A program made the translations under genes and the position numbers. Positions 1-62,600 of a DNA stretch of 62,600 nt are shown here, one piece after another. Under the pieces are notes generated by a model, which saw nothing but the letters and a program-made list of their open reading frames with translations, searched no databases and was not told the DNA's origin. The DNA lies in assembly GCF_030012215.1 (NCBI RefSeq), contig NZ_JASCXX010000030.1, positions 1-62,600 of the forward strand, given 5' to 3'. This stretch comes from Anaerobaca lacustris. Lineage in GTDB: Bacteria > Planctomycetota > Phycisphaerae > Sedimentisphaerales > Anaerobacaceae. Each line of letters opens with the position of its first letter. The stretch's first letter is position 1.

Positions 1-146
1 AAGACTTGTGGCATGAGATACTGGTTACCAGCCGATGATCGTGCCTCCTCTCGGGTGTTCTCCTGGATGCGTAGCGCCGTGCTGATTGGTGCCCGCGACA
101 TCTGAGTCGGCGGGTCGGTCCCCGTCGGCTTTTGAAGTGGGTTGGG

Positions 147-899
147 TCAGAGGGGGTTCTGGCCGCACCAGTGGCGGGGGGTGTTGTCGGTGGCGGCGAG
201 CCAGGCGGCGTGGCCGTCGAAGAACAGGTTGTTGCAGCCTTTGGCCCGGTGGCGTTGGGCGGCGACGCGGCGGGTCAGGTTGCTGCCGGGCGTCTCGGTC
301 TCGGAGGCGGGCAGGTGTGTGGTGGACCAGACGTCGAGCAGGTTGAAGTGGGACGCGACGTTCAGCTCATCGCGGTCGGTGATGACGGGTCGCCAGTCGC
401 CGGCCTCGTTGTCGGCCAGATAGATCCGCTCGCCGGGCTGTCGGACGTCGCCGAGTTTCGTGGGCTCGTCCTTCTGTCTGCCCCGGTTGCCGGTCGTCAG
501 GCCGGGATCGTCGAAGTCCCAGGCGTTGACCACATAATCGATGGTCTGTTCTGTATTGGGCCGGCCGCTGAGCCCGACGCCCACACGCGGGAACGATGGA
601 CACTGATAGACGTCCACCCGGCGGTAGTCGGTGGCGGTCTTGTAGTCGGTGCCGAGGTAGGGCATGAACGCGAGGATCCACTTGACCTCGTGGTCCAGCG
701 CCCGGGGGACGGCGTCGTTGTTGGCGTGGGCGTAGGCGTGCATCGCCAGGCCGATCTGGCGCAGGCTGTTGAGGCAGTAGACGGTCCGGGCCTGGTCGCG
801 GACGCGGCTGAGAGCGGGCACCATGATCCCCATCAGCAGGGCGATGATGGCGATCACGACCAGTAGTTCGATGAGGGTAAATGCGTGGTTGGGTCGCAT
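147..899 (-). CDS. Type II secretion-type pseudopilin (DUF1559-like), 250 aa
   Basis: A prepilin-like secreted protein. The N-terminus reads MRPNHAFTLIELLVVIAIIALLMG: a short basic leader, a cleavage site before FTLIE with Ala instead of the usual Gly at -1, the conserved Glu at +5, and a hydrophobic helix. The C-terminal part contains FFDGHAAWL, which matches the 'H-X9-DG' tail of the large planctomycete pseudopilin family (DUF1559 / SBP_bac_10 type). Such proteins are processed by a prepilin peptidase and anchored in the inner membrane; their individual roles are mostly unknown. The start is supported by GGAG about 8 nt upstream of the ATG. No other secretion gene is adjacent, so it is an orphan paralogue. 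Family call is secure, function is not. Confidence 0.88.
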   Translation of the reverse strand: MRPNHAFTLIELLVVIAIIALLMGIMVPALSRVRDQARTVYCLNSLRQIGLAMHAYAHANNDAVPRALDHEVKWILAFMPYLGTDYKTATDYRRVDVYQCPSFPRVGVGLSGRPNTEQTIDYVVNAWDFDDPGLTTGNRGRQKDEPTKLGDVRQPGERIYLADNEAGDWRPVITDRDELNVASHFNLLDVWSTTHLPASETETPGSNLTRRVAAQRHRAKGCNNLFFDGHAAWLAATDNTPRHWCGQNPL

Positions 900-1342
900 C
901 GCAACATCTCCATCGCCGTTGAATTCCCATATCGGCCGAACCTGCCATTTACGATTGTACCGAGTTCAGCGGCCGATTCCCACCTGCAAGTTCGGCCGAG
1001 GGGCGTGTTGGGGCGAGCCAGGCCGTCCGGTGGCACGGCTATTCCGTCGGAATTCCGCAATGATCCTTGTGGGCGGATCGGCGGGCCGGTATACTTGCCT
1101 CAGTGTCGCACTATGAAAACTTGGATGATGCGTCCTGGGAGTGGAAACAACGCTGGCTGCCCTTGTCATGAACCCTTGCCTTGGGTCCCTCTCCTCTCGC
1201 GGATTCTGTCAGAACAACCCGGATGAGGCCGTGATCGGTGCTCTGTGACAGTTCGCAGCTCATTGTGGAACCTCGCTTATGGAAGCGGGCCGTTGCCACA
1301 ATCTAAATGCGTCGCATCGCGACGTTTAAGGAGAGTCGAGTC
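900..1342. other. Intergenic region between pseudopilin and RRM gene
   Basis: About 440 nt separate the divergent pseudopilin and RRM-protein genes, so both promoters should be here. On the minus strand a TACAAT lies at 952-957, a plausible -10 for the pseudopilin gene, but I see no good -35 in front of it. I see no credible reading frame on either strand and no clear promoter for the RRM gene. Confidence 0.4.
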
Positions 1343-1750
1343 ATGAATATCTATGTAGGGAACCTCGCTCATGAGGCGACGGAGAACGACTTGCGCGAGT
1401 TGTTTGCCGGCCATGGCGAAGTGGAATCGGCGAGCATCATTACCGACCGATTCAGCGGTGAATCGCGTGGGTTCGGCTTCGTGGAGATGCCGAACAAGAC
1501 CGAGGCGGCCGAGGCGATTGAGGCGCTCAACGGGCATGATCTGAAGGGCCGCAGCATCACCGTCAACGAGGCCAAGCCCAAAGCCCCGAAGCGTGGGGGC
1601 GGCGGTGGCGGCGGTGGTTATGGCGGTGGCGGTGGCGGTGGCCGGGGTCGCGGCGGCGGCGGTGGCGGTGGCGGCTACGGTGGTGGGGGTGGCCGAGGTC
1701 GCAGTGGTGGTGGTGGTGGCGGCGGCGGTGGCGGCGGACGCCGATACTGA
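1343..1750 (+). CDS. Glycine-rich RRM-type RNA-binding protein, 135 aa
   Basis: A small single-RRM RNA-binding protein. It starts with RNP2 (IYVGNL, residues 3-8) and has RNP1 (RGFGFVEM, about residues 39-46), so the RNA-contacting aromatics are intact. The RRM spans about residues 1-80. It is followed by a tail of about 50 residues that is almost entirely Gly with scattered Arg and Tyr (GGYGGGGG, RGRGG), an RGG/GYGG-like low-complexity segment. AAGGAG at 1328-1333 precedes the ATG at 1343; an upstream in-frame ATG at 1307 lacks such a site. Related bacterial glycine-rich RRM proteins are often induced by cold or stress; that is family knowledge, not shown here. Confidence 0.9.
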   Translation: MNIYVGNLAHEATENDLRELFAGHGEVESASIITDRFSGESRGFGFVEMPNKTEAAEAIEALNGHDLKGRSITVNEAKPKAPKRGGGGGGGGYGGGGGGGRGRGGGGGGGGYGGGGGRGRSGGGGGGGGGGGRRY

Positions 1751-1837
1751 TTGCCGACGGGGGCCTTTGACGCGCAGTCTGGGTCTGCGTCGCCGGCCCA
1801 TGTGAGTTGTACGAGAGCCCGAGGCCATTTGAATGGT

Positions 1838-3406
1838 TCAGCCGATGCTGTGACGGACATTCAGATGGCTTCGGGCCTTCTGAAGCCTTGGAAGGAACTC
1901 GCTTTTTCTGAAATCGGACGTCCACTTCCGTATGGTCAGCCATCCGCCGAAGCGAATCACGCGTCTCTCCCAGCGGCGGTACCATCGGCTCCAGCCCCAG
2001 CGCAGATTGTGCAGCGAGAACAGCAGGGCGGGGAAGGTCAGAACGCTGGCGGCCACGAGGAAAAGGTACTGGAAGCGATAGAACCATCCCATGATCTGCT
2101 TGGCAGCGTTCTGCATTTCGCTCGCGGTCATGGGCGCGTCCGGCTCAAATAGCGGGAAGTTGCCATCGTAGTATTCCCAGCCCAGATCCTGCGGCGCGTA
2201 GACCCGATGCTGTCGTTCGAGTCTCTGCCTCAATCGTGTGCCGGGAAGCGGCACGGGCAGCAGGACCTGAACGGTGTCGATCCGCGCCTTGCGGATGAAC
2301 CGCCGGAAGCGCCGGACCCGCTCGGCGGCGGGCATGGCGAACGGGGTCTCGGCGGCCGTCGGATAGCCGAAGATGAACATGCCGTGGACCCAGAACCCGA
2401 ACTGGCGGAAGACCTTGACCAGCGACAGCATCTCTTCGGAGCGGACCTGCTTGTTCATGGCTCGCAGTTCTTCGTCGATCGGCGATTCGAACCCGATGGC
2501 GACGTGCCGGATTCCCGCCAGCCGCATCGCGCCGAGCAGTTCGGGATCCTTGGCTCGGTCGAGCCGGATCTGCGCCGTCGAGACCAGTTGCCTGCCGATC
2601 TGCCGCTGGTACTCTGCGAGCATGTGGCAGAAGCGCACGGCCTCATCACGCTGTTGGCCGAACAGGTCGTCCACGATGAAGAAATGGCTGGCGTTGCGCG
2701 TCTCGACGAGATAGCTGATGTTGCCGAGCAGACGCTCGGCCGAGGCGCATCGAGGTGTGCCTTTGACCGTGCAAAACTCACAGTTCATGCAGCAGCCGCG
2801 GACCCTTTCCACCGGATACAGCGTGATTCGGGCGTAGCGAACCAGCGAGAAATCGGGAAAGGCAAAGCGGTCGAAGTCGGCCAGGGGATTGCGCGGGGCC
2901 GTGCGAAAGACCGCCCCGTTCTTCAGGTACGCGATGCCTCTGACCGTCTCGATGTCTGCGCCGCTCTGCAAGGCCTCCAGCAGTTCACGCAGGGTCTCTT
3001 CGGCCTCTCCGAAGACGACGTAGTCGATGCCGTTGGAGAGCGCTTCATCGACGTTCTCGTCGGCAAAGTGCTGCCCGCCGGCGACGGTGATGATTCCCTG
3101 CCGGCGATACCACTGTGCCAGTTCGTAGAGCCGGGGGATGGTGCTGGTCAGGCCGCCGTAGAACCCGACCACGTCCGCAGGACGCTGGGTCTGCATCGTG
3201 CAGTGATCGGCGGCGCCGCAGGCGGTCCTCGGCCCATAGCGGCCCAGGTTGTTTTCGTCGATGACCTCCGCATCCCATCGGTCCATCTTGCTGACGGCGG
3301 TGGCCACACAGACCGGGCCCAGCGCCGTGGTCCTTCGGGCGACGCGAGAGTAGATGTTGAATGTCGGGTAGGCGGGAATCACGATTCGGAATCGCTGTCG
3401 CTTCAT
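1838..3406 (-). CDS. B12-binding domain radical SAM protein, 522 aa
   Basis: The N-terminal ~150 residues fit a cobalamin-binding Rossmann-like domain of the kind fused to radical SAM enzymes (IVIPAYPTFN at the start, later VVGFYGGLTSTIPR and VVFGEAEETL). A radical SAM domain follows, with the cluster motif CCMNCEFC (CxxxCxxC) at about residues 204-212 and the later stretch HVAIGFESP typical of the barrel. The C-terminal ~100 residues include a hydrophobic stretch (YLFLVAASVLTFPALLF) that may associate with the membrane. This is the architecture of class B radical SAM enzymes, which include methyltransferases and lipid or hopanoid modifiers; the substrate cannot be read from sequence. GAGGTG lies about 5 nt upstream of the start. 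It converges on the RRM gene. Confidence 0.88.
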   Translation of the reverse strand: MKRQRFRIVIPAYPTFNIYSRVARRTTALGPVCVATAVSKMDRWDAEVIDENNLGRYGPRTACGAADHCTMQTQRPADVVGFYGGLTSTIPRLYELAQWYRRQGIITVAGGQHFADENVDEALSNGIDYVVFGEAEETLRELLEALQSGADIETVRGIAYLKNGAVFRTAPRNPLADFDRFAFPDFSLVRYARITLYPVERVRGCCMNCEFCTVKGTPRCASAERLLGNISYLVETRNASHFFIVDDLFGQQRDEAVRFCHMLAEYQRQIGRQLVSTAQIRLDRAKDPELLGAMRLAGIRHVAIGFESPIDEELRAMNKQVRSEEMLSLVKVFRQFGFWVHGMFIFGYPTAAETPFAMPAAERVRRFRRFIRKARIDTVQVLLPVPLPGTRLRQRLERQHRVYAPQDLGWEYYDGNFPLFEPDAPMTASEMQNAAKQIMGWFYRFQYLFLVAASVLTFPALLFSLHNLRWGWSRWYRRWERRVIRFGGWLTIRKWTSDFRKSEFLPRLQKARSHLNVRHSIG

Positions 3407-3558
3407 GGATCACCTCGGCAGTGTCCTGTGAACGCCGTGTTGACCGATGTCGTACCGGCTCCATCAAACAAGACCGTACCTCCGGCGGCCTTGGGATACA
3501 AGGACAATCCCGGGCAATTCCAAGAAACCGACGCGGGCGAATCCCTCGTCGGCTCGGC

Positions 3559-4788
3559 CTACAGCACTTTGTTGCCCTCGCCCTTCTGAATCAGCGGCAC
3601 GTAGTCTTCGAGCTCTCGCAGGACGCGAGCATCGGTCAGATCGATCGCCTGGCGTTTCTCGTGCGACATATAGGCGGCCAGGATCAGCATGGTGATCGTC
3701 TTGCCGTATTCGAGATTGAGCTTGGCGTCCTTGCCCTGCTCGAACGCCGTCAGCGCGTCGATCCATTCGGCGACGTACCCGTACAGGTCCGCTTCGTTGG
3801 GCTGGAGGATCAACGAGCCTCGTGAGGCCTGGGATTTCTCCAGGGCCAGCTCGCTGTCGACCACGGCGGTGGCCGCCGCGTCGCTGATGAAGATGCCCGA
3901 GGGCGATTGCAGCGAGTTGACGGTGTACGAATAGCCCGGCCCGAAGGTCTCCATCAGCAGGCGCAGGCCGGGGGCGTCGTAGATCCAGGAGTTCACGGCC
4001 TGGACAACGCTGCGATGGCCCGTTTGGGGGTCCTTCAGCTCCAGCGTGACGGTCGAATAGTCTTCGGCCGGCGTCTTGCTGTAATCGACGCCGCGCGCCT
4101 TGAGCTGGCCCAGCCAGGGCTCCTTGCCCCACTTGAGCAGGGCCATGCTGGCGTTGATGGAAACGGGCTGAAGATAGTCCAGCGGCTTGCCGAGTGGAGT
4201 GAGCATGAACATGCCGCAGGCGATGCTGTGGCAGCCCATGTCGCAGCAGACGCCGCCGCCCTGGGTGGTGGGGTCCCAGAACCAGGGCTCATGCGGACCG
4301 CCGTGCTCCTCGGCGCTGCGCGCCAGGTGGGCCGGGCCCATCGCCTTCTCAACCTGCGCGAGCTGGTGTCGTGCCTGGATGATCGACGGCATGTGGATCT
4401 GGTTCTCGAAATAGGCGGTCGGGATGTTCATGGCCTTGGCGATTCGCACCAGGGTGTCGGCCTCTTGGACGGTGCGCGCCAGGGGCTTCTCGACGATGAT
4501 CCCTTTCAGCTTGGCGCCGCCTTCGACCGCCTGTGCGATCTGACGCATGATCTCGACGCGGGCGAAGTTCGGGGCGAAGATGCAGACGACATCGACGGCC
4601 TGGGCCAGATCGGCGACGGTCGCATAGACCTGGGTGTCTCCGAGCTGATTCTCGCGCGCCACCTGGGCCAGTGCCTCGGCGCCCTTCGGCGCGCAGACGC
4701 CGGCGAAGTCGGCGATTCGTACGGACCGCAGGGCTCGCTCGTGAAATCCTGCCACAAAACCGGCGCCAATCATTCCGATCTTCAACAT
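3559..4788 (-). CDS. Gfo/Idh/MocA family NAD(P)-dependent oxidoreductase, 409 aa
   Basis: A soluble dehydrogenase. The N-terminus has the dinucleotide-binding loop GMIGAGFVAGFH (residues 5-16), and the EKPLA motif of the family sits at about residue 100, with the catalytic-region Lys in EKP. The C-terminal two-thirds fits the alpha/beta substrate-binding domain (GGGVCCDMGCHSI). Family members oxidise sugars, inositols or amino-sugar derivatives; the substrate here is unknown. The ATG has an ideal AGGAG 6-9 nt upstream. It is a single gene, with 152 nt to the next gene downstream on the same strand. Confidence 0.9.
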   Translation of the reverse strand: MLKIGMIGAGFVAGFHERALRSVRIADFAGVCAPKGAEALAQVARENQLGDTQVYATVADLAQAVDVVCIFAPNFARVEIMRQIAQAVEGGAKLKGIIVEKPLARTVQEADTLVRIAKAMNIPTAYFENQIHMPSIIQARHQLAQVEKAMGPAHLARSAEEHGGPHEPWFWDPTTQGGGVCCDMGCHSIACGMFMLTPLGKPLDYLQPVSINASMALLKWGKEPWLGQLKARGVDYSKTPAEDYSTVTLELKDPQTGHRSVVQAVNSWIYDAPGLRLLMETFGPGYSYTVNSLQSPSGIFISDAAATAVVDSELALEKSQASRGSLILQPNEADLYGYVAEWIDALTAFEQGKDAKLNLEYGKTITMLILAAYMSHEKRQAIDLTDARVLRELEDYVPLIQKGEGNKVL

Positions 4789-4933
4789 CGTCGCTCTCCT
4801 TCAAACAGGCCGAACCATTGTGTGCTTGCGTCCCCTTCCGAGGCGAATGTCCCATGCTGCGACTCGATGCGGCTGCCTCTCGGGACTGTCACGGCAGTTC
4901 TTTGTCTACCGGGAGTCGGACGCGCACGCAAGC

Positions 4934-4958
4934 AAAAAAGCCCCGCGCGAGCGGGCCG
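4934..4958 (-). terminator. Possible intrinsic terminator reading leftwards
   Basis: On the minus strand CCCGC-TCGC-GCGGG forms a 5-bp GC stem with a 4-nt loop, followed two bases later by six T residues. It looks like an intrinsic terminator, but no minus-strand gene lies immediately before it. It would stop leftward antisense transcription coming from the cold-shock region before it reaches the oxidoreductase. Confidence 0.35.
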
Positions 4959-5008
4959 CGTTCAGGCAGATTTCCGGGTCTTCGGAGCCTGTTTTCGGTA
5001 GAATCCTG

Positions 5009-5035
5009 TTGACAATTGAGGCGGTCCGATATAAC
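5009..5035 (+). promoter_or_regulatory. Sigma-70-like promoter of the cold-shock gene
   Basis: TTGACA at 5009-5014 and TATAAC at 5030-5035 are separated by 15 nt. The -35 box is perfect and the -10 box has one mismatch, although the spacing is short. The resulting mRNA leader would be about 100 nt, in keeping with the long 5' leaders known for cold-shock mRNAs. Confidence 0.55.
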
Positions 5036-5145
5036 ATTTTTTTGATTTCTGATGGAGTGCATTCTTCACCCCCTCAGGAGCGATGCCCTCCGATGGAATC
5101 GTCTCGTACCATTCCAGTAGCAGAGAGGGACGAAGGAGTAGTATC

Positions 5146-5349
5146 GTGAGCACAGGCAAGGTGAAGTGGTTCGATGCCAAGAAGGGGTTCGGCTTCATTA
5201 CGCCGGACGACGGGGGCGAAGACCTGTTCGTGCACTTCTCGAACATCGAGGCCGACGGGTTCAAATCCCTTCTGGAGGGCCAGGGTGTGGAGTATGTGGT
5301 TGGTCAAGGGAGGAAGGGACCGCAGGCGACGAGTGTCCGTCCGGGGTAA
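5146..5349 (+). CDS. Cold-shock domain protein, 67 aa
   Basis: A single OB-fold cold-shock protein that binds single-stranded [21 protein letters not shown] (residues 5-19) holds RNP1 (KGFGFI), and DLFVHFSNI holds RNP2 (LFVHF); 67 residues is the normal length. The GTG start at 5146 is chosen because AAGGAG lies about 8 nt upstream and because it gives the family-standard MSTGKVKWF start. The gene is monocistronic: it has its own promoter and a strong terminator just downstream. Confidence 0.95.
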
Positions 5350-5383
5350 CGGCCCGGCAGAAAGCTACGGAAGGAAGGACCAC

Positions 5384-5415
5384 AGGCCTCGCCGAAATGG
5401 CGGGGCCTTTTTCTT
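5384..5415 (+). terminator. Intrinsic terminator of the cold-shock gene
   Basis: GGCCTCGCC (5385-5393) pairs with GGCGGGGCC (5399-5407) with one T-G wobble and a 5-nt loop, followed directly by TTTTTCTT. It lies 36 nt after the stop codon. Confidence 0.88.
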
Positions 5416-5542
5416 GTCGGCGCCGGAGGACGGCTCCCTCCGTTGGGGCGGCAGCGGCCGAAGGGCGGCGTGGAGCGATAAATCCACAGTAGACGGCCGG
5501 TGTAAATCGCATTTGATATCGAGAGAATCTCTGCCGACCCAT

Positions 5543-6787
5543 CTATCGCGTTCCGGCCTTCTGGGTTGCGGCCAGATCGAGTCGCTTGTTGCAGCGGGGG
5601 CACTGGACCGAGGCGCCCTTGAAGTTGGGCGGGATCTTGAAGCTGAGTCCGCACGTGCAGGCCAGAAAGGCGAAGCCGTTGACCTTTCGCATGATGTCGC
5701 CGACCTGGTGGAGTTGCTTCTGTGTCCTTTCCTCTTGCGTTGGCTGAGAGCCGCCGGAGCGCAGGCCGACCTCCTCGCCTTTCAAGGCGGTGGCCGGGAC
5801 GATGTTCTTCGAATGTGTCACCTGGGTGAAGGCCGTGGCATAGTCCTTGTACGAAGCGCCGCCCGACATGCTGCGCAGGATGCGGACGCGCTCGGAGATC
5901 GGCGGATGCGTGCTGGTCAGATCGGACAGCTTCATCTGCCCCTTCTTCTTGAAGGGATTGACGATGTACATCGGTGCGGTGGCCTTGTTGGCCGGGCCCA
6001 GTTGCGGGGCCGGATCGGAGGCGATCTTCTCCAGGGCGCTGGCGAGCCCCTCGGGATAGCGTGTCAGTCGGGCCGCTCCGGCGTCGGCCAGGTACTCGCG
6101 ACGGCGCGACAGCGCAAAATAGAGCAGGTAGGCCATGATCGGGGCGAGCACCGCGACGAGGATGGCGATCAGCACCAGGACGATCTGGGCCTGGCCGCCA
6201 CCCTGGTTGCTGCTCGAATAGCGGCGTCTCGATCCCATCGAACTGTAGAACATCCCGCGCAGAAAGACCTGGGACATCAGAACGATGCCGCCGAGCATGA
6301 TGCCGGCCAGCGTGACGTACAGGATGTCGCGATGGAGGATGTGGCTCATCTCGTGGGCGATGACGCCCTGGAGCTCGTCACGATTGAGGCGGGCCAGCAG
6401 GCCGGCCGTGACGGCCACGGATGCCGTTTCGGGGCTGCGGCCCGTGGCGAAGGCGTTCGGGGCCGGGTCGTTGATGATGTAGACCTTCGGCATGGCCGGC
6501 AGCCCGGCGGCGATCTTCATCTCCTCGACGATGTTGAACAACTGCGGATGGACGTCGTGGGTGACTCGCTGGGCGCGACTGGCCGCCAGAAGGATCTGAT
6601 CGCCCGAAGAGAAGCTGACTGCCGTCAGCACGAGCCAGAGGACGGTGGCGACGCCCAGCCCGATCCAGCCCCCGTCGGGGCCGAACACCGCCAGACCGAT
6701 GACGCCGCCGACCAGCAGCAGGACAAAGGCCATCGTCGCCATCAGAAGGATCGAGTGTCGCTTGTTCGCCCTAATCAATTCCCACAT
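5543..6787 (-). CDS. M48-family (HtpX-like) membrane zinc metalloprotease with C-terminal zinc ribbon, 414 aa
   Basis: An integral membrane protease for quality control. Two transmembrane helices (about residues 12-34 and 40-58) precede the catalytic HEXXH motif, VIAHEMSHILHRD, at about residues 143-150. Two more hydrophobic segments follow, with a downstream EYLADAGAARLT motif supplying the third zinc ligand. Beyond the usual HtpX length (about 290) is an extension ending in CTCG...CPRCNKRLDL, a four-cysteine zinc ribbon (about residues 378-400). The start has GGATGG 4-9 nt upstream. It lies downstream of a lemA-like gene, a pairing (LemA plus M48 protease) seen in many bacteria. Confidence 0.92.
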   Translation of the reverse strand: MWELIRANKRHSILLMATMAFVLLLVGGVIGLAVFGPDGGWIGLGVATVLWLVLTAVSFSSGDQILLAASRAQRVTHDVHPQLFNIVEEMKIAAGLPAMPKVYIINDPAPNAFATGRSPETASVAVTAGLLARLNRDELQGVIAHEMSHILHRDILYVTLAGIMLGGIVLMSQVFLRGMFYSSMGSRRRYSSSNQGGGQAQIVLVLIAILVAVLAPIMAYLLYFALSRRREYLADAGAARLTRYPEGLASALEKIASDPAPQLGPANKATAPMYIVNPFKKKGQMKLSDLTSTHPPISERVRILRSMSGGASYKDYATAFTQVTHSKNIVPATALKGEEVGLRSGGSQPTQEERTQKQLHQVGDIMRKVNGFAFLACTCGLSFKIPPNFKGASVQCPRCNKRLDLAATQKAGTR

Positions 6788-6902
6788 GGTCCATCCTTAT
6801 GCTGGCTTGCCTTGTCTGACGGCCCCTTATGGACATAGTATCACCCCTGTCCCCTCGAACCGGTGCACGCACCGGGTATGGCAGGAGCACGGAACCGCAC
6901 GA

Positions 6903-7472
6903 CTACGAGAAGCTGACCTTGGGCGCCTGACGCTCCGCTTCGCTTTCGACCTCGAAGAAGTCGCGCTTCGTGAAGCTGAGCATCCCGGCGATGATGTTCG
7001 ACGGGAACATCTGGATCTTGTTGTTGTAGAACAAGACCTGGTCGTTGTAGTTCTGTCGCGAGAAGGCGATCTTGTTTTCCGTGCTGGTCAGCTCTTCCTG
7101 GAGCGCCAGGAAGTTCTGGTTGGCCTTCAGGTCGGGATAGTTCTCGACGACGAGCATGAACTTGCTCAGCGCGTCGGCGAGCTGGCCCTCGGCCTTGGCC
7201 GTCTCTGCTACGTTCTTGGCGCCCATCGCCTGACTGCGGGCCTGCGTGATGGCCTCGAAGGTCTCGCGCTCGTGCTTCATGTAGCCCTTGGCGGTCTCGA
7301 CGAGGTTCGGAATCAGGTCGTGTCGGCGTTTGAGCTGCACGTCGATCTGCGACCACGCGTTGTCCACCTGGTTCCGCAGGCGGACGAGCGCGTTGTAGAT
7401 GCCGATCACGAACAGTGCCAGCACGACGATAAGACCGGCGAAAATCAGTAATGCGATCAGTGCTCCTGCCAT
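6903..7472 (-). CDS. LemA family membrane protein, 189 aa
   Basis: One N-terminal transmembrane helix (about residues 3-26) is followed by the typical LemA core: YNALVRLRNQVDNAWSQIDVQLKRRHDLIPNLVE, a long helical bundle, and the YNDQVLFYNNKIQMFPSNIIA segment near the end. LemA proteins are anchored helical bundles of poorly defined function, repeatedly encoded with M48 proteases. Length is normal. AAGGGAG lies just upstream of the ATG. The gene sits 115 nt upstream of the M48 protease gene on the same strand and is probably cotranscribed with it. Confidence 0.93.
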   Translation of the reverse strand: MAGALIALLIFAGLIVVLALFVIGIYNALVRLRNQVDNAWSQIDVQLKRRHDLIPNLVETAKGYMKHERETFEAITQARSQAMGAKNVAETAKAEGQLADALSKFMLVVENYPDLKANQNFLALQEELTSTENKIAFSRQNYNDQVLFYNNKIQMFPSNIIAGMLSFTKRDFFEVESEAERQAPKVSFS

Positions 7473-7512
7473 CAGTTCTCCCTTCGTTTTCGCGGAGAAG
7501 CCTCCGCTGGGG

Positions 7513-7596
7513 TTACGACGATTTCTTCTTCATGATCAATGCCACGACAATCAATACAGCAGCGACGCCCACGAGGATCAACGTGTAACTACTCAT
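7513..7596 (-). CDS. Small single-pass membrane protein, 27 aa
   Basis: A very short frame encodes MSSYTLILVGVAAVLIVVALIMKKKSS: an almost pure transmembrane helix with a basic tail, i.e. a type expected to sit with its C-terminus in the cytoplasm. A purine-rich GGAAGGGG lies about 7 nt before the ATG. It is 40 nt upstream of the LemA gene on the same strand, so it could be the first gene of the lemA-protease operon. No family is recognised; the case rests on composition, ribosome-binding site and position. Confidence 0.45.
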   Translation of the reverse strand: MSSYTLILVGVAAVLIVVALIMKKKSS

Positions 7597-7657
7597 TCCT
7601 GGACCCCTTCCAAAACGTGCCACGCCAAAAACATGAAGCTCATGTGAATACGCCCTA

Positions 7658-9889
7658 TCAGGGTTCGAGCGGCTCGCCGGTAAGCCACGACGGGCCGAAC
7701 CGCGCCAAGAGGATTCGCTCGTATGGATTCGCAAGGCCGCCTTCGAACAGACAGGCGATCGTACCATCGGACCGGATCGCCAGGCACGAGTAGGCGGTCG
7801 GTCCGGGCCAGAGAAGACGCTCGACCGGCCAGGTCTTGCCCCCGTCGCGACTGAGCCGCACGGTCATATCCCGGCGTACCCCGGTCCGGCCGTGCGCGGG
7901 ATTGGAAAACAGCAGCCAATCCTGCCCGCCTGCGGACGATAAGTCGTATCGTACGAGGCTTGCCTGACAGATCGGCTCGACGAGGACCAGATCGTGTCGA
8001 ACCTCCGACCAGGTCATCCCGCCGTCCCGACTGGTCGCGATGGCCCGCGTGTTCTGGTTACGATCGTAGTTTCGCATGTTCATCAGGAGTGTCCCGCCCG
8101 CCAGTTCCACGACTTGGCACTCGTTGACGGCCGGGCGGATGGCGCCGCCGAGTTGCCATGTCTTTCCGTGGTCGTCGCTGAAGATGACGTGCGAATTGTA
8201 GCCGGTCGGGTCCTCCGGCGTGACGATGCTGTGGTCGCAGGGGATCAGCAGTCGCCCTTGCCAGGGCCCATGTTTCAACTGAATCCCGACGCCCGGCCCC
8301 GTGGCATACCAGCGCCACTCGGGTTGTTTGGTGGTCTCGGTGATCTCTCGCGGCTCGGCCCACGTCCGTCCGTCGTCGTCGCTGTGCGTGACGAACACCC
8401 GCCGTGTGTCCCTGCCGGCGTTCTGCATGATCTGGTGCTCCGTATCCTGCCCGTGGTTCCAGGTCATGGTCAGCCAAACGGTGCCCGTCCGCTCGTCCAC
8501 GACGGGGCAGGGGTTGCCGCAGGTGTTGGCGCCATCGTCCCAGACGATCTGCTGGGGGCTCCAGGTCACGCCGCCATCCTCGGACCGCTTGACGAGCAGG
8601 TCAATATCGCCCGAATCGCCTCGCCCGCCTTTACGCCCCTCGCAAAAAGCCAGAAGCGTTCCCTTCTTCGTCACGAGCAGCGACGGGATGCGATACGTGT
8701 GATATCCATCTTCGCCGCTGACGAACAGGTCGATACGAGACGGTTTGAGCCGGGCGGCCCGCTCATCCAGTTCAGAGAGCGTCAGGCGAACGCTGACGAT
8801 GTACGGCGGCTCGCCTTCGGTCCAGTGCCCGTACGTGGTCGTGACGAAGGTGCCGTCCGGGAGGACTTCGAGGCCCGGATAGGCGCAGTCGGCCCCCTTC
8901 GTGTTGTCCATCAGGCGGATGCGGTACTGACCTTCACGGCCCGCGACGATGTCGTCGTAGGCGCCCACCCATCCGACCCAGTCGCCTTTGGTCGGACTGA
9001 CGTGTGTGGTGTCCCGGAAGGTGATGAAGAGGCGCCCGTCGGGGGCATACTTGCCCACGTGCCGGTCGCCGGTCAGTACGGCCGGCAGTTCGCGCGGCTC
9101 GCTCCAGGTCCGGCCTTCGTCGTCGCTGAAGATGACGAACGAATTGAACTTGCGGCTGTTCTCCCGCAGCAGAACGGCCATCTGCCGCCCGTCGGGCGAG
9201 CGAATCAGGCCCGGCTCGCACAGATGGGCCTGTGGATGCTCGGCGATGACCGTCGGCTGGCTCCAGGTCAGGCCGCCGTCTTGCGAGAGGGTCTTGTACA
9301 CCCGAAACCGGGTTGCCTTGCCCTCGTTGCGGAGGAAACGGCCGTCGTCGTGGAACAGGGCCATGTAGTCGCCGTTCGCCAGGCGCTCGACCGAGGCCAT
9401 CGCAACGATCCCGCCGAAGTCGCCGATCGGCTCCAGGGCGGTCCAGTTCCGGCCGTCGTCCTCCGATACCGCCATCCGAATCGGATACAGGCCCGAGAAC
9501 AGGATCAGCCTCTTGCGGTCCTGGCGGTCGATCACGCGGTGTATGGTGGGCGTCTCCTGGGAGGTGGCCCAGCTCTCGGGCGTCGGCAGGCGGTCGGACC
9601 AGGTCAGGCCGCCGTCGTCGCTGCGTTTGAGTACGATCGCGCCGCGACCGTGCCCCTGGGGGTAGACAGCCAGGATCGTCCGGTTGTCCTCCAGCAGCAC
9701 CGTGGTGGGGTGGCCCAGATACTGGCCGGCCTCGCGGTCGACCACTGTCTGCCGTTGTGTTTCCCCGGAAAGGTCCACCACGCCGATGGAGTAGCTCTTC
9801 GGCTGGGGGGGCAGCGAGGCGTTTGCCACAACCGGGGCGAACGCAAGGACTAGGGCCAGAGTGGTCTGGAGCGGCTTCTTCATGAGCAC
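7658..9889 (-). CDS. Secreted sialidase-like protein with two tandem beta-propellers, 743 aa
   Basis: A predicted exported exo-sialidase (GH33-like). A signal peptide (KKPLQTTLALVLAFAPVVANA) ends near residue 25. The mature protein holds two successive six-bladed propellers. The first (about 40-370) has Asp-box repeats such as SDDGGLTW and EDDGRNW. The second (about 385-740) begins with the classical YRIPSLLVTKKGTLLAFCEGR start of bacterial sialidases and has further Asp boxes (SEDGGVTWS, SDDDGRTWA, SRDGGMTWS). A single GH33 domain is about 350-400 aa, so the length means a duplication. A second in-frame ATG two codons in could be the start. Actual substrate (sialic acid or another nonulosonate) is not proven. 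Confidence 0.85.
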   Translation of the reverse strand: MLMKKPLQTTLALVLAFAPVVANASLPPQPKSYSIGVVDLSGETQRQTVVDREAGQYLGHPTTVLLEDNRTILAVYPQGHGRGAIVLKRSDDGGLTWSDRLPTPESWATSQETPTIHRVIDRQDRKRLILFSGLYPIRMAVSEDDGRNWTALEPIGDFGGIVAMASVERLANGDYMALFHDDGRFLRNEGKATRFRVYKTLSQDGGLTWSQPTVIAEHPQAHLCEPGLIRSPDGRQMAVLLRENSRKFNSFVIFSDDEGRTWSEPRELPAVLTGDRHVGKYAPDGRLFITFRDTTHVSPTKGDWVGWVGAYDDIVAGREGQYRIRLMDNTKGADCAYPGLEVLPDGTFVTTTYGHWTEGEPPYIVSVRLTLSELDERAARLKPSRIDLFVSGEDGYHTYRIPSLLVTKKGTLLAFCEGRKGGRGDSGDIDLLVKRSEDGGVTWSPQQIVWDDGANTCGNPCPVVDERTGTVWLTMTWNHGQDTEHQIMQNAGRDTRRVFVTHSDDDGRTWAEPREITETTKQPEWRWYATGPGVGIQLKHGPWQGRLLIPCDHSIVTPEDPTGYNSHVIFSDDHGKTWQLGGAIRPAVNECQVVELAGGTLLMNMRNYDRNQNTRAIATSRDGGMTWSEVRHDLVLVEPICQASLVRYDLSSAGGQDWLLFSNPAHGRTGVRRDMTVRLSRDGGKTWPVERLLWPGPTAYSCLAIRSDGTIACLFEGGLANPYERILLARFGPSWLTGEPLEP

Positions 9890-9895
9890 GGTGTC

Positions 9896-10300
9896 CTATT
9901 TCTGCTTCGATTCATCGTGCGCGAACATCTCTGCCAGAAGCTTCTGAATCCGACTGGTCTCGTCAAGCTGCCCACGGTCGAGGATGTCCTGCAACTCCCC
10001 CCGGTCGAACCAGAGCCCGTCGCCCCGGCGGCACTTGTCGATCAGCAACGCGGGTTTGGCCTGCCCGACGACGATTTTGGCCATTTTCTTGTCGCAGATG
10101 GGGCACTTGCGGGGCTTTTCGGCGACAGCGGGGGCTTCCTGGAACGAGGCCAACAACTGCGAGGCCTTCTGCCGGTCGTCCATCAGCAGTTCCAGCTCGC
10201 CTGTGTCGAGCCAGATGCCGCCGCAGCCGACGCAGTGGTCGATTTCGACGTCCGCCAGCTCCAATGTAATCATGGCGTTTCCGCATGCGGGGCAGTCCAT
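9896..10300 (-). CDS. Double zf-TFIIB zinc-ribbon protein, 134 aa
   Basis: A small cytoplasmic protein with two zf-TFIIB-type ribbons. The first is complete: CPACGNAM...HCVGCGGIWLDTGELELL. The second, CPICDKKM...KCRRGDGLWFDRGELQDIL, keeps the CPxC knuckle and the WFDRGEL signature, but the fourth ligand position is Gly where Cys is expected (CRRG instead of CxxC). Function of these proteins is unknown. The ATG at 10300 is chosen over a TTG 10 codons upstream because GGAG lies 8 nt in front of it. The stop codon is 6 nt from the sialidase start, so the two are likely cotranscribed. Confidence 0.8.
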   Translation of the reverse strand: MDCPACGNAMITLELADVEIDHCVGCGGIWLDTGELELLMDDRQKASQLLASFQEAPAVAEKPRKCPICDKKMAKIVVGQAKPALLIDKCRRGDGLWFDRGELQDILDRGQLDETSRIQKLLAEMFAHDESKQK

Positions 10301-10874
10301 TCCGTGGTCTCCGGTGTCCTGTTTGTCCAAGAACGGGCCGTTTCGGTCACGGGCCGTCCATCCTATCTATCGGTACAGACGCCTGATTCGGCCCAATATT
10401 CACCGCGGGCGTTCGGACGGGCCGATCCCGCGTATTGGCCGGCGGTCCAGGCGGCTGTCGGCACCATCGCCAGTCTCTGCGGAGGCATGGTATCGCACGG
10501 TCGGGCGGCCGTCAAGGCGCGCCAGCGGCCGTGTCGGACCGGCCGGAGCGGAAAAACGCAAAAAAAATTGTGATTTCTTCATCCACATCCGCATCCTCTG
10601 TTTCGCCTTTCGCGTGAGAGCCCCGACAAGTGGCCTGTGGATCCGGCGAAGACGCAGGCGGCGGGCGGACTGCGTCTTCGCTCAGTTTTCCGATTTTGGG
10701 CCGCTGCCTCAATCCCCCGGCGTATACCGAACCCGCTTGCGACCGAATCCGCCTCTGCCCGACCCCGCCTCGACCTGAGAATTGCCCTTGACGCCCAAGT
10801 GCCGTAAGGCATAAAATAACGCGAGTTTACGACAGTTGGCCCGGGCGACGGCCGCGACTTCGAGGAAATACTGG
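10301..10874. other. Intergenic region with promoter of the amidohydrolase gene
   Basis: About 570 nt between divergent genes. A good promoter for the rightward gene lies at 10788-10817. An A-rich stretch occurs at about 10555-10568. Frames on both strands here have no recognisable protein features; I see no gene. Confidence 0.5.
10788..10817 (+). promoter_or_regulatory. Sigma-70-like promoter of the amidohydrolase-symporter operon
   Basis: TTGACG at 10788-10793 and TAAAAT at 10812-10817 are 18 nt apart; each differs from consensus at one position. The start codon follows 57 nt later. Confidence 0.6.
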
Positions 10875-11717
10875 ATGATCGTTGATTGCCACACACACAT
10901 TCGATCGCTGGATGAGGCCGAGATCTCGGAGCACCTGGCCGCAGCCGAAACGGTTGACGCATGCGTGGTTCTGGCCCCGCCGGAGGGCAGCCGCGGTGAG
11001 ATCAACAAGAAGCTGGGCGAGTATGTCAGCCGGCACGCCGATCGGATGGTCGGGTTTGGCGTGGTGGACCCGACGGAGGACCGAATCGACGACAGGGGGC
11101 TGGCCGAGCTGACCGAGACGCTCGGATTCAAAGGGTTCGCCCTGTATTGCTCGATGTGTGGCTTCCATCCTACGCATAGCCGGGCGATGCGCTTCTATGA
11201 GGTCGTCCAGAGAATGGGAATGCCGATTTTCTTCCACAATGGCAGCCATTCGCTGACGGCCTCGGCCGTGCTCGAGTATACGCAGCCCTACCTGCTGGAC
11301 GAGGTGGCCCGGGCCTTTCCGGAACTGACGATCATCATCGGCAACATGGGCGTGCCGTTCGTCGAGCAGACCCTGTCGATGGTGGGCAAGCACGAGCGTG
11401 TCTTCGCCGACCTGACCATTCGGCCAAGCAAGGTTTGGCAGACCTACAACATCGTCGTGGCCGCCCACGAGCGGGGTGTGATGGGCAAACTGCTGTTCGG
11501 CAGCGGTTTTCCGCTGAGCAACGCGGGCGACTGCATCGAGACCCTTCTCGGCTTCAACATGCTCCTGTCCGACACCAAGCTGCCCACCGTTCCTCGCGGC
11601 AGCATCCGAAACGTGATCGAGCGGAATTCGCTGGAGCTGTTGGGCATCGAGCACGAGCAGATCAGACCGCCGGAACGCAAGCCGCAGACGTCGCTGCCGG
11701 CACGACAGAGCGAATAG
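10875..11717 (+). CDS. Amidohydrolase-2 family metal-dependent hydrolase, 280 aa
   Basis: A TIM-barrel hydrolase or decarboxylase of the amidohydrolase-related family (PF04909 type). The metal-binding HxH motif is at the very N-terminus (MIVDCHTHI, His6 and His8), another barrel His is in MPIFFHNGS, and LLFGSGFPLSNAG near the C-terminus corresponds to the last strand, where the family usually has SDxP; here the Asp is Gly. The ATG at 10875 has GAGGA 8 nt upstream and makes the HxH strand N-terminal, as is usual. The next gene follows after 43 nt. The substrate is unknown. Confidence 0.82.
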   Translation: MIVDCHTHIRSLDEAEISEHLAAAETVDACVVLAPPEGSRGEINKKLGEYVSRHADRMVGFGVVDPTEDRIDDRGLAELTETLGFKGFALYCSMCGFHPTHSRAMRFYEVVQRMGMPIFFHNGSHSLTASAVLEYTQPYLLDEVARAFPELTIIIGNMGVPFVEQTLSMVGKHERVFADLTIRPSKVWQTYNIVVAAHERGVMGKLLFGSGFPLSNAGDCIETLLGFNMLLSDTKLPTVPRGSIRNVIERNSLELLGIEHEQIRPPERKPQTSLPARQSE

Positions 11718-11760
11718 CGACCGATGGCCGGGCTTTTCGCCAAGGGGAGAATGGCCGATC

Positions 11761-13275
11761 ATGGAAGAGAGAGGCAAGTGGGGCACCAACCTCGGGTTCC
11801 TGCTGGCGGCAATCGGCTCGGCGGTAGGACTGGGCAATATCTGGCGGTTTCCCTATGTCGCCTATGAGAACGGCGGCGGCGCGTTCCTGATCCCGTACTT
11901 CGTGGCCCTCTTCACGGCGGGAATTCCCATCCTGATGCTGGAGTTTGCGCTGGGCCACCACAAGGAGGCCTCGGCGCCAAAGGCGTTTCGGCACATCGAC
12001 GCCAAATGGGAGTGGCTGGGTTGGTGGGCCGTGCTGTTCGTGATGTTCGGCATCCAGCTTTACTACACGGTCATCATCGGCTGGTGCGTCAACTACATGT
12101 GTTTTTCGCTGACAATGGCCTGGGGCGATGATCCCGATGCGTTCTTCAGCCGGTTTCTCGGCCGAACCGATCCGGGCAACATCTGGGCCATTCAGGGCTT
12201 CCAGGGATCGATCGTGGTCGCCGTGGCCTTGGTCTGGCTCATCGACTGGGGCATCACCTACGGCGGCGTCCAGAAGGGGATCGAGCGTGCGGTCAAGGTT
12301 ATGATGCCCGTCCTGATCCTGGTGACCGTCGGCATCGTCGTCTGGGCGCTGTTTCTCGAAGGGGCCGGCACGGGGATTCGGCACTACGTGACGCCCGATT
12401 TCGGCCGGATCACCGATCTGGAGGTCTGGATCGCCGCCTACGGCCAGATCTTCTTCTCGTTGTCCCTGGGCTTCGGGATCATGATTGCCTATTCCTCCTA
12501 TCTTTCTCGCGATGCGAACATCTTCAAGAACAGCCTGATCGTGGGCTTCGCCAACAGCTCCTACGAGGTCTTCGCGGGATTCGGCGTCTTCAGCATTCTG
12601 GGCTATATGGCCGTGCAGCAAAATAAGGAAGTCGGCGATGTCGTGCGGGATAGTCTGGGCCTGGCTTTTGTCGCCTATCCCCAGGCCATCAGTCTGTTGC
12701 CCTTCGGGCGGCTCTTCGGCGTGCTCTTCTTTCTTTTGCTGGCGATTGCGGGGATTTCCTCATCGATTTCGATCATCGAGGCCTTCGTCTCGGCCATCCA
12801 GGACAAGTTCTCCTTCGGCCGCAAGCGCATCGTTACGGTCATCTGTGCGGTCGGCTTCACAGGATCGCTGCTGTTCACCACGAATGTGGGGCTGTTCTGG
12901 CTGGACATCGTCGATCACTTCCTCAATCATTACGGCCTGATCGTGGTTGGGATCGTCGAGGCCCTGGTGGTGGGCTGGCTCTATCGAACCGATCGGCTCA
13001 AGGCCCACATCGTGGCCAATCTGGGCCTCAGCGGCACGCGGCACAAAGTGTTCAACTATATTGTGCTTCAGCTTTGGATGTACTGCATTCGATTTGTTAC
13101 GCCCGTGGCGCTGGGGATCGCCATCGTTCACAGCCTCGTTCGGGAACTTGCGACGCCGTACGGGGGCTATCCGATCTCGGCTGTGATCATACTGGGCGTC
13201 GGGTGGCTGCTGGTGACGCACATCTTCGCCTTCGGGCTGTCCGGCCTGCCCTGGCGGGGCGGGGCTCCCGAATGA
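11761..13275 (+). CDS. Sodium-dependent transporter, neurotransmitter:sodium symporter (SNF) family, 504 aa
   Basis: An inner-membrane LeuT-fold symporter, probably for an amino acid or amine. The signature region GSAVGLGNIWRFPYVAYENGG occupies about residues 19-40 and forms the unwound first helix that binds Na+ and substrate. About 11-12 hydrophobic helices follow through residue 495, and the length is typical of bacterial members. Substrate cannot be assigned from sequence. It is read from the same strand as the amidohydrolase and may share its promoter; it converges on a MazG-like gene 21 nt away. Confidence 0.92.
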   Translation: MEERGKWGTNLGFLLAAIGSAVGLGNIWRFPYVAYENGGGAFLIPYFVALFTAGIPILMLEFALGHHKEASAPKAFRHIDAKWEWLGWWAVLFVMFGIQLYYTVIIGWCVNYMCFSLTMAWGDDPDAFFSRFLGRTDPGNIWAIQGFQGSIVVAVALVWLIDWGITYGGVQKGIERAVKVMMPVLILVTVGIVVWALFLEGAGTGIRHYVTPDFGRITDLEVWIAAYGQIFFSLSLGFGIMIAYSSYLSRDANIFKNSLIVGFANSSYEVFAGFGVFSILGYMAVQQNKEVGDVVRDSLGLAFVAYPQAISLLPFGRLFGVLFFLLLAIAGISSSISIIEAFVSAIQDKFSFGRKRIVTVICAVGFTGSLLFTTNVGLFWLDIVDHFLNHYGLIVVGIVEALVVGWLYRTDRLKAHIVANLGLSGTRHKVFNYIVLQLWMYCIRFVTPVALGIAIVHSLVRELATPYGGYPISAVIILGVGWLLVTHIFAFGLSGLPWRGGAPE

Positions 13276-13296
13276 CCGGGCCGGAGACGGCACCCG

Positions 13297-13569
13297 CTAT
13301 TTGGGCTTGAACCCGTCCTTGACGCGCCCTTCGGTGTATTTGCGACAGGCGTCCTCAAGGTCGATGTCGCTGATGTTCGCCAGCGTGCAGAGCCAGGCAA
13401 ACACGTCGGCGAACTCCTCGGCCTGGTTCGCCGCATCCTGGGAGGCCAGCGCCGTTGCCAGCTCGCCGACCTCCTCGATGAACCAGAGGAAGGTGCGCGA
13501 GACCCCACGTTCGGTGTCCCGCTCCTTGTACTTGCGGGCGATCAGTTCCTGGAATTCGCGAACCTGCAT
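13297..13569 (-). CDS. MazG-like nucleotide pyrophosphohydrolase, 90 aa
   Basis: A short all-helical NTP pyrophosphatase. The metal-binding pattern EEVGELATAL...EEFADVFAWL (EExxE followed by ExxD) is intact, as in single-domain MazG-like enzymes that hydrolyse (d)NTPs to NMP and pyrophosphate. The ATG at 13569 is chosen because GAGGTG lies about 10 nt upstream and the family starts near VREFQELI; a start 15 codons earlier is less likely. The Rrf2 gene upstream on the same strand ends 86 nt away. Confidence 0.88.
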   Translation of the reverse strand: MQVREFQELIARKYKERDTERGVSRTFLWFIEEVGELATALASQDAANQAEEFADVFAWLCTLANISDIDLEDACRKYTEGRVKDGFKPK

Positions 13570-13655
13570 CTCGTGCGCACACCTCGATCCACTGGAAACC
13601 TCAGAGACCTCCAACGAGGATTGCCTCCGCTACGATTGCGCCGGCGCCGCGACGG

Positions 13656-14057
13656 CTATTTCGTCGCGAGCAGGGCCGAAAGCTTGGCCTTCTGAAAGAC
13701 GCTTCGCGCCTGGGCGATGGCCTTGTTGTACGTCTGCTCGGCCTTGATGCCGTACTTGTCTCTGCCGGCCTGCTCGGCCAGATTCAACTCCCCGGTCAGC
13801 GGGCCGTCCACCGCCTCGATGATTTCCAGCATAGTGATCTTGTTTGTGGGTTTGGCCAGGCAGAAACCGCCGCGCGGCCCGCGCTTGCTGCGCAGCACAT
13901 TCGCACGAACCAGTTGTTGCAGGATCTTGAGAAGGTATTCCAGCGGGATGTCGTATTCCTTCGAAACGTTTTGTGACAACACCACCCCTTTTCCCTGGTG
14001 CCTGGCAATGTAACCGACCGCCAAAAGGGCATATCCTGTTGATCTGCTGACTCTCAT
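13656..14057 (-). CDS. Rrf2-family transcriptional regulator without FeS cysteines, 133 aa
   Basis: A winged-helix regulator. The N-terminus MRVSRSTGYALLAVGYIARHQG and the segment EYDIPLEYLLKILQQLVRANVLRSKRGPRGGFCLAKP are diagnostic of Rrf2 proteins (recognition helix followed by the RGPRGGF wing). IscR and NsrR carry three Cys in the following loop; here the loop GPLTGELNLAEQAGRDKYG has none, so it should not bind an FeS cluster in that way. AAGGAG lies 7 nt before the ATG at 14057; longer upstream starts are rejected. Signal and targets are unknown; self-regulation from the 440-nt upstream gap is plausible. Confidence 0.9.
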   Translation of the reverse strand: MRVSRSTGYALLAVGYIARHQGKGVVLSQNVSKEYDIPLEYLLKILQQLVRANVLRSKRGPRGGFCLAKPTNKITMLEIIEAVDGPLTGELNLAEQAGRDKYGIKAEQTYNKAIAQARSVFQKAKLSALLATK

Positions 14058-14499
14058 GCTGTTCTCCTTCTGTCCTTCCAGAACTACCGGTGATCCCTTT
14101 TCATCCTCTGCCAAGCGATTGCCTCGGCACCGTCCGGGCAGGCGGAGCCGAGCGCTCACAGTCGCCCCAGGGAACGCGCACCGCCGCGAGAGGAAGTACT
14201 GTACTTCAGGACGTCTGATCGACCCCACGATCACTTGTTCATTGCATCGGCTGTCGCCTGCAACGCCTCCGCGCCCATCGCGCGAAAACGGTATTAGTAT
14301 CTACGGTTTGCTGCAAATAGCAAGAGATTTCTTGTCAGAAAAATGGGAATTTGTCCGCCGGGCCCGGGGCCCGGCGTGGCCATTCGATCGCGGCAGAACA
14401 GAGGCGAAAATCCTGGTTTCGTCCAAAACCCTTGACAGGGTCGTCGGCGCCCTCTACATTGGGGCCGTTTTTGGGTGTCTTATTGGGGAGACCTGAACT
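14058..14499. other. Intergenic region between Rrf2 and STAS genes
   Basis: About 440 nt between divergent genes. It contains a near-consensus promoter for the rightward STAS gene at 14432-14460. The Rrf2 promoter should also be here, but I find only weak candidates around 14295-14330. No gene is seen. Confidence 0.5.
14432..14460 (+). promoter_or_regulatory. Near-consensus sigma-70 promoter of the STAS/anti-sigma genes
   Basis: A perfect TTGACA at 14432-14437 and TACATT at 14455-14460 have the optimal 17-nt spacing. The start codon follows 39 nt later, behind a GGGGAG site. This is one of the best promoters in the window. Confidence 0.72.
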
Positions 14500-14868
14500 A
14501 TGGCTGCCATTCAGCCGCGAGTCAGCGTAGAGTATCTGGAGGGTGCCACGGTCGTGGCATTCACCGACGACAAGATTCTGGAGGACACGGACGTGCGCGC
14601 CTTGCGCGAGTCCATCGAGGCCGTTATCGAGCAGGCCGGCCGCCTCCATCTGGTCCTGGACTTTCGGCACGTCCGTTTTCTCTCGTCGGCGGTCCTCGGC
14701 CTGCTGATCCGCGTCAGCAAACGCGTCTGCGAGCAGGGAGGGCAGTTGAAACTGTGCAACATCCATCCTGGGATTTATGAAGTCTTCAAAATCACCCGAC
14801 TGACGAACATATTCGACATTTATGAGAGTGTGGATAGCGCGACGCAGGCTTTCTCCGACTGCCGATAG
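14500..14868 (+). CDS. STAS-domain anti-sigma factor antagonist (RsbV/SpoIIAA type), 122 aa
   Basis: A single STAS domain. The conserved phosphorylatable serine region is DFRHVRFLSSAVLGLLI (about residues 53-69), where RsbV/SpoIIAA have a D-(S/T)-S-(A/G)-x-L-x-L motif. In partner-switching systems the unphosphorylated form binds the anti-sigma kinase and frees the sigma factor. GGGGAG lies upstream of the ATG. The next gene on the strand, 84 nt on, is an RsbW-like ATPase, its natural partner. A SpoIIE-type phosphatase that could act on it is encoded at 37271. Confidence 0.9.
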   Translation: MAAIQPRVSVEYLEGATVVAFTDDKILEDTDVRALRESIEAVIEQAGRLHLVLDFRHVRFLSSAVLGLLIRVSKRVCEQGGQLKLCNIHPGIYEVFKITRLTNIFDIYESVDSATQAFSDCR

Positions 14869-14952
14869 GCCCCGGAGGCCGCATGGCGCCGGCGGATGAC
14901 GGGGTCGCTCCGTTTCGGTCCTGGAGATCTGTGTACGGGAAGGTGTAACGTT

Positions 14953-15405
14953 ATGGCGTCCGAGGCGCCGATTCAGGGTTCCATTGTCGTTGAAAGCAAA
15001 CCGTCCGCCATCAGCCTTCCCTGTCGGCAGATTCTGTCGGCGATGGAGGAAAAAGGCTTCGGCAAGGACGACGTCTTTGCCGTACACCTGGCCATCGAAG
15101 AGGCGTTCGTCAACGCCGTCAAGCATGGCAACAAGATGGATCCGCACAAGACCGTGACGGTCGACTACACGGTCGACGACGAGAAGGTCGAAATCGCGGT
15201 CCGGGACGAGGGGGGGGGCTTCGATCCACAGAGCATTCCCGATCCGCGCGTGGGAGAGAATCTCTATCGACCGGAAGGGCGGGGGCTCCTGCTGATGAGC
15301 GCATACATGCACGTCTTCGAGTACAACGAGCGCGGCAACGGCGTCCACATGATTCGCTACAAGGACAGGCCGATCGCCGAGCGCGGTGACGCCGTCGCGG
15401 GGTAG
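14953..15405 (+). CDS. RsbW/SpoIIAB-like anti-sigma factor serine kinase (HATPase_c), 150 aa
   Basis: A GHKL-fold ATPase of the anti-sigma kinase type. The N box is EEAFVNAVKHGN, the G1 box is VRDEGGGFDP, and the G2 region is PEGRGLLLMSAYM, so ATP binding is expected. The ATG at 14953 is chosen because the frame upstream is unlike the family and GGAAGG precedes it. The kinase would phosphorylate the adjacent STAS protein and hold a sigma factor; no sigma gene lies in this window. It is the second gene of the promoter at 14432. Confidence 0.9.
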   Translation: MASEAPIQGSIVVESKPSAISLPCRQILSAMEEKGFGKDDVFAVHLAIEEAFVNAVKHGNKMDPHKTVTVDYTVDDEKVEIAVRDEGGGFDPQSIPDPRVGENLYRPEGRGLLLMSAYMHVFEYNERGNGVHMIRYKDRPIAERGDAVAG

Positions 15406-15626
15406 GTGCGGTCCCGCGCGCCGTTGGTCAGGCTCCGCCCGCTCTGCCGCAACAGAGGTTCGACCGTCCCATAAGTCTCCTTCTCGTCGCAGTTCGAGGG
15501 GGGCGTCCGGCCGTTGAGGGCCGGATTGTCGCCGCCGATCGAGCGATCCGCAAAGTGCCGGTCCCATCTGGTCGAAGTCCTTCCTGGTGAATCGGTGTTT
15601 CACAGTGACGTGAAGGAGTCAGCTTG

Positions 15627-16094
15627 ATGGACATGTACGATGCGATGTTTTCGGCCGGCTACATCCTCTGTGAGCGGGTGGCCCGCCAGGTCTTCGACGT
15701 CCTCGCGGAGAACGGCCCGCTCCTGGCGATCATGGACCGCAGCGGCAACTGCTGGGCCGGTGCCCCGGAGGCGTTCGACCGGCACCATCCCGGGGACACC
15801 GTCCTGGAGAGCCTCTGGGCCAAGGTCGACGACGGTTTCGAGCCGGCCGTCGCCCCGATCGACAATGGAACGGTGGTGACGGCCCAACTGGCCACGGAGC
15901 ACACCAACTGCGGGTATCTGGTGCTGGTTCTCCTGCACGATACGCCGTGGACGGAAGGCCAGATGAACCTGGCCGAGGCCTTGTTCGGTCAGATCGGCCT
16001 GGTCGCCAGACTCATTGAGACGGCAACCCTGCTCAGTGACACCCAGGTCAAATGCTACAGCGCCTACGGCACCGAAGAGGCGCCGGCGAACTGA
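15627..16094 (+). CDS. Hypothetical protein, possible GAF-like sensor, 155 aa
   Basis: Not assigned to a family with confidence. An N-terminal helix (FSAGYILCERVARQVFDVLA) is followed by alternating strands (PLLAIMDRSGNCW, VTAQLATEHTNCGYLVLVLL) and a C-terminal helix (QIGLVARLIETATLL). This order and spacing resemble a small GAF or PAS-like sensor fold. The ATG at 15627 is chosen: GGAG lies 8 nt upstream, and the codon before is TTG. It lies 221 nt after the anti-sigma kinase on the same strand, so it may provide input to that switch; that is inference only. Confidence 0.65.
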   Translation: MDMYDAMFSAGYILCERVARQVFDVLAENGPLLAIMDRSGNCWAGAPEAFDRHHPGDTVLESLWAKVDDGFEPAVAPIDNGTVVTAQLATEHTNCGYLVLVLLHDTPWTEGQMNLAEALFGQIGLVARLIETATLLSDTQVKCYSAYGTEEAPAN

Positions 16095-16277
16095 TCGAAT
16101 CGCCTTCGCAGGGCGAGAACGGCGGTGACACGCTCTCGAGGCCGGGCGACGCGAAAGGCGGCGCTTCCGTTTTGGGGATTGCGGACGACCGAGGCGGTGC
16201 TATAATGTGCGTGTCCTGCGACGCGAACGTTCCGCGAGGCGAGGGCGATGGGTATTGGGTGAAATTGGGGCGATGTA

Positions 16278-17753
16278 GTGAAGTTTCACGTTTTTCAAGA
16301 CGGTAAAGCGGTCGAGTCGTTCCTGCCATGCGGCGCCTACCTTTTCGGTACGGACGGGATCAGCGTTCGTCGCACGAAGATCGGTTTCAAGAAAGGGTAC
16401 GTCGAGTGTGTCCGGCCGAACATGGAAACGGCCGGCCTGGCGTTGTTGTGGCCCATCCAGGGGTTCGGACGAATCCTGCTGCCGACGACGTGTCTGCCCG
16501 AGCGGGATCGCCCGTACAACCTGAACGTGGAGATCGTCCGGGCCAAGCTCATGCAGATCACCAATCGGCGCGAGGACTGGTCGTTCTTCGATGAAATCGA
16601 GGGGATGGAAGGGGTCTCGCAGCAATCGCAGGATCTGTTCATCGATGCAATTCAGAACATCGGCGACCCGGAGCGCGCCTCCCAACTGGCGGACGAGTCG
16701 CTCCGGAAGGCGATGGTGTATTCCGAGAAGCTGGCGGTTCGTCAGGGCAAGTCGCTTTTCGACCGGCGCCGCAAGAGTCATGGTTTCAGCCGGGGCTGTC
16801 TCGGCTGTCGGATCGACCCGGCCCTGATGAGCAAATCCGCCTACGTGGATAAGCTGGCGGAGCTGTTCGCCTCGGTGACGGTGCCCGTGAACTGGGCTCG
16901 GATCGAGACGCGGCAGGGACACTACGATTTCTCCGACCTGGACGCCTGCATCACGATGTTGAGCCGGCGCAAGGCGGTGCTCAGCGCCGGGCCGCTGCTT
17001 CGCTTCTCGAAGGAAAGTCTGCCGGACTGGCTGCTGCAGTCGGGCATGGGATTCGAGAAGATGCGGGAGACGGCGTACCAGTTCGTCTCGAAGGTTGTGG
17101 CGCGATACGCCGCCATGGTTCACCGGTGGTACGTCATCAGCGGGCTCAACGCGGTCAACCAGTTCAATTTCAACTTCGAGCAGATCCTCGAGATGACGCG
17201 GGCGGCGAACATGGCCGTGCGAGCGGCCGGCAGCCGGGCCGTACGCGTCATCGAGGTCAGTTGCCCGTGGGGCGAGTACTACGCCACCACGCCGGGCAGC
17301 ATCCCGCCGTTCGTCTACATGGACATGGTCGTCCAGAGCGGGACCAGCTTCGATGCGTTCGGACTGCAGATGCGATTCGGCAAGGACGAGAGCGGGATGC
17401 ACCTGCGCGACATGATGCAGATCTCATCGATTCTGGACTGTTTCGCTCCGGTGGCCAAGCCGCTGCACATCACGGACGTACAGATCCCCAGCGAGAGCGG
17501 CAAAGGGCCGTTCAGTGTGGACGTGGCCGGGCTGTGGCACCGCAAATGGGACCAGGCCCGGCAGGGGCAGTGGTTGGACCGCTTCTACAAGATCGTGCTG
17601 AGCAAGCCTTTCGTCGAGGCCGTCAACTACGGCAGTCTCGCCGACGATCCGGCCGAGACGATCCCGCACGGCGGTCTTCTAACCGAGCAGTTGGAGCCCA
17701 AGGAGGCGTTTGCGACACTGAAGCGACTTCACGTGTCGATGTTCAAGCGGTAG
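16278..17753 (+). CDS. GH10-like (xylanase-fold) protein lacking the catalytic glutamates, 491 aa
   Basis: An N-terminal beta-rich module (about 1-130) precedes a region of about 300 residues that looks like a GH10 TIM barrel: the early segment VPVNWARIETRQGHYDFSDLDACI corresponds to the GH10 strand where the bound-state 'W..EP..G.ydFs.~D' pattern occurs. Where GH10 enzymes have the acid/base motif W-D-V-V-N-E, this protein has WYVISG (about residues 283-288). Where they have the nucleophile motif ITELD, it has ITDVQ (about 397-401). Both catalytic Glu are therefore replaced. No signal peptide is seen. GTG start with a weak upstream GGGG. It may be a non-catalytic carbohydrate-binding protein or a mis-assigned barrel. 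Confidence 0.6.
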   Translation: MKFHVFQDGKAVESFLPCGAYLFGTDGISVRRTKIGFKKGYVECVRPNMETAGLALLWPIQGFGRILLPTTCLPERDRPYNLNVEIVRAKLMQITNRREDWSFFDEIEGMEGVSQQSQDLFIDAIQNIGDPERASQLADESLRKAMVYSEKLAVRQGKSLFDRRRKSHGFSRGCLGCRIDPALMSKSAYVDKLAELFASVTVPVNWARIETRQGHYDFSDLDACITMLSRRKAVLSAGPLLRFSKESLPDWLLQSGMGFEKMRETAYQFVSKVVARYAAMVHRWYVISGLNAVNQFNFNFEQILEMTRAANMAVRAAGSRAVRVIEVSCPWGEYYATTPGSIPPFVYMDMVVQSGTSFDAFGLQMRFGKDESGMHLRDMMQISSILDCFAPVAKPLHITDVQIPSESGKGPFSVDVAGLWHRKWDQARQGQWLDRFYKIVLSKPFVEAVNYGSLADDPAETIPHGGLLTEQLEPKEAFATLKRLHVSMFKR

Positions 17754-17789
17754 TCGGGTCTCCGACGGCGATGGCAGCACAGGCGCACC

Positions 17790-18269
17790 ATGACGCCAAA
17801 CGATGCGACAGCGAGTGAGGGCAAGCGCAGGCAATCCCTTCAGTCCGTGGGACTGCTGGTCTGTTCGTGTCTTTCGATGGTCGCCGGGGCGTGCCTGGCC
17901 GTGAGGGTTCTTGGCGATGATGCCATCGACGTGGCTTGCGCGCCCGAGAGGGTGAATCCCAACGTCGCCCCCGTCGGCAGTCTGGTTCGACTGCCCGGCA
18001 TCGGACTGACACGCGCCCATGCGATCGTGGCCTATCGCGACTCCGTACGCCGCGAAGCCGCCGGTCGTGTCGCGTTCCGTCGCCATGACGATCTCCAGCG
18101 GATCAAGGGCATCGGCCCCAAGACGGTGGCCGACATTGCCTGTTGGCTTGAATGCGACGGCCTCGGGCCCGATGGGTTCGCGGCGTCGGGCGGTGGAGCG
18201 CCACATCCACTTGCATCCGGTCCCACCGATTCGCCCATCCAGGATGTCGCGAACGGCCGACGGGATTGA
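17790..18269 (+). CDS. Helix-hairpin-helix protein with N-terminal membrane anchor (ComEA-like), 159 aa
   Basis: A membrane segment at about residues 19-40 (SVGLLVCSCLSMVAGACLAV) is followed by two helix-hairpin-helix motifs, LVRLPGIGLTRAHAIVAYRD and LQRIKGIGPKTVADIACWL, with the GIG hairpins that bind the DNA backbone. The layout (anchor, then an (HhH)2 domain) is that of ComEA, the DNA receptor for competence. The C-terminal ~35 residues are low-complexity and unusual for ComEA. It starts 36 nt after the GH10-like gene. No other competence gene is in the window. Confidence 0.75.
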   Translation: MTPNDATASEGKRRQSLQSVGLLVCSCLSMVAGACLAVRVLGDDAIDVACAPERVNPNVAPVGSLVRLPGIGLTRAHAIVAYRDSVRREAAGRVAFRRHDDLQRIKGIGPKTVADIACWLECDGLGPDGFAASGGGAPHPLASGPTDSPIQDVANGRRD

Positions 18270-18351
18270 CGCCGCGTTGCGATTTGTGCTACAATGCCGT
18301 TGTTGAGCCCCCCGGCGATGTCCGGGAGGGCGGCGTCGCCGAGGAAAAGCG

Positions 18352-21300
18352 GTGTCAAAGCAGACTTCGAATGGGAGGACGAAGGTGGATGCATCCATCA
18401 GGGCACTTGGCATTGTCGCGGTGATTCTCTGCGCGGCGGGGGGCATGGGTGCGAGATGCTCTGCCGGGAATGGCGTTTCCGTGGTCCTCAATGAGTTGCA
18501 GGCCTCGAACGTCCAGACCGTCAAGGATCCCCAGGGCGAATACGAGGACTGGATCGAGTTGCACAACCCGACCGGTGCGGCGATCGACGTCGGCGGCCTG
18601 TATCTGACGGACGACGCCGGCGATCCCACCAGGTGGCAGATCCCGACGGGGAGCCCGTCGCTGACACGAATTCCGGCCGGCGGGTATCTCGTGATCTGGG
18701 CCGACGGTGATACGGCCGATGCGGGTCTGCACGCCAATTTCCAGCTCAGTGCCGCAGGGGAAGGGGTCTATCTGTATGCGGCCGATGGGACGACCCTTCT
18801 CGACGGCGTCGAATTCGGTCCTCTGTTTCCTGACATCTCGTACGGCCGCGTTCCCGATGGCACGGGCGATTGGCGTTCTCTCGCCTTTCCTACACCCGGA
18901 TCGCAGAATGTCGCGGTGTACGAGGGGTTTGTGGCCGTGCCGCGATTCAGTCACGAACGCGGCCTCTACGATGGGCCGTTCGAATTGAGTCTTACGTGCG
19001 AGACGCCCGGAGCGACGATCTACTATACGTTGGATGGCCGCGATCCCGCCGAGGATTCCGGCCGGGGCCCTGCGGGGACGCCGTACACCGGTCCTTTGTT
19101 CATCTTCGGCACCACGCGTATCCGAGTCTGCGCCGCCAAGGACGGGTGGAGAACGAGCGAGACGACGACACAGACCTACATCTTCCTCAGCAACGTCGTG
19201 ACGCAGGGCCGGTTCCCGTCCGGTTTTCCCACAACCTGGGGCGGGACCTCCGCCGACTACGAGATGGACCCGCGCGTCGTGAACGATCCTCAGTACAAGG
19301 ACCGGCTGAGCGAATCGCTCTTGTCGCTTCCCGCGATGTCCCTGGTGACAACCAACGACGACATGTTCGGTTCGCAGAGGGGCATCTACGCCAACCCAGG
19401 GAGGGACGGGGTGCAGTGGGAACGACCCGCTTCGGTCGAGCTGATCTATCCCGACGGCCGCAAGGGCTTTCAGGTCAACTGCGGTGTTCGCATCCAGGGC
19501 GGATACTTCCGCACGCCAAGCGCATCATCCAAGAAGTCGTTTCGTCTGCTGTTCAAGGGCATCTACGGGGCCACCAAGCTGCGCTATCCCCTGTTCGGTG
19601 ACGGCGCTGCCGATGAGTTCGACACGATCACCCTCCGCGCCGGCGCCAACGACGGCTACACCTGGAGCGGTAACGAACGGTACGCCCAATTCACGCGGGA
19701 CCAGTTTGCCCGCGATCTCCAGAGAGGCGCCGGGCACGCCGGCTCGCACGGCCTGTTCGTTCATCTCTATGTCAACGGTCTGTACTGGGGACTCTACAAT
19801 CCCTGCGAGCGGCCGGACGCTTCCTTTTCGGCCAGCTACTACGGCGGCGACAAGGAAGAATGGGACGCGTTCAAACACAAGGGATTCGCCCTCAACGACG
19901 GCAATCGCACGGCCCTGAACGAGATGACGAGCCTCAGCCAGCAGGCCGGCGGTTCGCTAGCGGCCTACCAACGGCTCCAGGGCCGCAATCCCGACGGCAG
20001 CGAGAACCCGGACTATGCCCATCTGTTGGATGTCGCCAATTACATCGATTACATGATCGTGAACCTGTGGGCGGGCAATTGGGATTGGCCGTGGAACAAC
20101 TACTGGCTGGCCCGACGGCGCGGCCCGGACAGCAGCGGATTTAAGTTCTACTGCTGGGACGCCGAGGACATCATGCTCAGCTCCCGCTCGCCGCTGACCA
20201 TCAACAGGCTGAGTGACTACAGCGACGTCGGGCGATTCCACGGCACGCTGCGACAGAACCCGGAATACCGATTGACCTTCGCCGATCACGTGCACCGGCA
20301 CTTCTTCAACGGCGGGCTCCTGGCCCCCGACTCGCTGGTCGAGCGATACCAGGATCTGGCCGGCTCGATCGAATCGGCTGTCATTGCCGAGTTGGCGCGG
20401 TGGGGCGATCAGCATGGCCGGCGGATGCAACTGAGCGACTGGCAAAGCATGCGGAACCAGATTGTGAGTTCCTACCTGCCGCGACGCAGCGACATCGTCC
20501 TGCAGCAGTTTCACAGCGCCGGGCTGTATCCGAGCGTGGCCGCGCCGGTCTTCTACGTCGACGGCCTTCGCCAGCATGGCCACGTGGCGGCGACGGGCAG
20601 CGAGCTTTCGATGCGAGAGGCCGACGGGACGATCTGGTACACGCTCGACGGCAGCGATCCTCGGCTGCCGGAGGGAGCAACGGCCGGTGAGTCGTCGCTG
20701 CTCGTTGCTGAAGACGCGGCCAAGCGCGTGCTGGTCCCGCTGATTCCCGTGGATCCCGGCTGGCGGACGAGTCCCAGTTTCGATGACTCGGCCTGGATCA
20801 GCGGAACCGGGGGGGTGGGCTATGAGCGCAGCACGGGTTACGAGCCGTACTTCGATATCGACGTCGGGCAGCAGATGTACGGTCGCACGACGACGTGCTA
20901 CATTCGAATTCCGTTCGACGTTTCCCAGGAGACGCTGGCAAATCTCTCGAATCTGGCGCTCCGCGTACGCTATGACGACGGCTTCATCGCCTATCTCAAC
21001 GGTGTGGAGATCGCCCGCCGCAATTTCGAGGGCAACCCGATCTGGACCTCGGCGGCCAACGCCCAGAACTCGGACCTCAACGCCGTCGAGTTCGAGCCGA
21101 TCGACGTCAGCGCCCATCTCAGTGCGTTGCGCGTCGGGCCGAATCTTCTGGCGGTCCAGGCCATGAACGACCTTCCGACCAGTTCGGATCTTCTGTTCTC
21201 GGCGACGCTGGGAAGCGCGCAGGTGGCCGCCGGCGGGACCGCCGGGAGGGTTTCGCCCCGGGCGATCCAGTACACCGGTCCGCTGACGCTGAGCCGGAGC

Positions 21301-22854
21301 ACGCCCGTGGCGGCGCGTTCGGTTCGGGGCGCTTCGTGGAGCGCGTTGAATGAGGCGGTCTTTGGGGTCGGGCCGGTGGCCGAGAGCCTTCGCGTCAGCG
21401 AGCTGATGTATCATCCGGCTGATCCGAACGCCGAATACGTTGAATTGACCAACATCGGCAGCCAGACGATCAACCTGAATCTGGTCGCCTTCACCGACGG
21501 GATTCAGTTCACCTTCCGCAGCGTCGAACTGGCCCCCGGGGCCTACGTGCTGGTGGCCGAAGACGTGGCGGCCTTCGAGGCAGCCTATGGTGCGGGCCTG
21601 CCCGTTGTCGGGCCATATTCGGGCAAGCTCAGCAATGCGGGCGAACGGATCGAGCTTCGCGATGCCACGGGCGCTGTCATCCAGAGCTTCACCTACCGCG
21701 ACGACTGGTATCGAATCACGGACGGACAGGGCTTCTCGCTGACCGTCAAGGACCCGGCCGGATCGGACTCGCTCGACGCCAAGGACGCCTGGCGTCCCAG
21801 CGCCCGGGCAGGTGGCTCTCCCGGATTCGATGATTCGGGCGTCGTTCCCGAACTGGGTGCGGTGGTCCTCAACGAGGTCCTCGCCAGCACCACCGCCGGG
21901 GCGCCGGACTGGATCGAGCTGCACAATACGACCGACGAGGCGATCGAGGTCGGCGGTTGGTTCCTCAGCGATGGGGCGCGGAACCCGATGAAGTACGAGA
22001 TCGCCCCCGGGACGATCATCGGGCCCAAGGGGTATCTGGTGCTCCGGGAAGACGAGACGTTCGGTAACGAGGACGATCCCGGCTGTCACGTGCCATTCGC
22101 GCTGAGCCGCGACGGCGAGACGCTGTACCTGCATTCGGGCGCCGACGGGGCGTTGACTGGCTACAGCGTGCAGGAGACGTTCGGCGCCTCGGAGACCGAT
22201 GTCACATTGGGCCGACACCGCACGAGCACGGGGTCGTACGACTTCATTGCCTTGCGCGCCGCGACGCCCGGAGCGGCCAACGACGAGCCGAGGGTCGGCC
22301 CGGTGGTCATCAGTGAGATCATGTACAATCCGGCGGAGCGGTCCGAGGCCGAATATGTGAAGTTGCTCAACGTCTCCGATGCGCCCGTGACCCTGTACGA
22401 CGACGCTCTGGGTGTGCCCTGGCGGTTTGCCGACGGCCCTGACGAGCCGCAGATCGAATTGCTGTTGCCGAGCGATGAGCCGGTGACGCTGGCGCCCGGC
22501 AGGCATTTGCTGCTGGTCAGAGATCCGATCAGCTTCGCCGTCCGTTACGGTGTCGTGTCCGGCATGCCCATCCTGGCGTGGGGGCCGGGCAAGCTGGCCA
22601 ACCACGGCCGGGCGGTCCAGATCAGCATGCCGGGCGGTGTCGCCGGCGACGGAACGGTGACCTGGATCTGTGTCGATCGCGTGGCCTACAGCGACGGGTC
22701 GCATCCTGAGGATTTTGGCGGTCGTGTCGATCCCTGGCCGGTCGAGGCGGACGGTCAAGGGCTTTCGCTGCATCGAGTCCCCCCGACCTCTTACGGCAAC
22801 GATCCGGCCAACTGGCAGGCCGCGCTTCCCTCACCCGAGAGGGCCGGCCGTTAA
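18352..22854 (+). CDS. Secreted CotH kinase / lamin-tail multidomain protein, 1500 aa
   Basis: A very large exported protein. After a signal-type hydrophobic segment (about 19-37) come a first lamin-tail domain (about 43-170, starting VVLNELQASN), a chitobiase-like C-terminal repeat (ATIYYTLDGRDP, ~225), and the CotH kinase domain (about 320-640; VRIQGGYFRTPSASSKKSFRLLFK, LYVNGLYWGLYNPCE, FYCWDAEDIM). A second chitobiase-like repeat (TIWYTLDGSDP) is split by a jelly-roll-like insert (about 800-930). At least three further lamin-tail domains follow to the C-terminus (LRVSELMYHP, VVLNEVLAST, VVISEIMYNP). CotH is an atypical kinase that phosphorylates secreted proteins. A GAGGAAAAG site precedes the GTG. 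VTC and DUF4956 genes follow, a known association of CotH. Confidence 0.88.
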   Translation: MSKQTSNGRTKVDASIRALGIVAVILCAAGGMGARCSAGNGVSVVLNELQASNVQTVKDPQGEYEDWIELHNPTGAAIDVGGLYLTDDAGDPTRWQIPTGSPSLTRIPAGGYLVIWADGDTADAGLHANFQLSAAGEGVYLYAADGTTLLDGVEFGPLFPDISYGRVPDGTGDWRSLAFPTPGSQNVAVYEGFVAVPRFSHERGLYDGPFELSLTCETPGATIYYTLDGRDPAEDSGRGPAGTPYTGPLFIFGTTRIRVCAAKDGWRTSETTTQTYIFLSNVVTQGRFPSGFPTTWGGTSADYEMDPRVVNDPQYKDRLSESLLSLPAMSLVTTNDDMFGSQRGIYANPGRDGVQWERPASVELIYPDGRKGFQVNCGVRIQGGYFRTPSASSKKSFRLLFKGIYGATKLRYPLFGDGAADEFDTITLRAGANDGYTWSGNERYAQFTRDQFARDLQRGAGHAGSHGLFVHLYVNGLYWGLYNPCERPDASFSASYYGGDKEEWDAFKHKGFALNDGNRTALNEMTSLSQQAGGSLAAYQRLQGRNPDGSENPDYAHLLDVANYIDYMIVNLWAGNWDWPWNNYWLARRRGPDSSGFKFYCWDAEDIMLSSRSPLTINRLSDYSDVGRFHGTLRQNPEYRLTFADHVHRHFFNGGLLAPDSLVERYQDLAGSIESAVIAELARWGDQHGRRMQLSDWQSMRNQIVSSYLPRRSDIVLQQFHSAGLYPSVAAPVFYVDGLRQHGHVAATGSELSMREADGTIWYTLDGSDPRLPEGATAGESSLLVAEDAAKRVLVPLIPVDPGWRTSPSFDDSAWISGTGGVGYERSTGYEPYFDIDVGQQMYGRTTTCYIRIPFDVSQETLANLSNLALRVRYDDGFIAYLNGVEIARRNFEGNPIWTSAANAQNSDLNAVEFEPIDVSAHLSALRVGPNLLAVQAMNDLPTSSDLLFSATLGSAQVAAGGTAGRVSPRAIQYTGPLTLSRSTPVAARSVRGASWSALNEAVFGVGPVAESLRVSELMYHPADPNAEYVELTNIGSQTINLNLVAFTDGIQFTFRSVELAPGAYVLVAEDVAAFEAAYGAGLPVVGPYSGKLSNAGERIELRDATGAVIQSFTYRDDWYRITDGQGFSLTVKDPAGSDSLDAKDAWRPSARAGGSPGFDDSGVVPELGAVVLNEVLASTTAGAPDWIELHNTTDEAIEVGGWFLSDGARNPMKYEIAPGTIIGPKGYLVLREDETFGNEDDPGCHVPFALSRDGETLYLHSGADGALTGYSVQETFGASETDVTLGRHRTSTGSYDFIALRAATPGAANDEPRVGPVVISEIMYNPAERSEAEYVKLLNVSDAPVTLYDDALGVPWRFADGPDEPQIELLLPSDEPVTLAPGRHLLLVRDPISFAVRYGVVSGMPILAWGPGKLANHGRAVQISMPGGVAGDGTVTWICVDRVAYSDGSHPEDFGGRVDPWPVEADGQGLSLHRVPPTSYGNDPANWQAALPSPERAGR

Positions 22855-22884
22855 CGGCAGGCGACCGGCTGCCGGGAAGGTCCG

Positions 22885-22900
22885 CTAACGTGATTCTAAT
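22885..22900 (+). promoter_or_regulatory. Pho-box-like direct repeat (CTAAC-N6-CTAAT)
   Basis: CTAAC at 22885 and CTAAT at 22896 are exactly 11 bp apart, the same spacing and core as in the arrays at 51830, 56562 and 59708. It ends 6 bp before the -35 box of a promoter reading into the VTC polyphosphate operon. Two units only, so weaker alone than the four-unit arrays. Confidence 0.55.
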
Positions 22901-22906
22901 AGTCCC

Positions 22907-22936
22907 TTGACTCTGACGAGCGACTTCTGGTAAAAT
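22907..22936 (+). promoter_or_regulatory. Sigma-70-like promoter of the VTC operon
   Basis: TTGACT at 22907-22912 and TAAAAT at 22931-22936 are 18 nt apart, one mismatch each. It lies immediately after the CTAAC/CTAAT repeat and about 165 nt before the VTC start codon. Confidence 0.6.
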
Positions 22937-23099
22937 AGGAAAAGAAGCTGGGCCGCACCAGAGGCGTTCGGCCCGGCGAAGGCGGTATTGGTGGAGGTGT
23001 TCTTGCCGGGGGTATGTGGGGTCTCTCGCCGCTTGAGGCAAGACGGACTGGGAATCTCCAGGTGCAACAGGGCCCGCCAGGGCGGTAAGAAGCATTTGC

Positions 23100-23954
23100 A
23101 TGACGACGAGCCAGACAACCGGAACGGGTGACTGCGTTGCCGAATCGGCGGCCGCGGGGAAGGACCGTCCGGCCCTGAACGCGACGAAGAGCGGCGACCG
23201 GATGCTGGCGTGCCGCTTCGAGTTGAAGTATCTCATCATGGAGGCCACCGCGGCGGCGATCGAGAAGTACATTCGACCGTTTCTCGAATACGACCGGTAC
23301 TCCAAGCTTCAGCGGGGCGGGATGTATCCGATCGTCAGTCTGTATTGCGATTCCCAGGACATGCAGCTCTGTCGCGAGACGCTGACCGGTGTGAAAAACC
23401 GTTTCAAACTGCGGATTCGCAGCTACACCGATGAGCCGGAGTACCCGCGGTTTTTCGAGATCAAGAGGCGGATCAATCAGGTCATCGTCAAGAGTCGGGC
23501 CCGTGTGATGGATGAGGACGTCGCGCCGCTGCTGGCGGGACGACAGTTGCCGCCACGCGGCTATACGACGGATGAGGCGGCGCTGAATCAATTCCAGCTC
23601 TACGCGGCCAGCATCCACGCCGGACCGCGCGTCCTCATTCGATACATGCGCCAGGCCTTCGAGAACACCACCGAGAATCGGGTGAGAGTGACCTTCGACC
23701 GGGATCTCTGCTACAAGGTCACCGACAAGCCGATCGTGCGCCTGGGCGGATCGGGCTGGCAGCGGAACGTCCTGACCGAGGGCTATGTGATACTGGAAAT
23801 CAAATTCACGGGGACCTTTCCCACATGGCTGAGCCGAATGGCGGCGCTGTTCGGTCTCAGGGCCCGGTCGGTGTCGAAGTTCGCCACGTCGATCGAGCAG
23901 GCCTGTGCGTTGGGGTATTGCGCCCCCGTCTTGAGGAACGGGTGGTATGGATAA
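23100..23954 (+). CDS. VTC-domain polyphosphate polymerase-like protein, 284 aa
   Basis: The VTC (vacuolar transporter chaperone) domain forms a tunnel that makes polyphosphate from ATP in yeast Vtc4. The conserved basic tunnel residues appear in order: RFELKYLI (about 39-46), KLRIRSY (~101-107), FFEIKRRINQVIVKSRA (~117-133), RVRVTFDRD and the acidic-basic strand YVILEIKF (~229-236). Length fits a stand-alone bacterial VTC protein. It overlaps the next gene (DUF4956) by 8 bp, so the two are translationally coupled. CotH is immediately upstream. A Pho-box-like repeat in front suggests control by phosphate. Catalysis by bacterial members is less well established than in yeast. Confidence 0.88.
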   Translation: MTTSQTTGTGDCVAESAAAGKDRPALNATKSGDRMLACRFELKYLIMEATAAAIEKYIRPFLEYDRYSKLQRGGMYPIVSLYCDSQDMQLCRETLTGVKNRFKLRIRSYTDEPEYPRFFEIKRRINQVIVKSRARVMDEDVAPLLAGRQLPPRGYTTDEAALNQFQLYAASIHAGPRVLIRYMRQAFENTTENRVRVTFDRDLCYKVTDKPIVRLGGSGWQRNVLTEGYVILEIKFTGTFPTWLSRMAALFGLRARSVSKFATSIEQACALGYCAPVLRNGWYG

Positions 23955-24639
23955 GCTCTGGCAACTGATGGAAGAGACGCCGATGGGGGGGCCGTTCAAT
24001 CCGCAGAGCATTCTGCTGAGCCTCCTGCTGGCGTTCGTGTTGGGGCAGGTGATTGCGTGGGTTTACTACATCACGCACAGCGGTCTGTCCTACTCTCGTT
24101 CGTACGTGCAGTCGCTGATCATCATCACGGTTGTGATTTCCATGGTGATGGCCGTGATCGGCAACAACATCATCACGGCCGTCGGCCTGATGGGCGCGCT
24201 GGCCATCATTCGTTTCCGCAACATCATCAAGGACACGCGCGACATCTCCTTTATCTTCTGCTCGCTGGTGGTGGGCATGGCGGCCGGTTCGCACCGGTAC
24301 GCGACGGCCATCATCGGGACAATCATCTTATGCCTGATTATCCTCTATCTGTATATGACGGATTTCGGCGCGCATGAACCGCACAACGGGTTCCTCCGGT
24401 TCAGCCTGCGTGGTTCCATCGGGCCGGACCACCCGATCACGATGGTCCTGCGGCGGTTCTGCGGGAACTACACCCTGATCTCCGTCCAGGACACCGGCTT
24501 CGGTGGCCCTGCCGACTATGCATACCAACTGATGATCCGCAACGCCGCTCGAAACGAGGAGCTGATCGCCGAGCTCGAACGCGTCGAGGGCGTCGAGAAC
24601 ATCAGTCTCACCATGCAGGAAAAGCTGCTTGAGGTATAA
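23947..24639 (+). CDS. DUF4956 membrane protein, 230 aa
   Basis: An integral membrane protein with about four helices in the first 140 residues (ILLSLLLAFVLGQVIAWVYYI, SLIIITVVISMVMAVIG, AVGLMGALAIIRFRN, ATAIIGTIILCLIILYLYM) and a cytoplasmic ferredoxin-like C-terminal domain. The stretch GLMGALAIIRFRNIIKDTRDISFIF is the DUF4956 signature. DUF4956 genes are typically adjacent to VTC and CotH genes; the protein may form the membrane component that moves or anchors polyphosphate, which is inference. Its ATG lies inside the end of the VTC gene (8-bp overlap). Confidence 0.9.
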   Translation: MDKLWQLMEETPMGGPFNPQSILLSLLLAFVLGQVIAWVYYITHSGLSYSRSYVQSLIIITVVISMVMAVIGNNIITAVGLMGALAIIRFRNIIKDTRDISFIFCSLVVGMAAGSHRYATAIIGTIILCLIILYLYMTDFGAHEPHNGFLRFSLRGSIGPDHPITMVLRRFCGNYTLISVQDTGFGGPADYAYQLMIRNAARNEELIAELERVEGVENISLTMQEKLLEV

Positions 24640-24646
24640 CCGCGAC

Positions 24647-25876
24647 ATGAGCAGGAAACGCCCCGGAAACAATCATATAGTCAAGCGGTATTACCTGCGT
24701 CACCTGGTGCCGGTGGCGGTGTGGCTGGTGGCGGTCTCGGCCGTGGCCTGGCTGTTCTATCAGCGGGCCGAACGGTTCGAAATCGTGGGGATCGCGCAAG
24801 GGCAGGTTCGCCAGGTCGCGACGAGCAGCACGGGACGGATTCGCAGTGTTTCGGTCAATCTGTTCGACGCCGTCCACGCCGGCCAGACGCTGGCGGTCGT
24901 GGACACGCTGCTGGACAACGAGCAGACGTTGGAGGCCGACCTCAAGGCCCAACTGAGGGTGGCGGCGGCCGAGGCGGCGCGCCTGGCCTCGCTGCTGATT
25001 CCCACGCAGGAGCAGTTGCAGGCCGACACGGCCGGCATGAGGATCAGCCAGGCCGACAACGAGCGGCGGTTTGCCGTGGACGTCGAGGCCGCCCGGCTCC
25101 GCATCCTGGAGTTGCAGGCGACCCTGGCCTCCGACCGGGTCACTCTGGACGACCTGGGCGTGGAAGTGGCCATCCTCGAGGACCTGCTGGGCAAGGAGGC
25201 GATCGCTCCTTACGAGGTGGAGCGGGCCAGAGTCCAGTACAAGAGTCTGGACCACAAGGTGAAGGAGAACGAGCAGCAGTTGGCGCAGACGCGGGAAGAC
25301 CTGCGGACGGCGGAGCAGAGGCGGAACCAGTTCGCGCAACAGCACCTCCCGGAACTGTCCATCGATCACGCACTGGAAGCGATCCGAAAGGAAATCACGG
25401 TTCAGGAAGAGCGGATCAAGGGGCTGTTGGCCCAACTGGTGGCGCTGGATGCGCGCAAGAATGTGGAACTGAAATCGCCGATCGACGGCGTGGTGATCGC
25501 CGTCCGCGGACGGGCCAATGAGGTGCTCCTGCAGCGGCCGGGCGAGCACATGGTGCGACGGGCCGGCGAGGTTGTGGCGGCCGGCGATCCGATCCTCGCC
25601 GTGGCCGAAGAGGAGCCGACCGAAATCGTCGCCTACGTCAGTGAGAACCAGTTGAAGCTTCTCCGGGACCAGATGACGGTGAAACTCGTCAAGACGCGGG
25701 AGCCGGCCCAGATCGCGCAGTCGCGGGTATTGCGAGTCGGTCCGGCCATCGAGCTGATGCCGCAGCGATTGTGGTTGAATCCTAACGTTCCCCAGTGGGG
25801 CCGGCCGGTGCTGATCGACATCCCTCCGGGCATGTCCGTCGTCTCCGGGGAGATCGTCGGCATACAAGATCTATGA
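24647..25876 (+). CDS. HlyD-type membrane fusion (periplasmic adaptor) protein, 409 aa
   Basis: One N-terminal transmembrane helix (about 17-36, VAVWLVAVSAVAWLFY) leads to a split lipoyl half (QVATSSTGRIRSVSVNLFDAVHAGQTLAVVD), a long alpha-helical hairpin of about 200 residues rich in Ala, Glu and Arg, then the second lipoyl half (NVELKSPIDGVVIAVRGRANEVLL) and a beta-barrel. That is the HlyD/EmrA adaptor plan. The ATG at 24647 is chosen over a TTG at 24629 inside the DUF4956 gene; GAGGT lies about 11 nt upstream. With the TolC-like gene behind it, it would bridge inner and outer membrane. No ABC, MFS or RND pump gene is present next to it. Confidence 0.88.
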   Translation: MSRKRPGNNHIVKRYYLRHLVPVAVWLVAVSAVAWLFYQRAERFEIVGIAQGQVRQVATSSTGRIRSVSVNLFDAVHAGQTLAVVDTLLDNEQTLEADLKAQLRVAAAEAARLASLLIPTQEQLQADTAGMRISQADNERRFAVDVEAARLRILELQATLASDRVTLDDLGVEVAILEDLLGKEAIAPYEVERARVQYKSLDHKVKENEQQLAQTREDLRTAEQRRNQFAQQHLPELSIDHALEAIRKEITVQEERIKGLLAQLVALDARKNVELKSPIDGVVIAVRGRANEVLLQRPGEHMVRRAGEVVAAGDPILAVAEEEPTEIVAYVSENQLKLLRDQMTVKLVKTREPAQIAQSRVLRVGPAIELMPQRLWLNPNVPQWGRPVLIDIPPGMSVVSGEIVGIQDL

Positions 25877-25943
25877 GCCCGCAACAGTCTTCGTGTGGGC
25901 CTCGGACCGCAGTGGCCCCACAGGTAAGGCGGATGGAAACGTG

Positions 25944-27578
25944 ATGACTGTTTTTCGCGATCGCTGCTGGATGGTACGGAGCATTCCGTGCCTGATGTTT
26001 GTCGTCCTGCTGGTCGGGTGTGGGCCGAAGAACTACAAGCAGGATGCGGACGAGCGGGTCTACTCCATCCTCGACAGGCAGTGGGAGCCCGAATTCGGGA
26101 CCCAGGCCAATTACCGGGTCGGTGACGTGGAGCGGTCGCCGGTGGATGTTCAGGCGGACAAGAGGATATCGAGTTCCGGCGTCCTGACGCTGCCCGAGGC
26201 CGTGGCCATCGCGACGGCGCACAATCGTGAATACCAGACGCAGAAGGAGCTGCTGTACACCAGCGCGCTGGACCAGCGGCTGGTCCGGCATCAGTTCGAG
26301 ACCTCCCTGTTCGGAGGCGCAGGTCTGTTCTATTCGGGCGATGGGACCGACGAGGCCGTCGAATTGTCGGCCAACGTCGGGTTCAATCGGCTCCTGACGA
26401 CGGGAACGCAGATCACCGCCGCCTTGGCGACCGCCTGGACAGAGGTCCTGCTGGGACCGCGCGAGACGGGGCTGTCTTCCATCTTCGCCGCGTCGGTGAC
26501 GCATCCGTTGCTGCGAGGCAGCGACCCGGCCATCGTTCTGGAGGGGCTCACGCAGGCCAAGCGGGATACGCTCTACCAGATTCGCGCCTTCAACCGGTTC
26601 CGCAAAACGTTCGTCGTCTGGGTCGTGACACAGTACTTCGAGGCGCTGGAATTGCAGGGGCGGGTTCGGAACGCCGAAGCGCAGGTGGCCGCGCTGGAGA
26701 GGCTGCGCGATCAGGCGCGAAACCTGGCGTCGGTGGGGCGTCTGCCCGTGATCGAAGTGGACCGTCTCCAGGAAGAGGTGCTGCTGATGCGCGAGGTGCA
26801 GATCGTGGCGCAGCAGGAGTATGAACGGTTTCTCGATCAGTTCAAGATCGCCCTGGGAATGGCGCCGACAGAGGATTTCCGCCTGGACGCTGAAGCGATG
26901 CGCTCGCTGGCCGAATCCGGGCTGGCCGAGCCGACGTTCGCCGAGCGTGAGGCCATCGACACCGCCCTGTATCACCGTTTGGACGTGGCCAACGCCGCAG
27001 ATGCGGTCCTCGATGCGCAGCGGCACGTTCACGTGGCGGCCGATCGCTTGCGGGCGGACCTGAGGCTCGGCGGTACCGTCGCGCTGGACACCGATGGGGG
27101 CAAACGCGGCACGGCCGGAGCGGTGCTCGATCTGCCTCTGGATCGCGTCGCTGAGCAGACGGCCTACCGCAAGGCTTTGATCGCCCTGAACCAGCGGCAG
27201 CGGGATTACGATCTGACGGCTGACACGGTGCGGCTGGAGGTGCGCCAAGCCCACCGCAAGCTCCGTGAAGCGGCCCAGCGGTATCGTACGCTCGTCGAAG
27301 CGCGCGATCTGGCGCAGTCCCGCGTGGAGAAGACCTACGCGTTGCTCGGCTATGGGCGAACGAGCAGCCGTCGCGTGCTCAGTGCCCAGCAGGATTTGCA
27401 CGCCGTGAACAACGCCCTCGCCGACGCGTTGACGGATTACGCGGTTGCTACCTTGAATTTCTATCGGGATACCGGCGTGCTGCAGGTCCGGCCGGACGGC
27501 ATGTGGGAAAAAGGCCCGCACGCGATCGGTATCGCCCGGCAGGTTTCCGTCGCCGAGGATACGGCAACACCACAATAG
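25944..27578 (+). CDS. TolC-family outer-membrane lipoprotein, 544 aa
   Basis: The N-terminus has a lipoprotein signal ending in LLVGCGPK, so the mature Cys should be lipidated as in OprM-type channels. The mature part has the duplicated coiled-coil pattern of TolC proteins: LTLPEAVAIATAHNREYQTQKE at the first helix pair, and LIALNQRQRDYDLTADTVRLEVRQAHRKLREAAQRY in the second repeat. The ATG at 25944 places the signal peptide correctly; longer frames start with non-signal sequence. It follows the HlyD-type gene by 67 nt. Together they suggest an export route in which the DUF4956/VTC proteins or CotH may be clients. Confidence 0.85.
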   Translation: MTVFRDRCWMVRSIPCLMFVVLLVGCGPKNYKQDADERVYSILDRQWEPEFGTQANYRVGDVERSPVDVQADKRISSSGVLTLPEAVAIATAHNREYQTQKELLYTSALDQRLVRHQFETSLFGGAGLFYSGDGTDEAVELSANVGFNRLLTTGTQITAALATAWTEVLLGPRETGLSSIFAASVTHPLLRGSDPAIVLEGLTQAKRDTLYQIRAFNRFRKTFVVWVVTQYFEALELQGRVRNAEAQVAALERLRDQARNLASVGRLPVIEVDRLQEEVLLMREVQIVAQQEYERFLDQFKIALGMAPTEDFRLDAEAMRSLAESGLAEPTFAEREAIDTALYHRLDVANAADAVLDAQRHVHVAADRLRADLRLGGTVALDTDGGKRGTAGAVLDLPLDRVAEQTAYRKALIALNQRQRDYDLTADTVRLEVRQAHRKLREAAQRYRTLVEARDLAQSRVEKTYALLGYGRTSSRRVLSAQQDLHAVNNALADALTDYAVATLNFYRDTGVLQVRPDGMWEKGPHAIGIARQVSVAEDTATPQ

Positions 27579-27597
27579 CATGAGGAGGTCCGAACCA

Positions 27598-28620
27598 ATG
27601 AATTCGATGAAGACACTGGCAATCATTGCGATGTTCTGCAGCTTCTCGGCCCTGGCCTGGGGTGCGGACGTCATTCTGAACGAGTACAACGCGGTCGGCG
27701 GCAGCGAGTTTCTCAACGGGGGCGATTCGGCCGTCGATGACGACGGCGGCCGGGCTTCGGACAGCTACTTCGGACGCGTTCAGGGCAATGGTGGCGACTG
27801 GTTCGAGCTTGTGGTGATCACCGATCATCTTGACATGCGGGGCTGGCACCTCGACATTTTCGAGGGCGGCGCGCTCGATGAGACGCTCACCCTGACCGAT
27901 CACGAGATCTGGTCGGACCTGCGCAGCGGGACCATCATCACGGTGGCCGAGGACGTGCCGAGCGACGTCAGCTACAACCCGGCCGCCGGCGACTGGTGGA
28001 TCAACGTCCAGGCCCACAACGACGCCGACGGACTGTATATCGAGGCATCGTCGTTTCCGGTCAGCAGTGACGACTGGCAGTTGCGCATTCGCGATGCCGC
28101 CGGCGCCGTAGTGTTCGGTCCGGCCGGAGAGGGGATCAGTCCGGTCAGCGGGATCAGCAGCACGGAGGTGTTCCGGCTCGAAGCCAATCCGGACGACACC
28201 ATCACGCCATACTCCAACGATTATGACGACGCGTCCGATTTCAGCACCTTCGGGGCGCCGAATCGCTGGGGTGTGCAGAACTTCAGGAATCTGCGCACCG
28301 TGGAGCTTGAGCCGGCGTCGATCACGGCGATCGGGCCCAACGGCGCCGAGCTTCTCGTGGCCGGTTCCGTGGTGCCCGTTCAGTGGGAAAGCGAGGGGGC
28401 CGTCGAGCAGGTCTTGGTCGAGTTCTCCTTTGACGGCGGCGCCAGTTGGATGGGCGTCTTCCCGGCCAACGTCGGCAACACCGGCCAATACGAATGGACG
28501 GTTCCGGCGGTGGATTCCGAGCAGTGCCTGATCCGCGTATCGAGCGCGACGCAGTTGTCCGTCTACGATACCAGCGACGAGCCGTTTACGATCTTCACGC
28601 CGCTATCCCCTGACGAATAA
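27598..28620 (+). CDS. Secreted lamin-tail-like protein, 340 aa
   Basis: A signal peptide (MKTLAIIAMFCSFSALAWGA) precedes a lamin-tail-like domain: DVILNEYNAVGGSEFL at its start, DWFELVVI for the 'EWIEL' strand, and STFGAPNRW near its end (about residues 20-225). The C-terminal ~100 residues form an Ig-like beta-sandwich (GPNGAELLVAGSVVPVQWES...VLVEFSFDGGASW). GAGGAGG lies 8-14 nt before the ATG at 27598. It is the last gene of the VTC-TolC cluster, 19 nt after the tolC-like gene. It could be an exported substrate of that cluster; binding target unknown. Confidence 0.78.
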   Translation: MNSMKTLAIIAMFCSFSALAWGADVILNEYNAVGGSEFLNGGDSAVDDDGGRASDSYFGRVQGNGGDWFELVVITDHLDMRGWHLDIFEGGALDETLTLTDHEIWSDLRSGTIITVAEDVPSDVSYNPAAGDWWINVQAHNDADGLYIEASSFPVSSDDWQLRIRDAAGAVVFGPAGEGISPVSGISSTEVFRLEANPDDTITPYSNDYDDASDFSTFGAPNRWGVQNFRNLRTVELEPASITAIGPNGAELLVAGSVVPVQWESEGAVEQVLVEFSFDGGASWMGVFPANVGNTGQYEWTVPAVDSEQCLIRVSSATQLSVYDTSDEPFTIFTPLSPDE

Positions 28621-28895
28621 GGTCCGGCGGCCCGTTCCGTTCGGCGGGGCGACGGTCTCAGAAGAACTCGCAAAATCGGACGTCATCCGACGTGGCGGTG
28701 CATCTCTGCGCTCGCCCCGGAAGTTTCCCTTCAAAGCCGACCACAGATGCGGTATAGTACCTCCTCCGGTCAGGGGGCAGAGGGCTGGTACGGCCACGAC
28801 GGGCGCGAATGATCTCTGAGAGGGTCGGGGATCGCCTCGCACACCGTGGGTCTGGAATGCGGGGCAGTCGAGGTCTGAGAAAGGTTGTTGGATCG

Positions 28896-31451
28896 ATGGG
28901 TATGACGGAAGGCACGTACGATTTCGGGCGGATCGAACGGAAGTGGCAGGCGTATTGGGAAGAGCACAAGTGCTTCAGGGCGACGGATTGTGATGTGTCG
29001 AAGCCGAAGTACTACGTTCTGGACATGTTCCCGTATCCGAGCGGCCAGGGGCTGCACGTGGGCCACCCGGAAGGTTACACCGCCACGGATATCGTGGCCC
29101 GCTACAAGCGGATGAAGGGCTTCAACGTCCTGCACCCGTTCGGCTGGGACGCCTTCGGCCTGCCCGCCGAGCAGCACGCGATCGCCACGGGGACCCATCC
29201 GGAGGAGACCACCAACAAGAACATCGCCAATATGAAGCGGCAGACCAAGGCGCTCGGCTTCAGCTACGACTGGGACCGCGAGGTCGCCACGACCGATCCG
29301 GAGTACTACCAGTGGACCCAGTGGATCGTTCTGAAGCTGTTCAACAGCTATTTCGACGAGGAACTCCAGAAGGCCCGGCCGATCGAGGAATTGCCGGTGC
29401 CCGACGGGCTCAGCGACCAGGACAGACGCCGCTATATCGACGACCGCCGGCTGGCGTACCAGTCGAGCGTTCCCGTGAACTGGTGTCCGGCGCTGGGGAC
29501 GGTCCTGGCCAACGAGGAGGTGGTCGGCGGCGTCAGCGAGCGGGGGGGCCACCCGGTGATTCGCAAGCCGATGCGGCAATGGATGCTCCGCATCACCAAG
29601 TACGCCGAACGACTGCTCGACGATCTGAAAGAGGTCGATTGGTCCGAATCGATCAAGAAGCTCCAGGTCGACTGGATCGGCCGCAGCGTCGGGGCCGAGG
29701 TCTGCTTCAGGATCGACGGATACGAGGACAACATCTGGGTCTTCACGACCCGCCCGGATACACTCTTCGGCGCCACCTACATGGTCATGGCGCCGGAGCA
29801 TCCGCTGGTCGGGACCATCGTTACGGAGGCGCAGAAGCAGGCGGTTGAGGCCTACTGTGAAGCGGCCGCCCGCAAGAGCGATCTCGACCGGACCGACCTG
29901 GCCAAAGATAAGACCGGCGTCTTCACCGGCGCCCATGCGATCAATCCGGTCAACAACGAGCGAATTCCGATCTGGATCAGCGACTACGTGCTGATCAGCT
30001 ACGGGACCGGTGCGATCATGGCGGTGCCGGCGCATGACGACCGCGACTTCGAGTTCGCCACGAAGTTCGAGTTGCCGATTGTCCAGGTGGTGCAGCCGCC
30101 CAGTACCGAGGATGCCGAGCGGGTGGCGCGGGGCGAGCTGTGTTTCACGGGCGACGGCACGGCGATCCACAGCGGGCCGTTCGATGGCTTGGCGACGCCG
30201 GAATTCAAGGAGGCGATCACCGCCTGGCTGGCCGAGCGCGGTCTGGGCAAGAAGGCGATCAACTACAAGCTGCGCGACTGGTTGTTCAGCCGGCAGCGAT
30301 ACTGGGGCGAGCCGTTCCCGATCGTGCATCTGGCGGACGGGACCGTGACGGGCATTTCGGAAAGCGAACTGCCGCTGCGTCTACCCGATCTCGATGACTA
30401 CAAGCCGCTGGGGACGGCCGAGCCGCCGCTGGCCAAGGCGACCGACTGGGTCAATGTCACGCTGCCCGACGGCAGCACCGCCCGGCGGGAGACGAACACG
30501 ATGCCCCAGTGGGCCGGAAGCTGCTGGTACTATCTGCGCTATCTCGATCCGCGCAACTCCGAACGGGGCTGGGACCCGGAAAAAGAGAAGTACTGGATGC
30601 CCGTCGATCTGTACGTCGGCGGCGCCGAGCACGCCGTGCTGCATTTGCTCTACTCGCGGTTCTGGCACAAGTTCCTGTACGATCTCGGCTACGTCAGCAC
30701 GAAGGAGCCCTTCAAGAAGCTCGTCAACCAGGGGATGATCCTCGGCGAAGACGGGCAGAAGATGAGCAAATCGCGCGGCAACGTGGTGAACCCCGACCAG
30801 GTCGTGACGGACTACGGCGCCGACTCGATGCGGCTGTACGAGATGTTCATGGGCCCGCTGGAGGCGATGAAGCCCTGGAGCATGAACGGGGTGCAGGGCG
30901 TGCATCGGTTCCTCCAGAAGACGTGGCGGCTGATCGTCGATGAAGAGACGGGCCGGCTCTCGTCCTGCATCCAGGACGCGCCAGCCGACGAAGAGACGCT
31001 GCGTCTGCTGCATCAGACCATCAAGAAGGTCGGCGATGACGTCGAGTCGTTCGGCTTCAACACAGCCATCAGCGCGATGATGATCCTCGTCAATCACCTC
31101 GGTCGCCTGCAGGTGCGGCCGAAGTCGGTATTGGAATCCCTCGTGCTGGTCCTGGCGCCCTTCGCCCCGCACGTCGCGGAGGAACTTTGGCAGCGGCTGG
31201 GCCATGCGAACAGCCTGGCCCACGAGCCCTGGCCGTCATATGACACCGGGCTCATCCAGGAAAAACAGATCGAGCTGGCCGTCCAGGTCAACGGCAAGAT
31301 CAAGGACCGCATCGTCGTGGCCGCCGAAGCAGACGAGGACGCTATCAAGGCCGAGGCCCTCCGGTGCGACAAGGTCGTCGAGGCCCTGGCGGGCAAGACG
31401 CCGAGAAAGGTCATCGTCATCAAGTCGCGTCTGGTCAATGTCGTTGTGTGA
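28896..31451 (+). CDS. leuS: Leucyl-tRNA synthetase, 851 aa
   Basis: Class I synthetase charging tRNA-Leu. The HIGH-type motif is in [18 protein letters not shown] near the start (about residues 44-61), the CP1 editing domain occupies the middle (T-rich editing strand [14 protein letters not shown]), and the KMSKS motif is exact in [15 protein letters not shown] (~623). The C-terminal anticodon-binding domain ends with the usual ubiquitin-like beta segment. Length fits bacterial LeuRS. The start is [17 protein letters not shown]; the ATG at 28896 has AAGG 11 nt upstream and another ATG follows two codons on. Confidence 0.97.
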
Positions 31452-31470
31452 TCGCCCCGAAGGAGCCGGC

Positions 31471-32028
31471 ATGTATCTGGAGATCGAAGCGAAACTCAGA
31501 GTGGATTCGTTCGAACCGGTGGAACGCCGGTTGGTCGAGCAGGGGGCTTCGCTTGTTTCGGAGACGATTCAAACCGATATCTATTTCGACACCGCCGCCG
31601 CCGATCTGACGCGGACCGATCAGTGTCTTCGTCTGCGGGTCGAGGCGATGCACGGGCAGGAATACCTCGCCCTGACGTACAAAGGCCCCAAGCAGGCCGA
31701 CGACTTCAAGAGGCGCAAGGAGGTGAACCTCAACGTCACCGACGCCGCAGCGGCCGAATCCCTGTTGGAAGGGCTGGGATACCGGCGCGCCTTGGCCTTC
31801 AACAAGCAGCGTCGAGAGTGGAAGCTGAACGACTGTCTTGTCGCGCTGGATACGTTGCCGCTGATCGGCACGTTCGTGGAGATCGAAGGCGTCAACTCCT
31901 CGATCATCCGGAACGTGCAGGAGGCGCTGGGATTGACGGACGCCCCGCACGTCATGGACAGCTACGCCTCGCTGATCGAGGCGGCATTGTCCCGTCTCGA
32001 TTCGACGCGGAGAGAGGTGTTCCTGTGA
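31471..32028 (+). CDS. CYTH-domain protein (class IV adenylate cyclase / thiamine-triphosphatase fold), 185 aa
   Basis: A triphosphate-tunnel enzyme. The signature ExExK is at residues 4-8 (EIEAK), and the alternating basic and acidic strands expected of the tunnel follow: CLRLRVEA, ALTYKGPK, RRKEVNLNV, REWKLNDCLVALDTLPLIGTFVEIEG. Members may act as class IV adenylate cyclases, thiamine triphosphatases or inorganic triphosphatases; sequence alone does not decide. The ATG at 31471 has AAGGAG 6 nt upstream. It is 19 nt after leuS. Confidence 0.88.
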   Translation: MYLEIEAKLRVDSFEPVERRLVEQGASLVSETIQTDIYFDTAAADLTRTDQCLRLRVEAMHGQEYLALTYKGPKQADDFKRRKEVNLNVTDAAAAESLLEGLGYRRALAFNKQRREWKLNDCLVALDTLPLIGTFVEIEGVNSSIIRNVQEALGLTDAPHVMDSYASLIEAALSRLDSTRREVFL

Positions 32029-32047
32029 GGGTGCAGTTCAATCCACT

Positions 32048-32992
32048 ATGAAGCCATCCGACGGCTATATCAAGTACATCGTCAATCTGAAGTCGGGCGC
32101 CAGCAGCGGCAAGTACGCCTGCCGGCGCTTCTGTCGCTATCTGACTCAGCATGGCTACAACGTGCGCGTGGCTACGACGACGTCGCTCGAGCATGCATGC
32201 GAGCTCTCGACGGACGCGGCGGTCGATCCGGGCTGTGCCCTGGTTGTCGCGGCCGGCGGCGACGGGACGGTTCGGGAGGTGGCCCACGGCCTGGAAGGCA
32301 GCGCCAAGCCGCTGCTGATCGTGCCGTGCGGAACGGAGAACCTGTTGGCCAACGAACTGGGGTTCGATCGCTGGCTCGAGACGCTCGTTCGAACGTTCGA
32401 AGGCGGTGTCACGCGGCCGCTCGATATGGGCACCGTCAACGGCAAGTGCTTCACGTCCATCGTCGGCTTCGGGTTCGACGGGGACGTCGTCGGCATGGTC
32501 CATCGGCGTCGCACCGGGCACATCAACCATTTCGATTATGTCTATCCGCTCTGGAGGACGTTCTGGGGCCACCGCTTCGAGCCGATCGCGGTGGCCGTCG
32601 ACGGACGCGAGGTCTTCGACGGTCCGGGCATGGTGTTCGTCGGCAACATCTCCCGCTACGCCATCGGGCTTCAGATTCTGCATCATGCCGATTTCAGCGA
32701 CGGGCTGCTCGACGTCTGCATCTACCGCTGCGCCGGGCGAATCCGGTTGGTCAAGCACTCGGTCTTGACGGTTCTGAAACACCACGCGAATTGCCGCGAC
32801 GTGATCTATGAGCAGGGCAAACACATCACCGTCCGCTCCCCTTCCGGTGCGATCCGCACCGAGATGGACGGCGATCCCGGCCCGCCGTTGCCGGTACACA
32901 TCGAGGTGTTGCCCGGCGCGGTTCAATGCATGGTCCCGCCGGGCGCCAAACCCGCCGGCATTCGAACCCGGATCGCCCGGTCGTTCCGATGA
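32048..32992 (+). CDS. Diacylglycerol/sphingosine kinase-family lipid kinase, 314 aa
   Basis: A DAGK-catalytic fold protein. The nucleotide-binding motif GGDGT is at residues 70-74 (VAAGGDGTVREVAHGL), preceded by the N-terminal strand KYIVNLKSGASSGK and followed by PCGTENLLANELG, which matches the family's (G)TxNxxA motif. The C-terminal beta-sandwich (KHITVRSPSGAIRTEMDGDPGPPLPVHIEVLPGAVQCMVP) is typical. It phosphorylates a lipid at the inner membrane; the substrate is not certain. It starts 19 nt after the CYTH gene, probably in one operon. Confidence 0.9.
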   Translation: MKPSDGYIKYIVNLKSGASSGKYACRRFCRYLTQHGYNVRVATTTSLEHACELSTDAAVDPGCALVVAAGGDGTVREVAHGLEGSAKPLLIVPCGTENLLANELGFDRWLETLVRTFEGGVTRPLDMGTVNGKCFTSIVGFGFDGDVVGMVHRRRTGHINHFDYVYPLWRTFWGHRFEPIAVAVDGREVFDGPGMVFVGNISRYAIGLQILHHADFSDGLLDVCIYRCAGRIRLVKHSVLTVLKHHANCRDVIYEQGKHITVRSPSGAIRTEMDGDPGPPLPVHIEVLPGAVQCMVPPGAKPAGIRTRIARSFR

Positions 32993-33034
32993 ACGCATCA
33001 CCTTGCGGCACCGTGTGCGCGCGGGTATCATGCC

Positions 33035-33883
33035 ATGAAACAACAAGAGCTATGGTGGATGTCTCAGATGAAGTTTGACATAGGCAACGTGTGCGTCGGG
33101 CTGGATGAACCGCTGTTCGTGATGGCCGGTCCCTGTGTGATCGAGAGCGCCGACGGGTGCCTGGAGATCGCCGAGCGCCTCGTGCAAATCGCACAGCGAA
33201 CGGGCGTGGGGATGCTGTTCAAAGCCAGCTTTGACAAGGCCAACCGCAGCAGCATATCCAGCTTCCGTGGACCGGGCCTGGAAGAGGGTCTGCGAATCCT
33301 GGAGCGGGTGCGTGTGGAGACCGGACTTCCGGTCATGACCGACGTGCATGAGCCAGGGCAGGCCGCGCCGGTGGGGGCCGTGGTGGACTGCGTCCAGGTC
33401 CCGGCGTTTCTGTGCCGACAGACCGATCTGCTCTGTGCCTGCGCCGAAACGGGCAAGCCCGTCAACGTCAAGAAAGGGCAGTTTCTCTCGCCCGAAGAGA
33501 TGGGCAACGTCGTCGAAAAAATTCGTGCGTGCAAGAATGATCGAATTCTGCTGACCGAACGGGGAACGTTCTTCGGCTACAATCGGCTGGTCAACGACAT
33601 GACCGCCATTGAGGGCATGAAGCGACTGGGCTGTCCGGTCGTTTTCGATGCGACGCACAGCACGCAACAGCCGGGCGGCCTCGGCACGGCCAGCGGTGGG
33701 CGGCGAGAGATGGCCCCCATCCTGGCTCGGGCGGCGGTGGCCGCCGGAGCCAACGGACTGTTTCTCGAAGTCCATCCCAACCCTGAAAAGGCCAAGTCGG
33801 ATGCCGCATCGGTTCTCCCGCTGGATTGGCTGGAGGAACTGATCGCCGTCTGCCTGAGCATCCATAGGACCGTTCGTGAGTGA
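33035..33883 (+). CDS. kdsA: 3-deoxy-8-phosphooctulonate synthase, 282 aa
   Basis: Condenses phosphoenolpyruvate with arabinose 5-phosphate to make Kdo 8-phosphate for lipopolysaccharide. The conserved strands are present: [83 protein letters not shown], and [14 protein letters not shown]. Length equals that of known KdsA (about 280). In-frame ATGs at 33035, 33059 and 33068 are all possible and none has a strong ribosome-binding site; I keep the longest. The presence of KdsA implies a Kdo-containing outer membrane. The next gene overlaps by 8 bp. Confidence 0.95.
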
Positions 33884-34826
33884 ACCAGACGCCAACCAGG
33901 TCGGTTACATCTACGGCCCCGTCCCCTCCCGCCGGCTGGGGCGCAGTCTCGGCATCGACGTCGTGCCCGCCAAGATCTGCACGCTCGATTGCGTGTATTG
34001 CCAGATCGGAAGGACCACCGAAAAAAGCACGGTCCGCCGCCCGTTTTTCGACGTGCAGGAGGTGCTCGACGAACTGGCCGGAAAATTGGCGGGGGGCGTC
34101 GAAGCCGATTACATCACGATCGGCGGATCGGGTGAACCCACACTCAATTCGCAGCTCGGGGCGCTGATCGATGGAATTCGTCAGATCACGGACATCCCCG
34201 TCGCCATCATCACAAATGGCACTCTTCTGTACCGGGCGGATGTGCGGGCCGATTGCGCCAAGGCGGATCTGGTCGTCCCGTCGCTCGATGCGGCTGATGC
34301 GGCGGCGTTCGATGCGGTGAACCGGCCGGCCTCGGATATCAGCATTGAAAAGCTGGTTTCCGGGCTCGTCCGGTTCCGTGACGAGTTCGACGGCCAAATC
34401 TGGCTGGAGGTCTTCTTGATTGAGGGCGTGAATACGGCCCCGGAGCAGATCGAGGCGCTGAAGCGACACATCGAGCGGATCCGGCCGGACCGAATCCAAC
34501 TCAACAGTGCTGTCCGACCCGCTGCAGAGCCGGGAATCGAAGCGATCGCCCGCCAACGCCTCGAAACCATTGCCCGTCAGATCGGCGGCAAATGCGAGAT
34601 CGTCGGGGCCGCACCCGAGGCTCGTTCCGACCGCCATGTGCAGCGGACACGGGCGGACGTTCTATCAATGCTGAAACGACGGCCCTGCCGTATTGAGGAT
34701 GTTTGCGCCGGGATTGGGATCAGCCGCAACGAAGCCGTCAAACACATTGCCCATCTCCTCGACGAGAAGGCCATCATCTCCGAACCCCAGGGGGGGGTCA
34801 CCTACTACTGCACCCGGCCGGATTGA
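33876..34826 (+). CDS. Radical SAM protein with C-terminal winged helix (COG0731-like), 316 aa
   Basis: A radical SAM protein with the cluster motif CTLDCVYC (about residues 35-42) preceded by [19 protein letters not shown], the start typical of the family of 'wyosine-like' Fe-S oxidoreductases. The GGSGEPTLN motif and the TNGTLL strand fit the SAM barrel. After about residue 235 a winged helix ([36 protein letters not shown]) is added. Function is not established for bacterial members. The GTG start overlaps kdsA by 8 bp, suggesting translational coupling. Confidence 0.88.
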
Positions 34827-35060
34827 CCTGAACCGGCTACGGCGGCAGCCGTTCTCCACGTCGATCCGGGTCCTTGTCACGAGGGCTCCAAGCCGAATGC
34901 CCGATATTCACGCCCAGTTTTTGTAAAGAGCAACAGGCAATTGGCCGATAAATGTGTGTAGCGTCCCACAAGGGCCGGATCGCACCGAGCATTTCGGCTT
35001 GGGCCTTCGGTTGATGTTGCGTCCGATACGGCGTGGAACGCGGCCGAATGAGGTGCCGAC

Positions 35061-35297
35061 ATGAAGCGATTGCAGCGACAACTGGTTCTGAACAAAGGGG
35101 CCGAGAAGTTCATCTTCCGGTACGAGCAGGGACGGGAAGACGAGCTTCTCGATGCCTTGGTCGATCAGGCGAAAGATCATAGGACCGGCTTCGACTGGTT
35201 CGACGCCGCTGTGTTGAGTTTCAAACTGAGCCAGATGCTGATCGGTCGTGCCGAGGGGCTCCTCGCGGACGACTCCGATGTGACGCTGGTGCATTGA
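35061..35297 (+). CDS. Hypothetical protein, 78 aa
   Basis: A small, charged, probably helical cytoplasmic protein (KGAEKFIFRYEQGREDELLDALVDQAKDHRTGFDWFDAAVLSFKL). GAGGTG sits 6 nt before the ATG, a good ribosome-binding site, and codon use matches its neighbours. No family recognised. It lies alone in a 540-nt gap ahead of the recombinase gene and on the same strand. Confidence 0.7.
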   Translation: MKRLQRQLVLNKGAEKFIFRYEQGREDELLDALVDQAKDHRTGFDWFDAAVLSFKLSQMLIGRAEGLLADDSDVTLVH

Positions 35298-35370
35298 ATC
35301 GAATGGAACGATGCGCTCTTGTGTGGAGAGCGTGTCCGTGTGGATTAGACCGGGAACGAATAGGTGATCG

Positions 35371-36468
35371 ATGATGTCGATAGATGAAGTGGGCAGGTGG
35401 ACTATGGAAGACAACCATCAGATAGTCGAGCAGTTTCTGAACTATCTCAAGTTCGAGAAGCGGTTCTCGGAGCACACCGCAAAGTGTTATGGAGCCGATC
35501 TCGCGCAGTTCGGGGATTTCCTGCTGCAGACCTGCGACGGTGAGGTTTCCTCCGACGAGAACGCGTCGTTGCATCACCCTGAGGGCGGCACCGCCACCGC
35601 GACGGCCGTTGCGACGGCGCAAAGCGTCGATCAGCTCCTGCTGGCCGCCGACGTCAACGAGGCGCGATCCTATCTGGCCCACCTCAACGGCAAGGCGTAT
35701 TCAAAGGCAACGATCGCCCGCAAGCTGGCGACGCTGCGCAGCTTCTACAAGTTCCTGGTCAAGACGAACCGGTGCAGCTCGAACCCGCTGACCGCGGTCC
35801 GCACGCCGAAGCAGGACAAGAAGCTCCCGCGATTCCTGGAATATGAAGAGATCAAACGCCTTCTGGAAACCCCGCCGACGGAAACGTGGCTGGGCGCTCG
35901 CGATCGGGCGATCCTCGAAACGTTGTACAGCACGGGCATCCGGGTCAGCGAACTGGTCGCCCTGAACATGGACGACGTCGACTTCCTCGGCGAGATCATT
36001 CACATTCGCGGCAAGGGCAAGAAGGAGCGGATCGCCCCGATCAGCTCGTCGGCGTTGCAGGCGATTCAGCGCTATATGGAGTTCCGCAACAAGCGGGCCC
36101 AGAGCAACACGAATTTCGACGCGAAGGTGCTGTTCGTCAACAAGCACGGGCAGCGTCTGAGCACCCGCAGCGTCCGACGCAAGATGGACAAATACCTCAA
36201 GATGGCCGGGCTGGACCCGAACATCAGCCCGCACACGCTGCGTCACAGTTTTGCGACGCACATGCTCAACAACGGGGCCGATCTGCGAAGCGTGCAGGAG
36301 CTGCTCGGCCACCAGTCGCTCTCGACGACCCAGGTCTACACGCACCTGACCACCCGCAAGCTCAAGGAGGTCTACGACAATGCCCATCCGAGGGAGGAGT
36401 TCGGGCAGGACGTGTACGCTCCCTATGAGGGGCCGCACGACTGGTCGCAGGGCGACGAGTCGCTGTAG
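35371..36468 (+). CDS. XerC/XerD-type tyrosine recombinase, 365 aa
   Basis: A tyrosine recombinase of the Xer type. The N-terminal core-binding domain (VEQFLNYLKFEKRFSEHTAKCYGADL) is present, followed by an unusual Ser/Thr/Ala-rich insert of about 40 residues. The catalytic residues are complete: Arg in STGIRVSEL (~191), Lys in GKGKKERI, the HTLRHSF motif (~287), His in LGHQSL and the nucleophile Tyr in TQVYTHL (~321). Probably resolves chromosome dimers at dif; Xer-type length with insert. ATGs at 35371, 35374 and 35404 are all possible. A strong terminator follows 57 nt after the stop. Confidence 0.9.
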   Translation: MMSIDEVGRWTMEDNHQIVEQFLNYLKFEKRFSEHTAKCYGADLAQFGDFLLQTCDGEVSSDENASLHHPEGGTATATAVATAQSVDQLLLAADVNEARSYLAHLNGKAYSKATIARKLATLRSFYKFLVKTNRCSSNPLTAVRTPKQDKKLPRFLEYEEIKRLLETPPTETWLGARDRAILETLYSTGIRVSELVALNMDDVDFLGEIIHIRGKGKKERIAPISSSALQAIQRYMEFRNKRAQSNTNFDAKVLFVNKHGQRLSTRSVRRKMDKYLKMAGLDPNISPHTLRHSFATHMLNNGADLRSVQELLGHQSLSTTQVYTHLTTRKLKEVYDNAHPREEFGQDVYAPYEGPHDWSQGDESL

Positions 36469-36525
36469 CGGCCAGAGAACTCGAAGGTCGGGAGACGCCG
36501 CCCTTCAAACGATGCAGGACTTGCC

Positions 36526-36557
36526 GGAAGGCCGCCCACTCGGGTGGCCTTCCTTTT
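36526..36557 (+). terminator. Intrinsic terminator of the recombinase gene
   Basis: A 12-bp stem: 36526-36537 pairs with 36542-36553 (outer GGAAGGCC with GGCCTTCC perfect, then one G-T wobble and CCC/GGG), with a 4-nt loop and TTTT after it. It isolates the recombinase gene from the tRNA gene. Confidence 0.88.
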
Positions 36558-36616
36558 GCGCCGCGGGCCAGGGGATCGAACTGCCTGACATTTCGAGGAA
36601 CTTGGAAAAAAAGTCC

Positions 36617-36645
36617 TTGATTCTTCCCGCCAGGCAGCCTAACAT
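36617..36645 (+). promoter_or_regulatory. Promoter of the tRNA-Val gene
   Basis: TTGATT (36617-36622) and TAACAT (36640-36645) with optimal 17-nt spacing. The tRNA begins 19 nt later, leaving only a short 5' leader. Confidence 0.6.
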
Positions 36646-36663
36646 GATTCAATTGCCTTTTAG

Positions 36664-36737
36664 GGGCGGTTAGCTCAGTTGGCTAGAGCGCCTGCTCGAC
36701 ACGCAGGAGGTCGTTGGTTCAAGTCCAATACCGCCCA
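36664..36737 (+). tRNA. tRNA-Val (anticodon GAC) with C33
   Basis: A complete cloverleaf of 74 nt: 7-bp acceptor stem GGGCGGT/ACCGCCC, D stem GCTC/GAGC, anticodon stem CCTGC/GCAGG, T stem GTTGG/CCAAT with one wobble and loop TTCAAGT, and discriminator A73. CCA is not encoded. The anticodon loop reads TCGACAC, giving anticodon GAC (Val). Position 33, nearly always U in tRNAs, is C here. No other register of the anticodon arm gives a paired stem. Integrase debris lies directly downstream. Confidence 0.9.
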
Positions 36738-36902
36738 TTGCCGTAAGCCATTAACAGTGAGATGCGTGCGGCAAATCACTCCTGTGCCAGTTTCCTCGGC
36801 GCAACGCTGTACTACACTTCTTTAGCTGTGCTCCTGCCGTATATCTTGGAGGCAGAGATAACACCGAGGCGTAGACCCGCGTCGAACCCTGTCTCGTTCC
36901 AC

Positions 36903-37001
36903 AGACCCGCCAAGCAGTACGATGTAACCCGCGCTGGAAGGAGGCTCGATCTTGGCTCAGACAAGAGCCAGGCGATCAAGAGGTTCCATGAGATGGGTTG
37001 C
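36903..37001 (+). pseudogene. N-terminal fragment of a planctomycete-type integrase
   Basis: A short open stretch translates to PAKQYDVTRAGRRLDLGSDKSQAI followed by KRFHEM. This resembles the N-terminal beta-hairpin of planctomycete tyrosine integrases, where a Y-x-V-x-x-x-G-R-x-x-x-L-G-x-D pattern precedes a (K/R)-(F/Y)-H-E helix. Nothing of the catalytic domain continues in this frame, and a piece with integrase C-terminal features follows in opposite orientation. Decayed mobile-element debris, 165 nt after the tRNA. Confidence 0.5.
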
Positions 37002-37125
37002 GTGATGCCTCGGAAGCCGCCCGAGCATGGTCCACCGCGCCCTTTCGGACGGCCAGGTAGGACCGTTCGGTTGTTTCAATGGTGGCGTGCCCGGCCAACT
37101 CCTTGGCCTCGTGCAGACTCAGTGG
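36976..37125 (-). pseudogene. C-terminal fragment of a tyrosine integrase
   Basis: On the minus strand the stretch LSLHEAKELAGHATIETTERSYL followed by AVRKGAVDHARAA carries the last two catalytic elements of a tyrosine recombinase (GHA-type His and the RSYL nucleophile Tyr). The sequence before it, where the catalytic Arg, Lys and HxxR should be, is not integrase-like. The fragment is inverted relative to the N-terminal piece at 36903, so the element has been rearranged as well as truncated. Confidence 0.6.
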
Positions 37126-37205
37126 CCAGGCACATGCGGATGCGGAGATCCCATTTGACGGGGGAGCCCTTCTGTTCGTACTGCCGGGCGGCTCGGGATC
37201 CTGTC

Positions 37206-37234
37206 TTGACAGTCGTATACGGGTCGCCGAAGAT
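37206..37234 (+). promoter_or_regulatory. Possible promoter of the LOV-phosphatase gene
   Basis: A perfect TTGACA (37206-37211) sits within the 12-bp palindrome CTGTCTTGACAG (37201-37212). A weak -10-like GAAGAT follows at 37229-37234 with 17-nt spacing. The palindrome could be an operator overlapping the -35 box. The start codon is 37 nt further on. Confidence 0.35.
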
Positions 37235-37270
37235 GGATGGGCGATTTCCGACAAGGGACGATAGAGACCT

Positions 37271-38530
37271 ATGCCAGAACGTGCGAAATCGAGACGAACG
37301 GCCGAGGATCGGCTTTCGGCGAATGCCGATCCCATGGGGATTCCCTCCGGCTTGATGCGGCGTGCCTTGTCCACAACTGCTGAGGGGATCACGATTTCCA
37401 ATCCTTCGCTTCCTGACAATCCGCTGATTTACGTGAACGAAGGATTCGAGAAGCTGACGGGGTATACGGTCCAGGAGGTGTTGGGCAAGAACTGCCGTTT
37501 CCTTCAGGGTGGCCGGACGGACCCGACGGCCGCAGAGGAGATCCGCGCCGCGGTACGGGATCAGCGGCCCTGCGTCGTGGAATTGCTGAACCACCGGAAA
37601 GACGGCACGGCCTTTTGGAACCGTCTCTCGATCACACCCGTCAGAGATTCTGCCGGGAACGTCACACATTTCATCGGGGTCCAATCGGATATCACAAACC
37701 GTAAGGAGGCGGAAGAGGCCCTGAGTTTGGCCAAGGACGAGTTGCAGAAGACCAACGAGGAGATGAAGCGCGCCCTGGAATCCGCTGCGGCGGTCCAGAC
37801 GGCCCTTCTGCCGCATGGCTTCCACGGCGGCAATGGAATTCGGATCGCCTGGCGGTTGAAAGCCTGTGCGACACTGGCCGGGGACATCCTCAATGCCTTC
37901 TGGCTCGACGACAAGCATTTGGGCTGCTATGTCCTGGACGTCATGGGGCATGGTGTTCCCGCCGCCTTGCTCTCGGTGACGCTGAGCCATTTCCTTTCCC
38001 CGCGATCCCGGGGGCCGTTTCTCCTCGGCCCCGAGGGCGGGCGAGAAGGGTCGGCAGAGATCCTCTCTCCGGCAGGCGTTGGCGAACGCTTGAATCAGCA
38101 ATTCCCCCTGGACCTGGAGACCTCGCAATTCTTCACGATCCTCTACGGAGTCCTGAATGCCGAGACCAAGGTGTTCCGATACTTCAGTGCGGGACATCCC
38201 CCGATGATCCACGTGCCGTGCGGAGGTGGCCCTGCAGTACTGCCCACTGCCGGGTTCCCCGTTGGCGTGGTAGACAATCCGGAGTACGAAGATCGTGAAA
38301 TTCAACTGCGATCGGGAGATCGGTTATTCATCTACTCAGATGGTGTAACCGAGGTGCAGGATCCAAACGGCGAGCAGTTCGGCATTGATAGGCTTTGTGC
38401 GGCAATCCGGTTAGCGGTCGCCATGCCATTGGAAGAAGGTTTGGATGCGGCGTTGGATTGGATCGGGTCCTGGTCGGACGGTGAGGCACTGCAAGACGAC
38501 GTGTCGGTCCTGGTCGTGGAGGTCGAATAG
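37271..38530 (+). CDS. LOV blue-light sensor fused to SpoIIE-type PP2C phosphatase, 419 aa
   Basis: A soluble two-domain light-signalling protein. Residues about 30-145 are a LOV-type PAS domain with the photochemical motif GKNCRFLQ (72-79, Cys75 forms the flavin adduct) and the FMN contacts NHRKDGTAFWN (107-117) and Gln in IGVQSDIT (~138). A coiled coil (about 146-175) leads to the SpoIIE/PP2C phosphatase (about 190-419): ATLAGDILNAFW, VLDVMGHGVPAALL, IYSDGVTE and DDVSVLVVEV. The first metal motif reads GDILN where GDxxD is usual. Expected role: light-dependent dephosphorylation of a STAS anti-sigma antagonist. It heads a lipid-modification gene cluster. Confidence 0.9.
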   Translation: MPERAKSRRTAEDRLSANADPMGIPSGLMRRALSTTAEGITISNPSLPDNPLIYVNEGFEKLTGYTVQEVLGKNCRFLQGGRTDPTAAEEIRAAVRDQRPCVVELLNHRKDGTAFWNRLSITPVRDSAGNVTHFIGVQSDITNRKEAEEALSLAKDELQKTNEEMKRALESAAAVQTALLPHGFHGGNGIRIAWRLKACATLAGDILNAFWLDDKHLGCYVLDVMGHGVPAALLSVTLSHFLSPRSRGPFLLGPEGGREGSAEILSPAGVGERLNQQFPLDLETSQFFTILYGVLNAETKVFRYFSAGHPPMIHVPCGGGPAVLPTAGFPVGVVDNPEYEDREIQLRSGDRLFIYSDGVTEVQDPNGEQFGIDRLCAAIRLAVAMPLEEGLDAALDWIGSWSDGEALQDDVSVLVVEVE

Positions 38531-38532
38531 CC

Positions 38533-38847
38533 ATGCGGATCGGGGCGATCGTTCTGCCCAACCAGCTCTATGAGGACAGCCCACTTTTCTCTGTTGCCTC
38601 GGAGTTCTACCTGATCGAATATGCACGTTGCTTCCTGCACCACCGGTATCACAAGAAGCAACTTGTCCTGCACCGCGCGTCCATGAAGGCGTACGCACAG
38701 AGGTGGCGCGAACGGGGCTTGTGCGTGCATTATGTAGACTTCGGGCAGTGTCCGAGGCTTCTGTCGCTGGTGGACCGCATGGACCCGGGACGACTGAAAC
38801 CCCATATCGCAACTGCCGAACGTTTCATCGCCACACTTTTCGGGTGA
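38533..38847 (+). pseudogene. Truncated cryptochrome/photolyase-related protein (N-terminal domain only), 104 aa
   Basis: The sequence resembles the start of the photolyase-related family that includes FeS bacterial cryptochromes/(6-4) photolyases (PF04244): an initial strand (RIGAIVLPNQLYEDSPLF), then YLIEYARCFLHHRYHKKQLVL with the HHKQKLVL-like motif, and SMKAYAQRWRERGLCVHYVDF. It stops at 104 aa after RFIATLFG; full-length members are about 500 aa, so the FAD-binding helical domain and FeS cysteines are missing. The next gene starts 15 nt later, so no room for the rest. Either a decayed gene or a retained N-terminal domain. It begins 2 nt after the LOV-phosphatase stop. Confidence 0.72.
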
Positions 38848-38862
38848 ACTTGGGTCCTGCAC

Positions 38863-40344
38863 ATGCCGCAACCGACACGAATACTGGTGACGGGGGCAAC
38901 CGGATACGTGGGTAGCCGGCTGGCGGCCCGGCTGCTTGACGAAGGACACTCGGTTCGCGTGTTGGTTCGACAGGCCGACCGATTGAAGCACAAGCCGTGG
39001 TTCAGGCGGGTGGAGATCCATGAGGGCGACGTCTGCGAGATATCCAAGCTCAACGATGCCTTGTCCGGCATCCACACCGCCTATTACCTGATCCACAGCA
39101 TGACTGCCGGCAGCCAGTTCGGTCGTCGCGATGTGGAACTGGCGGGCTCCTTTGGCAGGGTCGCGAGGAGCGTAGGTCTGCAGAGGATCATCTATCTGGG
39201 CGGACTCGGTGAGTCCGGCGAAGCTCTGTCGGAGCATCTGCGGTCGCGTCAGGAGACGGGGCAGGCGTTGCGGAGCAGTGGCGTGCCCGTCACGGAGTTG
39301 CGGGCGGCGGTGATCGTCGGTGCGGGGAGCATCTCGTTTGAGATGGTTCGCTACCTGACCGAGCGAATCCCCCTCATGATCTGCCCGCGGTGGGTCTTCC
39401 GACGGATCCAACCGATTGCGATCGATGACGTCCTTTCCTATCTGGTGGCGGCCCTCGACTTGCCGATCGGAGAGAGCCGAACCATCGAGATCGGCGGGGC
39501 CGACGTCCTGACGTATGGCAAGATGATCAAGGGGTACGCACGACTTCGTGGCCTTCGGCGCGTTCTGCTGCCTGTTCCCGTCCTGACGCCAAGGCTGTCC
39601 TCCCATTGGGTGCACTGGACTACCCCTGTCCCGGCCACGTATGCCCGTCCATTGATCGAGGGTCTGCGATGCGAGGTTGTCGTCAGGAATGATGATGCGG
39701 CAGTCCTGTTTCCTCAGATCCGCCCGATGGGGTATGAGCAAGCCGTAAGCCGTGCGCTGGTCGAGTTGATACCCGAGAGTTTTCAAGACGCTGTGGCGGC
39801 TGTTGTCGAACGACCGGTCGGATTGGAGATCTCCCGTACGGTGCTGACCGACCGAGGCATGATCGTCGAAGTATGGCAGAAGACGGTACGGACCACGCCG
39901 GAAACCGCCTACAGGGCGTTTTGTAGCCTGGGCGGCAAGCGAGGCTGGTTGTATATGAGCTGGGCGTGGCGGCTGCGTGCCTGGGTGGATCAGTTGGTTG
40001 GTGGCGTGGGAATGCGGAGGGGCCGCCCCGAGGACAGGTTGCCGGCGGAGGGGGATCCGATCGACTCCTTTCAAGTGGAGAGGATGGAACCAGGGCGCCT
40101 GCTCCGCCTCCGTGCCGACATGAAGTTGCCTGGAGCCGGCTGGCTGCAGTTCGAGGCAAGGCCCGTGACCGAGGAGCTGACCCGGCTGGTCCAAGCGGTC
40201 TTCTACGCGCCGCGCGGTGTTTTCGGATTGCTCTATTGGTATACTCTCAACCCCGTGCATCGTTTGATTTTCGCCGGGCTGCTCGAGCGGCTCGCCGACG
40301 TGGCAGAACGCGACGGCGCTCCCCGGCGGCATGTGAAGGCGTAG
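38863..40344 (+). CDS. SDR-family NAD(P)-binding protein with C-terminal DUF2867, 493 aa
   Basis: An N-terminal atypical short-chain dehydrogenase domain has the NAD(P) loop ILVTGATGYVGSRLAARLL (7-25) and IIYLGGLGESG (~107-117). From about residue 320 a START-like DUF2867 domain follows (TVRTTPETAYRAFCSLGGKRGWLYMSW, ending VHRLIFAGLLERLADVAE). Such fusions occur in light- or oxidative-stress gene sets near photolyases. A substrate is not known. It starts 15 nt after the photolyase-like fragment and is cotranscribed with it by position. Confidence 0.85.
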   Translation: MPQPTRILVTGATGYVGSRLAARLLDEGHSVRVLVRQADRLKHKPWFRRVEIHEGDVCEISKLNDALSGIHTAYYLIHSMTAGSQFGRRDVELAGSFGRVARSVGLQRIIYLGGLGESGEALSEHLRSRQETGQALRSSGVPVTELRAAVIVGAGSISFEMVRYLTERIPLMICPRWVFRRIQPIAIDDVLSYLVAALDLPIGESRTIEIGGADVLTYGKMIKGYARLRGLRRVLLPVPVLTPRLSSHWVHWTTPVPATYARPLIEGLRCEVVVRNDDAAVLFPQIRPMGYEQAVSRALVELIPESFQDAVAAVVERPVGLEISRTVLTDRGMIVEVWQKTVRTTPETAYRAFCSLGGKRGWLYMSWAWRLRAWVDQLVGGVGMRRGRPEDRLPAEGDPIDSFQVERMEPGRLLRLRADMKLPGAGWLQFEARPVTEELTRLVQAVFYAPRGVFGLLYWYTLNPVHRLIFAGLLERLADVAERDGAPRRHVKA

Positions 40345-40380
40345 TGCCATATTGATTGGGGCCTCGTCTTCTTCACACCT

Positions 40381-40660
40381 CGCCCCACAAGAAAGTATGT
40401 GAATCTCGTGGCCAAGTTGTGGCCGAACGATTGCAGGAGGTGACCAGACTGCAACTGAAGGGTCGCTAAGCCGGCGCGAGCCGGTGCAAAACCTGCCGGG
40501 TGTGGACCAGACAACCGATCAGGCAGCGGTGGCGCCGTTGCCAAGGCGAAGTCGCCGGACGTTATTCTCCGAACCGGGAAAGGCCTTCGACAGTACGGAG
40601 AATTCGTAGGCTGCGGTTTTCAGGGCGTCCTTCGGTCATGGGAAGGCCGACCTACGCCAT
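40381..40660 (+). ncRNA. Strongly structured non-coding region, candidate structured RNA
   Basis: The 348-nt gap before the desaturase gene has an unusual number of nested perfect stems: CCACAA/TTGTGG (40385-40390 with 40417-40422), TTGCAG/CTGCAA (40431-40436 with 40449-40454), CCGGC-GCGA-GCCGG with a GNRA tetraloop (around 40471-40484), GGCG/CGCC (around 40545-40556), ATTCTCCG/CGGAGAAT (40564-40571 with 40596-40603), and GGCGT/ACGCC near 40624-40658. The set does not fit a terminator. The motif CTAAGCC before a GNRA hairpin is somewhat like HEARO/omega RNAs, but no IscB-type gene is nearby. Strand is assumed from the flanking genes. Identity open. Confidence 0.5.
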
Positions 40661-40692
40661 TCACGGTTCTGCACCAGGCAGACAGGTTGGAT

Positions 40693-41685
40693 ATGTCGCT
40701 CGAGAGTCCAGACATGAGTATCCGGCAGGTTCCGCAAAAACGACACCTTTTGATGTCCGTTCTACGTTGGTTCGACGACGAAGCAGGGCTGGACCAGCTC
40801 GCCAAGCGGGATCCGAACCGGGTGGACTGGGTCCGGGTAGTCCCATTCCTGGCCCTTCACGCGGTCTGTTTCGCAGTCATCTGGGTGGGATGGAGCCCCG
40901 TGGCGGTCGGTACAGCCGTCGGATTGTACGCCGTGCGGATGCTGGCGATCACAGGCGTCTACCACCGGTACTTCTCTCATCGTTCGTACCGAACGTCCCG
41001 GTTCTGGCAGTTCCTCGGCGCGGTGATCGCGGCGACGAGTGCCCAGCGTGGGCCGATCTGGTGGGCCGGCCACCACCGCCACCACCACCGGTATGCGGAT
41101 CAACCCGAAGATATCCATTCTCCTGTCCAAAGGGGGTTTCTCTGGAGCCATCTGCTTTGGATTCTGACGCCCCGGTACTTTGCGGCGAATAAGGCGATGG
41201 TTAAGGAGTGGACGAAGTACCCGGAACTGGTTTGGCTGAATCGTTACAGTATCGTTCCGCCGCTGGCTCTGCTGGCTCTGCTGCTTGGCACCGGCGAGAT
41301 CCTGCGAGTGTATGTGCCCTCGGCCGGGACTTCGGGGGTGCAGATGGGCGTGTGGGGGTTCTGCATCTCGACGGTTGTTCTCTTCCACGCCACCGCGACA
41401 ATCAACTCCCTGGATCACCTGATCGGCCGGCGGCGGTACAATACCCCCGATCACAGCCGAAACAACTGGGTCCTGGCGCTGATTACCTTCGGCGAAGGGT
41501 GGCACAACAACCACCACCACTATCCGATCTCCGCCCGCCAAGGCTTCTACTGGTGGGAGATCGACATGACCTACTACGTGCTGGTCCTTCTTTCCTGGTT
41601 GGGCATCGTTCACGATCTGACACTCGTGCCGCCCCGCAAGCGGGACAGCAATCGCATTGACGATCTGGCGTCGGTACCGGCTTAG
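40693..41685 (+). CDS. Acyl-CoA/acyl-lipid desaturase, 330 aa
   Basis: A membrane di-iron desaturase. The three histidine boxes are complete: HRYFSHRS (HxxxxH), GHHRHHHRY (HxxHH) and WHNNHHHYP (HxxHH), separated by hydrophobic spans (VVPFLALHAVCFAVIWVGW, IVPPLALLALLLGTGEILRVYV, YVLVLLSWLGIVHDL). This is the layout of delta-9 acyl-CoA desaturases, which introduce a cis double bond; that double bond is the substrate of cyclopropane-synthase-like methylases encoded downstream. The ATG at 40693 has AGG about 6 nt upstream; a later ATG at 40714 is possible. Confidence 0.92.
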   Translation: MSLESPDMSIRQVPQKRHLLMSVLRWFDDEAGLDQLAKRDPNRVDWVRVVPFLALHAVCFAVIWVGWSPVAVGTAVGLYAVRMLAITGVYHRYFSHRSYRTSRFWQFLGAVIAATSAQRGPIWWAGHHRHHHRYADQPEDIHSPVQRGFLWSHLLWILTPRYFAANKAMVKEWTKYPELVWLNRYSIVPPLALLALLLGTGEILRVYVPSAGTSGVQMGVWGFCISTVVLFHATATINSLDHLIGRRRYNTPDHSRNNWVLALITFGEGWHNNHHHYPISARQGFYWWEIDMTYYVLVLLSWLGIVHDLTLVPPRKRDSNRIDDLASVPA

Positions 41686-41707
41686 GGAGCATTGGGGGAA
41701 GTTCCGC

Positions 41708-42958
41708 ATGCGCATCGCCATCATTGGAACAGGCATCTCGGGCATGACCGCTGCTTACCTGCTGCACGGCGCGCATGACGTCACCGTGTTTGAAGCCGAC
41801 GGCTATATTGGAGGGCACACGCATACGGTGGATGTGGCTGCCGAGGGAACGACCTATTCCGTCGACACGGGTTTCATTGTTTTCAATGAACGGACCTATC
41901 CGAATTTCCTCCGCCTTCTGCGCAAACTGGGTGTCTCATGGCAGAACAGCAACATGAGCTTCAGCGTGCGGTGCGAGCGCACCCAGTTGGAGTACTCCCC
42001 CAGTTCACTGGACCGGCTCTTCGCCCAGCGTGGCAATCTCATTCGGCCCGCGTTCTGGCGAATGGTCTGGGACATCTTTGCCTTCCGACGACATCTGTCG
42101 GATACGGCGGGATTGCCGGAAACGGTGACGCTCGGCGAGCACCTGCGACAGAAGGGATACTCTCGGATGTTTCGAGAGTACTTCATTGTCCCGATGGGAG
42201 CCGCGATCTGGTCAGCCGAACCGTGTCGGTTCGAGAACATGCCGGCCTGCATGTTCGCTCGGTTCTTTGCCAATCACGGGTTCTTGAATGTCCACGATCA
42301 ACCGCAATGGCTCGTCGTCCAGGGAGGATCACGTCAGTACGCCGAGGCGCTGACGGCTCCATTTCACGAGCGCATTCGCCTGAATTGTCCCGTTCGGTCC
42401 GTTCGCAGATTCCCTGACGGCGTTGAGGTTGAAGTACCTGGCGTTCCGACCGAACGCTTCGACCACGTAATTGTCGCCACCCACAGTGATCAGGCTCTGC
42501 GCCTTTTGGCGGACCCTACCGAGGATGAGCGGCAGATTCTCGGCGCCATTCCCTATCAGGACAACCAGGTGGTCTTGCACACGGATTCGGCGATCCTGCC
42601 CAGGCGTCGCAAGGTCTGGGCGAGCTGGAACTACCGCATTCCCTCCACCCCCCAGGACACGGTCGTGGTGACATACGACATGAATATCCTGCAAAGTCTC
42701 GACGCGGACCGCGAGTTCTGTGTCACTCTGAACCCGTCCGGCGATATCGACGCGAAGAAGGTTCTGCGCCGAATGGTCTACTCGCACCCCGTCTATACGC
42801 CAAGGGCGATGGCCGCACAGCGGCGCCATGGTCAGATCAGCGGCGTGAACCGCACGCATTACTGTGGTGCGTACTGGGGCAATGGCTTCCATGAGGACGG
42901 CGTCAACAGCGCCCTGGCCGTTTGTCGGTACTTCGGGAGGGGGCTCGACGATGCATAG
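41708..42958 (+). CDS. FAD-dependent amine-oxidase-like protein (COG2907 type), 416 aa
   Basis: A flavoprotein with the FAD-binding loop IAIIGTGISGMTAAYLL at residues 3-19 and the second contact YSVDTGFIVFNERTYPNFL typical of the COG2907 group of amine-oxidase/desaturase-like flavoproteins. C-terminal HYCGAYWGNGFHEDGVNSAL matches the ending FAD motif. In known clusters this gene travels with DUF1365 and a cyclopropane fatty acid synthase; the substrate is thought to be an acyl chain, not an amine. Start at ATG 41708 with GGGGGAAG upstream. The next gene overlaps by 8 bp. Confidence 0.9.
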   Translation: MRIAIIGTGISGMTAAYLLHGAHDVTVFEADGYIGGHTHTVDVAAEGTTYSVDTGFIVFNERTYPNFLRLLRKLGVSWQNSNMSFSVRCERTQLEYSPSSLDRLFAQRGNLIRPAFWRMVWDIFAFRRHLSDTAGLPETVTLGEHLRQKGYSRMFREYFIVPMGAAIWSAEPCRFENMPACMFARFFANHGFLNVHDQPQWLVVQGGSRQYAEALTAPFHERIRLNCPVRSVRRFPDGVEVEVPGVPTERFDHVIVATHSDQALRLLADPTEDERQILGAIPYQDNQVVLHTDSAILPRRRKVWASWNYRIPSTPQDTVVVTYDMNILQSLDADREFCVTLNPSGDIDAKKVLRRMVYSHPVYTPRAMAAQRRHGQISGVNRTHYCGAYWGNGFHEDGVNSALAVCRYFGRGLDDA

Positions 42959-43730
42959 CGCGATCTACGAGGGGACGGTCCGTCATCGCCGCTTCGCCCC
43001 GGTCCGCCACGAATTTGCCTACCGGCTCTTCATGATGTACCTGGACCTCGCCGAATTGGAGGAGGTATTTCGCGGTCATGTGCTTTGGTCGACGGCGCGT
43101 TTCAACCTGGCCTATCTCCGACGGAAGGACCATCTGGGCGATCCGGCGGTATCGATGGATGAGGCGGTCCGTCTGCTGCTTGCGGAGCGAACAGGAGTGC
43201 GTCCGATGGGTCCGATCCGCCTGCTGACGCATCTGCGCTACTTCGGGCACTGCTTCAATCCGGTGAGCTTCTTCTACTGCTACGAGGCCGATGGTCAGAG
43301 CGTGGAGACAATCGTCGCGGAGATCACCAACACACCCTGGCATGAACGGCACTGCTATGTTCTGCCCGAGACGATGAACGAGCACAGGCGGCCATGGAAA
43401 CGCTATCGCTTCCCGAAGACCTTCCATGTTTCCCCTTTCATCGAGATGGATGTGGACTATGACTGGCGTTTCCTCGAACCGGGTGAGCGTATTCAGATCC
43501 ATATGGAGGACTACGTCGGGGACGGCAAGGTTTTCGATGCGACTCTGAGCCTGCGGCGAAGGCCCATCACCAGTGGAGGTTTGACGCGGCTGTTGGTGCG
43601 GTACCCATTTATGACGGTCCAGGTTGCGGCCAAGATTCACTGGCAGGCCCTGCGATTGTGGCGCAAGGGTGCGCCCTTTTACGTGCATCCAAGGAAACGA
43701 CAGGCCTCAGAGGAGGCAACGCATGACTGA
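42951..43730 (+). CDS. DUF1365 family protein, 259 aa
   Basis: Belongs to DUF1365 (COG3496): it begins IYEGTVRHRRFAPVRHEFAYRLFMMYLDLAELEEV, has the signature LLTHLRYFGHCFNPVSFFYCYE in the middle and NTPWHERHCYVL and FPKTFHVSPFIEMDVDYDWRF after it. Function unknown, but its gene is consistently coupled with a COG2907 flavoprotein and a cyclopropane synthase. GGAGGG precedes the ATG at 42951, which lies inside the end of the flavoprotein gene. The next gene overlaps its stop by 8 bp, so three genes are translationally coupled. Confidence 0.9.
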   Translation: MHSAIYEGTVRHRRFAPVRHEFAYRLFMMYLDLAELEEVFRGHVLWSTARFNLAYLRRKDHLGDPAVSMDEAVRLLLAERTGVRPMGPIRLLTHLRYFGHCFNPVSFFYCYEADGQSVETIVAEITNTPWHERHCYVLPETMNEHRRPWKRYRFPKTFHVSPFIEMDVDYDWRFLEPGERIQIHMEDYVGDGKVFDATLSLRRRPITSGGLTRLLVRYPFMTVQVAAKIHWQALRLWRKGAPFYVHPRKRQASEEATHD

Positions 43731-45036
43731 GAAGATCGCTCCCGTCGCGGAACGTTCCCGATCATCGAACCGGCCCTGCGCGACAGACCGTTGGCTGCGG
43801 GGGATCGTCCTGGGGCGACTGGAAGCGCTCGCTTGGGGCAGGATTACGATTGTCGAAGACACGTGGAGGCATGCCTACGGCGATCGTTCGGATGATGATG
43901 CACCACAGGTCACCGTCACTGTGCGAAGCTCACGCTTCTATAGTACGTTGGCCCTCGGAGGCAGCGTTGGTGCCGCCGAAGCGTACATGATCGGCGACTG
44001 GTCCTGTGACGACCTGCCCGGTCTCGTCCGGATTCTGGTGCGCAATGCCTCGGTGATGTTTGGGGTGGAAGGCGGCATCGCGCGGCTCTCCGAACCATTG
44101 CTGCGTTCCTTTCATTGGCTGCGGCGCAATACCCGCACGGGCAGCCGGGCGAACATCCACGCGCACTACGATCTCGGAAACGATTTCTATTCGCTGTTTC
44201 TCGACGAGACCATGACGTATTCCTGTGGCATCTTCGAGAGCCCTTCCAGCACGCTGGCGGAGGCCTCGATCGAGAAATACGACCGCATCTGTCGTAAGCT
44301 CCATTTGAATCCGGCCGATCACGTGATCGAGATCGGCTGCGGGTGGGGCGGCTTTGCCATCCATGCCGCCGGGCAATATGGCTGCCGGGTCACAGGCACG
44401 ACCATCTCGCAACAGCAGTACGATTGGGCTACCAGACGTGTCGAAGAGCTGGGGCTTGCCGACCGTGTCCAAATCCTCTACCAGGACTACCGTGATCTGG
44501 ATGGCGTCTACGACAAGCTCGTCAGCATCGAAATGATCGAGGCCGTAGGGCATCAGTATCTTGGCCGGTTTCTCCTGTGCTGCAGCAAGCTCCTCAAGCC
44601 GGACGGCCTCATGGGGTTGCAGGCCATCACAATTCTGGACCAGCAGTATGCCCAGCACACTCGTACAGTGGACTTCATCAAGCGGTACATCTTCCCCGGC
44701 AGTTGCCTCGTCTCCGTAACGGCCCTTTGTCAGGCGGCTACCCGCGACACCGATCTGCGGGCGGTCCACCTGGAAGACATCACCTGCCAGTACGCCGAGA
44801 CGCTGCGGCGGTGGCGCAAGGCGTTCTTCGAGCGGCTCGACAAGGTGAAATCGCTCGGCTTCGACGATGCCTTCGTCCGCATGTGGGAGTTCTACCTCGC
44901 CTATTGCGAGGGAGCATTCGAGGAACGCTACATCGGCGACGTGCAGATGGTCTTCGCCAAGCCGCTCTACCGCCGGCCGGGACCCTGCATCGCCCCGCGA
45001 ATAGAATCGCAAGGCGAGGGGGTGCGGGCATCGTGA
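43723..45036 (+). CDS. Cyclopropane-fatty-acyl-phospholipid synthase-like methyltransferase, 437 aa
   Basis: Transfers a methyl(ene) group from S-adenosylmethionine to an unsaturated acyl chain in the membrane. An N-terminal lipid-binding part (about 1-130) is followed by HYDLGNDFYSLFLDETMTYSCGIFE, the family's acyl-binding region, and the SAM-binding loop VIEIGCGWGGFAIHAA (about 200-215). The later SIEMIEAVG and FIKRYIFPG motifs match as well. AGAGGAGG lies upstream of the ATG at 43723; it overlaps DUF1365 by 8 bp. A second, divergent methyltransferase of this family is encoded on the other strand at 45595. Confidence 0.93.
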   Translation: MTEKIAPVAERSRSSNRPCATDRWLRGIVLGRLEALAWGRITIVEDTWRHAYGDRSDDDAPQVTVTVRSSRFYSTLALGGSVGAAEAYMIGDWSCDDLPGLVRILVRNASVMFGVEGGIARLSEPLLRSFHWLRRNTRTGSRANIHAHYDLGNDFYSLFLDETMTYSCGIFESPSSTLAEASIEKYDRICRKLHLNPADHVIEIGCGWGGFAIHAAGQYGCRVTGTTISQQQYDWATRRVEELGLADRVQILYQDYRDLDGVYDKLVSIEMIEAVGHQYLGRFLLCCSKLLKPDGLMGLQAITILDQQYAQHTRTVDFIKRYIFPGSCLVSVTALCQAATRDTDLRAVHLEDITCQYAETLRRWRKAFFERLDKVKSLGFDDAFVRMWEFYLAYCEGAFEERYIGDVQMVFAKPLYRRPGPCIAPRIESQGEGVRAS

Positions 45037-45578
45037 AGACGCTCGTTTACGTTCTGGGTGAGACGTTGGGATGGTTCGCCTGCGTTCTCGGCGCCGCCGG
45101 CAATCGGCACTGGCTGGGTGTGGTGGTGGTAGGGGGGTTGCTGACGCTGCATCTGGGCACGCACGGCGAGCGGGCTGTACGCCGCATCGTTGCTTTGTCG
45201 CTGATCGCGATCCTTCTCGGTTTCTGCCTCGATTCGCTTCTGATCCTTGGCGGTGTATACGAACCGGTTCGGTGGATCGTCCCGCCGCCGTTCACAACCG
45301 TCTGGCTTCTGGCCTTGTGGGTCAATTTCTCACTGATCGTGGATGTGCCGTTACGCCGACTTCAGAGCCATCTGGCGGTTGCTGCGGCGCTGGGCGGGCT
45401 CTTCGGTCCGATTGCCTACCTGGCCGGCCAGCGATTGGGAGCGCTCCGGCTTGCCGAACCGGCTGTGTACTCGCTCGCCGCCCTGGCTGTCGCTTGGGCT
45501 GTCGGCATGGCGGTTTTGATGCTTGCCGCCCGGCATCTGCCCTCGTTCGGTTCCTCCAGAACGGTGCCGGGCCGGTAA
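45033..45578 (+). CDS. DUF2878 membrane protein, 181 aa
   Basis: A small integral membrane protein with about five helices (LGETLGWFACVLGAAG, WLGVVVVGGLLTLHL, ALSLIAILLGFCLDSLLIL, TTVWLLALWVNFSLI, AALAVAWAVGMAVLML). The patterns LGFCLDSLLILGGVY and WLLALWVNFSLIVD match DUF2878, a family that occurs next to cyclopropane-synthase genes. The GTG start overlaps the methyltransferase stop by 4 bp (GTGA), with GAGGGGG upstream. It is the last gene of the rightward lipid operon. Confidence 0.85.
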   Translation: MKTLVYVLGETLGWFACVLGAAGNRHWLGVVVVGGLLTLHLGTHGERAVRRIVALSLIAILLGFCLDSLLILGGVYEPVRWIVPPPFTTVWLLALWVNFSLIVDVPLRRLQSHLAVAAALGGLFGPIAYLAGQRLGALRLAEPAVYSLAALAVAWAVGMAVLMLAARHLPSFGSSRTVPGR

Positions 45579-45594
45579 CTCCTGGGACCGGGCA

Positions 45595-46632
45595 TCACCC
45601 CGGGCGTTTGGCAAACAGGTAGTGACTGACGTACCATTCGTTGCCGTCTCGGAAGCCCCACAGCTCTGCGCAGGCCATGAAGAAGATCCGCCACCGCTGG
45701 AACCATCTTGTCGCCTCTGCCGGTCCGTAGACACCGGCGAGCAGGCCCAGGATGTTCTCGCGTCGCGCGTCCATGTTCCTTAGCCAGGCTTCGGCGGTGT
45801 TGCGGTAGTGCGTCCCTCCGAGGCGCCAGTGGTCTGTCAGGGCCAGGTCATCCTGAAAGTAGAGCAGCAGATCGTCGGAGGGCATGATCCCGCCCGTGAA
45901 GAAGTACCTGCCCATCCAATCGTCCTCGCCCTTCGTTTCGAAGAAGTAGGCATACTCCCTGTGAGTGAAGATGTGGACGAAAAGCCTGCCGTCGCTTTTG
46001 AGCCATCGGGCGATGCGGCCGAGCAGCGTCTTGTAGTTGCGCATGTGCTCGAACATCTCGATGGACACCACCCGGTCGAAACGGCGGTCCGTGTCGAATG
46101 TATTGGCGTCGGCCGTGATCACCTCGACATTGGCCAGACCTCTGGCTTTGGCCCTGTCCAGAATGAACTGACGCTGTGGTGCGGAGTTCGACACGCCCAG
46201 GATGCGGCACTTGGGGTAGTGCTCGGCCGTCCAGAGACTGAAGGACCCCCAGCCGCAGCCCAGATCGAGAACCGTCATACCGTCGGCGATTCCCGCACGC
46301 CGGCAGATCTGCTCCAGCGACGCCTCTTCCGCCTGCGCCAGAGAAGCCACACCATCGGGCCAGTAGCAGCAACTGTATTTCAGGCGGGGCCCCAGAACCT
46401 GCTCCATAAACTCCGGCGGCATTTCATAGTGCTGTTCGTTCGCCTTGTCGGTGGCCACGGCAACCGGACTATCCCGCAGTTGGCGGACGAGATCCATCTT
46501 GGCCTGCAACTGCTCGGCGGGGTTGGGCCTGCTTTCCATGCGCAAACGCCGCCGGTCGAGCGCACGGATACCCGCGCGGATCAGTACGTCCGGTATCCGT
46601 CCGCGCTCCATCAGGTCGATCAGCCGTTTCAT
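45595..46632 (-). CDS. Second cyclopropane-synthase-like SAM methyltransferase, 345 aa
   Basis: A divergent member of the same family. It has the acyl-binding region [23 protein letters not shown], the SAM loop [16 protein letters not shown] and the later [12 protein letters not shown] and [10 protein letters not shown] motifs. It lacks much of the N-terminal part of the classic enzyme and is about 90 aa shorter than the one at 43723. Similar short forms sit beside DUF1295 genes in other clusters. The ATG at 46632 overlaps the stop of the DUF1295 gene by 4 bp, so the two are coupled; it converges on the DUF2878 gene with 16 nt between. Confidence 0.9.
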
Positions 46633-47417
46633 GGAGCCTCCCGTTTCGGAAACCAAGGAATGAAGGGACTGGTCGCCTGCTGGTATCGACGGTAGTCCTC
46701 GCCGCGGCTCTCCAAGGCGCGCTTCTCCGTGTACGGAATGCCGGTCACCTTGTACAGGAACAGCAGCATGACAACCGGTCCGGCGAGGGTGACCCACCAG
46801 AAAGGCGATTCGAGCCCCAGGAAGACGTATGTGAACCAGTGAATCCATTCAAAGAAGTAGTTTGGGTGTCTGCTGTATCGCCAGAGCCCGACCCGGCAGG
46901 TCCTGCCCCGGCTGGCGGGATCGGCGCGAAAACGGGCCAACTGCCAGTCTGCGAGTGTTTCGCCTGCGACGGCGGCGAGCCAGACCAAGATGGCCAAATA
47001 GTCGAGCGGGCCCAACGGGGTCTTGCCATAGGCCACCGGCAAGAAGGGAATGGAGAACAGAACCGCCCACAGCGCCTGGATTTGGAAGAAGGCAAAAAAG
47101 AAAGTCTGGGCCTTGTCGCCCCAGTTGCGTCGCAGCATCTGATAGCGTCCGTCCTCCGACTTGCCCCAGACCCGATTGACGAGCAGATACACCGCCAACC
47201 GCAGGCTCCAGATGCCGGCCAGCACGGCCAGGAGGATACGGCGTTCGGGTGAGCCCGACGCGACAGCGGCATAGAATACCGCCAGGATACCGACGCCGGC
47301 TGCCCAGACGAAGTCCACAATGCCGGCGTTCTTCGTGCGCCGCTGCACAAAGTAAAACAGGAGCATCGCCAGGGCCATGCCCGCCCACGCGACCAGAATG
47401 ACTTGCCAAAGGATCAT
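46629..47417 (-). CDS. DUF1295 (steroid 5-alpha-reductase-like) membrane protein, 262 aa
   Basis: A multi-helix membrane protein (about 6-7 helices) with the DUF1295 signature near the C-terminus: [23 protein letters not shown], then [21 protein letters not shown]. Family members resemble 3-oxo-5-alpha-steroid 4-dehydrogenases and isoprenylcysteine methyltransferases; in lipid clusters they may reduce or alkylate acyl intermediates. ATG at 47417 chosen; a TTG seven codons upstream (47438) is equally possible, and neither has a clear ribosome-binding site. It begins the leftward pair with the short methyltransferase. Confidence 0.88.
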
Positions 47418-47816
47418 CGACCAGACGGTATCCGGCAATTCACGTCATTTGTACGCCAACACCAGCGTGCTACACCCAGATTGTAGCGGGATATTGGGGT
47501 CGATGTTCAGGTTGGTGCCGGAGAAGGCCACACATTTGTGCAAAAAGAAGGTAGTCCCGCCAGCGGGGCTATGGCCAGCGGCCGGACCCAGTCGAAGGGG
47601 CATCCACATAGCGTCGCTGACAGGTTGGACAGAAGTAGGTGGATCGGCCCTGTTTGCCCTGCCGAATCATGAGAATCGGCAAACCCTGGACCCCTGCGAC
47701 CGTATTCACGGCAAAGGGTTTCGTCCTCCGAAATCGTTGTGCTTGGGCGGGTGTGGTACTGTGGGGACGATGAACCTCACGAACCCATCCGACAGGACAC
47801 AGACCAGGTGAAACCG
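47418..47816. other. Intergenic region between DUF1295 and DUF2177 genes
   Basis: About 400 nt between divergent genes. It holds a decayed gene fragment on the minus strand (47569-47712) and the promoters of both genes, which I cannot place with confidence. Confidence 0.5.
47569..47712 (-). pseudogene. C-terminal fragment of a Fpg/Nei-type DNA glycosylase
   Basis: The translated stretch includes VQGLPILMIRQGKQGRSTYF followed by CPTCQR. It matches the C-terminal zinc finger of formamidopyrimidine-DNA glycosylases (G-R-S-T-Y-F-C-P-x-C-Q). The first half of the finger, with its first two cysteines (PCxxCG), is missing, and the catalytic N-terminal domain is absent upstream. No start codon with a ribosome-binding site fits. 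A remnant of a DNA-repair gene. Confidence 0.6.
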
Positions 47817-48221
47817 ATGGTTGTCTACTACGCAAAGCTGTATTTCGCGACGTTCTTTGCCTTTCTCCTGATCGACGGCATCTGGCTTGGTCTGGTCGCG
47901 CGGGGATTCTATGGCCGACATCTTGGGTACTTGCTCAGGCCGGATCCCAACTGGTTCGCAGCGATCTTGTTCTATCTGCTGTTCATTGCGGGCATACTTC
48001 TCTTTGTGGTCGTCCCCGCTTCGCATCATGACTCGTGGAGGAGGGCACTGGTCCACGGCGCCATATTTGGCCTGGTGACTTACGCCACGTATGATCTGAC
48101 CAACCTGGCGACGATCAAGGATTGGCCTCTGATCGTTACCATCGTGGACCTGGCGTGGGGTACGACGATTGGCGCGGCAGTCAGCTCCCTTGGTTTTCTT
48201 GCCGGCCGCCTTCTCTCGTGA
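47817..48221 (+). CDS. DUF2177 membrane protein, 134 aa
   Basis: Four helices (YFATFFAFLLIDGIWLGLVA, ILFYLLFIAGILLFVVV, LVHGAIFGLVTYATYDLTNL, IVDLAWGTTIGAAVSSLGFL). The FAFLLIDGIWLGLVARGFY start and GLVTYATYDLTNLATIKDWP loop are the DUF2177 signatures. Function unknown; the gene is frequent in photolyase/cyclopropane-synthase neighbourhoods. AGGTG lies 7 nt before the ATG at 47817. Last gene of the light/lipid cluster. Confidence 0.9.
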   Translation: MVVYYAKLYFATFFAFLLIDGIWLGLVARGFYGRHLGYLLRPDPNWFAAILFYLLFIAGILLFVVVPASHHDSWRRALVHGAIFGLVTYATYDLTNLATIKDWPLIVTIVDLAWGTTIGAAVSSLGFLAGRLLS

Positions 48222-48328
48222 GAATCCTCCCAGTGTGTCCATTCGTTGCACGCGCGAGATTATCCAGTATCATGAGCTGTGATGTGACCCGCTATGGCTA
48301 TCGCCCTCCAGCGGTCACCTGCCGCGCT

Positions 48329-49144
48329 CTACCGGAGCTGTGATTCGATCTGCTCAACGACTGCGGGCATGCCGGCAAACGATTCGATCACATAGTGCGC
48401 CCCGGCTTCCATGAATGTCCGTTCAGCGGCGTGGGTTCTCTGCTCCAGTTCGTTTCGATCCAAAGCCTTCAGCTCCGCCTGTGTCAATCCGATCAGATTG
48501 CCGGTCTGTGTAACGCCAACCGTCCAGACCCCCGCGTTGAGGCCCTCTTCGATGTCGGCGATCGTATCGCCAACCTTGACGACGGCCGCCGGAGGATAAA
48601 CGTCGAGCGTCTCCATGAGTCGAAAGACCATCCACGGCGCCGGGCGGCCTTTCGGCACATCGAACGCGCACAATGCCGCATCCGGCACGAAACCTCCCTC
48701 GGCCGCCTTGCGAAGCACGATGTCCAACATCTCTCGGTTGTAGCCGGTGTTGACCGCGACAGGGATGTCTCGACGTCGCAACTGCTCCACGGCTTCTACC
48801 ACGCCGCCGATGACGTCCCCGTACTTGGGCAGCGCCTCCAGTTGCATGGGGATGAATTTCTGATACAGCGCCTCCAGATCGTCGCCGGTCCAGTCATGGC
48901 CGTGTGTGCGGCGCCACTGCTCGGCGATGTGAGGCATTTGCAGCATGGCCTGGATGTGGTCCTTCTTGTGGATGCCCATCGGGCTGCGGGCATCGGCGGT
49001 GGTGGCTTCGATTCCGTGGCGCCCGAACAGCTCCACGAAGGCGCCGGCCGGGGCGCAACTGCCGAAATCCACTGTCGTCCCCGCCAGGTCGCTGATGACC
49101 GCCTTCACGGGCCCGCTGTATCCGCTGCAATTCAGATCTATCAC
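48329..49144 (-). CDS. phnX: Phosphonoacetaldehyde hydrolase, 271 aa
   Basis: Splits phosphonoacetaldehyde into acetaldehyde and phosphate, the second step of 2-aminoethylphosphonate use. It is a HAD-fold enzyme: nucleophile Asp19 in [10 protein letters not shown], cap-domain Schiff-base Lys60 in PMGIHKKDH, the NTGYNREML motif, and the metal-binding [18 protein letters not shown]. Length (271) matches known PhnX. The GTG at 49144 is chosen: it overlaps the phnW stop by 4 bp (GTGA) and has AGGAG about 9 nt upstream; longer frames add unrelated residues. Confidence 0.95.
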
Positions 49145-50298
49145 TGGCGTGCTCCTGCTTCCTGGGGTTTCAGTTTGATGCCGCATTCCTGAACGACGTC
49201 TTTGACGGCGCCCAACAGGTCCTGCACGTCCGATTCGAAGATCCGACCGATGTTCCCAATGCGGAAGCAATCGGCATCGGTGACTTTGCCTGGGTAGATC
49301 ACATAGCCTCGCGCATTCAGTGCGTCGTAGAACCGCTCGAAATCGAATGCCGGATCGTCGGGATAGCGGAACGACGTGATGATGTAACCCTGGTCCTGAG
49401 GCGCCAGATACTCTGTGAAGCCCATGTGGCGCATGCCGGCAACGAGGGTTTCGTAGTTGGCCTGATAGCGTGCGGCCCGGCCGGCCACTCCGCCCTCGGT
49501 CTCCAGTTCCAGCAAGGCCTGGTGAAAGGCGAGGATCGCGTGGGTCGGCGGCGTGAATCGGAACTGGCCGTTTCTCTCAAGACCCGCCCATTGATCGTAC
49601 AGGTCCAGGCTGAGGCTGCAGGCATAGCCGTTCGTATCCTTCAGCGAGGCGAGCCTCGCCAGGACGAAGGCGAAGCCGGGTACCCCCTCGATGCATTTGT
49701 TCGCGGAGGAGACGAGATAGTCGATGTGGCAGCCGGGCAGTGAGATCGGAATGGCGCCGAAGCTGCTCATTGCGTCGACGAAGTACTTCGCGCCGGCGGC
49801 GTTTGCCGCCGCCCCGATCGGTTCGATGGGGTTGATGATGCCTGTGGTGGTCTCGCAATGTACGACGGCCAGCAGCGCGACATTGCCATGGGCGTCCAAC
49901 TGTCGCTGGACCTCTTCGACGTCCACACAGCAGTTTTCCGGAAACTCGACGGCAATCGTCTCGATGCCGAGAACGGAAGCGATTCGAGCGATGCGCCGTC
50001 CATACGCGCCGTTGATGACGACCATCAACTTTCCATCGGGCGGGACGACGGAAGAAACGACTGCCTCCAGCGCGAAGGTCCCGCTGCCCTGCATCGGGAT
50101 GGCGGTGTACTGCTTCTGGGTCGTCTGGCCGAGCGCGACCAGCCGTCGGCGAACGTCATGCACGACCGCGATGAACTCATGATCGCGCGAGCCCAGATCG
50201 CGCAGCATGGCCTGTTTGACCGGACGGCTGGTCGTCAGCGGTCCCGGTGTAAAGAGTACGCGATCTTTCCAGCCGGACAGTGGTGTTCCTGATTTCAT
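49141..50298 (-). CDS. phnW: 2-aminoethylphosphonate-pyruvate transaminase, 385 aa
   Basis: Converts 2-aminoethylphosphonate and pyruvate to phosphonoacetaldehyde and alanine. It is a class V PLP aminotransferase: the start [18 protein letters not shown], the [11 protein letters not shown] loop, [31 protein letters not shown] with the PLP-contacting Asp, and the PLP-lysine in [19 protein letters not shown] lies 11 nt before the ATG at 50298. Translationally coupled to phnX. Together with the MFS gene 88 nt upstream it forms a phosphonate operon preceded by Pho-box-like repeats. Confidence 0.95.
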
Positions 50299-50386
50299 AT
50301 GGTTGCTTTCTCCTTGCGAAATCTGGCATTCGTTGCAGAACGCGTGTCTGATCACAATTGCGACACATACCGGGACAGACGAGAGT

Positions 50387-51709
50387 CTATCGTCGGATGG
50401 CGATGGCGATAAGTCCAAAGACGATGCTCACGGTCCCGAGCAATGCGATGCCGGATGTCAGGCCGTGCGTGTCCAGCCACCAACCCAGCGGGTAACCGGC
50501 CAGAGCGGCCCCGACGTACATCCACCCGTCCATGATCCCGGCGCCGGTGCCCGACAGACGCTGGCCCAGAATGTCGCCCGGCAGACAGAACAGGGGTGTG
50601 TGGATCCCCTGAATCAGTCCGCCGGACGCGAAGACAGAGGCGCAGAGCACCAACAGTCCGATGGGGGAATCCAACAAAGCCGCGCTTCGGGATAGAACAA
50701 ACAGCGCCCCGCCGGCGGCGACCATGCTCAGGGCGATCGTCTGCCAGCGGCGGGCCCTGAAGAGGCGATCGGACAGCACGCCGAGGCTTACCGCGAAGAA
50801 CATCCCGCCCCAGTCGACCAATGAACCGATCCAGCCGGCCCTGGTCAGCGCCAGGCCGAAGCCGCCCTCGACGGCAGGTGTTTGCAGGATCAGGATGATC
50901 CAGTGCAGCAGTCCCCAGCGGATGGCGTTGGCCCCGAAAGCGACGATGTACGGCACCATCATTCGCCGGTGGCTGAATGCGTGCCAGTACGCCTGGGCGT
51001 CGGCGGGCGTGTGCGTTTGGTCGCCACAGGAGTCCCACGGAACAGTGATTCCGGCCTGTTGCGGCGAGTCCTTGCACAGAACGGCGAACAGGGCCGCCAT
51101 GCCGGCCAGAAACAGCGGGGGGAGGAAGAAGGCCCCTTGCCAGCCGCCCCAGCGTTCGATGGAGTATGCCGCGATCGGCGCCACGAGCGCGCCGCCGAAG
51201 TAGGGGAAGAAGTTGTACAGGCCCATCCACCAGCCCCAGCGTTGCTCGGGGAACCAGTTGCACAGGATTCGACAGCCGGGCGCCCAGCCCATAGAGGAGA
51301 AGTACCCGTTGATGGCCCAGAACACGACGAAGAGAACCAGTGTATGACTTAAGCCGAAGAGAACGTTGGCTGCGACGCCTCCGAGAGCGCCGATAAGCAT
51401 GATGCGTTTGGGACTGTAGCGATCGCCAAGAAAGCCGTTGAGGAACTGGCCCAGCGCATAGGTCAGGGTGAACGCCGTCAGGACCCAGCCGAACTGGCGG
51501 TGGGACAGGCCGAGGCTCTGCTCGATCGCTCCGGCGGCGACGCCGATGTTCTTCTTGCCGAAGTAATAGAACAGATACAGTACGGCCATGCTGAAGAAGG
51601 CCCGCATCTGCCAGAGCCTCATCGCAGCCGAAGGGGGCGTCGCTGCTTTGCGGCGGACCTGCGGTGGTTCGAAACCCACACGGCGGATTGGCAGTGCTTC
51701 CACGGTCAT
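50387..51709 (-). CDS. MFS transporter, organophosphate/phosphonate-type (GlpT/UhpC-like), 440 aa
   Basis: A 12-helix major facilitator of the OPA-like type; helices run from about residue 35 to 437, with [20 protein letters not shown] resembling the GlpT-family motif in helix 4-5 and [12 protein letters not shown] the loop 2-3 motif. Being first in an operon with phnW and phnX, it most likely imports 2-aminoethylphosphonate. The first 30 residues are hydrophilic, and a later ATG at 51622 is possible. The predicted -10 box ends only 10 nt upstream of the 51709 ATG, so the message may be nearly leaderless. Confidence 0.85.
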
Positions 51710-51718
51710 AGACCGGTG

Positions 51719-51761
51719 ACATTAGCCGCCAGTTGTTAGCCCTGAATTGGAGAACGGTTAG
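51719..51761 (-). promoter_or_regulatory. Pho-box-like array and -10 box of the phosphonate operon
   Basis: On the minus strand CTAAC (51761-51757), CCAAT (51750-51746) and CTAAC (51739-51735) recur every 11 bp. A -10-like TAATGT (51724-51719) begins 15 bp after the start of the last unit. This is the geometry of Pho-box promoters, where the repeats replace the -35 box. Confidence 0.6.
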
Positions 51762-51829
51762 ATTTGCATTTTCCGGAGACCGCCTCGGTGGCGCCGCGCC
51801 GTCGCAAGCGGGCCGACAAGAATCTGCCG

Positions 51830-51867
51830 CTAACGAAAAACTAAAGAGATCCAAGCGCCGCTCTAAC
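51830..51867 (+). promoter_or_regulatory. Pho-box-like four-unit array upstream of the response regulator
   Basis: CTAAC (51830), CTAAA (51841), CAAGC (51852) and CTAAC (51863) are in an exact 11-bp register, with the third unit degenerate. It ends 82 bp before the regulator's start codon and is divergent from the phosphonate array, suggesting autoregulation and joint control. Confidence 0.6.
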
Positions 51868-51949
51868 GGAAACCGTGTCTTCTGATGGTGGGAAGGTGTC
51901 TGTACAGCGCCAGGGTAATGGCCATGATGACTTGTTTGTGGGGCACGCC

Positions 51950-52642
51950 ATGGGAAAAGGAACGATTCTTGTCGTCGATGACGAAGAGGACATACAGGAA
52001 CTGGTGGAACTTCATCTTGTCCGGGAGGGCTACGATGTCTGCACCGCCGGCTCGGGCGAAGAGGCCCTGGAGGTGGCGCAGGCCAAACAGCCGGCGTTGA
52101 CGATCCTGGACCTGATGCTGCCCGGAATCGACGGGCTGCAGGTCTGTCAGATCCTCAAGGCGAACCCCAAGACCCGGCAGATGCCTGTCATTATGCTCAC
52201 CGCCAAGAGCGAGGAAAGCGACGTGGTCACAGGGCTGGAACTGGGGGCCGACGACTACATCACCAAGCCGTTCAGCTCCAAAGTGCTGGTGGCGCGCGTG
52301 CGTCGCGTGCTGCGCAAGACGGCCGATCGGGATTCGGACGAAGGCGTTATACAGATCCACGATCTGCGCATCGACTCGACCCGTTGCGAGGTCCTGCTCA
52401 AGGGCAAGGCCCTTTCGCTGACCTTCTCGGAATTCAACATCCTCCGCGTCCTGGCCCGCCGGCCGGGCGTGGTGTTCACGCGATACCAGATCGTCGATTC
52501 CCTGCACGGGGGCAACTACATCGTCAGCGAGCGGGCGGTGGACGTTCAGATCGCCTACCTTCGCAAGAAGCTGGGCGACTGCAAGGACTACATCGAGACC
52601 GTTCGAGGCGTCGGTTACCGGTTCAAAGACAGCCCGTCGTAG
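51950..52642 (+). CDS. PhoB/OmpR-type response regulator, 230 aa
   Basis: A receiver domain (about 1-120) has the acidic pair in VVDDEEDI, the phosphoacceptor Asp in ILDLMLPGIDGLQV (~53), the Thr in MLTAKSEESD and the Lys in YITKPF. A winged-helix OmpR-type DNA-binding domain follows (about 135-230; LTFSEFNILRVLARRPGVVFTR, VDVQIAYLRKKLGD, IETVRGVGYRF). Length and GVGYRF ending match PhoB. ATG at 51950 gives the standard GTILVVDDE start; a longer start is possible. No histidine kinase is adjacent. The position between a phosphonate operon and a TonB system, with 11-bp repeats upstream, supports a PhoB role. Confidence 0.9.
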   Translation: MGKGTILVVDDEEDIQELVELHLVREGYDVCTAGSGEEALEVAQAKQPALTILDLMLPGIDGLQVCQILKANPKTRQMPVIMLTAKSEESDVVTGLELGADDYITKPFSSKVLVARVRRVLRKTADRDSDEGVIQIHDLRIDSTRCEVLLKGKALSLTFSEFNILRVLARRPGVVFTRYQIVDSLHGGNYIVSERAVDVQIAYLRKKLGDCKDYIETVRGVGYRFKDSPS

Positions 52643-52674
52643 GCTCACCGACCGACGGGTGCTTCGGCCGGCCT

Positions 52675-53367
52675 TCAGCGTTGCTCGGCGCCGATGGCGG
52701 CGGCGCGTTCCCGCAGCGCCGTCGCCGCATCCGGCCGTGCGGTCTCCTGATAGACCATCGCCAGGGCTTCCAGGCTCCGGGCCACGGCGGGATGCCTGGC
52801 CCCGAGCATCCTCTCCCGGATCGTCAATGCCCGCTGGTAGAGCGGTTCGGCCTGTGCATAACGCCCCTGGCTGCTATGGCATTCGGCCAGATTGCTCAGG
52901 CTCAGGGCCACCGAAAGGTGGTCCGGGCCGAGGGCTTTCTCCTTGATGTCCAGGGCCCGCCGATGGAGGGGTTCGGCCTTGGAGTACCAGCCCTGCGCGT
53001 TGTACAGGGCTCCCAGATTGTTCAGGGTCGTTGCCACGGACGGATGGTGGAGGCCCCGGGCCTCCTCTCCGAGCATCAGCGAGAACAGGTAGAGCTGCTC
53101 GGCCTGTTCGTACTGGCCCTGGGCCTTGTGCAGCAGCGCCAGGTTGTTCATGCTCAGGGCGACGGTCGGATGGTACAGGCCTCCTGTCTGCTCGGCCACC
53201 TTGAGCGCCTTTTTTGCCCTCTCCATGCTGCGGTGATACTGGCCCTGTCGGTACAGCGACAGGACTTCGGCGTTGAGCATTTCCCACGTGAGATCCTGCG
53301 TCTCGGCCGGTGTATTCGACGCAAGTACCAGAAGGAGCGATAGAGATGCTGTAATGAGCCTGCTCAT
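52675..53367 (-). CDS. Exported TPR protein, 230 aa
   Basis: A signal peptide (SRLITASLSLLLVLASNTPAET) precedes four to five TPRs of the kinesin-light-chain type, each about 42 residues with the pattern HPxVAxxLNNLAxLxxAQGxYxxAExLxxRAL: HPTVALSMNNLALLHKAQGQ, HPSVATTLNNLGALYNAQGW, HLSVALSLSNLAECHSSQGR, HPAVARSLEALAMVYQETAR. AGAGGT lies upstream of the ATG at 53367, which is preferred over an ATG ten codons earlier. It follows the TonB receptor gene by 38 nt and so is probably its periplasmic partner. Confidence 0.85.
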   Translation of the reverse strand: MSRLITASLSLLLVLASNTPAETQDLTWEMLNAEVLSLYRQGQYHRSMERAKKALKVAEQTGGLYHPTVALSMNNLALLHKAQGQYEQAEQLYLFSLMLGEEARGLHHPSVATTLNNLGALYNAQGWYSKAEPLHRRALDIKEKALGPDHLSVALSLSNLAECHSSQGRYAQAEPLYQRALTIRERMLGARHPAVARSLEALAMVYQETARPDAATALRERAAAIGAEQR

Positions 53368-53405
53368 AAGACCTCTCTGGATGGTTCCAAAGGACATGTG
53401 TGCCC

Positions 53406-56312
53406 TCAGAATTCGTGTTCCATGCTCAGGACGATGTCAATGCCCCTCCTGTAGGACGTTTTGGTCGCCTCGCGGTCGATGTAGTCGGAACGATACACCC
53501 TCTCGATCTTGGGATTGGTCAGATTCTTGATCTGGAGGGAGAGTTTTGTCCGTTCCCCAATGGGTTGCACGACGCCGAGGTTCAGCGAGCCGTATTCCTT
53601 TTCGTAAACGTCGGGGACGTAGCCCCGGCCGAGGGCCACACCGCCTTCGACCAGGGTGTCGCCGCGAACGGTATAGAAGACTCCGACTCGCGTGCCGTAT
53701 TTCTCGCTCTGGTACGTCAGATTCAGGTTGTAGAGAAACTCCGGCGTGTTCGTCATGTCGCGACGCTTCCTCGGCGCCTCCACGTCGGCGAACGACTGCG
53801 CCTCCCGATCCGGCAGCGTCACCTCCGACTCGATGAAGGTGGCGTTGGCCCCGAGCGTGAAGCCACGGAACTGCTCCCAGAACCTTCCCAGGTCCTGGCG
53901 GACCTCCAGCTCGTACCCTTCGAGCCAGCCTTCCGGGTAATTGACGGCGGTGGTGTAGAACAGCGACGCCTGGAAGCGTTGTACGTACTCGATCGGGTTC
54001 TTCACGTCCTTGTGGAACCAGGAAGCCGAGAGAAGGGAGCCGGCGTACGGCTCGTAATCGACCCGCAGGTCGTAGTTCCTCAGCGCGCTCATCGTCAGTT
54101 GCGGGTTTCCGACGAAGATGTCGGCGCCGAGGTATTCCATCTGCATCACCGGCGAAAGCTCCTTGAAGGTCTGACGCGCCACGGTCTCGCTGTAGGAGGC
54201 GCGGAGCTTGACCTTCTCGACCGGCTTGAGTTCGACCCCGATCGACGGCAGGATGTCGTCCTGCGAGTAGGACACGTCGGCTTCGGGTCCGAATCGCGTC
54301 CAGCCGGTCCCTCCGGGGGGCAGATACTGGGCGTTGTCGCTTTCGGGACGGTTGACGATCTTCAGGTCCGTCGATTCGTGCCGGGCCCCACCGACCACCT
54401 TCAGAAAACCGGTGAGCGGCAGATCGATCATGTAATACCACGCCCCGATCTTCTGGTCGCCCTTGTAGTCCACATCCTGGTCGGAGGCCGCGATCGGGTG
54501 CCCTTCACCGACGTAGACGGCGCCCCAGTTTCGCTCCCAGGGGGCCTCATAGGACGTGCCGTCGAACTCATAGAAGAACCCGTCCTGGTTGTACTTCCGC
54601 TCGACGCGGTCGTGGAACACGCCGACCTTCAGGTAGCCTTCTTCGCCGCTCCACTGTTCGAACGGCACCTTGCCGTTGACGGCGACCTGATTGCTCGTTT
54701 CGGTGATGTCCTTCCATATCCGCTGGGCGAATTCGTTGCCGCTTCCGCTGGGGTCGTGTCCATAATGGGCCGCCGGAAACTCCAAAACGTTGGGGATGAC
54801 TACTCGTCCCGGACTCCACCACGTGCGGAACGTCCGCTTGTCGGGCTGGTCCATGCGGGCTTCGTTGTGCGAAAGCGTCCAGTCGAGTTCCGGGTCGAGA
54901 GTGCGCGCGATCTTCCAGAGCGAATACTCCCGAAGGCTCAGGCCATGCCGTCCCTTCAGTTGCAGCGTGGATTGCGATCGCTCGGTGTACTCCAGCGTCT
55001 CGTTGCGGTGGAACGGCGCCTCGATGTCCAGCTCGTCGCGATACAGGCTGCCCCGCGTGTCCTCGAGAAGGGTGGCCTCGTCTTCGGTGATCTGCGTCCG
55101 CATGTAGAGCAGCGAAAGGGCGTGATTGTCCCATTCGGCGCCGACGGCCCCGAGGGCCCCCCATTGAACGGACTCCACCCCCTTGGTCACGTCATACAGG
55201 GTCGTGTATCCGTATTGCTCGAACGGCCTCATCGCATACCGGCCGTCGGTCAGGCGGGCCTCATAGATGTCGAACGTTCCCCCGTCGTCGTAGGAGGCGT
55301 CGTGCTTGTAGTACATGCTGCCGAACGCCCCGACGCGGACGCCGTTGTCGAGCTCGCGCTTGCCGCCGGCGGTGAAGGAGCCGCTGTAGATCAGGGGGGC
55401 GTCGTCGCGCGTGGTTCCCATGACTCCGCCGAACTGATTGTTTCGCGGGATGTCCCTGCCGCTGTCGATGCCCCAGAAATCGACCCCGCCGCCACGATAG
55501 GTGAGAAAATCGTCGCGGTATCGGAGTTGTGTGTTGTATTCGGTACCGATCTTGGCGGTGAGCACGCGTTCATCGGGGATTCCCTTGAGCACGAGATTCA
55601 CCGCGCCGCCGGAGGCGTCGCCCTGTTGGTCGGGCGTGAAGGTCTTGCTGACCTGAATGCTCTCGACCAGGGCGGCGGGGAACTGGTCGAGCTGCACCGC
55701 TCGTTTGTCCACATCGGCCGTGGGCAGACGCACCGCATTCAGTTGCGAATTGACGTACCGGTCCGGCAGACCGCGCACCACGGCGTATTTCCCATCCTCG
55801 ACCGTGGCGCCGGCCACCAGGCGAAGGGCGCCGGCGGCGTCGCTGGCGCCGGCCTGACTCATCAGGTCCGAGCTGATCGCGTCCAGAAACGACGGGCTCG
55901 CCATTCGCAGGTTCAGCAGGCCGATCTCCGAGCCGCCCAGTTCGAGGTCCTGCACCACGAACTCCTCCATCTCCGTGAATTCGCCGGCCAGGGAGGCGTT
56001 CACTTCCGCCATGCCGCCTGCCGAGACGACCACATTGGGGGTGAACTGGCGAGTGTAGCCGTCCTTGGAGAAGACCAGCGTATAGGCGCCCGGGGCGACC
56101 TGCCCGAACACAAAGACCCCCTCCTCGTTGGTGGTCGTGGTCTCTCCGGTTTCATTGATCCATACGCGGACCAGGGGCAGCGGCACGTCGAAATCCTGGT
56201 CGTAGACCACGCCGCGGATGCCGCCGACCTGTTGGGCCGAGGCGGCCGATGCCAGGCAAAACAACCCTATTACGTGCAATACAAAGGGTTTGGCAAGCGG
56301 GTCTATTCGCAC
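53406..56312 (-). CDS. TonB-dependent outer-membrane receptor with carboxypeptidase-like N-terminal domain, 968 aa
   Basis: A TonB-gated import channel. A signal peptide (VLHVIGLFCLASAASAQ) is followed by a carboxypeptidase-regulatory-like beta domain (GGIRGVVYDQDFDVPLPLVRVWI...GAYTLVFSKDGYTRQ, about 30-110), the plug domain (ALRLVAGATVEDGKYAVVRGLPDRYVNSQLNAVRLP, about 160-270) and a 22-strand-type barrel to the C-terminal Phe (SMEHEF), which suits BamA insertion. The plug lacks an obvious TonB box in the first residues. Substrate is not known; context (PhoB-type regulator, phosphonate genes, Pho-like repeats) suggests a phosphorus compound. Confidence 0.92.
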   Translation of the reverse strand: MRIDPLAKPFVLHVIGLFCLASAASAQQVGGIRGVVYDQDFDVPLPLVRVWINETGETTTTNEEGVFVFGQVAPGAYTLVFSKDGYTRQFTPNVVVSAGGMAEVNASLAGEFTEMEEFVVQDLELGGSEIGLLNLRMASPSFLDAISSDLMSQAGASDAAGALRLVAGATVEDGKYAVVRGLPDRYVNSQLNAVRLPTADVDKRAVQLDQFPAALVESIQVSKTFTPDQQGDASGGAVNLVLKGIPDERVLTAKIGTEYNTQLRYRDDFLTYRGGGVDFWGIDSGRDIPRNNQFGGVMGTTRDDAPLIYSGSFTAGGKRELDNGVRVGAFGSMYYKHDASYDDGGTFDIYEARLTDGRYAMRPFEQYGYTTLYDVTKGVESVQWGALGAVGAEWDNHALSLLYMRTQITEDEATLLEDTRGSLYRDELDIEAPFHRNETLEYTERSQSTLQLKGRHGLSLREYSLWKIARTLDPELDWTLSHNEARMDQPDKRTFRTWWSPGRVVIPNVLEFPAAHYGHDPSGSGNEFAQRIWKDITETSNQVAVNGKVPFEQWSGEEGYLKVGVFHDRVERKYNQDGFFYEFDGTSYEAPWERNWGAVYVGEGHPIAASDQDVDYKGDQKIGAWYYMIDLPLTGFLKVVGGARHESTDLKIVNRPESDNAQYLPPGGTGWTRFGPEADVSYSQDDILPSIGVELKPVEKVKLRASYSETVARQTFKELSPVMQMEYLGADIFVGNPQLTMSALRNYDLRVDYEPYAGSLLSASWFHKDVKNPIEYVQRFQASLFYTTAVNYPEGWLEGYELEVRQDLGRFWEQFRGFTLGANATFIESEVTLPDREAQSFADVEAPRKRRDMTNTPEFLYNLNLTYQSEKYGTRVGVFYTVRGDTLVEGGVALGRGYVPDVYEKEYGSLNLGVVQPIGERTKLSLQIKNLTNPKIERVYRSDYIDREATKTSYRRGIDIVLSMEHEF

Positions 56313-56427
56313 GGATCACCTGCAATTCGCTCGACAGCGATTCTGAGAATTCTTCCTTTTTGAGTCTGCTCTAAGTGTCTGTATAGGATATGTGTTAAGA
56401 TGGGTAAGTTCAAGGAAAATTTGGCGT

Positions 56428-56443
56428 TTAACCTAAAGTTAAC
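56428..56443 (-). promoter_or_regulatory. Pho-box-like pair upstream of the TonB receptor
   Basis: TTAAC at 56428 and TTAAC at 56439 are exactly 11 bp apart; on the minus strand the units read TTAAC and TTAAA. The pair lies about 116 bp upstream of the receptor start. Orientation is ambiguous because GTTAAC is palindromic. Confidence 0.45.
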
Positions 56444-56561
56444 ACGGTGGCGGTGGGCGACTTGGCGGTCCGGCCGTGGAGCCGCCGGCCCGGTTAGCCG
56501 GATGGTGCTGCAGGACGCGATGTGCAACGCACGAAGGGGGAAACACGAAACAAACAGAAAG

Positions 56562-56599
56562 TTAACGGATTATCAGTATTGCGCTAATCACAAGCTAAT
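56562..56599 (+). promoter_or_regulatory. Pho-box-like four-unit array upstream of the beta-helix gene
   Basis: TTAAC (56562), TCAGT (56573), CTAAT (56584) and CTAAT (56595) recur at exactly 11 bp. A -10-like GACAAT begins at 56610, 15 bp after the start of the last unit. The unit order is nearly the same as in the array at 59708. Confidence 0.65.
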
Positions 56600-56876
56600 A
56601 CTCTGCGCCGACAATGGCCCCGGATCGGCAGGGTCAAACGGTCACGCGGTGATGTGGTCGAGTTGAGGGATAGCGCGCCTCCTGGCGATCTACATTGTAG
56701 TGTACTCGCGAGTTGGCATAGTGTGCCGGGCGTGTCCCGGCGTGAGCGATCGGTCCCCGGAACCGATGGCTCGGACAACAGCAGTACGGAGGATGCGTGA
56801 CTCGGACTTCCTCCAGATGACAGATGCTGCTTGAGCAGCGCAAACAGACCAAGTGCAACCAGTATGGAGAACAACC

Positions 56877-58328
56877 ATGAAGAAACTCGCATTGATTGCC
56901 CTGATGGGCATGGTGGCCGCCGGCATCGCCGGTGCGGCCGACATTGAGGTGACGGAGAATATCGTCACGTCCACCACATGGACCGCCGACAACGTGTATT
57001 ACCTTCAGGGCGTCATCTACGTCGAGCCCGGCGCGAGCCTGACGATCGAGCCCGGCACCCTGATTCGCGGCAACACGGCCAGCACCCTGGTCATCGCCAA
57101 AGGCGCCCAGATCTTCGCCAACGGCCGCAAAGACGCCCCGATCATCATGACGTCGATGGAGGACGATCTGGTGACCTACCGGCCGGTCTCGGAAGAGTGG
57201 GGCAACCTGACGATCCTGGGCAATGGGATTATCGCGGCGACGATGGACGGCGACGGCACGGGCCAGCCGGACGGCACGGACACCGCACAGATGGAGGGTC
57301 TCGTCGCCCGGTTTGAAGGCGACACCTTTCCGCTGTATGGTGGCGACGATGACGACGACGACAGCGGTGTGGTTCGCTACGTCTCCCTGCGCTACGGTGG
57401 GTTTGTTCTGAGCATGGCCAATGAGCTCAACGGTCTGTCCATCGGTGGCGTCGGACGCGGCACCGATATGGAATATGTCGAGATCATGAACAACGTCGAC
57501 GACGGGATCGAGATCTGGGGCGGCACGCTCAATATCAAGTACTTCTCGATTTGGAACATTGGCGACGACAGCTTCGACGTGGACCAGGGGTGGCGCGGCA
57601 AGGCCCAGTTCGGCCTGATCGTCCAGGGCTACTGCGGTTCGAACAGCCAGGGCTCCGGCATCGGCGACAACATCTTCGAGATGGACGGCGCCGAGGACGC
57701 GTCGGCTCAGCCGTTCGGCACCGCGCTGTTCTACAACATCACCGCGATCGGCCAGCCTCTTGATGGCGATCAGGGCACGGAGTTTCGCGACAACATGCGG
57801 GCCCAGTTCCACAACTGTATCTTCATGGACGTCGGCGATGCGATGATCAAGGACGGAGGCACCAGCGGTGACGGTGGCGGTTACGGTTCGGCCGGCGTTC
57901 CGACGCTGCTCGAACTGTTCAACACGCCGTACGATGAGTATCCGACCAACACGGCCGGCATCGATCCGATGGTGCTCTACCCGGACCTGACGTCGGGCAA
58001 CTGGTGTGATTTCACCAACAATGTGTTCTACAATCTGGCCAAGACCGATTCACTGGTTCAGTTTGGGGTCATGGATGAGGGCAAAGGCAACGTCATTGCC
58101 GAGAACAGCCCGATCCAGGAGATCGTTCGCGAAGATCCGGTGGTCGTTGGCGGCAAGGCCATGGCCAACGTGACCTACCTGAACCCCCGCGCGGCCAACG
58201 ATGCCCGCCACAGCGATCACATTCGCGACTGCGGGTTCATCACGCCGGCGCCGTACAAGGGCGCCTTCCTCGACCACAACTGGCTGGTCGGCTGGACGGC
58301 CGCTTATGCCTACGGCATGACCGACTAA
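56877..58328 (+). CDS. Secreted beta-helix-like protein, 483 aa
   Basis: A signal peptide (KKLALIALMGMVAAGIAGAA) leads to an extended beta-rich protein. The first part, TSTTWTADNVYYLQGVIYVEPGASLTIEPGTLIRGNTASTLVIAKGAQIFANG, is like the repeats of surface proteins common in Bacteroidota that start with 'TWT.D..Y.L.G.vfV..GatLtIepGT'. Asp/Gly-rich loops (GGDDDDDDSG) could bind metal. The fold is probably a right-handed beta-helix; function unknown. GGAGA lies 7-11 nt before the ATG. A Pho-box-like array is upstream, so it may be made under phosphate limitation and work with the TonB receptor at the cell surface. Confidence 0.8.
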   Translation: MKKLALIALMGMVAAGIAGAADIEVTENIVTSTTWTADNVYYLQGVIYVEPGASLTIEPGTLIRGNTASTLVIAKGAQIFANGRKDAPIIMTSMEDDLVTYRPVSEEWGNLTILGNGIIAATMDGDGTGQPDGTDTAQMEGLVARFEGDTFPLYGGDDDDDDSGVVRYVSLRYGGFVLSMANELNGLSIGGVGRGTDMEYVEIMNNVDDGIEIWGGTLNIKYFSIWNIGDDSFDVDQGWRGKAQFGLIVQGYCGSNSQGSGIGDNIFEMDGAEDASAQPFGTALFYNITAIGQPLDGDQGTEFRDNMRAQFHNCIFMDVGDAMIKDGGTSGDGGGYGSAGVPTLLELFNTPYDEYPTNTAGIDPMVLYPDLTSGNWCDFTNNVFYNLAKTDSLVQFGVMDEGKGNVIAENSPIQEIVREDPVVVGGKAMANVTYLNPRAANDARHSDHIRDCGFITPAPYKGAFLDHNWLVGWTAAYAYGMTD

Positions 58329-58383
58329 ATGGTGTATCTTCCATGTGATGAAACCTCCGAGGCCAGACTCGGCGGTAGAAGTC

Positions 58384-58420
58384 GAACTGATGGCAGTGGC
58401 CGATCCGCTGCCATCAGTTC
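58384..58420 (+). terminator. Long stem-loop between beta-helix and TPR-lipoprotein genes
   Basis: A perfect 13-bp stem (GAACTGATGGCAG at 58384-58396 with its complement at 58408-58420), extendable by three more pairs, leaves a 5-nt loop. There is no clean T tract (TGTTCTGATT), so it is more likely an mRNA-stabilising or partial-attenuation hairpin than a full terminator. Confidence 0.6.
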
Positions 58421-58447
58421 TGTTCTGATTGTGACGGTGAGCAGATT

Positions 58448-59668
58448 ATGCGAGTGCGACTGGCCCTGGTTCATTTGTTCCTCGGCGTTGGGTGTCTCGT
58501 CCTGGTTGTTGGCTGTGGTCCAGAGGATGAGGCAGATGCGATCGGTCTCAATGGGGATGCCTCATTGGCCTCCTATCAGGAGGAATTGCTGGAGATCGCG
58601 TTTGGCGCCGCCTCGGCGATGCCCGTGGACCCGCACATCAAGAATCGTTCCCGGCTGCAGGAGACCGTCGTGGCGGCCTGCCTTTCACTGGAGCAGCCCC
58701 AGCGCGCTGTTCGCTACGCTGAGCAGATTCACGACTGGAGGCGTGGGGCGGCCTATGCGGACCTCGCGCTGTTCTACGCACAGCGCCGGCTCGATTCCTA
58801 CGTGCAGCCTCTGCTGGACCAGGCGGCCGAGATTGCCGCCGGTGAGGAGGATTGGCGCAAGGAACGAATCCGAGTCAAGATTGCTCAGGTCCATGCCCTC
58901 ATGGGACGGGTGGAAATGGCGACCCGGTTCGAGCAGGGCGTCGAGCCCGCCGAGAGAGGCAAGGTCGCTCGGATCGAGGTGAGGATCGCCGCGCCGGATT
59001 CCTTCGACGAGCAGATGGAGGCCTTGACCACACTCATCGACACCCAGCAATTCGACATCGTCAGAAATGCCCTGGCCGCGTGCGTCGAGCTGTTCAATCG
59101 CTTCTATGACGACCTCGATTGCCGTACGCAGGCCGAGGACAAGATCAAAGCGTCCTGGGGCAGCCTGCCCGTATTTGTTCGGATCGAGCTGCTGATGGAG
59201 CTGGCGAACGCTTCGCTGGCGCATGCCGATTCGGCCAAGGCGCTGGCGCTGCTCGACGAAGCCAAGAACTTCGTGGAGAGCCCCCGTTGGCAACCCCAGT
59301 CCATCATTCCCCTGATGGCGCAACTGGCCCGACTGCGTTTCCGAGCCGGCGACGAGGCAGGTGCTCGGGCCGAGGCCGAGCGCGCTCTGGATCTGTTTGG
59401 CGCAAAGCGCGATACGATTGTGAACATCTATCGGGCCCAGACGCTTCGCCCGATCGCCGAGGCCTACTATGCAATGGGTGATACGGCCGCTGCGCTCGAT
59501 CTTTACAAGCGGGCGGTTGAAGCGGGGATGGAAAACCCCAATGCAAGGCCCCGGGCCGACGATCTGGTGGCCACCTGTTGTTCGCTGGCCTTGCATGCCG
59601 TGGAGCCAGATGCCGTGCTGGCGAGCCGGATACGCGAAATCCAGGCCGGTCTGGGTGACCCGTGGTGA
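58448..59668 (+). CDS. TPR lipoprotein, 406 aa
   Basis: A lipoprotein signal with lipobox LVVGCGPE (Cys at about residue 23) is followed by an all-helical protein with tetratricopeptide-like repeats, clearest near the end (RPIAEAYYAMGDTAAALDLYKRAVEAG, ~335-361, and RFRAGDEAGARAEAERALDLF). Periplasmic or outer-membrane-attached scaffold; partners unknown. It is on the strand of the beta-helix gene, separated by 119 nt and a strong hairpin, and precedes the DUF3450-ExbB operon. Confidence 0.8.
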   Translation: MRVRLALVHLFLGVGCLVLVVGCGPEDEADAIGLNGDASLASYQEELLEIAFGAASAMPVDPHIKNRSRLQETVVAACLSLEQPQRAVRYAEQIHDWRRGAAYADLALFYAQRRLDSYVQPLLDQAAEIAAGEEDWRKERIRVKIAQVHALMGRVEMATRFEQGVEPAERGKVARIEVRIAAPDSFDEQMEALTTLIDTQQFDIVRNALAACVELFNRFYDDLDCRTQAEDKIKASWGSLPVFVRIELLMELANASLAHADSAKALALLDEAKNFVESPRWQPQSIIPLMAQLARLRFRAGDEAGARAEAERALDLFGAKRDTIVNIYRAQTLRPIAEAYYAMGDTAAALDLYKRAVEAGMENPNARPRADDLVATCCSLALHAVEPDAVLASRIREIQAGLGDPW

Positions 59669-59707
59669 TCAGCGGCGCCCCGGCCGCGAGAAATGGCCCG
59701 CCTCCAA

Positions 59708-59745
59708 TTAACGCAATTTCAATCATCCCCTAATCTGCCGCTAAC
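59708..59745 (+). promoter_or_regulatory. Pho-box-like four-unit array upstream of the DUF3450-ExbB operon
   Basis: TTAAC (59708), TCAAT (59719), CTAAT (59730) and CTAAC (59741) recur at exactly 11 bp. A weak -10-like GAAGAT starts at 59756, 15 bp after the last unit begins. It lies in the 197-nt gap between the TPR lipoprotein and the DUF3450 gene. Confidence 0.68.
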
Positions 59746-59865
59746 GTGGCCCGGTGAAGATACAGACAGCCGAGCCACCGTTGTATGCCTATGCGGGTGA
59801 CCGTGACTCGCGGACACCGTCCAGGGATTGCATGGACGGACCAGTCGCATGAGGAAAGGTTGACT

Positions 59866-60657
59866 GTGATCGAACGAACGTGTCGATGGACGATTCTGGC
59901 GTTGCTGATCTTCGTCTCCCTGGGTGGGGCTGTCGAATCCGATCGGATCGACAACGTCCGCGCCTTGACGGAGCGATGGGTCGAGACGCGCCGAGTGATC
60001 TCCAAAGAGCGGCAGGACTGGACGCTCGGCCGCGAAATGCTTGACGAACGCATCAAGCTCGTCGAGCGAGAAATCGCGTCGTTGCGCGAGAAGATCGACG
60101 AGGCGCAGAAGAGCATCGGCGAGGCCGACGCCAAGCGCGCCGAGCTGGTGGACGAGAATGAGACATTGAAGGCCTCGGCCACCGGACTGACGGAGACCTT
60201 GGCGGCGATGGAAGCTCGCACGGTGGCGTTGGACCGGCGGCTTCCGGACCCGGTTCGCGAACGCATCAAACCGCTTAGCCAGCGCATCCCGGACGATCCG
60301 AACGATACGAACCTGTCCCTTGCCCAGCGGTTCCAGAACGTCATTGGGCTTCTGAACGAGGTGAACAAATTCAATCGCGCCGTTGAGGTGACCAGCGAGA
60401 TCCGCACGATGACGGATGGCAGCGCCGTCGAGGTCGCCGCCCTGTACGTGGGTCTGGGACAAGCCTACTACAGCGGCGCCAATGGGACGGCAGCGGGCGT
60501 CGGGCGTCCCGTCGCTGACGGCTGGCATTGGGAGCCGGCTCCCGACGCCGCCGAGCAGGTGGCGGAGGCTCTCGCCATCCTGAAAAATGAGAAAGTCGCC
60601 GGCTTCGTCCCATTGCCGGCCACCATAGACCAAGGAACGGCCAATGTCCATCGGTAG
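59866..60657 (+). CDS. DUF3450-like periplasmic coiled-coil protein, 263 aa
   Basis: A signal-type segment (WTILALLIFVSLGGAVES) precedes a long coiled coil (about 35-130, heptads rich in Glu, Arg, Ile) and a C-terminal globular part with FNRAVEVTSEIRTMTDGSAVEVAALYVGLGQAYY, which matches DUF3450. DUF3450 proteins are encoded at the front of TonB/ExbB operons in proteobacteria. The GTG at 59866 is chosen: GAGGAAAGG is 7 nt upstream. A frame from 59785 would put the start near the expected transcript start and has no ribosome-binding site. Its end overlaps the ExbB-type gene by 14 bp. Confidence 0.82.
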   Translation: MIERTCRWTILALLIFVSLGGAVESDRIDNVRALTERWVETRRVISKERQDWTLGREMLDERIKLVEREIASLREKIDEAQKSIGEADAKRAELVDENETLKASATGLTETLAAMEARTVALDRRLPDPVRERIKPLSQRIPDDPNDTNLSLAQRFQNVIGLLNEVNKFNRAVEVTSEIRTMTDGSAVEVAALYVGLGQAYYSGANGTAAGVGRPVADGWHWEPAPDAAEQVAEALAILKNEKVAGFVPLPATIDQGTANVHR

Positions 60658-62581
60658 GAACATGTACCTGCTGATCTGCATCCTCTCTCTTCTGCTTCCG
60701 ACCGTGTCGGCTCGCATCGCCGGAGGGCAGGACAGTGCCGACGCCGGTGCATCCGCATCACAGACAACAGCGCCCGCCGACACCGTCAGCGCCATCGGGG
60801 TCTCCGCTCAACGTCAGCTCGAAGAAAGCCTGGCCGAGCTGGCGGCGCTGCGACAGGCGATTGCGGAGGAGAAGGTGCCGATGGGCCGCCGGCTCAGCGA
60901 GCTCGAAGAGCAGCTTCTGGAAGTGCGTCGCGAGTACCAGCAGGCCATGCGCCTTCTCGACAGCCGCACGCTCGATCTGAGCAACCTGCGTTCGGAAGTC
61001 CAGTCGCGCCGCGAGGAGAAGACCTACATCTCCAACTTGCTGAGCGAATACACCCGCAGTTTCGAGACGCGACTCCATATTGCCGAGATTCAGCGCTACA
61101 GCGACCTGATCGAAGCGGCCGGGCTGGCCCCCGAGAACAGCAACCTGAGCGAAGCCGAAGTGTATCAGACACAGGTCGCGCTCGTGACGGCGTCGCTCGA
61201 AAGGCTGCATGAGGCCCTGGGCGGGGTCCGGTTCGACGGCAGCGCCGTGGATTCCTCCGGCCGGATCCGGCGCGGTACATTCGTCCTGCTGGGGCCGGTC
61301 GCCCTGTTCCGCTCGGACGACGGCGAAACCGTCGGGATCGCCGAGCAGCGCCTCGGTTCGCTCGAACCGACGGTCTTGCCCTTTGGTTCGGAGGCGATGA
61401 CCCAGGCGGCGGCTACACTCGTCGCCACCGGCGCCGGCGAGTTCCCGTTCGACCCCACGCTCGGCAACGCCCACAAGATCGAGGCAACCAAGCAGACACT
61501 CCTCGAGCATATCCGCAAAGGCGGGGTGGTGATGTATCCGATCTTGGGCCTCTTCGCCGCTGTCATGCTGGTGGTCCTGTTCAAATGGATCGAACTGGCG
61601 CGTTTGCGTCAGCCGTCGGAACGACGGATTCGTGCGTTGCTCGATGCGATCGCGGATCGCAAGAAGGAGATCGCCGCCGCCGAGGCTGCCGCCATCGGTG
61701 GGCCGACCGGTGCGATGCTGGCGACCGGCGTCGAGCACCTCCACGAACCGGTGGCCCTGGTCGAAGAGGTGATGTATGAGAAGATTCTCACGGCCAAGCT
61801 GAGGCTTCAGCGCTTTCTGCCGTTCATCGCGATCAGCGCCGCGGCGGCCCCGTTGCTTGGTCTGCTGGGCACGGTTACGGGAATCATCAACACGTTCAAG
61901 CTGATCACCGTTTTCGGTTCAGGGGATGTCAAGACGCTGTCGGGCGGGATTTCCGAGGCTTTGATCACCACCGAGTTCGGTTTGATCGTGGCGATTCCTT
62001 CGTTGCTGCTGCACGCATTCCTCTCTCGCAAGGCGCGCGGGATGATCGCGCAGATGGAGAAGTCGGCCATCCGCTTCATGAACCAGGTCGGCAAGACCCC
62101 GTATCAGCCGCAGGACACGGCCAAGACGCTCGCGGAGATGCCCGCCGCCGTGGCGGAGGAAGTTCTGCGACGTCTGAGGAGCCGGGCCCAGGAGCTGGAC
62201 GAGACCTGCGAGGGTGCGCCGTATGCACCGGGTTCGGCCGGCAGCATGATGGAACCGGCGTCGATGACGATCCATCAGAGCATGACTGTCGCCGAGGCGC
62301 TGAATGCGATGCGCGCGGCCGGATCGGATGAGGATTTCCACGCTGTCTTCGTCGTGGATGAAGAGGGCCGGTACGTCGGAGACCTTCACGTTCGCCTGTT
62401 GTTGACCCGGCCCGAACAGGCGCGCATCGAGTCCCTGATCGATCGGGAGACGCTGTTCGTACGCACGGACACCGACCGAGACGAGGTGCAGCAGCTCTTT
62501 CGAACCCATGACGTCCGTGTCATGCCGGTCCTTGACGACGACGATCAACTGGTCGGACGAGTGATTCGCAATGGAGAGTAG
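60644..62581 (+). CDS. MotA/TolQ/ExbB proton-channel protein with C-terminal CBS pair, 645 aa
   Basis: A signal peptide (LLICILSLLLPTVSA) is followed by a periplasmic coiled-coil domain (about 45-160) and a beta-rich domain (to ~275). The MotA/TolQ/ExbB channel is at about 285-490: first helix VVMYPILGLFAAVMLVVLFKW, then ALRLQRFLPFIAISAAAAPLLGLLGTVTGIINTFKLI and ALITTEFGLIVAIPSLLLHAFL, the usual signature. Residues ~540-645 form two CBS motifs (MTVAEALNAMRAAG...VFVVDEEGRYVGDLHV and VRTDTDRDEVQQLFRTHDVRVMPVLDDDDQLVGRV), as in MgtE. Periplasmic extension plus channel is like TtpC; the CBS pair is not usual. Start overlaps DUF3450. Confidence 0.9.
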   Translation: MSIGRNMYLLICILSLLLPTVSARIAGGQDSADAGASASQTTAPADTVSAIGVSAQRQLEESLAELAALRQAIAEEKVPMGRRLSELEEQLLEVRREYQQAMRLLDSRTLDLSNLRSEVQSRREEKTYISNLLSEYTRSFETRLHIAEIQRYSDLIEAAGLAPENSNLSEAEVYQTQVALVTASLERLHEALGGVRFDGSAVDSSGRIRRGTFVLLGPVALFRSDDGETVGIAEQRLGSLEPTVLPFGSEAMTQAAATLVATGAGEFPFDPTLGNAHKIEATKQTLLEHIRKGGVVMYPILGLFAAVMLVVLFKWIELARLRQPSERRIRALLDAIADRKKEIAAAEAAAIGGPTGAMLATGVEHLHEPVALVEEVMYEKILTAKLRLQRFLPFIAISAAAAPLLGLLGTVTGIINTFKLITVFGSGDVKTLSGGISEALITTEFGLIVAIPSLLLHAFLSRKARGMIAQMEKSAIRFMNQVGKTPYQPQDTAKTLAEMPAAVAEEVLRRLRSRAQELDETCEGAPYAPGSAGSMMEPASMTIHQSMTVAEALNAMRAAGSDEDFHAVFVVDEEGRYVGDLHVRLLLTRPEQARIESLIDRETLFVRTDTDRDEVQQLFRTHDVRVMPVLDDDDQLVGRVIRNGE

Positions 62582-62583
62582 AT

Positions 62584-62600
62584 ATGGCTATGGAACAGCT
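62584..62600 (+). CDS. Start of a further gene, cut by the window end
   Basis: An ATG 2 nt after the ExbB-type gene's stop opens MAMEQ at the window edge. In DUF3450/TtpC-type operons the next gene is usually a second, shorter ExbB-type protein, then ExbD and TonB. Only five residues are visible, so the product cannot be identified. Confidence 0.45.

Follow-up and report, generated by a model that had tools for sequence, protein, structure and literature searches.

Tandem YTAAY repeats with an 11-bp period as probable Pho boxes in a Phycisphaerae-type planctomycete

The intergenic regions of the stretch of DNA analysed here (the window, 62,600 nucleotides, contig C30 of a 5.73-Mb genome in 117 contigs that was the subject of the genome-wide searches) contain direct repeats of a YTAAY core in steps of 11 bp, and it is very likely that these arrays are the Pho boxes of a Phycisphaerae-type planctomycete and thus candidate docking sites for PhoB. 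The repeats and their 11-bp phase are present in the letters themselves, they are conserved in front of pstS, phoB and a DUF3450 gene in relatives, and at pstS they are followed by a TA at a fixed distance. Units of this type (11-bp YTAAY units, with a TA 15 bp on at the best promoters) would provide a usable operator definition for phosphate regulons in a large and mostly uncultured class of planctomycetes, and they point to genes that are seldom filed under phosphate, namely VTC, a DUF3450/ExbB TonB module, a polyphosphate cluster with CHAD, and, by phoB, a protein of 78 aa.

The array at 51830..51873 (plus strand, four units of 11 bp) stands before the gene of a second PhoB (PhoB2). Its four 5-mers CTAAC (51830), CTAAA (51841), CAAGC (51852) and CTAAC (51863), on which the original prediction was built, follow each other in exact 11-bp steps, the outer two being full cores 33 bp apart and the two between them being degenerate (4/5 and 3/5 letters of YTAAY). 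Divergent from it, a good array of three units, CTAAC/CCAAT/CTAAC (51735..51761, minus strand), precedes the gene of an OPA-type MFS transporter. Two good arrays of four units are found on the plus strand, TTAAC/TCAAT/CTAAT/CTAAC at 59708..59751 before the DUF3450-ExbB genes, and TTAAC/TCAGT/CTAAT/CTAAT at 56562..56605 before the genes of a secreted protein and a TPR protein, in an intergenic region shared with a divergent TonB receptor gene. A short array CTAAC/CTAAT/TTGAC (22885..22917, plus strand) with two full cores and TTGAC lies before the VTC gene, and upstream of the TonB receptor gene there are only two TTAAC with an 11-bp step, a weak site (56428..56443, given as plus strand); both TTAAC are part of a palindromic GTTAAC, and the strand is ambiguous. 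The five arrays predicted besides that at 51830 therefore all exist, but they are unequal, those at 56428 and 22885 being short and that at 51735 being on the minus strand. The expected intergenic setting is seen at all six places, which lie between called genes, and the non-genic share of the window is 17.0% (codon-usage gene calls in both cases).

When four units were scored against YTAAY (maximum 20, cut-off at least 17), a step of 11 gave six starts in the window, and steps of 7-10 or 12-15 gave none. These six starts correspond to four places, 51830, 51735, 59708 and 56562 (the latter in three registers), and 22885 and 56428 score below 17. In order-2 Markov simulations (60 copies of the window), this cut-off was never reached. 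Pairs of YTAAY on the plus strand are spaced by 11 bp four times, by 22 bp twice and by 33 bp three times, with two at other distances, and on the minus strand there is one at 22 bp and four elsewhere. A scan of 51600-52000 for sigma-70 promoters and terminators gave nothing, and an Rfam search of the window and two further loci (L033, L035) gave only a tRNA.

Throughout the genome, 38 pairs of the type CTAAY N(2-30) CTAAY are found, with 11 at 11 bp, four at 22 and three at 33, and the remaining 20 scattered over spacings that occur at most twice each. The 12 pairs of TTAAC N(2-30) CTAAY have spacings of 11 bp (three) and 22 bp (two), and seven others occur once each. The same words read backwards are commoner (520 vs 38 for the CTAAY pairs, 213 vs 12 for TTAAC-CTAAY), as is a backward-read three-unit pattern with up to two mismatches (65 vs 30 matches). 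Because the control words are commoner, raw counts are uninformative and the case has to be made by spacing and location. With at most one mismatch, the three-unit pattern has 16 matches at nine places, which are phoB, Porin_O_P, pstS, two sites at a polyphosphate cluster on contig C2, C24:84495, and 22885, 51735 and 59708 in the window. The predicted concentration of such arrays at phosphate genes is borne out by seven of the nine, three of them loosely linked: phoB, the porin, pstS, the HD-CHAD-Ppx-Ppk site, the second site behind ppk, VTC and the OPA-type transporter next to PhoB2. An independent phosphate link is missing at 59708 and at C24:84495, the latter having RNase Y and a 3-keto-disaccharide hydrolase as neighbours.

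The strongest arrays adjoin phoB, Porin_O_P, pstSCAB-phoU and the polyphosphate cluster. By Pfam content, one run of genes on contig C6 comprises phoB, two Na/Pi cotransporters with PhoU domains, a PAS-HAMP histidine kinase and Porin_O_P, and continues with pstS (array at C6:63610), two permeases, an ABC ATPase and phoU. The array at phoB has six units (C6:55651-55714) and is reversed relative to phoB. The cluster on C2 comprises HD, CHAD, Ppx/GppA and polyphosphate kinase (Pfam), and its second site (165002) is linked to phosphate by neighbourhood only, at a distance of some 0.9 kb behind ppk; the gene that follows this site encodes a 199-aa protein with no Pfam match, for which NCBIfam gives a weak match to MbfA, below the cut-off.

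Arrays next to which no phosphate gene was recognised are those at C24:84495, C1:21242, C31:44305, C4:276925, C7:6304 and C8:86385. The same applies to seven array places with two mismatches, one of them intragenic, and chance matches appear at this level. Two of the two-mismatch arrays (C5:123228 and 123366; loci L151 and L153) are 138 bp apart near the gene of a 448-aa secreted-looking protein that has no Pfam match. Behind the C8 array, which has the TA at +15, a 772-aa secreted protein of the F5/F8-type C family is encoded (L037:3953-6423), a possible new Pho target. Alongside the C1 array (L032) lies an LTD/CotH gene, and another LTD/CotH gene adjoins VTC-DUF4956 in the window (18481-24639).

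The closest PstS relatives come from metagenome assemblies of planctomycetes (Phycisphaerae, Phycisphaerales, Sedimentisphaerales, Planctomycetota), the nearest two with 91-94% identity. Among the nearest loci (L051-L075), 24 of 25 have enough upstream DNA (L066, and further down L078, have none), and 21 of these 24 planctomycete loci reach a score of at least 17 upstream of pstS at step 11, as against one of 216 values for the other nine steps. There is no array at L067 and L075, and L073 scores 17 but at -232. Of the more distant planctomycete pstS loci, L080 scores 18 and L096 scores 17, and L081 scores 13 and has no array. Relatives of phoB within the order have an array in 19 of 29 loci, 18 times on the gene strand and once reversed (in the same-genus genome G038), with 0/174 values in the controls; the other ten loci read show no array, and the 29 are those of 40 non-own matches that have a readable locus. 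Relatives of the DUF3450 gene have an array upstream in 8 of 10 cases (controls 1/60 values). Beyond the planctomycetes, 11-bp arrays of the TTAAC type were found before pstS in Aminicenantes (L076, L079, L082), Kiritimatiellaeota (L083, L084) and Dehalococcoidia (L101, L119), so that the box type may be widespread, but this is only a lead, as step controls reach 17 in L076, L079 and L084 and there are none for L101 and L119.

The array type was also searched by covariance models made from sequence only, which have 44-53 positions and low power, many array-like sites having E-values above 0.3. Model R1 (44 positions) was derived from the pstS promoters of 21 relatives and includes no window sequence, R2 has the letters of R1 read backwards as a control, and R3 is of the R1 type but includes the -10 part. 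R1 and R3 share a training set of 21 pstS loci, drawn from the 24 with enough upstream DNA by leaving out L067, L075 and L073 and keeping L058 (score 16); L080, L081 and L096 are outside the training set. The best six places of R1 in the window are exactly the six array places, and the seventh match (18281) lies outside them. Its E-values are 0.01 at 51733-51770 (minus strand), 0.039 at 59709, 0.49 at 22884, 0.69 at 51826-51844, 0.77 at 56542-56568 and 1.0 at 56428, and it matches additionally 56581-56600 inside the 56562 array. R3 has its best match at the 51735 array (E 0.012) and finds 51830-51844 with E 0.33; most R1 and R3 E-values in the window are weak. The backward control R2 gave five weak matches in the window, the best (E 3.7) inside the 59708 array and four elsewhere.

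Genome-wide, R1 has five matches with E<=10, two of them in the phoB array and one each at pstS, the polyphosphate site and 51733, and R3 has four, one each at pstS (E 2e-5), the porin, the phoB array and the polyphosphate site, whereas R2 has no match among the 150 of 375 first-look candidates that were scored. In the family, 14 of 21 genomes have R3 matches, at no fewer than 50 places (with 150 first-look candidates scored in most genomes). Of 31 loci that were read, three are from the genome itself, and 23 of the other 28 hold within the locus a relative of a gene of the own Pho set, which for this count included candidates from the window such as the TPR protein and the TonB receptor. In 16 of the 28, such a relative follows the array immediately and on its strand (PstS 7, PhoB 7, porin 1, TPR-TonB 1), and the five loci without any are L257, L263, L265, L275 and L276. 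Since the training set of R3 consists of pstS promoters, independent evidence comes from the PhoB, porin and TPR-TonB rows only. Some of the genomes, moreover, are apparently the same assemblies as training rows (G024/L062, G018/L072, G027/L061 and G038/L053), so that their pstS matches are not independent.

In every training promoter (21/21), positions +15/+16 relative to the first base of the last core are TA, the commonest letters around this TA being GCGTAnA. By the column counts of these promoters, each of the four units most often starts its core with C, and the letter that follows the core is most often A or G. In the own genome, TA is found at this position in 7 of 17 places examined, the choice of the last unit having been made by the analyst: at pstS, the porin, the small ORF by phoB, both C2 sites, C8 and, in the window, 51735 (OPA gene). 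It is absent at C1, C24, C31, C4, C7 and the other five window places, so that one of six window arrays has it. The array at 51830 has TC instead of TA, and +15..+20 of the 56562 array reads GACAAT.

The arrangement is of a known kind. The PhoP box of Bacillus subtilis, which belongs to another phylum, is of the TTAACA type and has a TTAAC-like core in direct repeats near 11 bp. According to PMC4415409, Pho-box consensus sequences vary between species, and the box is defined by two 11-nt direct repeat units. At least two direct repeats with an 11-bp period are found here as well, and across the genome they precede pst and phoB along with further phosphate genes. With E. coli, the planctomycete arrays share the 11-bp period of the direct repeats, which at the best promoters lie ahead of a -10-like TA, a PhoB-type regulator and the pst genes, but the core is CTAAC instead of the CTGTCAT given in PMC4415409, and the distance from the start of the last core to the TA is 15 bp, which leaves 7 bp after an 8-bp box, whereas in E. 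coli 10 bp separate the end of the Pho boxes from the -10 (PMC1906773). Closest to YTAAY is the cyanobacterial box. For SphR/PhoB of Synechocystis, PMC1906773 describes CTTAACCT repeats, and the TTAA core of cyanobacteria is supported by EMSA in PMC11126600. By these two sources, cyanobacterial Pho boxes stand before pst and phosphatase genes and share with the planctomycete arrays the tandem 8 + 3 = 11-bp repeats, at least three in number, before pst, and a core, there TTAA(C), that is the nearest known. They differ in that the first core letter in the planctomycete is mostly C (CTAAC) and the next letter mostly A or G, not C; a CTTAACCT pattern with the core TTAACC per repeat was not found in the column counts of the 21 training promoters. 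The host and the regulon with its TonB module, VTC and polyphosphate cluster differ as well. No planctomycete Pho box was found in titles and abstract beginnings of the literature searched, which mostly excluded subscription journals. The original idea of an undescribed Pho-box variant is supported, with the qualification that the core, though unlike that of E. coli, is close to the cyanobacterial TTAA type; the kind of box is known, and the novelty appears to lie in the lineage, in its particular core and in what the regulon contains.

Monomers of the PhoB family would bind head-to-tail on the 11-bp direct repeats, one unit per helical turn, each at a core YTAAY that is most commonly CTAAC and mostly followed by A or G. 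At the best promoters, the last repeat would take the place of the -35 element, 15 bp ahead of a -10-like TAnA, and bound PhoB~P would recruit RNA polymerase during phosphate starvation. The arrays of the window would in this way control PhoB2, the organophosphate-type transporter, the VTC polyphosphate gene and the TonB uptake module. Binding by the PhoB of C6 and/or by PhoB2, like the activation by low phosphate, we infer from the sequences.

The regulator behind the 51830 array (PhoB2, 51950..52642, plus strand) is indeed of the PhoB type as had been predicted, as it has a receiver and a winged-helix effector domain (Response_reg and Trans_reg_C) and PhoB as its best NCBIfam model. It is 67% identical to the product of phoB at C6:55859, beside pstSCAB. 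TIGR02154 (PhoB) is the best NCBIfam model of both regulators, with 241.5 bits for PhoB2 and 251.1 for the PhoB of C6, neither of which reaches the equivalog cut-off of 296.2. The 19 of 29 phoB loci with arrays support autoregulation as a habit of the lineage, and autoregulation of PhoB2, whose own array at 51830 is weak, may be presumed. It is also conceivable, and the less likely of the two views of PhoB2, that the PhoB of C6 recognises the arrays of the window as genuine Pho boxes, and that PhoB2 has drifted to other or narrower targets, in which case its autoregulation would be wrong or partial. In its recognition-helix region, SERAVDVQIAYLRKKLG, PhoB2 has AY where 30 other aligned proteins differ: the A is V or T in 29 of them and shared by L183 alone, and the Y is S, G or A in all 30. 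A second PhoB copy is furthermore not general, since G038 has only one PhoB match at E<=1e-60, and the 51830 array is among the weaker ones and has no TA. Against such a drift speak the overall identity with the PhoB of C6, the VDVQI..LRKKL frame that is kept in PhoB2, and the Pho-type array directly ahead of its gene.

Boxes of the OmpR family are generally direct repeats near one helical turn, and the arrays could on this ground belong to another OmpR-family regulator, serving an envelope or other starvation response, that co-regulates phosphate genes; the six array places of the own genome without a recognised phosphate gene would fit this. It is nevertheless improbable, as the arrays front phoB itself in relatives, as well as pstS and porin genes, and as PhoB is the best family match of both regulators. 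Less probable still is a chance periodicity of A+T-rich promoter words. Such words are expected in intergenic regions, where the arrays are located, and the shortest arrays (56428 and 22885) have only two or three units, but the six high-scoring starts at four places contrast with none in the simulations and at any other step, and the arrays are conserved across genera. A chance origin of the set was rejected on the simulations and step controls; 56428 alone may be a chance pair. The reading of the arrays as Pho boxes therefore is preferred, and the genes behind them are candidate members of the regulon.

The OPA-type transporter (organophosphate:phosphate antiporter type; 50387..51622, minus strand, with MFS_1 found on the longer frame 50387-51709) matches in NCBIfam, in this order, TIGR00881 PgtP, a galactonate transporter, UhpC, GlpT and UhpT, all below the cut-offs. 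The VTC-domain protein (23100..23954, plus strand) is of the polyphosphate polymerase type (PF09359 with E 5e-37, PF16316), and a DUF4956 gene follows. In a same-genus genome (L204), the identical three cores stand before a VTC gene with 81% identity, but outside the genus only 4 of 24 scannable loci score at least 17, and in these four the array is on the opposite strand. The link of array and VTC thus holds within the genus only, and a role of VTC as Pho target throughout the class was rejected.

The TonB module of the window comprises the receptor (53406..56264, minus strand, frame open up to 56312), a secreted-looking protein of 483 aa (56877..58328, plus strand), a TPR protein (58565..59668, plus strand), a TtpB-like DUF3450 protein (59902..60657, plus strand; PF11932 with E 7e-31 on the longer frame 59785-60654) and a MotA/TolQ/ExbB protein with a C-terminal, MgtE-like CBS part (60644..62581, plus strand). 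The fusion of ExbB and CBS is unusual, and the contig ends 19 bases behind it, at 62600. The 483-aa protein has no Pfam or NCBIfam match, and a homologue is located beside TPR and TonB receptor genes in G073 (L272); a predicted fold was discarded, as it came from a two-row alignment and had a mean pLDDT of 29. Relatives of the TPR protein are encoded directly upstream of TonB receptors, and this pair has arrays ahead in 3 of 11 loci (L232, L244, L272), the view upstream of the TPR gene extending over some 310-420 bp in ten of them. A conserved array at the start of the receptor gene itself was rejected, as none of ten relatives has one within 400 bp. Of 59 genomes, 11 have the DUF3450 gene, and the TonB receptor gene is found in precisely these 11.

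From the placement of the arrays, the module of TonB receptor, TPR protein, secreted protein, DUF3450 and ExbB seems to belong to the Pho regulon. It has about an even chance of being true that the PhoB regulon of Phycisphaerae includes, as a dedicated and energised uptake route of the outer membrane, this TonB module (receptor, TPR, secreted protein, the TtpB-type DUF3450 protein and ExbB-CBS) via CTAAC Pho boxes and imports a phosphorus compound through it, not only via the Porin_O_P channel, with a species-limited second PhoB alongside. In the TonB2 system of Vibrio vulnificus, the DUF3450 protein is TtpB2, encoded directly upstream of TtpC2, and the system is induced by iron limitation and has a potential Fur site (PMC6957404). 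The DUF3450 gene of the window likewise lies directly upstream of a TtpC/ExbB-type gene, but it is preceded by a Pho-type array, and the ExbB protein has a CBS part. Among the titles and abstract beginnings searched, none linked DUF3450 with phosphate.

The six-unit array at phoB on C6 points away from phoB and, with its TA in place, towards an ORF of 78 aa with a hydrophobic stretch (L035:6314-6547, corresponding to C6:55313-55546, minus strand), which has no NCBIfam match. In G038, an ORF with 53% identity (L176:990-1187, minus strand) is found at the same position behind the reversed array, which there also has six units and the TA at +15, as read by eye. Judged by the membrane span read from its sequence, the 78-aa ORF may encode a Pho-controlled small membrane protein.
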